Shown piece by piece: positions 1 to 33,826 of a stretch of DNA of 33,826 nt (within the stretch, counting starts at the first letter, position 1; every line of letters begins with the position of its first letter). A program made the position numbers and the translations under genes. Origin of the DNA: a virus; the IMG/VR virus record IMGVR_UViG_3300013126_000121, positions 1-33,826 of that record; one strand, written 5' to 3'. The notes beneath the pieces are model-generated. The model was not told the origin of the DNA, did not search any database, and was given only the letters and a program-made list of their open reading frames with translations.

Positions 1-597
1 AAAAACTATAATATTTGGGTTGTTGCTGAGTTCCTCCAAAATAACCTTCATTCGTTCTTCGAATTGACCTCTATATTTGGTTCCTGCAACAATTGAGTTC
101 ATATCCAATGAAACAATTCGTTTGTCGGATAAATTCTTTGGACAATCACCTTCATATATCTTCATTGCCAGACCTTCAATAATTGCAGTTTTACCACAAT
201 TATGTGATGATATACCATTAGATATGTATTTGCGTTCATTATCTAATACCTCAAGATCGTAGGTATCATGAACTCCAATTTCTTCATAAGATATGACTGA
301 ATGTAATTCATTGTTATCACACCAAACTAATTCACCTTCAGTAATGTTCGATAATTTAACCCAAGTAGATCCATTTTCTTTAATTGCGGTTGGGTTAAGG
401 GTGTTATCAGAAACTTCGACTAAGTGATCTTCCGATCCTGACAATTCATAACCATTATCTAAAACAATTTTAATACAATTTTTATTATGTTTTTTAAATA
501 AATTCCCTATTAACTTATATCCTGATGGTGTTTTTATTTTATATGTCCCGCCTTCTTTTTGTGTAAGATCAAAGAATTCGCCGATTGAAATTTTCAT
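1..597 (-). CDS. C-terminal half of a split-intein Clp ATPase (Int-C plus AAA+ domain), partial
   Basis: This frame opens with ATG at 597 and runs off the left edge. Residues 1-133 have intein C-part features: a block-B-like stretch with the LSGSEDH signature and a block-F-like end (VHDTYDLEVLDNERKYISNG) closing in SSHN. The next residues are CGKTAIIEGLA, then VAGTKYRGQFEERMKVIL, which is the Clp AAA+ D1 domain immediately after the Walker A glycines. The preceding frame ends in ...GDPG plus an intein start, so joining the exteins gives GDPG-C-GKT, a complete Walker A with Cys at +1. The start follows the upstream stop by 11 bases, with an A9 run and no Shine-Dalgarno. Known of the family: ClpA/ClpC-type unfoldases thread substrates in an ATP-dependent way. 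Inferred: the two polypeptides are joined by protein trans-splicing. A one-base sequence error separating a contiguous intein is the main alternative. Confidence 0.85.
   Translation of the reverse strand, partial: MKISIGEFFDLTQKEGGTYKIKTPSGYKLIGNLFKKHNKNCIKIVLDNGYELSGSEDHLVEVSDNTLNPTAIKENGSTWVKLSNITEGELVWCDNNELHSVISYEEIGVHDTYDLEVLDNERKYISNGISSHNCGKTAIIEGLAMKIYEGDCPKNLSDKRIVSLDMNSIVAGTKYRGQFEERMKVILEELSNNPNIIVF
199..597 (-). other. Int-C fragment of the split intein in the Clp Walker A
   Basis: One hundred and thirty-three residues from Met at 597 to the terminal His-Asn before Cys+1 at 198-196. Block B carries the conserved His (GSEDH) and block F ends SSHN. No endonuclease motif is present, so the reassembled intein is a mini-intein of about 159 residues. 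Confidence 0.75.
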
Positions 598-608
598 AAT
601 ATTTTTTT

Positions 609-902
609 TTAGTTGTTAATGTTCTCAATATTGTGAGTATCTACATCAGAAATTTTTTCAACTTCAATAATAGTATCCCCCAATACACATCCAGGATCAC
701 CTACTATAATTGGGTTGTTCTTTTTTCTTCTAGATAAAATCTGAGCGATTCTCATGATTTCTTTTTCTCTACCAACAACAGGATCCAATTTACCTTCTTC
801 GGCTAATTTATTTAGATCTCTACTGAAGTTATCTAATACAGGAGTTCCTTTGTCTGAGGTTTTTTTACCCTTATCATCGTTATTGTCCATATCTTCTATC
901 AT
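609..902 (-). CDS. N-terminal half of a split-intein Clp ATPase (N-extein plus 26-residue Int-N)
   Basis: This is a 97-residue protein. Residues 22-71 match the start of a ClpA/ClpC/ClpB first AAA+ domain ([27 protein letters not shown] type, then [10 protein letters not shown]). At residue 72 the Walker A is interrupted by [11 protein letters not shown], a standard intein block A with Cys1. The frame stops 26 residues later at TAA (611-609). The rest of the intein and of the ATPase restarts 11 bases downstream in a different frame. The Clp N-terminal substrate-adaptor domain is absent: only about 21 charged residues precede D1, as in trimmed phage Clp proteins. Nothing after the stop continues this frame. 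It can be functional only if trans-splicing or frameshifting joins it to the following gene. It is divergent from the gene at 1007 across a gap of about 100 bases. Confidence 0.85.
612..689 (-). other. Int-N fragment of the split intein in the Clp Walker A
   Basis: Twenty-six residues from Cys72 of the upstream half, beginning [11 protein letters not shown] (block A), run to the stop. Canonical split inteins have about 100 residues in the N part. A very short N part is the hallmark of the atypical class exemplified by the AceL-TerL intein. The break falls in the loop of the first beta-hairpin. Confidence 0.75.
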
Positions 903-986
903 TTTTTTAAGTTTTTAAAAATTTAATAATTAAAACCCAAAAAGTGTAGGATTTTAGACGAACGTTGATTTTTTTTGTTTTGATTG

Positions 987-994
987 TATTTATA
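987..994 (+). promoter_or_regulatory. putative late promoter element TATTTATA
   Basis: GTATTTATA lies 12 nt before the ATG at 1007. It is one of fourteen same-orientation copies of this element in front of genes in the window. Its position also favours the 1007 start over an in-frame ATG at 965, which would place the motif inside the coding sequence. Confidence 0.55.
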
Positions 995-1006
995 ATAAAA
1001 AAGAAT

Positions 1007-1672
1007 ATGAAAAAGAATTTATTCACTATTGACGAATCTGAAAAACAAAGAATATTGGAAATGCATTTAAATGCGACTCAAAAATTATATCTTAATGAAC
1101 AAGGTGAGGTATCATCCACAGGATCTACTGTGTCTCAATCATCAAGTACTATTGGTGGTGTACAAATATCTGGTTTTTTATTTGCTGAAGATGACAAAGA
1201 ATGGTTAATTGCTAAAAACAACGAATTAAAAGGTAAAGTTAGTGGTCAAGTTTTAAATGATGAAAATTATGGTAGAGTACTTAAATATTATGGTACACAA
1301 CCAACTTCGGTTGATCCGAATAATTTAATTGGTAAATATGTCATTATGTTTAATAAAATACCTAAACAAGGGATTTATTCTTACCAAAAAGAAAATGTGG
1401 TTAACACAACATTTAAAATAGGTTTAATTTATAAAAATAAAACAAATAAAATGATTTTTATTACAACGGGGGGATCCTCAAGTATCGGATTAAACGTTAG
1501 AGTACCATTATTAAGTACAACAGTAAATGTTGACTTTGCGTTTTTCCTATACAATAGTAATGATAATTTAACTGATCGAAATAATCCTCATATTAATGGT
1601 GTTTTTGGATATATCAAACCTGATCAATTAAAAACCTTTAAAGAGTTACAAGGTGACCAATCGAAAAACTGA
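1007..1672 (+). CDS. hypothetical protein with putative prohead-targeting N-terminus
   Basis: A 221-residue protein of unrecognised family. The start at 1007 is preferred over the in-frame ATG at 965 because the promoter-like TATTTATA lies at 987-994 and the extra 14 residues are hydrophobic low-complexity. The N-terminus (MKKNLFTIDESEKQRILEMH, continuing to YLNEQ) is a charged helical segment with two (I/L)xE sites, ILE and LNE. Such segments recur on other proteins of this phage and resemble prohead protease sites. A Ser/Thr-rich linker (about residues 37-48) follows, then a beta-rich C-terminal domain of about 165 residues. No transmembrane segment or catalytic motif is evident. It sits alone between the divergent Clp gene and a convergent secreted-protein gene. 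An internal virion protein is a guess. Confidence 0.75.
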   Translation: MKKNLFTIDESEKQRILEMHLNATQKLYLNEQGEVSSTGSTVSQSSSTIGGVQISGFLFAEDDKEWLIAKNNELKGKVSGQVLNDENYGRVLKYYGTQPTSVDPNNLIGKYVIMFNKIPKQGIYSYQKENVVNTTFKIGLIYKNKTNKMIFITTGGSSSIGLNVRVPLLSTTVNVDFAFFLYNSNDNLTDRNNPHINGVFGYIKPDQLKTFKELQGDQSKN

Positions 1673-1673
1673 T

Positions 1674-1692
1674 AGGTAGTTTTTAACTACTT
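1674..1692. terminator. possible bidirectional hairpin between convergent genes
   Basis: GTAGTT, a three-T loop, then AACTAC, extendable by one G-U and one A-U pair. It begins just after the stop at 1670-1672 and overlaps the stop codon of the minus-strand gene at 1687. The T-tracts are poor, so this is tentative. Confidence 0.35.
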
Positions 1693-2145
1693 GTTAGCGC
1701 TAATCATAATAATATCAGTATATTCTCCGTAAAGTTTAACTTGTTCGTATAATTTACCTTCTTGGTACATTTGTTCTAAAATAGATAATTTTAAAGTCAA
1801 AACACCAAAAGTGGTGTTATTGTACGACACTTCAAAAATAGGATCATTTATTCCGTCAGTTTCAGAACATTCACTAAGGTAAACTAAACAATTATATCTT
1901 TTTTGTAAGATAAGCTCAGTAGGTACGATATATTCAGGATTATATTTAAGTTCATCGTTTGTATTTGGTAAATATAGATTTGTTAAATATTTCAAATACT
2001 CAGGATTTGGATTAAGATTTCCTGTTGGTTTAAAATTTGTAATCTCTAAATTATTTAAACTATCAACTAAAGTTTGAGTATTTGCGTTGTTAATAACGAC
2101 AAAAGAAACCAAAACTAAAACAAAAGATACAACAAGATTTTTCAT
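1687..2145 (-). CDS. small secreted protein with signal peptide
   Basis: A 152-residue protein. The first ~23 residues are a classic Sec signal peptide: MKN, then a hydrophobic core LVVSFVLVLVSFVVI, then a polar NANTQ end. There is no lipobox Cys at the cleavage region, so a periplasmic or exported product is more likely than a lipoprotein. The mature part holds two Cys residues (in YNCLVYLSECSE) that could form a disulfide. I recognise no family. It is a single leftward gene between rightward ones. It has two apparent promoters: a Bacteroidota-type TTG-N18-TATATTTG at 2172-2200 and a TATTTATT late-type element at 2158-2165. This fits an independently expressed accessory (moron-like) gene acting at the host envelope, which is inference only. 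Confidence 0.75.
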   Translation of the reverse strand: MKNLVVSFVLVLVSFVVINNANTQTLVDSLNNLEITNFKPTGNLNPNPEYLKYLTNLYLPNTNDELKYNPEYIVPTELILQKRYNCLVYLSECSETDGINDPIFEVSYNNTTFGVLTLKLSILEQMYQEGKLYEQVKLYGEYTDIIMISANK

Positions 2146-2157
2146 GACGATTTATTT

Positions 2158-2165
2158 AATAAATA
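2158..2165 (-). promoter_or_regulatory. putative late promoter element TATTTATT
   Basis: ATATTTATT read on the minus strand, 12 nt before the ATG at 2145. It differs from the consensus only at the last base. Confidence 0.45.
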
Positions 2166-2171
2166 TTTCTA

Positions 2172-2200
2172 CAAATATACAAAAATTATTTAATTCACAA
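2172..2200 (-). promoter_or_regulatory. Bacteroidota-type sigma-A promoter (TTG-N18-TATATTTG)
   Basis: On the minus strand, TTG (2200-2198), an 18-nt spacer, and TATATTTG (2179-2172). This matches the Bacteroidota primary-sigma consensus of a TTG at about -33 and TAnnTTTG at about -7. It would start transcription some 20 nt before the signal-peptide protein at 2145. Confidence 0.5.
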
Positions 2201-2230
2201 AAAAAATATATTACTTTTTTAATAAAAAAT

Positions 2231-2473
2231 ATGGCAGTAAAAAAAACAACAATCGAAGGTACAAAAATTATTTGTGAAATAGAATCAAGTAATTTAACAT
2301 CTACTGAATATGATACTGAGTCAAAAAAATTAGTAGTTGAATTTAAAAATGGAATTAAATATGAATATGATGAGGTTCCTCATGGTGTTTATGCCCAACT
2401 TCGTCTTTCAGAATCACAAGGTAAATTCTTTAATACAGTGATTGCTAAAAAGTTCAAATATAAAAAACTATAA
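2231..2473 (+). CDS. KTSC-domain protein
   Basis: An 80-residue protein starting MAVKKTTIEG at 2231. An in-frame ATG 48 codons upstream (2087) is rejected because that extension overlaps the minus-strand gene's signal-peptide coding and promoter region. The body fits the small KTSC domain: a conserved Ser/Tyr stretch (SSNLTSTEYD), then LVVEFKNGIKYEYDEVP, then LSESQGKFFNTVIAKKFKYK, where KTSC members keep the S-x-G-x-[YF]-[FL]-N pattern. The domain is common in phages and bacteria, sometimes attached to lysyl-tRNA synthetase-like proteins, and its role is unknown. The start is preceded by an AT-only stretch without Shine-Dalgarno. It is followed after 30 bases by a separately promoted nucleotidyltransferase gene. 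Confidence 0.85.
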   Translation: MAVKKTTIEGTKIICEIESSNLTSTEYDTESKKLVVEFKNGIKYEYDEVPHGVYAQLRLSESQGKFFNTVIAKKFKYKKL

Positions 2474-2491
2474 TTTTATTTTGCTTCTAAA

Positions 2492-2499
2492 TATTTATA
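2492..2499 (+). promoter_or_regulatory. putative late promoter element TATTTATA
   Basis: ATATTTATAT lies only 4 nt before the ATG at 2504. If this is a T4-late-type -10 element, transcription would begin at or within a base or two of the start codon, giving a leaderless mRNA. Confidence 0.5.
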
Positions 2500-2503
2500 T
2501 GTT

Positions 2504-3253
2504 ATGGAGCTTAAAAAAATAATCGATAGTTTTTATTTAAAAGACGAATTAAATCCAACAATTTGGGATAATCCCGAAGATCCGGAAAATGCCACACTAA
2601 AAGAAGGTATAAGAGATAGAATCTTAAAAATTGCAAATATTTTTATTGATTACCTAGATGTTGAGGCATTTGTACAAGACATTATTTTCATTGGATCTCT
2701 TACGGGGTTTAATTGGTCTGATTTTTCTGATTTTGATATTCACATAGTTTATGACTTTAAAGATTTTAAAGATAAGGAAAAATTATATAGAGAACTTTTT
2801 GATTTAAAAAAAACTCTTTTTAATTCGCAGCATGATATAACAATTAAAGGGTTTGATGTTGAACTTTTCGTTGAGGATGAGTCTCAGGGTAATAATTCTG
2901 CTGGTGAATTTTCTATCATTAAAAATAAATGGAATAAAATACCCGAACAAGAATCATTTGAATTGGATGAAAAGAAAATTAAAGAAAAATCAAAACAATG
3001 GATGGATATTATTGATGGGGCAATTGAAACGGCAAAAGTCGAACCATTAGAAGATGCGATGGAAATAATTTCCAAATACAAAAACAAATTGAAAAAATAT
3101 AGAACCTGTGGGTTAGAAAAGGGTGGTGAATACTCTTATGAGAATTTGGTTTTTAAAGTACTCAGAAGAAATGGGTATTTAGGTAAATTAATGGATTTTA
3201 AAAATGACTATATAGATAAAACATTGTCTTTAGAACAAGAAAAATCTGAATAA
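2504..3253 (+). CDS. nucleotidyltransferase-fold protein
   Basis: A 249-residue protein with the Pol-beta nucleotidyltransferase signature. A GS motif at residues 64-65 (FIGSLTGFN) is followed by D76-x-D78 in SDFDIHIVYD. A likely third acidic residue is in GFDVELFVED (D118). These are the metal-binding carboxylates of the family, so catalysis (transfer of a nucleotide to an RNA, protein or small molecule) is plausible, but the substrate cannot be read from sequence. The C-terminal ~120 residues are Lys/Glu-rich and helical. The start is fixed by the lack of other nearby ATGs and by the TATTTATA element 4 nt upstream. It could be an RNA-modifying enzyme or a MNT-type toxin-like protein, but no antitoxin partner is visible. 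Confidence 0.75.
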   Translation: MELKKIIDSFYLKDELNPTIWDNPEDPENATLKEGIRDRILKIANIFIDYLDVEAFVQDIIFIGSLTGFNWSDFSDFDIHIVYDFKDFKDKEKLYRELFDLKKTLFNSQHDITIKGFDVELFVEDESQGNNSAGEFSIIKNKWNKIPEQESFELDEKKIKEKSKQWMDIIDGAIETAKVEPLEDAMEIISKYKNKLKKYRTCGLEKGGEYSYENLVFKVLRRNGYLGKLMDFKNDYIDKTLSLEQEKSE

Positions 3254-3277
3254 TTTGAAAATTACAAACTAACAATA

Positions 3278-3285
3278 TATTTATA
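3278..3285 (+). promoter_or_regulatory. putative late promoter element TATTTATA for the head-gene block
   Basis: ATATTTATATATA ends 11 nt before the ATG at 3297. No further copy occurs in the gene junctions until 10593, so this may drive the packaging/portal operon from 3297 to 10588. Confidence 0.55.
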
Positions 3286-3296
3286 TATAAAAAATT

Positions 3297-3488
3297 ATGT
3301 CGACAACAGCATGTACTGATAATTATTACTCTACCGTTGTGGTTGGGTATGTCCCTGGAACGGGAACTACTGTGGGTAGTATTGTTACATTTAATACTCC
3401 ACCGGCAGAATGGACTGACTCAATTCAAGATCAAGCAAAACAGTGTAATACCGTTGAGCTTGGAGGGTTTAAAGGACTAAACAATTAA
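3297..3488 (+). CDS. small hypothetical protein, first gene of the head operon
   Basis: A 63-residue protein, Thr/Gly-rich in its first half (VVGYVPGTGTTVGSIVTFNT) with two Cys residues (positions 6 and 50). It has no signal peptide, membrane segment or recognised domain. A real gene is supported by the late-type promoter 11 nt upstream, by the 16-nt spacing to the next start and by the absence of a competing frame. A small decoration or head-completion protein is possible, but nothing in the sequence establishes it. Confidence 0.55.
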   Translation: MSTTACTDNYYSTVVVGYVPGTGTTVGSIVTFNTPPAEWTDSIQDQAKQCNTVELGGFKGLNN

Positions 3489-3504
3489 ACAAAAAAATAT
3501 AAAA

Positions 3505-4803
3505 ATGGGAGATTTAAGACCGTTAGGAAGTGAAAAATTACAAGGAATGGATAAAATAAAAAGGATCCTTGAAATTGCACAATATAATGAAACACCTAAA
3601 CAAGAAGTTAATAGTTTATCAACTACTGATTATACTATTAGATTGGCAGATGGCAACGTATATGGTATTGTTAAAGAAAAAAGTGGATATATAATCAAAA
3701 AAGGATTAAATGAATCTACTTTAGATTATAATGATCCCATGAAACATAGAAAATACTATCGTTCATATTCAGAAGCAATGAAAAAATTGAACTTGATCGC
3801 ATCTGAAATGAATAGAGTATTTGAAAATGTAAACGAAATTCCATTAATAGGTGAACAAAAAAAGAAATTTGTTTTAAAAGGACCAAAAACTGAGGTACCG
3901 GCAGCAGAACCTGTAGCCGATTTACCTACCCCTCCACCAGCGCCTGTAGAGGCTCCACCGGCACCTGATATGGGAACTGAACCTACAGATCTTCCACCGG
4001 CACCTGACATGGGCGCAGACGAAGATTTACCAACTGATGATATGGGAATGGGTGATGAAATACCATCAGATGATATGGAAGCGGATTTAGATTTACCCGC
4101 TGCGGATGATGAAGAGGAAGAAGAAGGTGGTGACGAAGAACCTATGGGTTTAAAGTCAATTCAAAAACTTACAGGAAAATTAAGTCAAAAAATTAGATCG
4201 TTTGATAAAGATCAAGGTCTTGATTCACAAGACATAAAATATGTTTTAAACTCGATTATTTCAGCAATAGACTTAGATAATTTAGACGAAGAAGATAAAG
4301 AAGATATCTTAGATAAATTCGACTCAACAGAAGAGGGTGACTACGGAATGGGTGGGGATGAATTAGATATCAATACTGAAGATGAATTTGACATGGATTT
4401 AGGTGGAGATGAAGAATTACCATCAGATGAAATGGATATGGATGTCGACATGGAATCAAAACCTGTAGAAGAAAAAGAAGGTTATCAACACATGATGGAT
4501 TCTATATTTAATGAATCTAAGGTTGATAAAGTACTTTCTAAGTATTTTAAAATTGACGAAAAAGAAAAAACAATTTTAGAAGAAAAAAGAAAAAGAGACT
4601 TTTTAAAAGAAAAATTAAGAAAACTTAATGTTAAAGAAGAGATCATTACTATGAGTGAGTCTTTAGAACAAAAAGTAAGCGCTCTTTATGTGTTAAATGA
4701 AAATAAAGGTGCAAAATTCATCGGTAAAACTAATAAAGAAAATTTAGTATTTACTGTAGACGGAAAACAAGTTAAGGTTACACCAAGAGGAAGAATTATA
4801 TGA
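3505..4803 (+). CDS. acidic low-complexity head-associated protein, possible internal core protein
   Basis: A 432-residue protein. Residues 1-125 form a folded-looking region containing IKRILEIAQYNE. Residues ~130-170 are Pro/Ala-rich with repeated PPAPDMG units. Residues ~165-220 and ~270-330 are extremely acidic (runs of D and E with repeated D-D/E-M). The C-terminal ~100 residues alternate Lys/Glu helices (KEKTILEEKRKRDFLKEKLR) and end in a small basic beta segment. Composition and position three genes before terminase suggest a head core or internal protein. A second acidic protein at 13479 occupies the scaffold position of T4, so this one may be an additional core component. It overlaps the next gene by four bases (ATGA). 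Confidence 0.75.
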   Translation: MGDLRPLGSEKLQGMDKIKRILEIAQYNETPKQEVNSLSTTDYTIRLADGNVYGIVKEKSGYIIKKGLNESTLDYNDPMKHRKYYRSYSEAMKKLNLIASEMNRVFENVNEIPLIGEQKKKFVLKGPKTEVPAAEPVADLPTPPPAPVEAPPAPDMGTEPTDLPPAPDMGADEDLPTDDMGMGDEIPSDDMEADLDLPAADDEEEEEGGDEEPMGLKSIQKLTGKLSQKIRSFDKDQGLDSQDIKYVLNSIISAIDLDNLDEEDKEDILDKFDSTEEGDYGMGGDELDINTEDEFDMDLGGDEELPSDEMDMDVDMESKPVEEKEGYQHMMDSIFNESKVDKVLSKYFKIDEKEKTILEEKRKRDFLKEKLRKLNVKEEIITMSESLEQKVSALYVLNENKGAKFIGKTNKENLVFTVDGKQVKVTPRGRII

Positions 4804-5210
4804 AACTTGTTTATGTAAACGAATTGGGTCCAAATTATAAAGGAGATAATATTTATGAATTTATCTTTTCCGATTTGGATGATGTTTGGGGAGAAGATTG
4901 GGATGCTGAACCAGCATCAGGAAAACCACTTCCACCAAATATCGAATACATAAAAAAAGTAGGAATATTAAAAACTTCAGAAATTGAATTAATATTGGTT
5001 CAAAATTCTGATTTCTTTTCAGTTTATGACGCAACCGATGGGGTTGTTTCACTAGCATGGGAAGATGCAAACTCAGAATTAATAACTGATATGAAATATA
5101 AAAGATTAGTTTTTCAATACGGAGATACTGTTCAAAGTGTTGAAGATAAATTGTACGAAAGAGATATCGTATTAAATTGGGAAAAAAATTTAGTATTAGA
5201 TGGAAAATAA
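4800..5210 (+). CDS. hypothetical protein in head operon
   Basis: A 136-residue protein of unrecognised family, translationally coupled to the preceding gene by an ATGA overlap and overlapping the next by 11 bases. It is acidic and aromatic-rich (FIFSDLDDVWGEDWDAEPAS) with a mix of beta strands, and has no membrane segment or catalytic motif. The tight packing between an acidic core-like protein and the DUF3008-like gene places it in the packaging/head transcription unit. No function can be assigned. Confidence 0.75.
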   Translation: MKLVYVNELGPNYKGDNIYEFIFSDLDDVWGEDWDAEPASGKPLPPNIEYIKKVGILKTSEIELILVQNSDFFSVYDATDGVVSLAWEDANSELITDMKYKRLVFQYGDTVQSVEDKLYERDIVLNWEKNLVLDGK

Positions 5211-5763
5211 TAATTTAAAAATTGCAAAACTTCTAAAAGAGGGGATAAGTTTTGAAACAATAAAAAAACTAAATAAAGATCAAATTTCTGCACTGTATAA
5301 GAGGTTTGTTAGTGAAGAAACTACAACCACTAGTAAAACTTATAATCTAAAAGACAAAAAAGATCTTGATGCGTTTATTGCAAACACCGCAAAAAAACCT
5401 GAAAATACAACATACAATCCGGACGCCGACACCGCAAGTGTGACTGGAGAAGGGGAAATGACAGAAAAATCAGTTTCAAGAAAACAACAAAAAGCAATGG
5501 GAATTGCACTAGCAGCAAAAAGAGGTGATTTTCCAAAAAGTAAATTAAAAGGATCATCTAAAGAAATGGTTAAAATGTCAGAAAAGGATCTTGAAGATTT
5601 CGCTTCAACAAAACATAAGGGTCTTCCTGAAAAAAAGAAAAAAGAAACTAAAGAAGGTGAAGATGTAAAAAAGTTAGAAGAAAGTATTTTAAAACTTGTT
5701 CAAAAACACACCCCACCTACTTTAACTAAATCTGAACTTATAAAATTAATTTCAAAAAAATAA
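5200..5763 (+). CDS. DUF3008-like protein
   Basis: A 187-residue protein. Residues ~91-145 match the pattern I know from DUF3008: SRKQQKAMGIALAAKRGDFP, then SEKDLEDFASTKHKGLPEK. In that family the DFA-xTKHKGLPEK end is diagnostic. The N-terminal 40 residues form a helix with LLKEGISFETIKKLNKDQI. A Lys/Glu-rich linker leads to a C-terminal amphipathic segment (ILKLVQKHTPPTLTKSELIK). The family is found in T4-like phages and some bacteria and is of unknown function. The gene sits directly before terminase (10-base gap), the slot of the small terminase gene in many phages, but I see no DNA-binding motif that would make it TerS. Confidence 0.7.
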   Translation: MENNNLKIAKLLKEGISFETIKKLNKDQISALYKRFVSEETTTTSKTYNLKDKKDLDAFIANTAKKPENTTYNPDADTASVTGEGEMTEKSVSRKQQKAMGIALAAKRGDFPKSKLKGSSKEMVKMSEKDLEDFASTKHKGLPEKKKKETKEGEDVKKLEESILKLVQKHTPPTLTKSELIKLISKK

Positions 5764-5773
5764 CCCATAGTGG

Positions 5774-7543
5774 ATGTCATTAACAAGGGAACAGGTTTTA
5801 CTAGAGTATGCTAAATGCGTAAATGATACACCTTACGCGCTTAAAACATATTTACAAACCTACGACAACACTCAATCTAAATACGTCCCTTTAGAGTTAT
5901 TTAACGACCAGGTTACACTTGTAAAAGATTACGATCAATGTGAAGAAAACATTGCATTAAAATACCGTCAAGCCGGTGTTTCTACAGTAACCTCAGCATG
6001 GGCATCTAAAAGATTAGTTTTTGCTCGAAAAGAAAAACCTGAAAAAATTCTAATTATTGCAAACAAACTCGACACTGCTGTTGAAATGGCAAATAAAGTA
6101 AGGGCGTTTGTTGATCAGTGGCCTTCATGGATAGGTATTAAATTTTCTGCAGAAAAAAACTCACAACGACACTTTAAACTTTCTAATGGTTGTGAAGTAA
6201 AGGCGGTTGCAACATCAAAAGATGCTCTTCGTGGGTATACACCTACTATTCTTATTTTTGATGAAGCGGCATATATTGATGCAGATGAAGATTTTTGGTC
6301 AGCATGTATGGCATCCCTATCCACAGGAGGTAAAGTTATTGTAATTTCAACACCAAACGGGTTTGATCCAATTTATTATTCAATCTACAGTCAGGCTATT
6401 AAAGGGATGAATGACTTTAGAATTACTGAAATGTATTGGTGGAGGGATCCAAGATATGCAAAAGATTTAAAACTTATCAAGTGTAATGATATAGTTCATT
6501 ATATGTTAAATAGAAGTGACTATAAAGACGATGAGATTACTCTTGATTATTCTAACACAAAACCAAGAGAAAGAGATTTTGAAGACATAAAAGTAAAAAT
6601 TGAAAATGGATACAAACCTTATAGTTCTTGGTTTGAGGCTATGGCTAAAAAATTAAAATTTGACAAGAGAAAAATATCACAAGAACTTGAATGTAATTTT
6701 TTAGGGTCAGGGGATAATGTTATTCCACCTGAAACTATGAAACGTATAAAAGACAACGATCTTAAAGAACCTGAAAACAAATTCATGGGTGGTGTATTAT
6801 GGCAATGGAAAGAACCTTTAATGGATCACAAATATATTATGGGTATTGACGTTTCAAGAGGGGATAGTGAGGATTTTACAACATTCACTATTATTGATTT
6901 TGATGAAAGAGAACAGGTATTAGAATATATTGCAAAAGTTCCACCTGATGTGGTTGCTGAAATTGCATATAAATGGGCAACAATGTATAATGCACTTATC
7001 ATAACCGATATTACTGGAGGTATGGGAGTTGCAACATCAAGAAAACTTCAAGAACTTGGTTATAAGAATTTATATGTAGATGGAGTAAATCCTGGAGATA
7101 AATGGAAGTGGGATCCAAAAATAAATGAAAAAATACCGGGGGTTAATTTTAATTCAAAAAGGGTTCAGATTGTAGCATCTTTTGAGGAGGCGTTACGACA
7201 CAACTTTAAAATTAGATCACAAAGATTATTTAATGAATTAAACACTTTTGTTTATGTAAATGGAAGACCTGATCACCAAAAAGGTCAACACGATGATTTA
7301 ATTATGGCAATGGCGATGGCCATTTACGTTGGTGAAACTTCTTTTGCAAAATTAGAAAAAGTAACTGAACAAACAAAGGCTATGTTAAATGCATGGGAAG
7401 TACAAACAACCGAACACAAAAATCCTTCTATTAATTATAACCCCGGACTTGCAAGCATGAGTCATTTAAATCAAAGGGCCGGTATGTATACCCCGAGCAA
7501 AAGTGATTATGAAAAGTATTTATGGTTATTCGGGGGTAAGTAA
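5774..7543 (+). CDS. terL: terminase large subunit (TerL, T4 gp17-like)
   Basis: A 589-residue motor of DNA packaging, close to T4 gp17 (610). The N-terminal ATPase has an adenine-binding region near residues 40-60, a Walker A-like YRQAGVST (64-71), Walker B ILIFDEAA (D163, E164) and a coupling motif VISTPNG (190-196). The C-terminal RNase H-like nuclease has its metal-binding acids in MGIDVSRGD (D359), IITDITGG (D412) and GQHDDLIMA (D507/D508). All catalytic positions are present, so it should be active. It would dock on the portal encoded next and cut concatemers into headfuls. The start ATG at 5774 has no Shine-Dalgarno. Unlike its neighbour, it is not interrupted by an intein, although terL is a frequent intein site. 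Confidence 0.97.
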   Translation: MSLTREQVLLEYAKCVNDTPYALKTYLQTYDNTQSKYVPLELFNDQVTLVKDYDQCEENIALKYRQAGVSTVTSAWASKRLVFARKEKPEKILIIANKLDTAVEMANKVRAFVDQWPSWIGIKFSAEKNSQRHFKLSNGCEVKAVATSKDALRGYTPTILIFDEAAYIDADEDFWSACMASLSTGGKVIVISTPNGFDPIYYSIYSQAIKGMNDFRITEMYWWRDPRYAKDLKLIKCNDIVHYMLNRSDYKDDEITLDYSNTKPRERDFEDIKVKIENGYKPYSSWFEAMAKKLKFDKRKISQELECNFLGSGDNVIPPETMKRIKDNDLKEPENKFMGGVLWQWKEPLMDHKYIMGIDVSRGDSEDFTTFTIIDFDEREQVLEYIAKVPPDVVAEIAYKWATMYNALIITDITGGMGVATSRKLQELGYKNLYVDGVNPGDKWKWDPKINEKIPGVNFNSKRVQIVASFEEALRHNFKIRSQRLFNELNTFVYVNGRPDHQKGQHDDLIMAMAMAIYVGETSFAKLEKVTEQTKAMLNAWEVQTTEHKNPSINYNPGLASMSHLNQRAGMYTPSKSDYEKYLWLFGGK

Positions 7544-7588
7544 TGTTTAATTTCTTAAAAACCGAATTATTTTTAAAAAAAAGAAAAA

Positions 7589-10588
7589 ATGTCACAAGAA
7601 AAACTAACAGTATGGCAAAGAATAAGTAAGGCGTTTGGACCAAATTCAACTTTGGATCAACAATCCCCTGTATTTAAATTTGACAAACAAGAATTATTAA
7701 AGACCACTGACAAACAAGAATATGAAAGAGAAAAGTTGGAAGCCCAACAAACGATGTATCTTGGAAAACAATGGCAAAAAGTAGAAAGTAATCTTTATCA
7801 ACAAGCGGTTTATTATGAACCAACAAGACTTGCATCATATTATGATTACGAATCGATGGAATATTCGATTGCTGGGGATACTAAAATCGCAACTCCTGAT
7901 GGTTTTATAACTATTAAAGAATTAGCAGATAAAGGTAGGGATTATGAATTTATCACCTATGCTTATGATCATAACCAAAAAAAGGTTGTTCCTGCAATTG
8001 CAAGAAATGCTCATTATACACGAGATGAAATGAGTTATAAAATCACATTTGATGATGGTTCTCATATTATTGCAACATACGGACATAGATTTCTTAAAAG
8101 AGATGGTGTTTTTGAAGTAGTTGAAAATCTTAAGGAAGGTGATTCTATGATGCCATTTTATAGAAAATCATTTTATAATAATAAAAAATATAATTGGGTT
8201 TATACTTGCAATTCAAAAGAAGGACACAATGGGTGGGTTTCAGAACATAATTTAGTGGCTGAATGGTTCTATGATCAAAAAGTGAATAAAGACGAGGAAG
8301 TACATCATATTGATTTTAATGGGAAGAATAATAATCCCGAAAACCTTCAAATAATGAAAATATCGGAACATCGTGCATATCATGCAAGATTAAATAATGA
8401 AAGGTTATGGGCAAATCCTGAATATAGACAAAAAATGTCTGAAGTATCAAAAAGAACTGGTGAACATACATGGGGAGGTAAAAGACAGGGGGTAAATAAT
8501 CCTGCATATTTAAAACTTTCTTTTGAATCTATAATTGAAGCTGCTAAAAAACATAGAACAATTAATGAAACCGCCAAATCATTAGGTGTTTCATTTAGAA
8601 AGATTCAAAACGAATTGAGGTTTAATGGTTTTAAAAATTGGTTTGATTTTTTAGAAGTTTATAACATTCCAAAATATGTACCTCAGATTGAAGATAGAGA
8701 ATCATTGAATTTTAAAGTTATTCCTTGGGATTTAATTGTTGAGACGGCAACTAAACATGATACAATGAAGGAAGTTTGTGACAGTATTGGTATTGGTATA
8801 CCTAAATTAAGATCTACATTAAGAATGGGTGGTTATAACAATTGGAAAACCTTTAAGGATGCTTATGGTTTAAATTGCGGTGAAAGTGGTAGAAAAAAAC
8901 AAACAAAATTAAATGAAAGTAATGAATTAGTTATAAACCATAAAATAGTTTCAATTGAACCTTATGGAATTATTCCTGTATATGATTTAACAGTTCCTGG
9001 ATATAAAAACTTCGCGACTGATACTATATTTTCACACAATACTCCGGAAATCTCAGCATCATTAGATATATATGCAGAAGAATCGACCACACCAAATGAA
9101 GATGGTTATATTTTACAAATATATTCGGAGTCAAAAAGAATTAAATCGGTGCTAGCAGATCTTTTTAACAATAAGTTAGATGTGAATTCTAACTTACCTA
9201 TGTGGACAAGAAATACTTGTAAATACGGAGATAATTTTGTTTATTTAAAACTTGACCCTGAAAAAGGTATTGTCGGTTGCCAACAATTACCAAATATTCA
9301 AATTGAAAGATTAGAAAAAGGTATGAAATTCCAACCTGATAAGTATTCACAAGAAATGGAAAACGATGCGTTGAAGTTTGTGTGGAAAGAAAAGAATATG
9401 GAATTCAACACATGGGAAATTGCCCATTTTAGATTATTAGGGGATGATAGAAAACTCCCTTATGGAACATCGATGCTTGAAAAAGCAAGACGTATTTGGA
9501 AACAATTACTTTTATGTGAAGATGCAATGTTAATATATAGAACATCAAGAGCCCCTGAAAGAAGGGTGTTTAAAGTATTTGTTGGAAATATGGACGATAA
9601 GGACGTTGATGCGTACGTTCAAAGGGTTGCAAGCAAATTTAAAAGGGATCAAATTGTTGATGGAGCAACAGGTAATGTTGATATGAGATATAACCAAATG
9701 GCGGTAGATCAAGATTACTTTATTCCAGTAAGAGACCCCGCAGCGACAATGCCAATTGAAACCTTGGCGGGTGCTCAAAACCTATCAGAAATTGCAGATA
9801 TTGAATATATTCAAAAGAAACTTGTAACAGCTCTTAGAATACCAAAGGCATATCTTGGTTTTGAGGAAGCAGTAGGAGACGGAAAAAACTTATCTCTACT
9901 TGATATTCGTTTTGCAAGAACAATCAATAGAATTCAAAAGTGTATGATCGCAGAATTAAATAAAATTGCAATCATTCATTTATTTTTATTAGGGTTTGAA
10001 GATGAATTAACAAACTTTACATTAGGACTTACAAATCCATCTAAACAAGCAGATCTATTGGCGGTAGAAGTTTGGAAAGAAAAGATGTTACTATATAAAG
10101 ATGCGGTTGCTCCAATTCAAGATAGTGTCGCACCTGTTTCAGCATCTTGGGCTAAAAAGCACATATTAGGTTTTTCAGATGAAGAAATTAGATTAGATCT
10201 ACAACAACAAAGAATTGAAAGAGCGGTATCCGCTGAACTTACAAACACCGCTCAAGTTATTACAACTACCGGTATATTTGACACAATAGATAAACTATAT
10301 GGTAAGAAAGAGGGTGAATCGGCACCTGCGGCTGGTGGTGAAGAAGGTGGTGAAGGAGGAATGCCAGATATGGGTGGTTTAGGTGATATGGGAGGAGGAG
10401 CTCCACCCCCACCTCCAGGACCATCACCAGGTGGTGATGCGGGAGTAACACCTGAAAGTTTTAATGTGAATGATTTAAATTTAATCTTAGAAGATAAATT
10501 ATTTAAGGAAGTTGATATGGTAGATTTATCAAAAGGAAAAAACGCTTTAGTAGAAATAGACGATAAAATTAAGGAGTTTTTAAAATAA
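7589..10588 (+). CDS. portal protein (T4 gp20-like) precursor containing an HNH intein
   Basis: A 999-residue precursor made of a 607-residue portal and a 392-residue intein. The N-extein (residues 1-92) ends YYDYESMEY. The C-extein resumes at Thr485 with TPEISASLDIYAEEST, the conserved portal helix region. Further on, AHFRLLGDDRKLPYGTSMLEKARRIWKQL, MDVDAYV-type crown segments and RDPAATMPIETLAGAQNL match gp20-type portals. Twelve subunits would form the vertex channel on which TerL docks. The last ~110 residues include a Gly/Pro/Met low-complexity stretch (GGEEGGEGGMPDMGG, then PPPPPG), probably a flexible tail. Splicing is required for a normal portal. The start follows an A-rich leader without Shine-Dalgarno. 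Confidence 0.93.
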   Translation: MSQEKLTVWQRISKAFGPNSTLDQQSPVFKFDKQELLKTTDKQEYEREKLEAQQTMYLGKQWQKVESNLYQQAVYYEPTRLASYYDYESMEYSIAGDTKIATPDGFITIKELADKGRDYEFITYAYDHNQKKVVPAIARNAHYTRDEMSYKITFDDGSHIIATYGHRFLKRDGVFEVVENLKEGDSMMPFYRKSFYNNKKYNWVYTCNSKEGHNGWVSEHNLVAEWFYDQKVNKDEEVHHIDFNGKNNNPENLQIMKISEHRAYHARLNNERLWANPEYRQKMSEVSKRTGEHTWGGKRQGVNNPAYLKLSFESIIEAAKKHRTINETAKSLGVSFRKIQNELRFNGFKNWFDFLEVYNIPKYVPQIEDRESLNFKVIPWDLIVETATKHDTMKEVCDSIGIGIPKLRSTLRMGGYNNWKTFKDAYGLNCGESGRKKQTKLNESNELVINHKIVSIEPYGIIPVYDLTVPGYKNFATDTIFSHNTPEISASLDIYAEESTTPNEDGYILQIYSESKRIKSVLADLFNNKLDVNSNLPMWTRNTCKYGDNFVYLKLDPEKGIVGCQQLPNIQIERLEKGMKFQPDKYSQEMENDALKFVWKEKNMEFNTWEIAHFRLLGDDRKLPYGTSMLEKARRIWKQLLLCEDAMLIYRTSRAPERRVFKVFVGNMDDKDVDAYVQRVASKFKRDQIVDGATGNVDMRYNQMAVDQDYFIPVRDPAATMPIETLAGAQNLSEIADIEYIQKKLVTALRIPKAYLGFEEAVGDGKNLSLLDIRFARTINRIQKCMIAELNKIAIIHLFLLGFEDELTNFTLGLTNPSKQADLLAVEVWKEKMLLYKDAVAPIQDSVAPVSASWAKKHILGFSDEEIRLDLQQQRIERAVSAELTNTAQVITTTGIFDTIDKLYGKKEGESAPAAGGEEGGEGGMPDMGGLGDMGGGAPPPPPGPSPGGDAGVTPESFNVNDLNLILEDKLFKEVDMVDLSKGKNALVEIDDKIKEFLK
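7865..9040 (+). mobile_element. intein with HNH homing endonuclease inside the portal gene
   Basis: In-frame 392-residue insertion, portal residues 93-484. Block A is SIAGDTKIATPDG with Ser1 as nucleophile, block B has GSHIIATYGHRFL, and the C-terminus is VYDLTVPGYKNF...FSHN followed by Thr+1. An HNH nuclease core lies at residues 238-265 (VHHIDFNGKNNNPENLQIM, then HRAYH). It is followed by two similar helix-turn-helix modules at about 311-357 and 376-425, each ending in a FNGFKNWFDF or MGGYNNWKTF motif. They probably recognise the homing site. All splicing residues are intact. Confidence 0.92.
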
Positions 10589-10592
10589 TAGA

Positions 10593-10600
10593 TATTTATA
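10593..10600 (+). promoter_or_regulatory. putative late promoter element TATTTATA
   Basis: ATATTTATAGATA lies 12 nt before the ATG at 10613, in the short gap after the portal gene. Confidence 0.55.
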
Positions 10601-10612
10601 GATAAAATAGAT

Positions 10613-11344
10613 ATGAACACTTTTGGATCAATTAAAACAAAAATAGAAAATGCATCGACAGAGGTATATAACACGCCGAAGTTTAAATCATTTATGAAAG
10701 AATTAAAAAATCATATTTTAGAAAATAAAGATATGAGTGAAATTTATTACATATATGACGATCTTTCATCAAATAAAGGATTATCAAATGATATCGCAGA
10801 AGAGTATGTAAATGAGTCTGTTGAGTATTTGCAAATTTTAATTGAGTCAAACAAACAAAAAATTAATCAAGTCGATAAGTGGATATCTAATTATACAAAA
10901 TCAAAAACAAATAACTACAAAGATATTGATACGACTGTTTATGAAAATTCTATTAGATCTTTAAAAACCGTTTTGGAATCAAAAAATAATATCAAATCAG
11001 TTATTAAAACAACCCCAAAAACTAATACAGTAAAAGAGTCTGTTAATCTTCCACTTTCATCTATGGTGAAAATTGCAACAACAACTTTTAATAAAAAATA
11101 TGAAAATATTAGTGAGGAAGATAAATCAAAATTAAAAGATCTTATTTCTTTAACTCCTTTAGAGGTAAAAGAAAAAATTAAATCATTAAAAGAAGAAGTT
11201 AGTTCTAAATTAAGTAAGACTTTAAACGAATCAACTGATAGTGAATTAAAAGAAACTTTATCAAAAACAATAGAAAAAATTAATTCATCAAAATCTGATT
11301 TATACAACCTATATAAACTTCAAGAATTAAATGGTGGGTTATGA
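10613..11344 (+). CDS. helical hypothetical protein, possible internal virion protein
   Basis: A 243-residue, Lys/Ser/Glu/Asn-rich protein predicted by eye to be almost entirely helical, with coiled-coil-like heptads in the last 100 residues (LKDLISLTPLEVKEKIKSLK, then KLSKTLNESTDSELKETLSK). It has no membrane segment or catalytic motif, and I do not recognise the family. It lies between the portal and the protease, where T4 carries small core proteins (gp67/68), so a prohead core role is possible. It has its own late-type promoter and overlaps the following membrane protein by ATGA coupling. Confidence 0.75.
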   Translation: MNTFGSIKTKIENASTEVYNTPKFKSFMKELKNHILENKDMSEIYYIYDDLSSNKGLSNDIAEEYVNESVEYLQILIESNKQKINQVDKWISNYTKSKTNNYKDIDTTVYENSIRSLKTVLESKNNIKSVIKTTPKTNTVKESVNLPLSSMVKIATTTFNKKYENISEEDKSKLKDLISLTPLEVKEKIKSLKEEVSSKLSKTLNESTDSELKETLSKTIEKINSSKSDLYNLYKLQELNGGL

Positions 11345-11619
11345 AAAAAAACAACAAATACTTTTTTGGTTGGGGAAATATAAAATGGGGACTTAAAGAA
11401 CTCATCACTATGTATTCGGCAAAAACATCCTTTTTTTCTAAAAAGAGAATTGAGTCAGGTGTTGCTTTTTTAATTGCACAGTGGGGAATGATTTTCTTTT
11501 TGATGAAAAAATATCCAACACTTTCTATGACAGATTTTGTGATGTGGGTTGCCGTTGAGATGGCAGTTGCAGGATATATGGTTCACCAAATACAAAAAGA
11601 AAAAAAGGAAAATCCTTAA
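11341..11619 (+). CDS. small membrane protein with two predicted TM helices
   Basis: A 92-residue protein. A basic, aromatic N-terminal third (KKNNKYFFGWGNIKWGLKEL) is followed by two hydrophobic segments, about residues 39-57 (SGVAFLIAQWGMIFFLMKK) and 62-82 (TDFVMWVAVEMAVAGYMVHQ), with a very basic tail (QKEKKENP). Size and topology resemble small phage holins or inner-membrane proteins. No endolysin lies beside it, so a holin call is not justified. It is translationally coupled (ATGA) to the helical protein upstream and converges on rpsU with a 2-base gap. Confidence 0.7.
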   Translation: MKKNNKYFFGWGNIKWGLKELITMYSAKTSFFSKKRIESGVAFLIAQWGMIFFLMKKYPTLSMTDFVMWVAVEMAVAGYMVHQIQKEKKENP

Positions 11620-11621
11620 AT

Positions 11622-11804
11622 TTAACTTTTTATTTTTTGTAAGTATTTTGCCTTTTTTATTTGGGATCTTCTTTTAACGGACGGTTTTTCAAACTCTTGT
11701 CTTTTTCTCAAAACTTCATTTTGCTTTGATTTATAAACTTTAAATTTATAAGTTTTTAATGCCGACTCGATAGAGTTTCCGTTTTTTACTGGTACTATAA
11801 TCAT
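11622..11804 (-). CDS. rpsU: ribosomal protein bS21
   Basis: A complete 60-residue bS21. MIIVPVKNGNSIESALKTYK is the family's N-terminal strand and first helix. The motif RRQEFEKPSVKRR in its local form (LRKRQEFEKPSVKRRSQIKK) and the end KAKYLQKIKS match the Bacteroidota type, including a Tyr at residue 54. bS21 sits on the 30S platform next to the 3' end of 16S rRNA. In Flavobacterium the anti-Shine-Dalgarno is held by bS21 with bS18 and bS6, and the host rpsU gene uniquely has a strong Shine-Dalgarno for autoregulation. This phage copy has none: the ATG is preceded by CCAATTTTTT. It is a lone leftward gene inside the rightward head block with its own upstream signals. Inferred: it replaces or tops up host bS21 to favour phage mRNAs. 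Confidence 0.92.
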   Translation of the reverse strand: MIIVPVKNGNSIESALKTYKFKVYKSKQNEVLRKRQEFEKPSVKRRSQIKKAKYLQKIKS

Positions 11805-11824
11805 AAAAAAATTGGATTTATAGA

Positions 11825-11832
11825 TATAAATA
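11825..11832 (-). promoter_or_regulatory. putative late promoter element TATTTATA before rpsU
   Basis: Minus strand ATATTTATATC, 20 nt before the rpsU ATG. Confidence 0.45.
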
Positions 11833-11846
11833 TATCAATACGTTTG

Positions 11847-11854
11847 CAAATATA
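11847..11854 (-). promoter_or_regulatory. candidate Bacteroidota -7 box TATATTTG before rpsU
   Basis: Minus strand TATATTTG fits TAnnTTTG about 42 nt before the ATG. No good TTG is present at the expected upstream distance, so this is only a half-site. It would allow earlier host-polymerase expression of bS21. Confidence 0.3.
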
Positions 11855-11863
11855 CTTACTTTT

Positions 11864-11893
11864 TTGACATATCATAAATTTTTTTTATATTTT
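11864..11893 (+). promoter_or_regulatory. weak Bacteroidota-type promoter (TTG-N19-TATATTTT)
   Basis: TTG at 11864-11866, a 19-nt spacer and TATATTTT at 11886-11893. The last base differs from the TAnnTTTG consensus. It lies about 30 nt before the ATG at 11923, where no TATTTATA copy occurs. Confidence 0.3.
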
Positions 11894-11922
11894 ATTAAAA
11901 ATAAACCCGTAAGGTATGAAAA

Positions 11923-12372
11923 ATGAAAAAAGGAAAAACGTCAAAATTAAACATCTTAAAAGATGCAAAATGTCATTATGGAACTGTGGATTCCAAAGAT
12001 TTTAAATCATTATATATTGTAATTCAAACATGGGTCGAACCTCAAGACGATTACGAAAATTGGAATAGAATAACAGGACAAATCAAAAGACAAATTCAAC
12101 ACACACTACTAGAAGTTACAGATTACACATTATTTGATAAAAAACAAATTGTTGATTTGGATCTTAGAACAAGTGGGATACAAAAAAATAAAAAGAGTTT
12201 TTTAAACCTTGAAGTTACGTTATTTTTAAACAAGGAAAATGTTGATTTTAAATCAATTTATTTAAGGGAAAAGATCAAACAAATGATAAATGGAATTTAC
12301 ACTGATGATCTTAAAAACTCAAAATATTTTACATTAAGTAAGACAAAAGATAAAGAATTGGTATTAATATGA
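11923..12372 (+). CDS. hypothetical protein before the prohead protease
   Basis: A 149-residue, Lys-rich protein of unrecognised family. It has alternating strands and helices and no signal, membrane or catalytic motif. Notable stretches are YIVIQTWVEPQDDYENWNRI and LRTSGIQKNKKSFLNLEVTL. An ATG at 11916 in another frame gives only a short peptide, so 11923 is the start. It precedes the protease by 19 bases, and the protease has its own late-type element in that gap. Its position between portal and protease suggests a head or neck protein, but nothing in the sequence shows this directly. Confidence 0.75.
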   Translation: MKKGKTSKLNILKDAKCHYGTVDSKDFKSLYIVIQTWVEPQDDYENWNRITGQIKRQIQHTLLEVTDYTLFDKKQIVDLDLRTSGIQKNKKSFLNLEVTLFLNKENVDFKSIYLREKIKQMINGIYTDDLKNSKYFTLSKTKDKELVLI

Positions 12373-12380
12373 TATTTATC
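12373..12380 (+). promoter_or_regulatory. putative late promoter element TATTTATC
   Basis: ATATTTATC ends 11 nt before the protease ATG at 12392. It deviates from the consensus at the last base and overlaps the end region of the upstream gene. Confidence 0.4.
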
Positions 12381-12391
12381 TTAAAAAGATT

Positions 12392-13102
12392 ATGAAAATA
12401 TTAGGACCTAATGATATTGGTATGGGTATTCTTATTGAACACGATGCTGGAACAATTAACCCAAAAGACAAAAGAAATCTAAATGTTATAGAAGAGTCCT
12501 ACGGGCAATTAGATCACTCAAAACCATTTGAGTTTTACGCAACTCTTCAAAAATACGGAGTACCAAATAGAAATGGTAGAATATATCCTGAAAAAATTCT
12601 AAGACGTGAAGCGGATCGTTATAACGAAATGATTAATAAAGGTTTATCTATTTCAGAATTAAATCACCCTGAATCATCACTTATAGATTTAGATAGAGTA
12701 TCTCACCTCATCACTAAAATATGGTGGGAAGATAACGTCCTTGTTGGAAAAATTAAATTACTTACAACTCCAGGATTTCATGAAAGAGGAGTTGTTTCAT
12801 CAAAAGGAGATGTTGCTGCAAATATGATGAGACAAGGAGTTACTATGGGAGTATCATCAAGAGGAGTTGGATCTTTAGTGAAAAAGGGAGAACAAAATGA
12901 AGTACAAGATGATTTTGAACTTATTTGTTTTGACCTTGTTTCTTCACCATCAACACCCGGAGCATATCTTTACATGAATAAAGAGGATAGATCAAGATAT
13001 GATGAAAACATTGAACAAAAGAAAGAAAATGAAATTATTTCAAGTGGACTTGGTAAATCTGTTGACTTAATGAAAAGATTATCCGATTATTTGGGTAAGT
13101 AA
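12392..13102 (+). CDS. prohead core protease (T4 gp21-like, peptidase U9)
   Basis: A 236-residue maturation protease, near the 212 of T4 gp21. Family features are GVPNRNGRIYPEKIL (58-70), the catalytic-His region SELNHPES (His92), and the catalytic-Ser region TMGVSSRGVGSL (Ser155 or Ser156), followed by FDLVSSPSTPGAYL. This family forms a Ser-His protease that, inside the assembled prohead, cuts scaffold, capsid N-terminus and internal proteins, in T4 after (L/I)xE. Here the likely targets are the scaffold-like protein at 13479, the capsid protein at 14882 (LINE-A at residues 57-61) and other proteins with N-terminal (I/L)xE segments. Gene order portal, protease, scaffold, capsid is as in T4 (20-21-22-23). 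Confidence 0.93.
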   Translation: MKILGPNDIGMGILIEHDAGTINPKDKRNLNVIEESYGQLDHSKPFEFYATLQKYGVPNRNGRIYPEKILRREADRYNEMINKGLSISELNHPESSLIDLDRVSHLITKIWWEDNVLVGKIKLLTTPGFHERGVVSSKGDVAANMMRQGVTMGVSSRGVGSLVKKGEQNEVQDDFELICFDLVSSPSTPGAYLYMNKEDRSRYDENIEQKKENEIISSGLGKSVDLMKRLSDYLGK

Positions 13103-13113
13103 AAAATTAAGAC

Positions 13114-13323
13114 ATGGATGAAAAATATTTTGTAGCAAGAGTAACAACTGATATGGTTGACGAGAACTCAGGAAAGGTAAAAAAGTTTAAAGAAGAAAAA
13201 TTGGTTAGGGGATTTTCTCCAACCGATGTTGAAGCAAAAGTAACAAAAGCGTATGAAACTTATACAATGGATTGGCGAATTACGGCAATTGTTGAAAGTA
13301 AAATTGATGAGGTAATTGAATAA
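13114..13323 (+). CDS. small hypothetical protein, possibly DUF4494-like
   Basis: A 69-residue protein with an alternating strand pattern: YFVARVTTDMVDENSGKVKK, EEKLVRGFSPTDVEAKVTKA, then WRITAIVESKIDEVIE. The order 'strand, strand, sFTEAEa-type helix, then strand' resembles the small DUF4494 family common in Bacteroidota and their phages, but I cannot confirm membership. It follows the protease by 11 bases and is closed by a strong terminator. Confidence 0.65.
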   Translation: MDEKYFVARVTTDMVDENSGKVKKFKEEKLVRGFSPTDVEAKVTKAYETYTMDWRITAIVESKIDEVIE

Positions 13324-13343
13324 AACAATTACTTATGAAATGT

Positions 13344-13372
13344 AAAAGGGATCTTAATGATCCCTTTTTTTA
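13344..13372 (+). terminator. intrinsic terminator after the protease unit
   Basis: A 10-bp perfect stem (AAAAGGGATC / GATCCCTTTT) with a 5-nt TTAAT loop is followed directly by a T-run. It ends the transcript that carries the protease and the 69-residue protein, separating it from the scaffold/capsid unit. Confidence 0.85.
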
Positions 13373-13436
13373 TTACCTAATTTAAATTTTTTTTACGTGA
13401 AATGTATAAAATAACGAATTTTTTAAAATACGGATA

Positions 13437-13444
13437 TATTTATT
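13437..13444 (+). promoter_or_regulatory. putative late promoter element TATTTATT for scaffold and capsid genes
   Basis: GATATATTTATTTG lies 34 nt before the ATG at 13479. It is one of three copies with a longer (20-34 nt) leader, and there is no other signal between the preceding terminator and this gene. Confidence 0.45.
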
Positions 13445-13478
13445 TGATAAATAAACAATTTTACGCACGCATTTAAAA

Positions 13479-14852
13479 ATGGCAAACGACAACAAAAACT
13501 CTTTAGTAGAGGAAGCTTTATTACAAATGAAAGCCCTTGAAGAAGCGGTAACTGAAAATGCAAAAGGAATACTTGCTTCAACAATGAAGGAAGAAATCAG
13601 TGAATTAGTAAAGGAATCACTTGGTGGTACAAAAAAATCAAAATCAACAATCTCAGAACAAGAGGACGAAGAAGAAGACATTGAAGACGTTGAAGACGTT
13701 GAAGACGAAAATGAACCTACTGGTGACGAGGATGAAATAGATTTTGATATGTCTGATGTATCTGACGACGAAGATGATCAAGATTTTGATATGTCTATGA
13801 TCGGTTCTGACGATATGGAAGACGAAGACGAAATGGCTCCATTGGATATGAGGGGGGCTTCTCCTGAAGAATTAGCAAAAGTATTTAAAGCTATGGGAGA
13901 AGATGACGGAATCATTATTTCAAAAGACGGTGAATATACTCATTTGTCTGATGAAAATGAAGATGTTGAGTACTTAATCCAAAACGAGTCTGATAACTCA
14001 TACGAAGACGAAACAATGGAATCATACGAAGAAGAAGATGAAGAAGTTGTGTACGAGCTTGAGATGGATGAAGAGGACTCCGAAGAAGAATTCGACGAAA
14101 ACATCTACGAATTGGAAATGTCTGAGGACGAAGAAGAGGAAGAAGATGAAGAAGAAGAAGAAGAAGAAGAAGAATTTGAATCTGTTAAAGAATCTATGAA
14201 ACCAAAAGGAAGAGTAGGTAAAATGAAACAATTCAAATATCCTAAAATGAAACATGGAGTTACTGAAACATCTGATGAAGAAAACGAATCTGAGTGGAAA
14301 GAAGAAATGGAAGAAGCGTCAAATCTTTTCTTGAAGAAACCAAAAATGAGAAAAGAAGTTGAAGCTAAAGAATCTGCAAGAACTTTAGGTAAAGGTAAAA
14401 GCCACGGTAGAAATGGTTTACCAAAACCAAGAACTTATTCTTCGCATGTTAAATTAGAATCATTAAATAAAGAAATCGATGTTCTTCGTGAAAAAAATGA
14501 AGAATACAAAAAAGCATTAGATTTCTTTAGAACAAAACTTAATGAAGTTGCAGTTTTCAATTCTAATTTGGCTTACGCTACACGTTTGTTCACAGAACAC
14601 ACAACAACTAAACAAGAAAAAATCAACATCCTTAGAAGATTTGATAATGTTGAATCAATCAAAGAATCTAAAGGACTTTACAAAACAATCAAAGAAGAAC
14701 TTGACGGTGGAAATACAAATGTTGTTACAGAATCTGTAGCCGCTAAAGTAATCAAAACACCCACAACAGGATCATCTAACTTGATTGAAAGTAAAACTTA
14801 TGAAAATCCACAATTCTTAAGAATGAAGGATTTAATGAATAAAATAAAATAA
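13479..14852 (+). CDS. acidic scaffold-like prohead core protein (T4 gp22 position)
   Basis: A 457-residue protein with an N-terminal helical segment (residues 1-50, MANDNKNSLVEEALLQMKAL onwards). A very acidic disordered middle follows (about 60-230, with nine consecutive Glu from a GAA repeat), then a Lys-rich region and a C-terminal helical domain (about 325-457, including LNKEIDVLREKNEEYKKALD). It lies between protease and capsid exactly as T4 gene 22 does, and scaffolds of this type are acidic, helical and digested during maturation. The length exceeds gp22 (269), mainly through the acidic tract. Homology to gp22 is not visible by eye, so the role rests on position and composition. It may be cleaved at several (L/I)xE sites. 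Confidence 0.75.
   Translation: MANDNKNSLVEEALLQMKALEEAVTENAKGILASTMKEEISELVKESLGGTKKSKSTISEQEDEEEDIEDVEDVEDENEPTGDEDEIDFDMSDVSDDEDDQDFDMSMIGSDDMEDEDEMAPLDMRGASPEELAKVFKAMGEDDGIIISKDGEYTHLSDENEDVEYLIQNESDNSYEDETMESYEEEDEEVVYELEMDEEDSEEEFDENIYELEMSEDEEEEEDEEEEEEEEEFESVKESMKPKGRVGKMKQFKYPKMKHGVTETSDEENESEWKEEMEEASNLFLKKPKMRKEVEAKESARTLGKGKSHGRNGLPKPRTYSSHVKLESLNKEIDVLREKNEEYKKALDFFRTKLNEVAVFNSNLAYATRLFTEHTTTKQEKINILRRFDNVESIKESKGLYKTIKEELDGGNTNVVTESVAAKVIKTPTTGSSNLIESKTYENPQFLRMKDLMNKIK
14148..14174 (+). repeat. (GAA)9 trinucleotide run
   Basis: Nine perfect GAA codons encode nine glutamates in the scaffold-like protein, flanked by imperfect GAA/GAT/GAG codons. Length variation by slippage would keep the frame. 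Confidence 0.9.
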
Positions 14853-14881
14853 ACAATAAACTCGATTTAAAAAAAATAAAA

Positions 14882-16687
14882 ATGGGAGCATTATTAGAAT
14901 CAGGTCTTGTTGGTAACATCGGTCTTAAGCACCTTAAAGTTATCAAAGAAGATACAATCAACAAATGGGACAAATTAGGATTCCTAGACGGTCTTAAAGG
15001 ACACATCAAAGAGAACATGGCACAATTATATGAAAACCAAGCATCTCACCTAATCAATGAAGCTGCTTCAACCGATAGTTCAGGTTCTTTCGAAACTGTA
15101 GTATTTCCTATCGTAAGAAGAGTTTTCTCTAAATTGTTGGCTAACGATTTAGTATCTGTACAAGCAATGAACTTACCAATTGGTAAATTGTTCTATTTTG
15201 TACCTAAAATTCAAGGATACCAAAATGGTCAAGATCCTACTGCGGGAGGTACACATTTTGCACCGCTTGGTGCTCCAAATGGTCCTGCTTCACAAGGAGC
15301 TGGATATGCTACAGGTGACAAAAACCTTTATGACAGATTTTATGAAGGTGCTGAACCAGCATTAGATCCACCAGGGCTTTTTGATTACTCTAAAGGTAGA
15401 TTCTCAGCAATTACTTCAACTGACGTAACTACAGTTGCGTGGAGTGCTGGTGATTTAGTACCTTCAGCTTACGCAGCAGGTGAATATAGAAAAGTTCTTT
15501 TAGTACTTTCTGGGTTCTCTAACGCAGGTGCTGGAAAACTTATCGGACCTGATGGTCAAGAAATGGATAACGAAGCATTCCTTTCTGATTTACACGTAAA
15601 TGCAGTTACAACTGCGGGTGGAGCATTCTCAGGTGCAGGATCTGGCAACCTATTATTTAGAGTTGTTACTCAAAAATATGGTAAAGGTATCGTTCAGTAC
15701 GGTGTTCAAACACCTACAACATTCCCTACTGATGGAAATGGTGGTTCTTACGATAATATCTGTTCTGCAGATGGTAAAATCTACTTAGAAGTTGATCTAC
15801 AAGTACCATGCGCGTTAGGAGCTAATTCACTTGATGGTTATTCAGGTTTAACTACCACAATCGCAGGTGATGCAGCTGCAGGTACACAATTTACTGCAAC
15901 TTATAGAGTATACGAAGAGTTAGAATTCGAAGACAAAATTGGTGAAGTTTCTTTTGACCTTGAGTCAGTAACTGTTTCTGTTACAGAAAGAAAACTAAGA
16001 GCACAATGGTCTCCTGAATTGGCACAAGACGTTTCTGCATTCCATAACATCGATGCTGAAGCTGAACTTACAGCTTTATTATCTGAGCAAGTGGCAGCAG
16101 AAATTGACCGTGAAATCCTTCGTGACTTGAGAAAAGGAGCCGCTTGGACTCTTCGTTGGGATTACAACGGATGGAAAAGAGGTACTTCGGCTAATCCATT
16201 AACTCAGTACACTCAAAAAGACTGGAACCAAACGTTGATCACAGCTATCAACCAAATTTCAGCACAAATTCACAAATCTACACTTAGAGGTGGAGCTAAC
16301 TGGATCGTAGTATCTTCTGAGATTTCAGCAATCTTTGATGATCTTGAGTACTTCCACGTATCTAACGCTTCTCCTGAGCAAGATCAGTATAACATGGGTA
16401 TTGAAAGAGTTGGTACTCTTGCAGGACGTTACCAAGTTTATCGTGATCCTTACTTCCCACCAAACACAATCTTGTTGGGTCACAAAGGAACATCATTGTT
16501 AGACACAGGATACGTTTACGCACCGTACGTACCTCTACAATTAACACCTACAATGTATAACCCATTCAACTTTACTCCGATTAAAGGAATTATGACGAGA
16601 TACGCGAAGAAAATGGTGAACAACCGTTTCTACGGACGTATCACTGTTGATGGTGTACGTACATTTGATCTTAGAGAATTGAGATAA
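14882..16687 (+). CDS. major capsid protein (T4 gp23-like)
   Basis: A 601-residue HK97-fold capsid protein, longer than T4 gp23 (521). Diagnostic stretches are YENQASHLINEAAS (50-63), ETVVFPIVRRVFSKLLANDL and VSVQAMNLPIGKLFYFVPK in the N-terminal third. Near the C-terminus are VYRDPYFPPNTILLGHKG and YAPYVPLQLTPTMYNPFNFT. The segment LINE-A (cut after Glu60) is the likely maturation site, since gp21-type proteases cut after (L/I)xE and gp23 loses 65 residues. A Gly/Ala/Thr-rich insertion at about 115-350 probably forms a surface domain. Codon use here is the most GC-leaning in the window (many AAC, TTC, TAC, ATC), as expected for the most highly expressed gene. A strong terminator follows. Confidence 0.96.
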   Translation: MGALLESGLVGNIGLKHLKVIKEDTINKWDKLGFLDGLKGHIKENMAQLYENQASHLINEAASTDSSGSFETVVFPIVRRVFSKLLANDLVSVQAMNLPIGKLFYFVPKIQGYQNGQDPTAGGTHFAPLGAPNGPASQGAGYATGDKNLYDRFYEGAEPALDPPGLFDYSKGRFSAITSTDVTTVAWSAGDLVPSAYAAGEYRKVLLVLSGFSNAGAGKLIGPDGQEMDNEAFLSDLHVNAVTTAGGAFSGAGSGNLLFRVVTQKYGKGIVQYGVQTPTTFPTDGNGGSYDNICSADGKIYLEVDLQVPCALGANSLDGYSGLTTTIAGDAAAGTQFTATYRVYEELEFEDKIGEVSFDLESVTVSVTERKLRAQWSPELAQDVSAFHNIDAEAELTALLSEQVAAEIDREILRDLRKGAAWTLRWDYNGWKRGTSANPLTQYTQKDWNQTLITAINQISAQIHKSTLRGGANWIVVSSEISAIFDDLEYFHVSNASPEQDQYNMGIERVGTLAGRYQVYRDPYFPPNTILLGHKGTSLLDTGYVYAPYVPLQLTPTMYNPFNFTPIKGIMTRYAKKMVNNRFYGRITVDGVRTFDLRELR

Positions 16688-16710
16688 TCGTTCATCTATA
16701 GAACATAAAG

Positions 16711-16737
16711 AAGGTCAGAGAAATCTGACCTTTTTTT
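16711..16737 (+). terminator. intrinsic terminator after the capsid gene
   Basis: A 9-bp perfect stem AAGGTCAGA / TCTGACCTT is closed by a GAAA tetraloop and followed by a T-run. It isolates capsid transcription from the downstream homing endonuclease. Confidence 0.9.
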
Positions 16738-16789
16738 ATTTTTATATGGTAGGTTTAAAAATGAATGGACTATAATTATATTTTTATTA

Positions 16790-16797
16790 TATTTATA
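16790..16797 (+). promoter_or_regulatory. putative late promoter element TATTTATA
   Basis: ATATTTATATAAAA ends 12 nt before the endonuclease ATG at 16810. A nearer ATG at 16803 is in another frame and closes quickly. Confidence 0.5.
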
Positions 16798-16809
16798 TAA
16801 AAATGGATT

Positions 16810-18525
16810 ATGAAAACCAAATTAAACGAAAATGATATTTCAGAAATAATTGATTTATACCAAACTAAAATACCAAGCACTCATAAGTTGGCGGAAAAAT
16901 ATAAAGTAGGTCACAAAAAAATATCACAAATTTTAAAGGAGAATAATATCGACATCAATAAAAAAGGTGGACAATCAAAAATAGGTAATAGTTCTGAAAT
17001 AGAATCAAGTAAAACAAATCTATATATTGCAAATGATAATTACGAGTTAGTTGCAAAATGTAAAAAAACTAACACCATAATTAATGACCCAAACAATTTA
17101 TCAGGAATGTTGACTAAACATATTGTTAATCTATATGGGGATGTTAATATACCAAAAAATAATTACCAACGAAAAAAATATGAGTTGATTAATGGTAAAA
17201 AATGGTTTGAGGAGTTTTTTGATATTATTGAATTGGAAATAAAACCAACCAGACAATGTAAATTGTGTAAATGGAATACAACTGATATAAATAATAAAAC
17301 GGGTTGTTTTGAACAACACATTCAAAAACATCATAATATAACAATAAAGGAATATATTGATAAATTCCCTGAAGATTCTCACCTACATATAAAATTATTA
17401 GATAAACTACAACGGGAAGTTAAATTAAAAGAAATTGATAATTTCGTTATTTGTAAGTTGTGTGGTGAAAAAATGATGAGTGTCACTAATACTCATTTAA
17501 TCAATAAACATAACATTTCTGTAGCAGAATATAAATTAAGATTTCCAAATGATAAAATAGTTTCAAATAGTATATCAAAGATATTGAGTGATAATGCAGT
17601 ACTAACTAATTTTAATATGTCACCGACTTGGGCATCGAAGGGTGAAACGGAAATACGAGAATTTATTGAAAGTTTGGGATTTGAAACTGAGAAGGGATCC
17701 AATCGTAAATTATTAAATGGTAAGGAAATTGATGTTATGGTCAAAGGTACTAATATTTTGTTTGAGTATAATGGGTTATATTATCACACCGAAAAAATGG
17801 GTAAAAAATATAATTATCACTTAAATAAAACTATTGAATGTAATCAATTGGGTTATAAGTTAATTCAGATATTTGAAGATGAATGGATAACTAAAAAGGA
17901 GTTAGTTAAAACCAAGATTAAACACATTTTAAAGGTGAATGACGGAGTTAAAATTGGGGGTAGAAATGTTACCATAAAAACAATTAATAAAGAGGATAAA
18001 ACATTCTTTTTAAATAATTACCATATTCAAGGATCCGATAAATCAAAAATTTCTTATGGTGCATATTATAAAGATGAATTAGTTGGTGTAATGACGTTTA
18101 ATTCAAAACGAAATATGACAAAAAATAACGACCATGAGTATGAGTTGAGTAGATATTCAACAAAACAAAATTTTATCATAAGTGGGTTGGCGTCGAAATT
18201 TTTAAAACAATTTATTAATGATTATTCACCAAAAAGTATTATCAGCTTTGCTGATCGAAGATGGACAGTAGATCCTGATAATAACTTATATGTAAATTTG
18301 GGGTTTGATCTCGTTTCAATTGTAAAACCTAACTATTTCTATTATAATTCAAAGATTAATAAATACAAAAGATATCATAAATTTTCTTTTGGTAAAAATA
18401 ACATCAAAAAAAAATATCCAAATCTTGATTTTACAAAATCTGAAAAAGAATTAACTGAAGAATTGGGGTTTGACAAGATATGGGATTGTGGATTATTTAA
18501 GTATAAATTATCAATTGACAAATAG
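16810..18525 (+). CDS. free-standing homing endonuclease with Vsr-like nuclease domain
   Basis: A 571-residue multidomain protein. Residues 1-50 form a helix-turn-helix (STHKLAEKYKVGHKKISQIL). Two zinc-finger-like units follow: CKLCKW with H-x4-H at about 149-178, and CKLCGE with H-x4-H at about 215-236, each ending in an EY/FP motif as in MucR-type fingers. A Vsr/EDxHD-like nuclease core spans about 278-380 (GETEIREFIESLGFE, then EIDVMVKGTNILFEYNGLYYHTE). The C-terminal domain (about 385-570) has YGAYYKDELVGVMTFNSKR and SIISFADRRWTVDPDNNLYV, a module I know from phage homing endonucleases and that looks GNAT-like. Vsr-related homing enzymes were first described beside fractured genes with split inteins. 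It lies between capsid terminator and secreted-protein gene and probably homes to that intergenic site. Confidence 0.85.
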   Translation: MKTKLNENDISEIIDLYQTKIPSTHKLAEKYKVGHKKISQILKENNIDINKKGGQSKIGNSSEIESSKTNLYIANDNYELVAKCKKTNTIINDPNNLSGMLTKHIVNLYGDVNIPKNNYQRKKYELINGKKWFEEFFDIIELEIKPTRQCKLCKWNTTDINNKTGCFEQHIQKHHNITIKEYIDKFPEDSHLHIKLLDKLQREVKLKEIDNFVICKLCGEKMMSVTNTHLINKHNISVAEYKLRFPNDKIVSNSISKILSDNAVLTNFNMSPTWASKGETEIREFIESLGFETEKGSNRKLLNGKEIDVMVKGTNILFEYNGLYYHTEKMGKKYNYHLNKTIECNQLGYKLIQIFEDEWITKKELVKTKIKHILKVNDGVKIGGRNVTIKTINKEDKTFFLNNYHIQGSDKSKISYGAYYKDELVGVMTFNSKRNMTKNNDHEYELSRYSTKQNFIISGLASKFLKQFINDYSPKSIISFADRRWTVDPDNNLYVNLGFDLVSIVKPNYFYYNSKINKYKRYHKFSFGKNNIKKKYPNLDFTKSEKELTEELGFDKIWDCGLFKYKLSIDK

Positions 18526-18545
18526 TTTTGCTAATCTAAAACTAT
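18522..18545 (+). terminator. possible weak terminator hairpin
   Basis: ATAGTTTT / AAAACTAT forms an 8-bp stem with an 8-nt loop and includes the endonuclease stop codon. No T-run follows, so termination is uncertain. Confidence 0.3.
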
Positions 18546-18594
18546 CATTTGATAATTTAACCATAACAAAATGTGTTTTTATTGTTTATATAAG

Positions 18595-18602
18595 TATTTA
18601 TA
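18595..18602 (+). promoter_or_regulatory. putative late promoter element TATTTATA (distal)
   Basis: GTATTTATAC lies 60 nt before the ATG at 18663. It is the first of two copies in this gap. Confidence 0.4.
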
Positions 18603-18626
18603 CGTATTTTTAATTTAATTTTAAGA

Positions 18627-18634
18627 TATTTATA
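18627..18634 (+). promoter_or_regulatory. putative late promoter element TATTTATA (proximal)
   Basis: ATATTTATATAA lies 28 nt before the ATG at 18663. The tandem arrangement with the copy at 18595 is unique in the window and may raise expression. Confidence 0.5.
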
Positions 18635-18662
18635 TAATAATCACTTTTTAAAAACAATTAAG

Positions 18663-21428
18663 ATGAAACGTTTACTACTACTGTTTTTTATTTTTATATC
18701 ATTTTTTAACTTTGGTCAAATTAGTTATTCTCAAAATTGGTCGACAACAACATTAAATAGTTGGACAAATCAGAATGGGGGTTTTGTACGTACAACAACG
18801 GGAGTTTGTGCAACAACTGGTTCTGTTCGGGCGAACATATGGAGTTCGAATGTTACAGGTAATTTTGCATCACCACTATTATCAGGAAATAATAGTGGGT
18901 TAGTAACCGTATCATATCTCTATAAGATAATCAATTATAGTGGTGGTGCAGCAACACCAAATACCTTTGGTACATTAAAGGTACAGTACGCGAGTGCTTT
19001 GACGGGACCGTGGACTGATGTGCCAAATTCGACTGTCAGTACAAATCATTCACCAAGTACTTCATGTCAAACACAAGTTGTTCAGTTTACGCCAAGTGCG
19101 GGTAATGTGTATATAAGATTTAATGTTGTGCGGTCTGCAGGTGATTATTATATGTATTTTGACGATGTAACAATTTCACAAGGGTCAGCACCATCTTGTA
19201 CTTCACCAACATCTTTATCCTCCTCATCTGTTGCAACAACTACCGCAACAATTTCATGGGCGGCAGCTTCACCCGCACCAAGTAATGGATATCAATATTT
19301 TTTATCAACATCATCATCGGCACCAACATCAGGAACAACACCAACAGGGTCAACCGCCGCTGGTGTCACATCAGTTAATTTATCAAGTCTAAATTCAGGT
19401 ACACAATATTATTTTTGGGTTAGGTCAAATTGTGGGGGGTCTCAATCTTCTTGGGCTGGTAGTAGTACGTTTACTACAACCATACCACCACCATCAAATG
19501 ATTTATGTTCAGGGGCCACTAATCTACCATGTGGTACTTCAAATTTAGCTGGTACAACCGTTGGTACTGTAAGTGAAACCGCTCCAAATGCTTCCACTAG
19601 TGGAACAAGGGGTGTATGGTATAGCTTTGCAGGGGATGGTCAGCAAACTACCATAACAGTTGTGCAAAGTTTAAATACAAGACTACTTGTTTTAACCTCA
19701 AGTACAGGATCATGTGGTGGAACATATACAACAGTTGCAAACGTAGATAACACTACAAGCACAAACGAAACTGCAACCTTTACGGCAAACAGTGGAACAA
19801 ACTATTTTGTATATGTTGGTTATTGGACTTCAGGAACAAACACAGGAACATTTACAATAAGTAGAACATGTACTTCTCCCCCCTCAAATAATAACTGTTC
19901 AAGTGCTCCCGCTTTAACAATAAATTCAGGGACTAGTTGCGGGTCTTCAACAAACGGCACAACGGTAGGTGCTAATCAATCCATTTCGGCATGTGCAGGA
20001 ACAGCTGATGATGATGTTTGGTATTCCTTTGTTGCAAATGGTACAAGTCAAACTATTACGGTTACACCTGGTACTATGTCGGATGCTGTTCTTCAAGTAT
20101 TTAGTGGAACATGTGCTGGATTAACTTCACTTGTATGTGTAGATAATACTTTGGGGTCTTCGGCTGAAACAACAACCGTTACAGGTTTAACAAACGGGGT
20201 AACATATTATGTTAGAGTTCATAGTTATGGAAATGGAACAGGACAAGGTACATTCTCAATTTGTGCCACAACACCATGTTCCACTCCTACCACTGCTGGT
20301 ACATTATCTGCAAATAAAACATCAACTGTTGTAAATGATGGTGTAGTTTATACAACAACCGGTAATGGAGGTAGCATCACAAAATTGGAATGGTCATTTG
20401 ATAATTTTACAACGGTAGCAGGAACTGTAAATAACCCAGCTAATCCTTATACATTTTGTTTGAATGTCCAACAACCAACTGCATACGTGAGAGTAACCTC
20501 AATAAATGGAACTTGCCCAGCTGGTATCACAAATATAGTTTCAGTTAACCTAACTTCGGCACCCCCATACACATATGGGACTAGTTCTGGGGATTATATT
20601 TCAAATGTAACTTTAAACACAATAAACAACAGTTCAACATATGACGCACCACAAGGTTATGATTCATATCAAGATTTTACATCAATTTCAACAACGTTAG
20701 CACGAGGATCCACTTATACAATATCGGCTTCTAGCACAATGACTTATAGTAACTATTCTGGTTATGCTGCATGGATTGATTATAATGGAGATGAGATATT
20801 TCAAGTAACTGAAAATATCATGCAACAACCCTATGGTGCTACTAGATCACAATCATTTACTGTACCTGCCGGAACCAATCCGGGTTCATATAGAATGCGC
20901 GTGTTGTCTTCTTGGTTGGAAACACCATCAACAGATGCTTATTTATCTGCTGGATACGATTGGGGTGAGATCGAGGAATATACCGTAAATGTAACATTTG
21001 GTCTTCCTGTTGAATTAATAACCTTTGATGGTACAAATAAGGATAATAATAATTACTTATTTTGGGTAACTGCGACCGAACATAATTCAAGTCATTTTAA
21101 TCTACAAAAAAGTAGAGATGGTGAAAATTGGGTGACGATCACAACTATAAATGCTGCCGGTTACTCAACAAATACTATTGACTATGATGTTATAGATTAT
21201 AAGGTTGAACCAATTGTAAATTATTATAGATTACAACAATACGATAATGACGGAGTGTATGAAACCTTTGGACCTATATCTATTAATAATACTAATGGAG
21301 AATCTTTAAAAACTATAGTAAAATACGTAAATTTAAATGGTCAAGAAATAGATCCTAATAAACTCGGGTTTATGGATGTTTATATTGAAGTTTATAGTGA
21401 TGGAACTATTAGAAAAGTGATCAAATGA
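18663..21428 (+). CDS. secreted multidomain surface protein (FnIII, two PPC/MAM-like beta domains, GEVED, T9SS-type C-terminus)
   Basis: A 921-residue protein resembling Bacteroidota exported proteins. Residues 1-24 are a Sec signal peptide (MKRLLLLFFIFISFFNFGQ). About 30-172 is a jelly-roll/MAM-like region ending YYMYFDDVTISQG. About 176-272 is a fibronectin III domain (TATISWAAASPAPSNGYQY, then SGTQYYFWVRSNC). Two similar beta domains follow, each starting PPSN and containing WYSFAGDG or WYSFVANG (about 277-405 and 407-540). GEVED lies at about 640-778 (YAAWIDYNGDEIF, GSYRMRVLSSW, WGEIEEYTVNV). From 780, LPVELITFDGTNKDNNNYLF, then NYYRLQQYDNDGVYETFG and a short end (VNLNGQEID, VYIEVYSDGTIRKVIK) match the pre-sorting and sorting region of T9SS cargo. 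Known: T9SS moves such proteins across the outer membrane. Inferred: the infected host exports it to the cell surface. A virion adhesin acquired from a host is the alternative. Confidence 0.85.
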   Translation: MKRLLLLFFIFISFFNFGQISYSQNWSTTTLNSWTNQNGGFVRTTTGVCATTGSVRANIWSSNVTGNFASPLLSGNNSGLVTVSYLYKIINYSGGAATPNTFGTLKVQYASALTGPWTDVPNSTVSTNHSPSTSCQTQVVQFTPSAGNVYIRFNVVRSAGDYYMYFDDVTISQGSAPSCTSPTSLSSSSVATTTATISWAAASPAPSNGYQYFLSTSSSAPTSGTTPTGSTAAGVTSVNLSSLNSGTQYYFWVRSNCGGSQSSWAGSSTFTTTIPPPSNDLCSGATNLPCGTSNLAGTTVGTVSETAPNASTSGTRGVWYSFAGDGQQTTITVVQSLNTRLLVLTSSTGSCGGTYTTVANVDNTTSTNETATFTANSGTNYFVYVGYWTSGTNTGTFTISRTCTSPPSNNNCSSAPALTINSGTSCGSSTNGTTVGANQSISACAGTADDDVWYSFVANGTSQTITVTPGTMSDAVLQVFSGTCAGLTSLVCVDNTLGSSAETTTVTGLTNGVTYYVRVHSYGNGTGQGTFSICATTPCSTPTTAGTLSANKTSTVVNDGVVYTTTGNGGSITKLEWSFDNFTTVAGTVNNPANPYTFCLNVQQPTAYVRVTSINGTCPAGITNIVSVNLTSAPPYTYGTSSGDYISNVTLNTINNSSTYDAPQGYDSYQDFTSISTTLARGSTYTISASSTMTYSNYSGYAAWIDYNGDEIFQVTENIMQQPYGATRSQSFTVPAGTNPGSYRMRVLSSWLETPSTDAYLSAGYDWGEIEEYTVNVTFGLPVELITFDGTNKDNNNYLFWVTATEHNSSHFNLQKSRDGENWVTITTINAAGYSTNTIDYDVIDYKVEPIVNYYRLQQYDNDGVYETFGPISINNTNGESLKTIVKYVNLNGQEIDPNKLGFMDVYIEVYSDGTIRKVIK

Positions 21429-21883
21429 TTAATAATTTTGAACTAATAAAAAGGTTGTTTACATCGGTTATTGCCGTGTTACAACCTTTTATTATTTATT
21501 TTAGTTGTGGTGATCTACTTTCACTTTCGCAAGCTTGGAACACCCCATTACAACCACTTTTTATTTTTACAAATGCTCTTGTTAGTTATTTCTTTTTTGA
21601 ACTTCCTAAATGGAGAATTCCTGCGGTATTTCTATTACTTCTAACCGTATTTTCTGTTGAAAGTTATGGATCAATACATAATATACTTGCAATATTATTT
21701 TTCATTTCTTGTTCCTTTCCATTGTGGTCAATTAAAAGATATCGGTTTTATTTACCAATTTATTTATTATCCATTATTTTTTTAATTTTTGATGGTTTAT
21801 ATTGGATGGAAACTTGGGCAATAATCACCCTTTGTTTTTATCACGTTCACGTAATACTTCATACGTATTTTTTAAGACATTAA
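21425..21883 (+). CDS. polytopic membrane protein coupled to the secreted protein
   Basis: A 152-residue, strongly hydrophobic protein with about five membrane spans, including LFTSVIAVLQPFIIYFSCG, LFIFTNALVSYFFFELP, IPAVFLLLLTVFSV, ILAILFFISCSFPLW and FYLPIYLLSIIFLIFDGLYW, then a final ITLCFYHVHVILHTYFL segment. No known family is recognised. Its start overlaps the stop of the secreted surface protein (ATGA), implying coupled translation and a joint function at the envelope. It is unlike small holins in span number and has no nearby lysis partner. Possible roles are membrane anchoring or handling of the exported partner, or altering phage adsorption; these are guesses. Confidence 0.75.
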   Translation: MINNFELIKRLFTSVIAVLQPFIIYFSCGDLLSLSQAWNTPLQPLFIFTNALVSYFFFELPKWRIPAVFLLLLTVFSVESYGSIHNILAILFFISCSFPLWSIKRYRFYLPIYLLSIIFLIFDGLYWMETWAIITLCFYHVHVILHTYFLRH

Positions 21884-21885
21884 GG

Positions 21886-21893
21886 TATTTATA
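21886..21893 (+). promoter_or_regulatory. putative late promoter element TATTTATA
   Basis: GTATTTATAGAAT sits 4 nt before the ATG at 21898 and 2 nt after the upstream stop. It implies a leaderless transcript if it is a promoter. Confidence 0.5.
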
Positions 21894-21897
21894 GAAT

Positions 21898-22611
21898 ATG
21901 GATGAAAATGTAATTAGAAAAATAATTAAAGAAGCGGACTCAAGTAGATATGCAGGGTATTATAACGGTCCTTTAACTATGGGTGAAAAGGATTGGGACA
22001 AATCATCTCTTGGTCCTTTCACAAAAAAAGTTTCTAATTTTTTTAATGCAGAATTACAATATGATAGTTATGATGGGTCTTTAGATTCACATAAAAAAGA
22101 TAGTAAAAAATTAGAATCAAAATCAAAAAGAATTTCTAAATATAATAAAAAACATCCAATAGCAAATGACGAAGATGGTGGTATTATAAATCAAACACCC
22201 GGTAAAGGAAAAAATATAGTACCAATTAAAGAATGGGTTGAACTTGACAAAATTAATTTAAATGAGGATTTGGCGGTTTGGTTTGGAAAAAAGAAAAAAC
22301 CAAAAGGATCAAAACAACCAAAAGGTCCTTGGGTAAATATATGTAGAAAGGTCGATGGAAAACACCCACCTTGTGGAAGACCTGATACGAGTAAGGGGGC
22401 ATATCCTAAATGTAGGGCTGCCGGTGTTGCGGGAAAAATGTCTGATTCTGAAAAAAGATCTGCTTGCCAACAAAAAAGAAAGGCGGAAAAAAAAGACACA
22501 CAAACAGGTAAAGGTCAAAAACCAATTATGACAAGTTATAAACCAAAAAAGAAAAAGACTCAAAATGAGTCTTTAGAAATTTTAATAAAAAAGATTATAT
22601 CAAATCTTTAA
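21898..22611 (+). CDS. basic Cys-bearing protein with (I)xE N-terminus, DUF5872-like region
   Basis: A 237-residue, very basic protein. It opens MDENVIRKIIKEADSSRYAG: a short amphipathic helix ending IKE-A, which fits a gp21-type cleavage site. Residues ~121-200 hold LAVWFGKKKKPKGSKQPKGP, WVNICRKVDGKHPPCGRPD and GAYPKCRAAGVAGKMSDSEK with Cys at the recurrent positions. I associate this with the phage/viral DUF5872 family, though from memory only. The C-terminus again carries a helix (LEILIKKIISNL). Basic charge plus a cleavable leader suits an internal head protein that enters with DNA, which is inference. It ends in a four-base TTAA palindrome shared as stop codon with the convergent gene. 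Confidence 0.75.
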   Translation: MDENVIRKIIKEADSSRYAGYYNGPLTMGEKDWDKSSLGPFTKKVSNFFNAELQYDSYDGSLDSHKKDSKKLESKSKRISKYNKKHPIANDEDGGIINQTPGKGKNIVPIKEWVELDKINLNEDLAVWFGKKKKPKGSKQPKGPWVNICRKVDGKHPPCGRPDTSKGAYPKCRAAGVAGKMSDSEKRSACQQKRKAEKKDTQTGKGQKPIMTSYKPKKKKTQNESLEILIKKIISNL

Positions 22612-23045
22612 CAAAACGCACCAGAACATCTTTTTTTACCATCAAGACCGGGTTTTGTTCCTTTACAAACCTGTACAGCATATCCGTTTGCATATGCGGA
22701 AGGATAAACATCAAACTTAGACTTCGCAGCAGCCTTACCTCTAGCACAAAGTTTTGTCCCCGTCTTTTTTCTACCCTCCATCATCATATCATCTTCATCT
22801 GAACCTTTTGTTTCATTCATCAAAAAGTCAAAAACTTGATCCATATTGTTTTTTGCTTCTGCAATATGATCTTGAGCCCAATCGTGACCATTTTCCAAAA
22901 TAGATTCAATAGTATTTTCATCCATTTCTAACAACATCTCACATTGTCTTTTCATTTGTTCAAGGTTTGAGAAAAACATATATCTGTTCCCCTTCTCTTC
23001 AGTTTCTTTTAAAACTTTTCTAATAACTTTTGATAAATTGTCCAT
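22608..23045 (-). CDS. small protein with (L)xE N-terminus and Cys-bearing YPSAYAN domain
   Basis: A 145-residue protein. The N-terminus MDNLSKVIRKVLKETEEKGN mirrors that of the gene at 21898 (VIRKxxKE). A helical acidic middle (MLLEMDENTIESILENGHDW) leads to a basic C-terminal 45 residues: LCARGKAAAKSKFDVYPSAY, ANGYAVQVCKG, then CSGAFC at the very end. The KxKFxVYPSAYAN motif recurs in small phage proteins and virion-associated domains I have seen, but no biochemical function is established. Four Cys residues could bind zinc. Stops of this and the convergent gene share TTAA. It is the last gene of the leftward block and starts one base after the structural gene's stop. Confidence 0.75.
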   Translation of the reverse strand: MDNLSKVIRKVLKETEEKGNRYMFFSNLEQMKRQCEMLLEMDENTIESILENGHDWAQDHIAEAKNNMDQVFDFLMNETKGSDEDDMMMEGRKKTGTKLCARGKAAAKSKFDVYPSAYANGYAVQVCKGTKPGLDGKKRCSGAFC

Positions 23046-23046
23046 A

Positions 23047-24522
23047 TTATTTTTTGTTTACGATTTGGAATTGTAGTTCCCTTTTATAAGTGTCTATATT
23101 TCTATCTGAATTTACTTTTAAATCGACAAAATATTCATTAGGTATCTTATCTCTTGTATCAAATATGAAATAATAATTGTCGGGTGTTTGGTTTATCCGA
23201 GTCCAATCTTGGACTTGTACTTCTGTTTTACCTTCTCTTACATAAATTCTGTAATATGCTTCTACATTATGAAGTGGTGTGTTTGTTGAGTAAGCTTGTT
23301 TTATTGTAACATTAACTTTTCTAACATCAGTATTTAAAATCTTTTCATTTTGTTTAATTCCGTCAAAATCAAAACCATAAAGTTTTGGTCGTTGAGTCGT
23401 TGTTCCAATTTGATAGTATCCTGATCCTCCTAATACGACGAATTCATTTTCAATGTCAGGTATATTTGAACCATTAATTGTTAAATTTGACCATAAGTCA
23501 TAAAATAAACAAGGTATCGTGTCACCACTTAATCCATTCACATCTACTTTATAAACACCTTTTGTCACTAAACAGGTTGGTAGATTTGTAAAACCCAAAA
23601 CCGCATCTCCAGCACTATCTAAAATGGTCACAGTTGGGTTTGTATCAAAATTAATCGGATTGCCATTAACGTACGAATATAAATAAAGAGAGTTATTTAC
23701 GTTTTCGTAAAAATTATTTCTGTTGTCTAATATTAAATCATCATATGTTGTTTCTAAAAATGGTTCAAAAAAGGTTTGTGTATATGGAGAAAAGAATCCA
23801 ACAGAATAATTTTCTGTCATACCCGTGATATTTTCTATTTCGGGATAAAATGCAATTCCCCAACCGGCAACATTAGTTATTACCCCATTAATAATACCCT
23901 CAATTTCATTTGTCATATCAAAAGAAATATCCTCATTTCCAAATTCAAAATGCTGGGTATCAATTATAGTTAAACCACTAAAATTAAGACCCGTCACTCC
24001 GGTTAAAGAGTTTGTATTATCATATAGTCCAGGTTGAGACCAATTATCTACGGTTGTCCTTTGAAACCAATTGGATGGTCTTTCAGAAAAGGATTTGTCT
24101 GTTTCATATTTTGCTCCAACATCATAATAATCATATCCTACACCACTATCCCATATTTGAACTGCACCTGTACTTCCTGACACTTTAGGTATTCTAAATA
24201 ATACTAAATCAAATGATGTTGCCCTTCTTCTACCTTGTGATGTTGTATCGTTAATAAGTTCTTTATCAAACGCAGACGTATTTGTCATGTTTAAAACATG
24301 TTTAATTGTTTGTCCGCAACCTGTTGTGATTACTTTTTCATCATAAAGTTCTGTGAGTCCTGATAAATCAATATCAAATATATAACGACTAAAACCTGTG
24401 GGTAATAATATGTTATCTACACGACCATAAAACAACTCAACAATTGGATTTCTTGCCGTGTTGGTGTATGAGTCCGATGTAATAGTATTTGATTTACTAA
24501 AATAAGATCGGTAAATTGACAT
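23047..24522 (-). CDS. probable tail/baseplate structural protein, DNRLRE-like N-half
   Basis: A 491-residue beta-rich protein. The N-terminal half has the rhythm of DNRLRE/CBM96-like beta-sandwich domains: ATSFDLVLFRIPKVSG, VQIWDSGVGYDYYD, FDMTNEIEGIINGV, AGWGIAFYPEIENITG and FFEPFLETTYDD. From about 290 there is an Ig-like segment (NPTVTILDSAGDAVLGF, then VTKGVYKVDVNGLSG), and the C-terminal 110 residues form another beta domain. No signal peptide or membrane segment is present. It has its own late-type element (24535-24542) and follows the gp5-like baseplate gene. A baseplate-wedge, fibre-connector or carbohydrate-contacting virion protein fits. The specific role is unknown. Confidence 0.7.
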   Translation of the reverse strand: MSIYRSYFSKSNTITSDSYTNTARNPIVELFYGRVDNILLPTGFSRYIFDIDLSGLTELYDEKVITTGCGQTIKHVLNMTNTSAFDKELINDTTSQGRRRATSFDLVLFRIPKVSGSTGAVQIWDSGVGYDYYDVGAKYETDKSFSERPSNWFQRTTVDNWSQPGLYDNTNSLTGVTGLNFSGLTIIDTQHFEFGNEDISFDMTNEIEGIINGVITNVAGWGIAFYPEIENITGMTENYSVGFFSPYTQTFFEPFLETTYDDLILDNRNNFYENVNNSLYLYSYVNGNPINFDTNPTVTILDSAGDAVLGFTNLPTCLVTKGVYKVDVNGLSGDTIPCLFYDLWSNLTINGSNIPDIENEFVVLGGSGYYQIGTTTQRPKLYGFDFDGIKQNEKILNTDVRKVNVTIKQAYSTNTPLHNVEAYYRIYVREGKTEVQVQDWTRINQTPDNYYFIFDTRDKIPNEYFVDLKVNSDRNIDTYKRELQFQIVNKK

Positions 24523-24534
24523 TTTCTTTTTTAT

Positions 24535-24542
24535 TATAAATA
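24535..24542 (-). promoter_or_regulatory. putative late promoter element TATTTATA
   Basis: Minus strand ATATTTATAATAAAA ends 12 nt before the ATG at 24522. It is the same element and spacing as upstream of 1007 on the other strand. Confidence 0.55.
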
Positions 24543-26105
24543 TTAGTTAATACGAATTTTCTTATTTAAAACTTTTTCGTATGCTTCTAACATTTTTTTA
24601 AGGATATCATCAGTGGAAGTTCCGTCAGTTGAAACTGCAGATGGTGGTAATAATGGATAGGGGTGAACGTGAGTAATTAAAAAATTAACAATCACATCTA
24701 ATAACTCCAAAAGTTCTTCACCTCTAACCATCGATGAAGTATTTGTAAAAATATTGGTATATAATTTATCCGAGTCTATCCCATAAAGAGTATCGTAATC
24801 TAAATTTATTTTTTCTTTTCCCGGAATTGTTGAGTCGTGTGATAAAAGATAAATGTCAGATGCCCCTAAAATCCCTGCGGTTGTGTCTATAGCTTCCGTT
24901 GTTTCATTTACAAAAACTTCTTTAACAGGAACAAATGGAACGTAAGGTGTAAATTTTTTATCCATAACTAATCCAAACCCTGGACTTGCATCTCCCGGTA
25001 TAATACCAACATTATTTATTAATATTCCCATGTTTGCTGCTTGTACAACATTTGGATCGTCATCAAATTCTGTTAGTTTAGATAAAACATTTCTTGATGG
25101 TCTATAATAAAAAGGGTAGTTTGAATTTTCAGCAAAAACCCCTGGTATTGATGAAAAATTATTTGGATTTGTTTTAAAAACATTTATAACAGTGTTTATT
25201 GTATTTATAACTTCTTCCATAGTAATTGCTTGAAATTGTTCAAAATACATTTTTGATAAGGTAATACCTGATAAATCTGTATCAACATCAAAAAAAGAAA
25301 CTTTTGTTAATTCATTTGTTAAATTTGAAAGATTGTAAATTGTAATATTCCCGGTAAAGGCGTCCTGAGTATTTTCAGGGTTCAAAATATCATATTCAAT
25401 TAAAAATTTTAATTGTTGATCCTGACTTTCTAATCTAAATTTTACTTTTGGATCACTAAGATTAACTTTGGTGTCGTATTTGGTAAGTTGTAAAAACGCT
25501 CTTTTTGGTTCAGATTCAGGTATTTCACCCCTTCTTGCTTTTTTATGTTTTCCTGCCCTTAAAAGGACTTCATTTTTTTTCAAAATCATATCCGTAGTAT
25601 CTCTACCTTGAAATGATATGTCTATTGGTTCGGCAAAAACACCTTTGCTTTTTTCAGGTATTTTACCGTCAGGGTCTTTTATATTAGGTAAATCTTCTAA
25701 AGAATATTGTGTACCCGCTGCGGTGTGCGTTGAAGATGATTTATATGATTCATCTTCGATTGTTGTTGGTGATGAATAGGGTGCAATAACATAATACTTG
25801 TCTTTTAACCCTTTTCTTTCATTATTAAAATAAAAAATTATAACTCTTTCATCTTTATTTGGTACCTGATTGACAAAATATGGTAATAACGGTAAACAAA
25901 CAAATGGATCTTTTTTAGACCATATACCATTTGCGGTACTATTACTATTAGGGTCAAAACCGTCCGATGAATTAATTCTTGCTGTAATATTGTCGGTAGT
26001 ATCGTAAACTCTAATTCTACCTAACATTAAAGGATCTTCGCTGTTTATACAAACACCGTAATAAAAATTTTGTAACGCTTCGTTTGGTATGTTGTTTTCA
26101 GCCAT
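24543..26105 (-). CDS. baseplate hub OB-fold protein (T4 gp5 N-terminal-like)
   Basis: A 520-residue protein. Residues ~13-115 form the gp5/VgrG-type OB fold: FYYGVCINSEDPLMLGRIRV is the family signature (DPLMLGRxRV), followed by WSKKDPFVCLPLLPYF, DERVIIFYFNNE and DKYYVIAPYSSP. A later DMILKKNEVLLRAGKHKKAR stretch matches the strand after the OB domain. There is no lysozyme motif and no obvious long triple-helix repeat, so this is the hub/spike base without the T4 enzyme insert. The C-terminal part has a VNFLITHVHPYPLLPPSAVS segment that is usual in such hub proteins, possibly a metal-binding His cluster. It sits under the tail tube and assembles the spike. It overlaps the 72-residue gene upstream by eight bases. 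Confidence 0.85.
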   Translation of the reverse strand: MAENNIPNEALQNFYYGVCINSEDPLMLGRIRVYDTTDNITARINSSDGFDPNSNSTANGIWSKKDPFVCLPLLPYFVNQVPNKDERVIIFYFNNERKGLKDKYYVIAPYSSPTTIEDESYKSSSTHTAAGTQYSLEDLPNIKDPDGKIPEKSKGVFAEPIDISFQGRDTTDMILKKNEVLLRAGKHKKARRGEIPESEPKRAFLQLTKYDTKVNLSDPKVKFRLESQDQQLKFLIEYDILNPENTQDAFTGNITIYNLSNLTNELTKVSFFDVDTDLSGITLSKMYFEQFQAITMEEVINTINTVINVFKTNPNNFSSIPGVFAENSNYPFYYRPSRNVLSKLTEFDDDPNVVQAANMGILINNVGIIPGDASPGFGLVMDKKFTPYVPFVPVKEVFVNETTEAIDTTAGILGASDIYLLSHDSTIPGKEKINLDYDTLYGIDSDKLYTNIFTNTSSMVRGEELLELLDVIVNFLITHVHPYPLLPPSAVSTDGTSTDDILKKMLEAYEKVLNKKIRIN

Positions 26106-26316
26106 TTAGTCTTTTGTTAAATTCCTCTAATAGTTTATTATAAGATTTTTCTGAACTATCTAAATGATTAACTAATTTCAGTATTAATTTTTTTGTTTCT
26201 TCAAAATCATTATGGATATAATCCATAGCTAGTTTTAAATCTTTATTTGATTTATTTTTATACTCTTTTAAAATATCTAAAACTTTATTGTGGTCTATTT
26301 TAGTATGATTTTCCAT
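26098..26316 (-). CDS. small coiled-coil protein between baseplate genes
   Basis: A 72-residue protein starting MENHTKIDHNKVLDILKEYK. The ATG at 26316 is chosen because the longer reading (26391) would be mostly a shadow of the preceding gene's C-terminus. It is highly charged and helical (FEETKKLILKLVNHLDSSEK, SYNKLLEEFNKRLNG) and probably a short coiled coil. It overlaps the upstream gene by 17 bases and the gp5-like gene by 8, so translation is coupled. It may be a baseplate assembly chaperone or minor subunit. There is no family match by eye. Confidence 0.65.
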   Translation of the reverse strand: MENHTKIDHNKVLDILKEYKNKSNKDLKLAMDYIHNDFEETKKLILKLVNHLDSSEKSYNKLLEEFNKRLNG

Positions 26317-28291
26317 ATCCTTTAACTGGTTTTGTAAATCCAGGTCCTGCACCAAGAGGTGGAACAAACACCTGTAATGGTGGTATTGCAATCTCGGTTT
26401 TACCGTTTTCTGCCTGCTCTTTATTCATTCCATCAATCATGGACTTAAATGCGATATTCATTAAATTTGGTTTTCCATCGGGAGCATCTCCTGTCGGTAA
26501 TCCATTCTTTTGTAAATTTTCTATAGTATTAGAAAAGGATCTTATATTTGAAACTCCCCCAAGAAACCTTGATCCTGAAAGTGCAAATTGTGGAAGACCA
26601 ACATCAAGTTTAGCTAACCCTAAATTCAATAATTTTAGTATTTCATCAATAACACTTTTACAGTTTTGATAATCGACAACAGCCTCCCCGACAACTAAAA
26701 GAATGTATGATATAGTTGCAAACATTGATAACTTTTTATTTTTTGCTTCGGTTGCAATTTCAAATAATATAGTTTCAACTAATAATAGTATGTTTTTCTT
26801 TAATATTTTAAACAATTCCTCAACGAAGATAGAAGTTATTTTTTTCATAACATTAATTGAGAATTTTTTAAATATTTTTAAAAAATCGTTGAGGTTTTCT
26901 AACGTGAGATCAATTAAAGATGTTAAATTATTTTTGATCGCCTTAACCATAATCATAAAACCTAACATAACTTTTGGTGTTAGAATTGCCTTGAATACTG
27001 CTCTTGGTAATTTTAATAAAAAATCTCCTTGAATTGCGGCTAATAAATTTAAATCAAGTCCTAATTTTGGCACTAATGTTTTCCATTTTGGATCATTAGC
27101 AATATCGGATAGGGCATTTTGAAAAATCTCTAATTTTCTTGAATCTTTATTTTCGGTTATGACTTCATCTAATGATGAATAAACCAGCTGTACGTTTACC
27201 GGAAGTTCAATTTCCCCACAATCTTCGTATTTAACAACTCCATTTTGAATATTTGCAATTATTTCATCAATACTTCTTAGTTCTTGATTCGAAACCTCAA
27301 AAAATGACTCATCTATAAAATCTAAATCACTAAGTTTTGCAGTTCCTGCAACATCTATTGATTTTGTCGGGTCGGAACATATACCCATAATCCTTTTTAT
27401 AATTTTTTCAAATTTAGTCTGTTCCCTTAATTCATCACTTGATAACCCTAAACTAAAATCAAAAACACCAAAAAGAGAGTTAAAAATTTCAGGGGCAAGA
27501 AGGTCAAAACTTATTACATCGATTGACGAAAAATAATCATATAAAAAATCAGAAATGCTCGTTAAGTTACTGGTTTGTGCCTTTAGAGTGACCTCATAAT
27601 AGTCCCCAAATACTTGTACGTTAGTGGTCGGATCTATATAGTTATCCACATATTTAAGATCAAATAATTCATTACCTGACGCACCAATATAAGATTGTCC
27701 GTATTCTTGTGAAAAAGATTGTGTACTTTGTAATCTATGATAAAGCTCCCTATTCATTGAATAAGGTATTTGTCCATTTTGAGTTGTGGTTTTTTCGTAA
27801 AAGTATTTTGCGTTGTTATCGTCAGGACTAAAAAGTAATCTCTTGAATAAATCAATGTGTTTTACCTTTATATAAATTTTTTGATTTACTACGTTATTAT
27901 ATGATTGCTCTTCAGAACAACCTAATGTAGAAATTAATTCATCAATTATAATGAATTTAATTTTTTCTTTTGTGTTGACAGCCGCTTGTAAAAAAAACGA
28001 GACTAAAAGACCAAAAGATTGATCGGCTTCTTTTGGTACTGTCTGTTTGAACATGTCCAAAAGTTCTTCGAGTTGACTTTTGATTTCAGATTTTATTTTA
28101 TTTTTTCCTTCTTTTAACTCATTTTTTATTTCGTTAATTTGTTTTACTACATCTTTTTTTGATTTATCTGAGGTTTCTGTTACCTTTTCCCTATTAATGT
28201 TTTTCTCGTTTTTTTTATTTTCATTAACGGTTCTATACGCAGAAATTTTACTTTTTGCGCTACTATAATCATTATTTAAATCCTGACCCAT
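26300..28291 (-). CDS. large probable baseplate/tail structural protein
   Basis: A 663-residue protein of unrecognised family. The N-terminal ~75 residues are a Lys/Glu-rich coiled coil (NEIKNELKEGKNKIKSEIKS). A mixed middle contains a Tyr/Ser-rich stretch (RLQSTQSFSQEYGQSYIGAS). A strongly hydrophobic helical region at about 440-570 (LTPKVMLGFMIMVKAIKNNL, ILLLVETILFEIATEA, FATISYILLVVGEAVVDYQN) may insert in membrane or pack in the virion. The C-terminal 60 residues are Gly/Pro-rich (PPLQVFVPPLGAGPGF). Placed just upstream of the gp5-like hub gene, it could be a hub, wedge or tape-associated protein. The hydrophobic helices recall tape measure proteins, although it is short for one. TAATG overlap with the previous gene implies coupling. 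Confidence 0.7.
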   Translation of the reverse strand: MGQDLNNDYSSAKSKISAYRTVNENKKNEKNINREKVTETSDKSKKDVVKQINEIKNELKEGKNKIKSEIKSQLEELLDMFKQTVPKEADQSFGLLVSFFLQAAVNTKEKIKFIIIDELISTLGCSEEQSYNNVVNQKIYIKVKHIDLFKRLLFSPDDNNAKYFYEKTTTQNGQIPYSMNRELYHRLQSTQSFSQEYGQSYIGASGNELFDLKYVDNYIDPTTNVQVFGDYYEVTLKAQTSNLTSISDFLYDYFSSIDVISFDLLAPEIFNSLFGVFDFSLGLSSDELREQTKFEKIIKRIMGICSDPTKSIDVAGTAKLSDLDFIDESFFEVSNQELRSIDEIIANIQNGVVKYEDCGEIELPVNVQLVYSSLDEVITENKDSRKLEIFQNALSDIANDPKWKTLVPKLGLDLNLLAAIQGDFLLKLPRAVFKAILTPKVMLGFMIMVKAIKNNLTSLIDLTLENLNDFLKIFKKFSINVMKKITSIFVEELFKILKKNILLLVETILFEIATEAKNKKLSMFATISYILLVVGEAVVDYQNCKSVIDEILKLLNLGLAKLDVGLPQFALSGSRFLGGVSNIRSFSNTIENLQKNGLPTGDAPDGKPNLMNIAFKSMIDGMNKEQAENGKTEIAIPPLQVFVPPLGAGPGFTKPVKGYGKSY

Positions 28292-28665
28292 TAATCAATT
28301 GTGTAATTATTATTGTTATTTGAATCAATATCTTTTTTAATCAAGGTTTGTAAAATTTCATCATCCATATCTGAAAGCGTAAAATTGTCTTCTTTTACTG
28401 ATGATGTTTTTTCCCAAATGGTGGACTGTAATTTAGAAAGGCTTAATTTTTTTTCAATGGTGTCATTAATGATTTTTTGTTGCTCTTTAATAACCGGACC
28501 TATCACTGTCATATCTTCAGCATCTTTTAAAAGTGCCAACATTTTGTTTTGTATTCTAATTGCGGTTGATCTTTGTTCAACAAGCTCATTATAAATTTCT
28601 TGCATAAGAGCAAGAACTGAATCTTTATTTAAAGATATTTCCTTTTTTTTTCCTCTATTGTTCAT
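28291..28665 (-). CDS. hypothetical helical protein, first gene of the late baseplate unit
   Basis: A 124-residue, mostly helical protein (DSVLALMQEIYNELVEQRST, IKEQQKIINDTIEKKLSLSK) with an acidic Asn-rich tail (DSNNNNNYTID). No membrane segment, catalytic motif or recognised family is present. Its stop overlaps the start of the 663-residue structural gene (TAATG). A late-type TATTTATT element ends 3 nt before its ATG, making it the first gene of a transcript that runs through the baseplate genes. A tail-assembly chaperone or small baseplate subunit is possible. Confidence 0.7.
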   Translation of the reverse strand: MNNRGKKKEISLNKDSVLALMQEIYNELVEQRSTAIRIQNKMLALLKDAEDMTVIGPVIKEQQKIINDTIEKKLSLSKLQSTIWEKTSSVKEDNFTLSDMDDEILQTLIKKDIDSNNNNNYTID

Positions 28666-28668
28666 AAC

Positions 28669-28676
28669 AATAAATA
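28669..28676 (-). promoter_or_regulatory. putative late promoter element TATTTATT
   Basis: Minus strand ATATTTATTGTT ends 3 nt before the ATG at 28665. It lies directly downstream of the sigma-factor gene and separates it from the baseplate genes. Confidence 0.45.
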
Positions 28677-28691
28677 TTTAATTTGGATATT

Positions 28692-29438
28692 TTATTGACT
28701 ATGTATTTTTTTCAAGGTGGACAAGTATAACTGCTTATATTTTTTTAAACAGACCCTTATTTCTTTTGTATTTAAATTAGTCATTTCTCTTAATGAAAGT
28801 AAAACAATATTTTTATTGAACTTATTATTGTTATTTCCAATAAAAATATTACCATAATCATCAAAAAGATCTATTAATGCATAACCTAATTTTAATTCGT
28901 TTTCTGTTAGATTTTCTTTAGTGATATAAACATTTAAATCGTTTAAAAAAATATCAATTATTTTATCGGCTTCTATTTTTTCAAATTCCATGTAATAGAC
29001 CATATCCGGTCTATTTTCTAACGTGGTTGAAATATCTTCATATGAAACTTTTCGGTTCATATCCTTTTGGTCTTTTTGTATTTGACCCATAAGATAGTTT
29101 TTACAAATAGTTCCAAAATAGGAGTACGCCTTTTTATTCTTTGCCGGTTTAAACTTATCAACTTTCGTTATAAGAAAGGAATGAGTATCACGATGTATGT
29201 CGTCATAATTCATGTCCTTTCTATAAAGTTTATACCTTCGAATAATGGACTCGATCATTTTATCTAAAGGATCTTTTAAATACGTATTGTAAATTTCCTC
29301 TTTTTCTTCTTTACAGTCAGACAATATATATTGTTTAACCGCATCTTCCTCACGAACATCAAAATAATTTTTACTTGGTGGTTTCGTCTTTTTCTTTAAT
29401 ATGTCTTGATTGTAATCATAATTTTCAGATAAAAACAT
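28692..29438 (-). CDS. phage sigma factor (T4 gp55-like late sigma)
   Basis: A 248-residue protein with a sigma region 2 but no recognisable region 4. About residues 56-125 read DPLDKMIESIIRRYKLYRKD (core-binding helix), MNYDDIHRDTHSFLITKVDK and FKPAKNKKAYSYFGTICKNY followed by LMGQIQKDQKD. The 'FKPxKxxxAYSYFxTIxKNYLMGxIxKDxK' layout is that of gp55-type sigma factors (KFxP..xxPFAYfTqI in T4). gp55 (185 residues) steers host RNA polymerase to TATAAATA-type late promoters together with a clamp-loaded activator. The window's repeated TATTTATA element is its obvious candidate target. Translation is coupled to the upstream glycosyltransferase by TAATG. Confidence 0.85.
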   Translation of the reverse strand: MFLSENYDYNQDILKKKTKPPSKNYFDVREEDAVKQYILSDCKEEKEEIYNTYLKDPLDKMIESIIRRYKLYRKDMNYDDIHRDTHSFLITKVDKFKPAKNKKAYSYFGTICKNYLMGQIQKDQKDMNRKVSYEDISTTLENRPDMVYYMEFEKIEADKIIDIFLNDLNVYITKENLTENELKLGYALIDLFDDYGNIFIGNNNNKFNKNIVLLSLREMTNLNTKEIRVCLKKYKQLYLSTLKKIHSQ

Positions 29439-30250
29439 TAAACAGTCTGTGGTTCATATTTTATATTTCTATCATTAGTGAAGAAATGCTCTTTTTTAGC
29501 TGAGTCCAACCAAAATCTAACTTCGTCGTCTGTGATCTTAGTGTCACCAAATTTATAATTCCAAAAAATAGACCCTTCTCTCATATTGGTATGCTTATAC
29601 CCAATTCTTGGAATTGTCATAATTTTAACAGAATTATAGGTCAACCTTAATAATAATTCATAAACAAAAGTTAATTTAATTGATGGTTTAAATCCTCCGT
29701 TATTTAATAATGTTTCTTTTTTAATTACCATACCGCTTGTTTGGAAATTTTGATAAGTTAATAACACATCATTAGTTAAATAACCCATTTCAGTTGTCAA
29801 ACTTACTGCAAATGTTGCTTCATTTGTAAAACCAGCAAAAGTACCCTTGTCGTCAGTATCCACTACTAAAGGTAAAAAACAGTCAACATCAGAATATGAG
29901 TCTACATAACGTTTTGCGTTTTTAAACCAAATAGACGAATACTCGTCATCAAATTCTAAAATAGACACCCACGTACTCTTTGATTTAGAAACTCCCAAAT
30001 TTACTTGTGATGAAAAATCGGTCGGACCTTCATTTAAAACTAGTGTCACATTAATCCCTTGAAAATCAAATCCATTTAAAAAATCAACTAATGCGTCTTC
30101 TTTAGAATGTACAACAACTAATTCATTAATGTCAACAGACTGACTTTTAATTGATGAGATTGCTCTTGTGAATAGATCACTAAAATCTCTATATTTAGTA
30201 GATTCAATTGGTAATACTACCGATACGTCAAATATTGTTTTTTCTTCCAT
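29438..30250 (-). CDS. glycosyltransferase family 2-like protein
   Basis: A 270-residue GT-A fold enzyme. It starts with the nucleotide-sugar strand FDVSVVLPIESTKYRDFSDL, then a family-2 loop SIKSQSVDINELVVVHSKED. The metal-binding DxD equivalent is in VSILEFDDEYSSIWFKNAKRY at about residues 97-115. A later acceptor-side segment is TSGMVIKKETLLNNGGFKPS. All core parts of a GT2 domain are present and there is no membrane anchor, so it acts in the cytoplasm. Donor and acceptor are unknown. It pairs with the GT4-like gene upstream (2-base gap) and a GDP-mannose dehydratase three genes further up, suggesting modification of a virion protein, DNA or host glycan. Confidence 0.85.
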   Translation of the reverse strand: MEEKTIFDVSVVLPIESTKYRDFSDLFTRAISSIKSQSVDINELVVVHSKEDALVDFLNGFDFQGINVTLVLNEGPTDFSSQVNLGVSKSKSTWVSILEFDDEYSSIWFKNAKRYVDSYSDVDCFLPLVVDTDDKGTFAGFTNEATFAVSLTTEMGYLTNDVLLTYQNFQTSGMVIKKETLLNNGGFKPSIKLTFVYELLLRLTYNSVKIMTIPRIGYKHTNMREGSIFWNYKFGDTKITDDEVRFWLDSAKKEHFFTNDRNIKYEPQTV

Positions 30251-30252
30251 AA

Positions 30253-31320
30253 TTATAAATTTTCTTCAGTAATTTTTAGTTTTTCAATTTGTTCAGAAAA
30301 TGATGACCTTCTTCCTTCAAAATATTCTCCAAATAATTTTAAAATAGTTTCATTAAATTCATTTTCGTTTTGGTATGTTTTTGCAGTTTCAGACATATTA
30401 ACGTAAAGGTTTTCTGAAATGTTATCCTCTAACCAATTTTGTAAGAAATTAGATATAATATCAACAATTTCAATTGAGTTTGGTGCCCAAATACCATTCA
30501 TTTCTGTCATCCAATCGGGTTTTAATCTAGGAATTGACCCAATAACGGGGGTTCCTGAAGCCATAGACTCTAAAGGAAATGTCCCAAAACCAGATTCTGA
30601 ATCCACCCAAACAGATACGAAAGATTCTTTTAAGAATTTAGAAAAATCTGATTGATTAATTCCTCTAAGATCTCTAAATGTAATCCATCTAAATTGTGGA
30701 TATTTTAGATAAAAAGTTTTAATGATGTTGGCAGTATCTCTAGGATCTCTTGTATGAATAGAAATGATCGGTTTTGATGGTTTATCCTTTTTTGTAAATT
30801 CTTTTGGGACAAGGGGTTGAATAACATCTATACTTACACCTCTCATTATTTCTGAAATATAATTTTTTTGAAATTCTGAAGTTGTAATACATTTGTAAAA
30901 CCCATAAGTCGCCCAATTAGTACCGGGGGATAACGTTTCCAACATGTGATCATATGCCTGACACAATACAATTTTTCCACAAGGAAAGTTCTTCAATTGG
31001 TCCATTACGTGACCATAAAGCTCAGGTACCACAATTAAATCTTCAGGTGATATTTGTAAATTCTCACCTTCAATAGGTTGATGAGGTAATTCCATATACT
31101 CATTACTTAACCATTCACCAACCCCTTTATAATCTTTTGATTCGTGAATAATAATCGGATTATATCCATTATTTTTTAATGTTAATGCAATTTGGTAAAT
31201 GTGTCTTACACCCGCCTTAGGGTTACCTTTTGTGTCTTGTACCAAAAAATAAATTCTGGCGGTTTTGTCTTCTAAGTTTTTAATGGATTGCTCCATTTTT
31301 TGTACTTTTTCTAAATCCAT
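30253..31320 (-). CDS. glycosyltransferase family 1/4-like (GT-B) protein
   Basis: A 355-residue GT-B enzyme. The N-terminal domain begins RIYFLVQDTKGNPKAGVRHI, with VRHIYQIALTLKNNGYNPII typical of the first Rossmann fold. The C-terminal domain has PIISIHTRDPRDTANIIKTF and the GT4 donor-site motif SGFGTFPLESMASGTPVIG near residue 250, where the E-x7-E spacing is kept as E...G in a slightly diverged form. Length is normal for a single GT-B enzyme. It probably transfers a sugar from a nucleotide donor, possibly the GDP-deoxyhexose implied by the dehydratase gene at the right edge. It lies 2 bases from both neighbours within one operon. Confidence 0.83.
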   Translation of the reverse strand: MDLEKVQKMEQSIKNLEDKTARIYFLVQDTKGNPKAGVRHIYQIALTLKNNGYNPIIIHESKDYKGVGEWLSNEYMELPHQPIEGENLQISPEDLIVVPELYGHVMDQLKNFPCGKIVLCQAYDHMLETLSPGTNWATYGFYKCITTSEFQKNYISEIMRGVSIDVIQPLVPKEFTKKDKPSKPIISIHTRDPRDTANIIKTFYLKYPQFRWITFRDLRGINQSDFSKFLKESFVSVWVDSESGFGTFPLESMASGTPVIGSIPRLKPDWMTEMNGIWAPNSIEIVDIISNFLQNWLEDNISENLYVNMSETAKTYQNENEFNETILKLFGEYFEGRRSSFSEQIEKLKITEENL

Positions 31321-31322
31321 TT

Positions 31323-31595
31323 TTAAAGTTTTTTGATTATATTGTTTATTAAAAGTGTATTAAAAGCGATTTTAAACGGAATTGTTAAATTATTAGAATT
31401 ATGAATTCCTAAATTTTCATCCATTTCTTCTCTTTCAGTTAAAATAACATCTATTAAATTTTTGTAAATATCAAATTTTACAACACTTATTTGTTGGTCG
31501 GTTTCGCCAGAAGGGATAAACTCCTTTGATAGATTTACTCTACCCTCAAGTTCTTCAACATCTATGTAATAATTTTCTCCTAAAAATGTTAACAT
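31323..31595 (-). CDS. small hypothetical protein in the glycosyltransferase operon
   Basis: A 90-residue protein. A beta-rich N-terminal half (MLTFLGENYYIDVEELEGRV, SVVKFDIYKNLIDVILTERE) is followed by an acidic loop and a C-terminal helix (IPFKIAFNTLLINNIIKKL). No family is recognised. Its start overlaps the end of the HAD-like gene by seven bases and its stop is 2 bases from the GT4-like gene. Conserved tight packing makes it a real gene, but nothing defines its function. Confidence 0.65.
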   Translation of the reverse strand: MLTFLGENYYIDVEELEGRVNLSKEFIPSGETDQQISVVKFDIYKNLIDVILTEREEMDENLGIHNSNNLTIPFKIAFNTLLINNIIKKL

Positions 31596-32242
31596 ACTAA
31601 TATACTTTTTAAAATTTCATCAAACTCCTTCAACGTCTCTATTTCATATTCAGATTTGATATCTTTATTATAATTTGTTGTATATTTTACAACAACTTTA
31701 TCATTTGGGTAATTTAATAATAGGTTAGGGTTTGATGTAAGTAAAACATCAACTTCGTCCCACATAGAATTAATTGTTGAATTTGAATAAAATTTTACTT
31801 TCTCAAGTAAACATCCAAATTTAGAAAGAAAAAATAAAGACGCTGGTTTTGATTTACCCATCTCATCTGAAACAATTAAAAGATCATAATTATCTCTATA
31901 ATTAAAATACAATTCATTTAAATCGTTAAATGTAAATGTCTCTGTGGATCCTGCGTGACCAAATATTTGCATTGCAAAATCTTCATACATAAATGAATAT
32001 AGTTCATCATCGTCGTTGAATCTAAAATGATCCATTAAATTAAGTGACGTTACATCACTTAGTATTTTATATTCAAACTTTTCTTTTGATACAAATTCTT
32101 CGGTATTTCCTGATATATCAACATCAAAAGTTTTCCCGTCAAAATCATCTTCATCAATCATATGTTTTTCATATAACTGCGTAAATTTACCAATGGTATC
32201 TCTTAAAACCCCGTTAATTTCAATCCCTATTCTCTTTGTCAT
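31589..32242 (-). CDS. HAD-superfamily-like protein with degenerate active site
   Basis: A 217-residue protein from ATG at 32242 (MTKRIGIEINGVLRDTIGKF). A start 7 codons earlier (32263) would deepen the overlap with phoH to 44 bases and adds nothing resembling the fold. The first motif is IEINGVLRD where HAD hydrolases have D-x-D-G. The nucleophile Asp is replaced by Glu and the acid Asp by Asn. Motif II is LLIVSDE, the Lys region is GKSKPASLFFLSKFG, and the last motif VDVLLTSNP lacks the acidic pair. The scaffold is therefore HAD-like (5'-nucleotidase/NT5C type) but probably not catalytic in the usual way. It could bind nucleotides or act as a regulator. It is downstream of phoH in the same operon. 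Confidence 0.75.
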   Translation of the reverse strand: MTKRIGIEINGVLRDTIGKFTQLYEKHMIDEDDFDGKTFDVDISGNTEEFVSKEKFEYKILSDVTSLNLMDHFRFNDDDELYSFMYEDFAMQIFGHAGSTETFTFNDLNELYFNYRDNYDLLIVSDEMGKSKPASLFFLSKFGCLLEKVKFYSNSTINSMWDEVDVLLTSNPNLLLNYPNDKVVVKYTTNYNKDIKSEYEIETLKEFDEILKSILVC

Positions 32243-32960
32243 ATTCGTCAAGTATTTTTCCAATCAATGGGTTTCTTACGTTTTTAGCGTTTCTAAAATC
32301 ATACACACCAATATCATTAACATTATTAAATCTTTGTAATGCATCATAAAGACCCGATTGTTTTTTGTCTTTATACCTATCTGTCTGTTCAAGATCTCCT
32401 GAAATAAAAAACTTACAATTAAAACCAATTCTTGTAAGAAGTAATTTCATTTGATTAGGTGTTGAGTTTTGAGCTTCTTCAAAAATTAATATTGAATTGT
32501 CAATGTTCATTCCTCTCATATAAGCTAACGCAAATACTTCAATAATTTCAGCTTCTTTAAGTTTTTCTCTCGACTCTTTTCCTATTATTTTATTTAATAG
32601 ATAATAAGAAGGGAAAATATAAGGATCTAGTTTTTCTTCTAAATTACCTGGAAGTGACCCAAGCTTTTCTTCTGCTTCAACAGCCGGTCTTACAATGATA
32701 ATTTTTTCATAAGCATTTGTGGGATCCATTAATAAATCAACAGCGGCTTTCATTGATATGAAGGATTTTCCAACACCTGCAGGACCTGAACAAATTGTGA
32801 TTTGATTGTTTTTTAAAATGTTATAATACTCTTCTTGGTTTGGTGATAAGAATTTATTTTTTTGTTTCTTTTTAATAACCGCATTTATAAAATCCTTTTT
32901 TGAAAAGGGTTTACTTTCGGTTTCCTCAGTTTGTTGAGGTTGTGGTTTTCTTTTTGTCAT
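32220..32960 (-). CDS. phoH: PhoH-like ATPase
   Basis: A 246-residue P-loop ATPase. NQEEYYNILKNNQITICSGP leads into Walker A GPAGVGKS (59-66). IIIVRPAVEAEEKLGSLPGN is the PhoH-specific strand-loop. Walker B is SILIFEEAQN (E161/E162), followed by KLLLTRIGFNCKFFISGDLE and QTDRYKDKKQSGL, the sensor I and late PhoH motifs. The length matches phage PhoH proteins. The N-terminal ~35 residues are charged and probably disordered. Phage PhoH is widespread in marine and other T4-like phages. It has RNA-helicase-type features, but its role in infection is unresolved. It sits one base from the sugar dehydratase stop and overlaps the HAD-like gene. Confidence 0.95.
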   Translation of the reverse strand: MTKRKPQPQQTEETESKPFSKKDFINAVIKKKQKNKFLSPNQEEYYNILKNNQITICSGPAGVGKSFISMKAAVDLLMDPTNAYEKIIIVRPAVEAEEKLGSLPGNLEEKLDPYIFPSYYLLNKIIGKESREKLKEAEIIEVFALAYMRGMNIDNSILIFEEAQNSTPNQMKLLLTRIGFNCKFFISGDLEQTDRYKDKKQSGLYDALQRFNNVNDIGVYDFRNAKNVRNPLIGKILDEYDKENRD

Positions 32961-32961
32961 A

Positions 32962-33826
32962 TTATACAGTAATAGTGTTATGTGAATTTAATTTAATCAT
33001 CCACCCATCAATCATATCATCCATTAGGGTTTCAAAGGTATATTCAGGTTCCCATCCTAATGTCGTTCTAATTTTTGTGGAGTCCCCTTTAAGGTATTTA
33101 AGTTCTTCTGCCCTTAAAAATTTTTCATTTTGAGTAACATATTTTGTGTAATCTAAATCTAATTTTTTAAATACATACTCAACCATTTCCCTTACAGAAT
33201 GTGTTGTCATTGTTGACACAACAAAATCATCGGCCTTTTCATAATTTATTATCTTATGCATTGCCTTCACATAATCTTTTGAATGACCCCAATCCCTATA
33301 TGAATCCATATTACCCAATTCTAACTTATCTGTTAAACCTAATTTTATTTCAACTGCGGTTTTTACCACTTTATTAGTAACAAAATTAGACCCTCTTCTT
33401 GGTGATTCGTGATTAAATAATATTCCGTTACACACATGTAAATTATATGCATTTCTATAGTTTCTTACAATGTTATATGCGAATACTTTTGAACATCCAT
33501 ACGGACTTACTGGATTCATAGGTGTAGTTTCTCTTTGGAAACCGTCAATATCCACAGAATTACCAAACATTTCAGATGAACTCGCTTGATAAAATTTAGC
33601 AGTTGGGCAAGATCTTCTATATGCTTCTAAAATATTTAAAACACCTAATGAATTTGTTTGAACTGTAAATTGTGGAATATCAAAACTAACCCTAACGTGA
33701 CTCTGAGCTGCTAAATTATATATCTCATCTGGTTGAATCTGATCTAATAGTTTTTCAATACCCCCTTGGTCTAATAAATCACCATAATGAATATTTAATT
33801 TATTTCTTACATCATCGGTGAATCTG
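32962..33826 (-). CDS. gmd: GDP-mannose 4,6-dehydratase, N-terminus cut by window edge
   Basis: The minus-strand frame is open to the right edge and stops at 32962, giving 287 codons of an enzyme usually 340-370 residues long. An internal ATG at 33570 is not the start: coding continues upstream with DEIYNLAAQSHVRVSFDIPQ and FYQASSSEMFGN. These are the NADP-binding/substrate strands and the catalytic Ser/Thr-Glu loop of GMD. Further on, SPYGCSKVFAYN holds the catalytic Tyr-x3-Lys, and NHESPRRGSNFV and YRDWGHSKDYVKAM are the GMD fingerprints. It converts GDP-mannose to GDP-4-keto-6-deoxymannose, a precursor of GDP-fucose, rhamnose or perosamine. A glycosyltransferase pair downstream may use the product. 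The last 50 residues include LKYLKGDSTKIRTTLGWEPE, normal for the family. Confidence 0.95.
   Translation of the reverse strand, partial: RFTDDVRNKLNIHYGDLLDQGGIEKLLDQIQPDEIYNLAAQSHVRVSFDIPQFTVQTNSLGVLNILEAYRRSCPTAKFYQASSSEMFGNSVDIDGFQRETTPMNPVSPYGCSKVFAYNIVRNYRNAYNLHVCNGILFNHESPRRGSNFVTNKVVKTAVEIKLGLTDKLELGNMDSYRDWGHSKDYVKAMHKIINYEKADDFVVSTMTTHSVREMVEYVFKKLDLDYTKYVTQNEKFLRAEELKYLKGDSTKIRTTLGWEPEYTFETLMDDMIDGWMIKLNSHNTITV

Follow-up and report, generated by a model that had tools for sequence, protein, structure and literature searches.

Phage-encoded bS21 without the Shine-Dalgarno sequence of flavobacterial rpsU: a possible escape from host feedback in Bacteroidota phages

Most Flavobacteriales carry a single gene with a strong Shine-Dalgarno (SD) sequence, rpsU, and translate their remaining mRNAs without one (McNutt et al., 2023; PMC9976891). 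In Flavobacterium johnsoniae, the rpsU product bS21 is essential, and ribosomes without it, or without its C-terminus, prefer rpsU and do less well on mRNAs that have no SD; when the bS21 C-terminus is missing, translation of an SD-less message falls about two-fold (PMC9976891). Tyr54 of this protein stacks on A1534 (PMC9976891; Jha et al., 2021, as cited there). Phages encode bS21 as well. Chen et al. (2022; PMC9723584) described Bacteroidetes bS21 phages (clades a–e; genomes of ~293–331 kb) and already reported the antisense location of the gene, Tyr54 and the late transcription of bS21 with the head genes, published a ribosome-takeover hypothesis and proposed an mRNA-selecting role for the N-terminal region of the protein. 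Pelagibacter phage HTVC008M, which represents another phage and host group, also encodes a bS21 (Mizuno et al., 2019; PMC6375957), and this protein enters Escherichia coli ribosomes (as cited in PMC9723584). McNutt et al. discussed phage bS21 too and suggested autoregulation as a possible counter to it (PMC9976891). In the main text of Chen et al. we found nothing on the leaders, promoters or autoregulation of phage bS21, nor a description of the promoter-like motif, the loss of Gly27 or the SD-bearing clade reported below (PMC9723584); in McNutt et al., too, we found phage bS21 leaders nowhere discussed (PMC9976891).

Here we analyze a virus record of 33,826 bases (“the window,” i.e., the whole stretch of DNA studied), a fragment and not a bacterial genome, in which a tRNA search found none. 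Its bS21 gene and the block around it are as follows.

5774–7543, plus strand: terminase large subunit, TerL (PF03237, E 5.8e-13)
7589–10588, plus strand: portal protein (gp20) with a large HNH intein near its N-terminus (PF07230, E 2.2e-72; PF14890; HNH)
11341–11619, plus strand: 92-aa protein convergent with bS21, found in loci L001–L006 only, i.e., the window’s own clade
11622–11804, minus strand: phage-encoded bS21, 60 aa, with Tyr54 and the phage-type residues F21/V23/Y24/K27/Q28 (translation, PF01165, 7jil, residue table)
11923–12372, plus strand: 149-aa protein divergent from bS21, without a Pfam match; a conserved neighbor
12392–13102, plus strand: prohead protease, Peptidase S77 (PF03420, E 4.8e-21; phrog_207)
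14882–16687, plus strand: major capsid protein (MCP), gp23 type (PF07068, E 3.1e-72)

The bS21 reading frame is intact (60 codons, no internal stops), and its product matches PF01165 (Ribosomal_S21) over residues 4–54 at 46.4 bits against a cut-off of 27. The best match among solved structures is bS21 of F. johnsoniae (7jil, E 5.5e-12), in which Tyr54 occupies the same position. The gene sits antisense within the TerL–portal–protease–capsid block: 10613–11344, 11341–11619, 11923–12372 and the protease all run rightward, unlike bS21, which converges on 11341–11619 and diverges from 11923–12372, and since every other gene between TerL and capsid, both included, is rightward too, bS21 is the lone antisense gene here. 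A preliminary description of this DNA had reported a complete 60-residue bS21 with Tyr54, leftward and alone in the head block, and the translation, Pfam and 7jil matches bear this out.

Chen et al. (2022; PMC9723584) have already described the group into which the window bS21 falls, the Bacteroidetes bS21 phages, and the gene is not new. The window has the marks of that group (a reverse-strand bS21 in the block, Tyr54, F21, V23, Y24 and Q28) and shares with its described members an antisense bS21 between conserved hypothetical genes, the TerL/portal/protease/MCP block, an aromatic residue 54, divergence at positions 21–28, a Flavobacteriia-like bS21, and PhoH and Clp-type genes; judged by what is described there, we see no difference in kind. 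Set against the published genome sizes, the window and its relatives are fragments. The F. johnsoniae protein is homologous to the phage protein and both have Tyr54 (PMC9976891), but the phage gene lacks the extended SD and encodes Lys27-Gln28 in place of Gly27-Thr28 in a chain of 60 rather than 64 aa.

Several other genes of the window deserve mention in their own right. At 1–902 (minus strand), a Clp-type ATPase gene is interrupted at its Walker A motif (GDPG / CGKT): the N-terminal ORF stops after ~26 intein residues (...NINN), a second ORF begins ~12 bases on, with an intein part that ends SHN ahead of CGKT, and the exteins match consecutive parts of phrog_4871 (158–224 and 223–288). The arrangement resembles a naturally split intein. 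The gene at 16810–18525 (plus strand), which lies between those for the capsid and an adhesin-like protein, encodes a predicted nuclease whose MTES_1575-like match is weak; it may be a free-standing homing endonuclease. The adhesin-like product of 18663–21428 (plus strand), a secreted-looking protein of 921 aa with fibronectin III and GEVED domains, is unusual for a phage; it may be an adhesin that came from a host, or a protein of the virion surface.

The comparison took in 186 viral bS21 loci, comprising 103 distinct bS21 proteins, 89 distinct leaders and ~47 protein clusters at 80% identity; in INPHARED, only distant relatives were found. One viral contig with a host-like bS21 (L155) was left out of this set, as its locus has no head synteny and its protein is nearly identical to that of bacterial rpsU (L311/L313). 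Wherever the contig reaches, the bS21 loci have in common the antisense synteny with the 149-aa gene, protease, portal and TerL. The 149-aa gene adjoins bS21 in nearly all loci that extend that far, and its product may correspond to bS21_CN in Chen et al. We dropped the idea that it is a strict partner of bS21, as in ~7 loci with flank available the gene has no bS21 next to it. A tree was built by a quick search from 64 columns, with 47 phage and 111 host sequences; many of its forks are unresolved, and a branch with SH-aLRT 98.7 sets all phage bS21 apart, beside flavobacterial bS21. The simplest reading of tree and synteny would be a single, old acquisition of bS21 from a flavobacterial-type host.

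The start region of the window gene comprises the following elements, upstream of the ATG on the bS21 strand.

11805–11824, minus strand: SD-less, T-rich leader of 20 nt, from promoter-like motif to ATG (pairing with the 16S 3' tail, +2.0 kcal/mol)
11825–11832, minus strand: TATTTATA, probable phage promoter element resembling a -10 element (enrichment and conservation)
11847–11854, minus strand: TATATTTG, candidate box picked out by eye from the sequence

The leader (...TATTTATATCTATAAATCCAATTTTTTT-ATG) pairs with the 16S 3' tail at +2.0 kcal/mol at best, so that an SD is absent, as the preliminary description had noted, and with it the extended SD (approximately -13 kcal/mol or stronger) that marks an SD-autoregulated rpsU. 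That description had also called phage starts A-rich and SD-less, which is true of the phage genes in general: when genes of the window and of four related contigs are called simply by longest ORF, pairing at -8 kcal/mol or stronger occurs at 6/643 starts vs 29/643 mock windows taken further upstream, and A makes up 61–70% of positions -13 to -10. The bS21 start itself departs from this pattern, being T-rich, with seven T directly before the ATG. In an AT-rich phage with few SDs anywhere, a missing SD at one gene is unsurprising and is no evidence by itself; the informative part is the contrast with host rpsU and its consistency across related phages.

That contrast is sharp in the sequences compared. 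A strong SD is missing before 102 of the 103 distinct phage bS21 proteins, while one precedes rpsU in all 80 Flavobacteriaceae-type loci (80/80; -17.6 to -22.1 kcal/mol). The comparison is new in this analysis; no later paper on phage bS21 leaders surfaced in a search whose coverage of subscription papers and preprints is thin, which leaves novelty unproven. Across the phylum (a sample of 118 genomes, a canonical anti-SD being assumed for each), 82 of 112 rpsU genes examined reach -8 kcal/mol or stronger, and 10 of 31 Tyr54-type rpsU in this sample have no strong SD, so that some hosts may have no loop to escape. Among bacterial genomes, SD-less rpsU occur at L327, L354 and L347 (surroundings L402, L403 and L404). 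Two of the three are second copies, each in a genome that has an SD-bearing rpsU as well, and lie near a gene for an RpoD-like sigma factor; in a tree of poor resolution, no host sequences lie nearer the phage clade than these three. Mobility of these genes was considered and dropped, since ordinary chromosomal genes surround them.

The octamer TATTTATA, which ends 20 nt before the bS21 ATG in the window, is probably a phage promoter element. On the sense strand it occurs at ~106 positions in the 80-nt windows upstream of 642 genes (five contigs), where its overall frequency would give 7.6, and it is kept in the bS21 leaders of most phage clades. In the window, it also precedes the protease (as the variant TATTTATC), the gene starting at 24522 (minus strand) and others, structural genes included; example sites lie at 3278, 10593 and 16790 (plus strand) and at 24542 and 11832 (minus strand). 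The distance from its end to the start codon is 3–5 nt in 28 cases and 11–13 nt in 33, and these two preferred distances suggest leaderless or very short-leadered phage messages; those with the octamer 3–5 nt away, an arrangement found at the bS21 starts of L043–L055 and, with a variant motif, L156–L176, may be almost leaderless. At bS21, the octamer would provide the gene with its own transcript, which would fit the late transcription reported by Chen et al. (PMC9723584). The product of 28692–29438 (minus strand) has a weak match to a late sigma factor family (phrog_234, E 2e-4) and is a candidate for recognizing TATTTATA. Further upstream of bS21, TATATTTG resembles TAnnTTTG, the Bacteroidota -7 box.

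The phage protein keeps one half of its sequence and changes the other. In the 47-protein phage alignment, no sequence departs from Lys40, Ser42, Arg46 or Ala52, and Lys51 is almost constant; among the 103 distinct proteins, residue 54 is mostly Tyr (95) and otherwise His (6) or Phe (2). The N-terminal half departs from the near-invariant flavobacterial sequence at positions 21, 23, 24, 27, 28, 30 and 37 (Chen et al. named 21, 23, 25 and 28 as divergent; PMC9723584). Gly27, invariant in the flavobacterial set, is found in none of the 103, which have Lys (95), Gln (6) or Arg (2) instead; Gln28 is present in 93/103 and in no host sequence tabulated. Some other Bacteroidota have Lys or Arg27 too, which leaves Gln28 as the one seemingly phage-exclusive residue. 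For the host protein, AlphaFold2 predicts three helices (12–25, 28–37 and 41–63; pLDDT 75), and for the phage protein a continuous helix 12–36 (pLDDT 87). We therefore hypothesize, from models of isolated proteins built on different alignments and off the ribosome, that helices 1 and 2 become one when Gly27 is lost. No significant match came from a fold search with the phage model (best, 8fmw_U, E 0.27).

Taken with the published behavior of F. johnsoniae ribosomes, these data lead us to a reading that we regard as having about an even chance of being right: that a large family of Bacteroidota myophages captured and kept a flavobacterial-type bS21, which replaces host bS21 and lies outside its feedback. 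The phage protein would be made in infection independently of that feedback, as bS21-poor ribosomes should give no boost to a gene without an SD, which ordinary ribosomes should translate. It would then enter ribosomes, displacing host bS21, and through its conserved C-terminal half (Lys40, Ser42, Arg46, Lys51) and aromatic residue 54 would presumably sequester the anti-SD. Host rpsU would thereby be turned down as phage synthesis stayed on; because the host loop senses only the presence of a sequestering bS21, the phage protein should shut rpsU as well, and replacement would be self-reinforcing. The altered N-terminal half may tune initiation, perhaps toward short, A-rich phage leaders. Both the escape and the kept sequestration are plausible in light of the near-universal lack of a strong SD and the identity of residue 54. 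Each had been proposed in the preliminary description, and for the escape the support is that of sequence comparison.

The preliminary description had gone further, holding that the phage protein hides the anti-SD so that SD-less phage messages beat SD-led host messages generally. The depletion of SDs at phage starts and the retention of residue 54 agree with this, yet we consider it very improbable: host messages in Flavobacteriales are SD-less too, rpsU typically being the single strong-SD gene (PMC9976891), so that sequestration can disfavor only host rpsU. If other phage messages are preferred, some further property has to account for it, for example the altered N-terminal half. It is also conceivable, if rather unlikely, that the phage simply supplies bS21 to new or bS21-poor 30S subunits for SD-less initiation and leaves message choice unchanged. 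The essentiality of bS21 in F. johnsoniae and the reduced SD-less translation without its C-terminus (PMC9976891) favor such a supply, as do the retained C-terminal sequestration positions, but the shared phage changes at 21, 23, 24, 27, 28 and 37 are not needed for plain supplementation. A more elaborate scenario, in which SD-less phage bS21, made whatever the state of the ribosomes, shuts host rpsU in a self-reinforcing switch to phage-type ribosomes, the fused, Gly27-less helix alters start choice and an SD-bearing lineage has come back under the host sensor, strikes us as doubtful.

A different question is whether the missing SD was selected at all. The gene may have been captured without its leader, with phage promoters leaving short, SD-poor leaders of no selected meaning, an account with a substantial though somewhat less than even chance. 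Phage starts in general are SD-depleted, and the octamer ends 3–5 or 11–13 nt before the ATG in 61 of ~106 cases, leaving little room for an SD; against this, the spacer in the window’s clade is longer (20 nt) and has room for one, and one clade gained or kept an SD at bS21 itself. This account concerns selection, and it is compatible with escape from feedback as a consequence. The clade in question (L020–L022, L024 and L025) has the sole strong SD among the 186 viral loci, AAAGGAGG, at -12.2 kcal/mol.

L020, 6001–6180: bS21 with the AAAGGAGG SD

Given this clade, escape from SD feedback is not universal. On a tree of the protease and the 149-aa protein, gain or loss of the SD needs one change. 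We entertain, tentatively, host-like control here, i.e., that L020-type bS21 is made on demand by bS21-deficient ribosomes. The motif stands eight bases upstream of the ATG and in G120, the longest contig of the clade (166 kb), is the strongest SD among 157 starts, a parallel to hosts, in which a strong SD typically marks rpsU alone (PMC9976891); it is, however, shorter and weaker than the host’s (-20), and with one clade only and a rough chance expectation of ~0.1 for one SD at -12 or stronger among ~47 protein clusters, the SD-bearing clade is a lead and not a result.

F. johnsoniae provides an unambiguous case of ribosomes of altered composition regulating a specific gene, and a phage bS21 freed from that host loop would allow the reason for ribosomal protein genes in phages to be tested directly, with the SD-bearing sister clade as a natural contrast to the SD-less phage genes. 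If our reading is true, an rpsU'-gfp reporter is predicted to be lowered by phage bS21 and by host bS21, and not by a Y54A phage bS21.

Follow-up and report, generated by a model that had tools for sequence, protein, structure and literature searches.

A T9SS-cargo-like protein gene coupled to a membrane protein gene near the capsid gene of T4-like phages

Phage-encoded T9SS cargo is already known from Cryophage, for which a role in superinfection exclusion was suggested (Bellas et al. 2020, PMC7468147). Like the locus described here, Cryophage has phage genes with T9SS sorting domains that vary between variants. However these are canonical type A domains, carried by an endoglucanase, GH39 and a PA14 protein, and the available portion of that report describes no capsid-linked locus, short C-terminal domain (CTD) or membrane partner. 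The short CTDs of P. intermedia measure 40-55 aa, keep motifs B, D and E with a shortened B-D stretch and are predicted to form three strands; their cleavage and glycosylation have been shown and their binding to PorV has been modelled (Ye et al. 2025, PMC11969387). CTDs may be specific to a species (PMC11285876). The tail of our protein resembles them in being short and, by prediction, three-stranded, in its G, GxY and basic motifs and in coexisting with long CTDs, but they are known from one species only and neither from phages nor from Flavobacteriales. Type A CTDs (TIGR04183, PF18962) share with this tail the C-terminal place and glycines in register, and are carried in its stead by some viral relatives. 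They nevertheless comprise 70-80 residues with a PNP motif, whereas the tail, at about 39, is recognised by neither model.

Three further cases concern phages. Flavobacterium phage immuto, which is cultured, has LMO8 as its host and is T4-like, encodes a T9SS cargo protein with a Q-type signal peptide and a type A CTD (immuto35A_15, QQO91933.1; TIGR04183 E = 2.9e-13). This protein differs from ours in its cohesin-type domain, its canonical CTD and its position far from the capsid gene. It is annotated only as "cohesin domain-containing protein", its nature as type A cargo being unrecognised. Four uncultured phages of 462-642 kb likewise carry type A cargo. Phages of P. gingivalis encode functionally uncharacterised proteins that follow the Q-rule, but these are temperate oral phages and no T9SS domain is mentioned (PMC10367356). 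New in the present case are a lineage-wide capsid-linked locus, the likely short CTD in Flavobacteriales and phages, a tightly coupled membrane gene and an association with subtilases.

The window, that is the whole stretch of DNA analysed, is an IMG/VR viral fragment of 33.8 kb. Genes for a terminase, a gp20-type portal, a protease and a gp23-type capsid protein occur in order and assign it to a T4-like phage of the gp23 lineage, so that carriage by a phage, as put forward in a preliminary description of this DNA, is confirmed. Downstream of gp23 follow a homing endonuclease gene, the gene of the exported protein (SEC) and an ORF that overlaps it by ATGA. The two ORFs and their overlap had been placed correctly. 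The features are as follows.

5774-7543: large terminase
7589-10588: portal
12392-13102: prohead protease
14882..16687, + strand: major capsid protein gp23, T4 type, upstream anchor of the locus (Pfam Gp23, E = 3.1e-72)
16810..18525, + strand: homing endonuclease gene between the capsid gene and the exported gene (phrog_3339, E = 1.3e-84)
18595..18602, + strand: TATTTATA motif, candidate phage promoter element, from its position upstream of starts
18627..18634, + strand: second TATTTATA motif, also from its position upstream of starts
18663..21428, + strand: exported modular protein (SEC), 921 aa, T9SS-cargo-like
18663..18716, + strand: predicted Sec signal peptide, aa 1-18 (MKRLLLLFFIFISFFNFG), predicted new N-terminus Gln19 (Q-rule pattern)
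19203..19457, + strand: FnIII domain, aa 181-265 (PF00041, fn3, E = 2.5e-8)
19488..19874, + strand: beta domain 1, about aa 276-404 (likeness to beta domain 2)
19887..20261, + strand: beta domain 2, aa 409-533, GBD_T9SS_assoc-like (PF23759, 26.9 bits)
20763..20990, + strand: GEVED domain, aa 701-776 (PF20009, E = 1.5e-14)
21003..21296, + strand: FnIII-like "LPVEL" domain, aa 781-878 (AF2 model, seven strands)
21309..21425, + strand: compact C-terminal tail, aa 883-921, short T9SS CTD-like (three-strand model, exchange with a type A-like CTD, multi-copy tag in Flavobacteriales)
21425..21883, + strand: membrane protein, 152 aa, six predicted helices, ATGA-coupled
21898..22611, + strand: conserved gene 3' of the membrane gene, function unknown, marking the far end of the locus (recurs downstream of SEC)

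The homing endonuclease gene is an insertion and lies outside the function of the locus; in the relative L006 only a remnant is left (aa 529-569). The domain list given for SEC in the preliminary description was right: Pfam recognises fn3 and GEVED, and two related beta domains (39% identity, E = 2e-11 between them), a FnIII-like LPVEL domain and a short tail complete it. Beta domain 2 falls 0.1 bits under the PF23759 cut-off of 27, while the L006 homologue is above it. The AF2 model containing the LPVEL domain has an overall pLDDT of 88, and VIA-align gave this domain Z values up to 12.3, FnIII chains being found at Z of about 11.

A whole-protein search of annotated phages (INPHARED) returned four uncultured huge phages only. 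The family being almost invisible there, relatives had to be sought in IMG/VR, where a scan with the whole protein yielded 13 loci, one with its C-terminal 141 residues 96, of which 80 were kept, and one with the membrane protein 39. Many of these contigs are near-duplicates and the counts do not represent independent events.

At its N-terminus SEC carries what is expected of T9SS cargo, a Sec signal peptide obeying the Q-rule. Cleavage is predicted between FNFG and QIS, leaving Gln as the new N-terminus, as in the Bacteroidota Q-rule (PMC5837995, PMC10653852). Signal peptides were called by a simple pattern, without SignalP. This pattern (Sec and Q-rule) occurs in 74 of 76 full-length viral relatives as against 30 of 575 other ORFs from the same loci, and is therefore not due to chance; the signal peptide proposed earlier is thus well supported. 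It is kept although the modules that follow it fall into at least 12 types without detectable mutual similarity, CUB domains among them. Across the relatives the middle is swapped while the export signals at either end are retained. As a separate observation, many of the 30 pattern-positive other ORFs themselves end in CTD-like sequences.

The C-terminus is less easily classified. No NCBIfam or Pfam T9SS CTD model matched the window protein even at E = 1; the type A and type B models (TIGR04183/PF18962 and TIGR04131/PF13585) remained unmatched at E <= 1, and we do not class the protein as type A or type B cargo. Such models are matched in some relatives only. The profile search that the preliminary description called for hence recovered GEVED but neither CTD type. 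A CTD of the short class would not be picked up by the standard profiles. The T9SS-type C-terminus proposed there holds as regards a type A-like layout and the replacement of the tail by a type A-like CTD in relatives, but not as regards a match to any NCBIfam or Pfam T9SS model.

Several observations bear on the nature of this tail. It ends 74 of the 80 viral relatives, and in six a type A-like CTD occupies the same place. The proteins L085 and L049 are 94.8% identical across their first 538 residues and have exchanged the C-terminal cassette; L013, which shares a contig with L085, has a PF18962 match at E = 9e-4, under the curated cut-off. In a profile alignment with type A CTDs the conserved glycines of the tail appear in register across a gap (probability 27%, single-comparison P = 7e-4), which taken alone would be weak evidence. 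Three strands are predicted in the AF2 model of the tail (model residues 105-109, 126-131 and 136-140). With a length of about 39-45 aa, a three-stranded sheet and Gly, GxY-like and basic motifs, the tail presents the features of a short CTD of the P. intermedia kind; no direct sequence comparison with the P. intermedia CTDs was made. When the C-terminal profile was run against PDB sequences, the matches did not exceed chance level.

The possibility that the tail is specific to phages was rejected: L105 is a stretch of bacterial chromosome (ClpP/ClpX nearby), and the tail turns up often in some Flavobacteriales. Matches were found in 90 of 150 genomes of one Flavobacteriales family and in 134 of 299 of the order. 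Since the tail alignment includes one bacterial row (L105), the match to that single genome is circular. Three Flavobacteriales genomes contain 13, 14 and 5 copies, and each encodes SprA and more than 100 canonical type A CTDs, so that in these three, the tail-bearing genomes tested, the tag does occur in a T9SS-positive background. Among 20 bacterial tail proteins inspected, the C-terminus lies 0-10 residues past the match, and a signal peptide stands at the start of most of those that are intact. A phylum-wide sample gave the tail in only 1 of 395 genomes, which disagrees with the figure for the order. This conflict is probably due to sampling, the phylum sample being possibly poor in that order, and no phylum prevalence is claimed. 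Together, the CTD exchange, the Flavobacteriales tag, the three-strand layout and the profile register make it likely that the tail is a short T9SS sorting domain, one that standard T9SS models miss and for which there is no export experiment.

The gene that follows was described as ATGA-coupled and encoding about five membrane spans. The coupling and the polytopic nature are borne out, but six helices are predicted. Their topology is positive-inside, with loops 1, 3 and 5 devoid of K/R. At all 35 loci inspected (many contigs being near-duplicates) the membrane gene starts at most four bases away from where a compact-tail gene ends. The reverse linkage fails: the exported gene occurs without it in several loci, for example L064, L011 and L036. 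Conserved polar residues lie mostly in predicted periplasmic loops (SQxWxTPLQP, ETW), which is compatible with contact to the exported protein and nothing more. Pfam has no family for the window copy of this membrane protein, and one relative gave a weak Frag1 match (E = 0.03). Foldseek against PDB and BFVD returned no match with E <= 0.001, and no sequence relative was found in PDB. In 150 genomes of the host-like family there was no intact relative and one broken weak match. PADLOC gave no match.

The coupled inner-membrane protein fits an alternative in which the tail is no T9SS signal and SEC, exported by Sec only to the periplasm or outer membrane, would act with its partner in lysis or envelope stress. 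The lack of a Pfam or NCBIfam CTD match and the modest profile-profile support for a CTD could be read in the same way. This alternative does not account for the exchange with type A-like CTDs in near-identical proteins, for a layout identical to that of the proven P. intermedia short CTDs or for the presence of SprA in the tail-bearing genomes tested. Moreover no similarity to spanins or holins was seen. We consider it improbable, and retain T9SS sorting as the preferred reading.

The genomic setting is also conserved. The survey of related phages suggested in the preliminary description revealed that the same gene recurs near the capsid gene in many of them: 43 of the 80 IMG/VR loci have a capsid gene in the vicinity of the exported gene, nearly always upstream, and most of these 43 have a counterpart of gene 21898-22611 downstream. 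Some relatives are far from capsid genes. Comparison with L006 gives 95% identity for the capsid protein and 66% for the exported protein across residues 122-921, the first 121 residues being unrelated; the two genes that evolve fastest in the minus-strand cluster are just as divergent (68-69%). A subtilase (Peptidase_S8) gene is located near the exported gene in 19 of 80 loci, although there is none in the window itself. The subtilases inspected have Q-rule signal peptides, and some also a type A CTD or SprB repeats, and L054 shows five such exported ORFs in a row, including a member of the family. The capsid-adjacent region therefore looks like an island of exported proteins.

Proximity to gp23 in those 43 loci might also point to a virion protein, a Hoc-like head decoration or a fibre with Ig/FnIII-type domains whose hydrophobic N-terminus is incidental or removed in assembly. 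Such domains are indeed present in SEC, immuto has another beta-repeat protein at this place without a clear signal peptide, and rapid evolution is also a property of receptor-binding proteins. Yet a virion protein should lack export signals and match a structural family, and SEC does neither: the Q-rule signal peptide persists in 74 of 76 relatives across 12 N-terminal module types, the C-terminal tag is common to bacterial exported proteins, a PHROG search with SEC gave no match, and the family also occurs away from capsid genes. The preliminary description would have been refuted by the lack of a T9SS profile match combined with the gene being a common tail fibre; the first half is met, but neither the annotation nor the position of any relative points to a tail fibre. 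A virion role is thus very improbable. The core reading, in which the phage encodes a T9SS-type exported protein and, coupled to it, a membrane protein, and not a typical fibre, survived every available test. What the sequences offer directly is a phage gene, putative host-type tags at both its ends and a conserved linkage.

Expression was addressed only through motifs. TATTTATA is the reverse complement of the T4 late promoter TATAAATA. Of its 13 copies in the window, 8 are found no more than 80 nt upstream of a start on the same strand, a zone that makes up 3.4% of the space, and two precede the exported gene. TATAAATA as a promoter was rejected, none of its 13 copies in the window being upstream of same-strand genes. 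Among the relatives' genes, 22 of 77 have one upstream copy of TATTTATA and none has two, so that the tandem arrangement is not conserved. The "tandem late-type promoters" of the preliminary description are thereby reduced to two copies of TATTTATA, a candidate promoter that has not been demonstrated.

The phage probably causes the infected Bacteroidota cell to display this protein on its surface or to release it into its surroundings. SEC, a modular adhesin-like protein, would first be exported by Sec and cleaved according to the Q-rule, a step with strong sequence support. The host T9SS would then recognise the short CTD and pass the protein through SprA to the surface or the medium, for which the support is comparative and not experimental. 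The conserved C-terminal part would serve sorting while swappable N-terminal CUB, galactose-binding-like and FnIII-type modules face outward, as the conservation pattern and the domain types suggest. We hold this route to be probable even without an export experiment; T9SS passage itself, display or release and late expression are inferred. Export must precede lysis because T9SS needs an energised envelope. The six-helix inner-membrane protein may be an optional helper of SEC whose action is unknown.

As to purpose, the protein, displayed or released late, may mask, replace or compete with those host T9SS-exported adhesins on which phages of such hosts rely, and so block superinfection and the re-adsorption of progeny to spent cells. 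Blocking of superinfection, changed adhesion and aggregation were also put forward in the preliminary description, likewise as inferences. In F. columnare, gld/spr mutations selected by phages confer resistance (PMC9233685), which implies that this surface machinery is needed by the phages infecting such hosts; abundant phage cargo exported late could then exclude rivals. Where a subtilase with T9SS-like features is encoded nearby, as in sister phages, its trimming of surface proteins could have the same effect. We consider this the most likely single purpose, but only tentatively, since it is an inference without direct evidence. T9SS export might also serve the aggregation or adhesion of infected cells, virion exit or the sticking of virions to debris, antagonism of neighbours, or jamming of the T9SS by flooding. 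The adhesin and carbohydrate-binding-type domains as well as the neighbouring subtilases and SprB-repeat proteins agree with such roles, and competition is named as an alternative for Cryophage (PMC7468147). Nothing decisive speaks against them, and they remain a serious possibility short of an even chance; adhesion, aggregation, competition and T9SS jamming are together about as likely as masking. In its most general form, which we regard as doubtful, the proposal would be that T4-lineage Bacteroidota phages carry a capsid-linked surface-remodelling locus, composed of a rapidly re-assorted short-tag adhesin, a private six-helix partner acting with it at the inner membrane and optional T9SS-tagged subtilases and SprB-repeat proteins, that takes over the T9SS late in infection and rebuilds the cell surface against competing phages.

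These results indicate that a short T9SS sorting domain hitherto known from a single Prevotella species occurs widely among Flavobacteriales and escapes the standard models; many bacterial and viral T9SS cargo proteins are therefore probably unannotated. In Bacteroidota, phage sensitivity is already governed by T9SS and gliding genes, and the genes described here, together with the related cargo gene of the cultured phage immuto, provide a concrete handle on how phages of this phylum exclude rivals or manage the host surface. They suggest that a whole phage lineage may routinely export its own proteins through the host secretion system from a locus adjacent to the capsid gene.

Genes for subtilases (Peptidase_S8) encoded by the phages themselves lie close to the exported gene in 19 of the 80 IMG/VR loci related to the C-terminal part of its product. 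The subtilases inspected carry Q-rule signal peptides and some of them also a type A CTD or SprB repeats.

Phage-encoded subtilase genes (Peptidase_S8), by locus
L053 4755-6209
L031 4243-6267
L054 1503-3554
L085 4583-6142
L103 4002-5513

The compact tail also occurs in a second group of proteins (L041 and the similar L035, L039, L042-L048 and L069) with a different N-terminal module. Their genes are distant from the capsid gene, within phage-like regions of contigs of up to 292 kb. In the cultured Flavobacterium phage immuto, one protein annotated solely as cohesin domain-containing has both a Q-type signal peptide and a T9SS type A CTD (MW353176 12691-13422; L235 and L233). Four uncultured phages of 462-642 kb (LR745206, LR756502, LR756504 and LR756500; records L002-L005) each encode one to three T9SS type A CTD proteins, and LR745206 additionally carries the compact tail.

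In the window, TATTTATA, the T4 late promoter core in reverse complement, precedes many start codons by a few to tens of bases and is a candidate promoter with very short leaders.

Examples of TATTTATA copies in the window (plus strand)
2492, 3278, 10593, 16790, 18595, 18627, 21886

Residues 94-484 of the portal ORF (7589-10588) match HNH endonucleases (window 7868-9040), and exactly this segment is missing in the relatives L006 and L018; it is probably an HNH-bearing intein of the portal protein. Sugar-modifying functions are encoded on the minus strand (29438-33570) in the vicinity of the exported protein.

Minus-strand genes of the window
29438-30250, minus, glycosyltransferase
30253-31320, minus, glycosyltransferase
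32220-32960, minus, PhoH
32962-33570, minus, GDP-mannose 4,6-dehydratase, partial

Finally, the membrane partner has a weak match broken by stops (E=4e-4) in one bacterial genome of the host-like Flavobacteriales family (L191, G473:C134:4887-5105); the match is perhaps a phage remnant.
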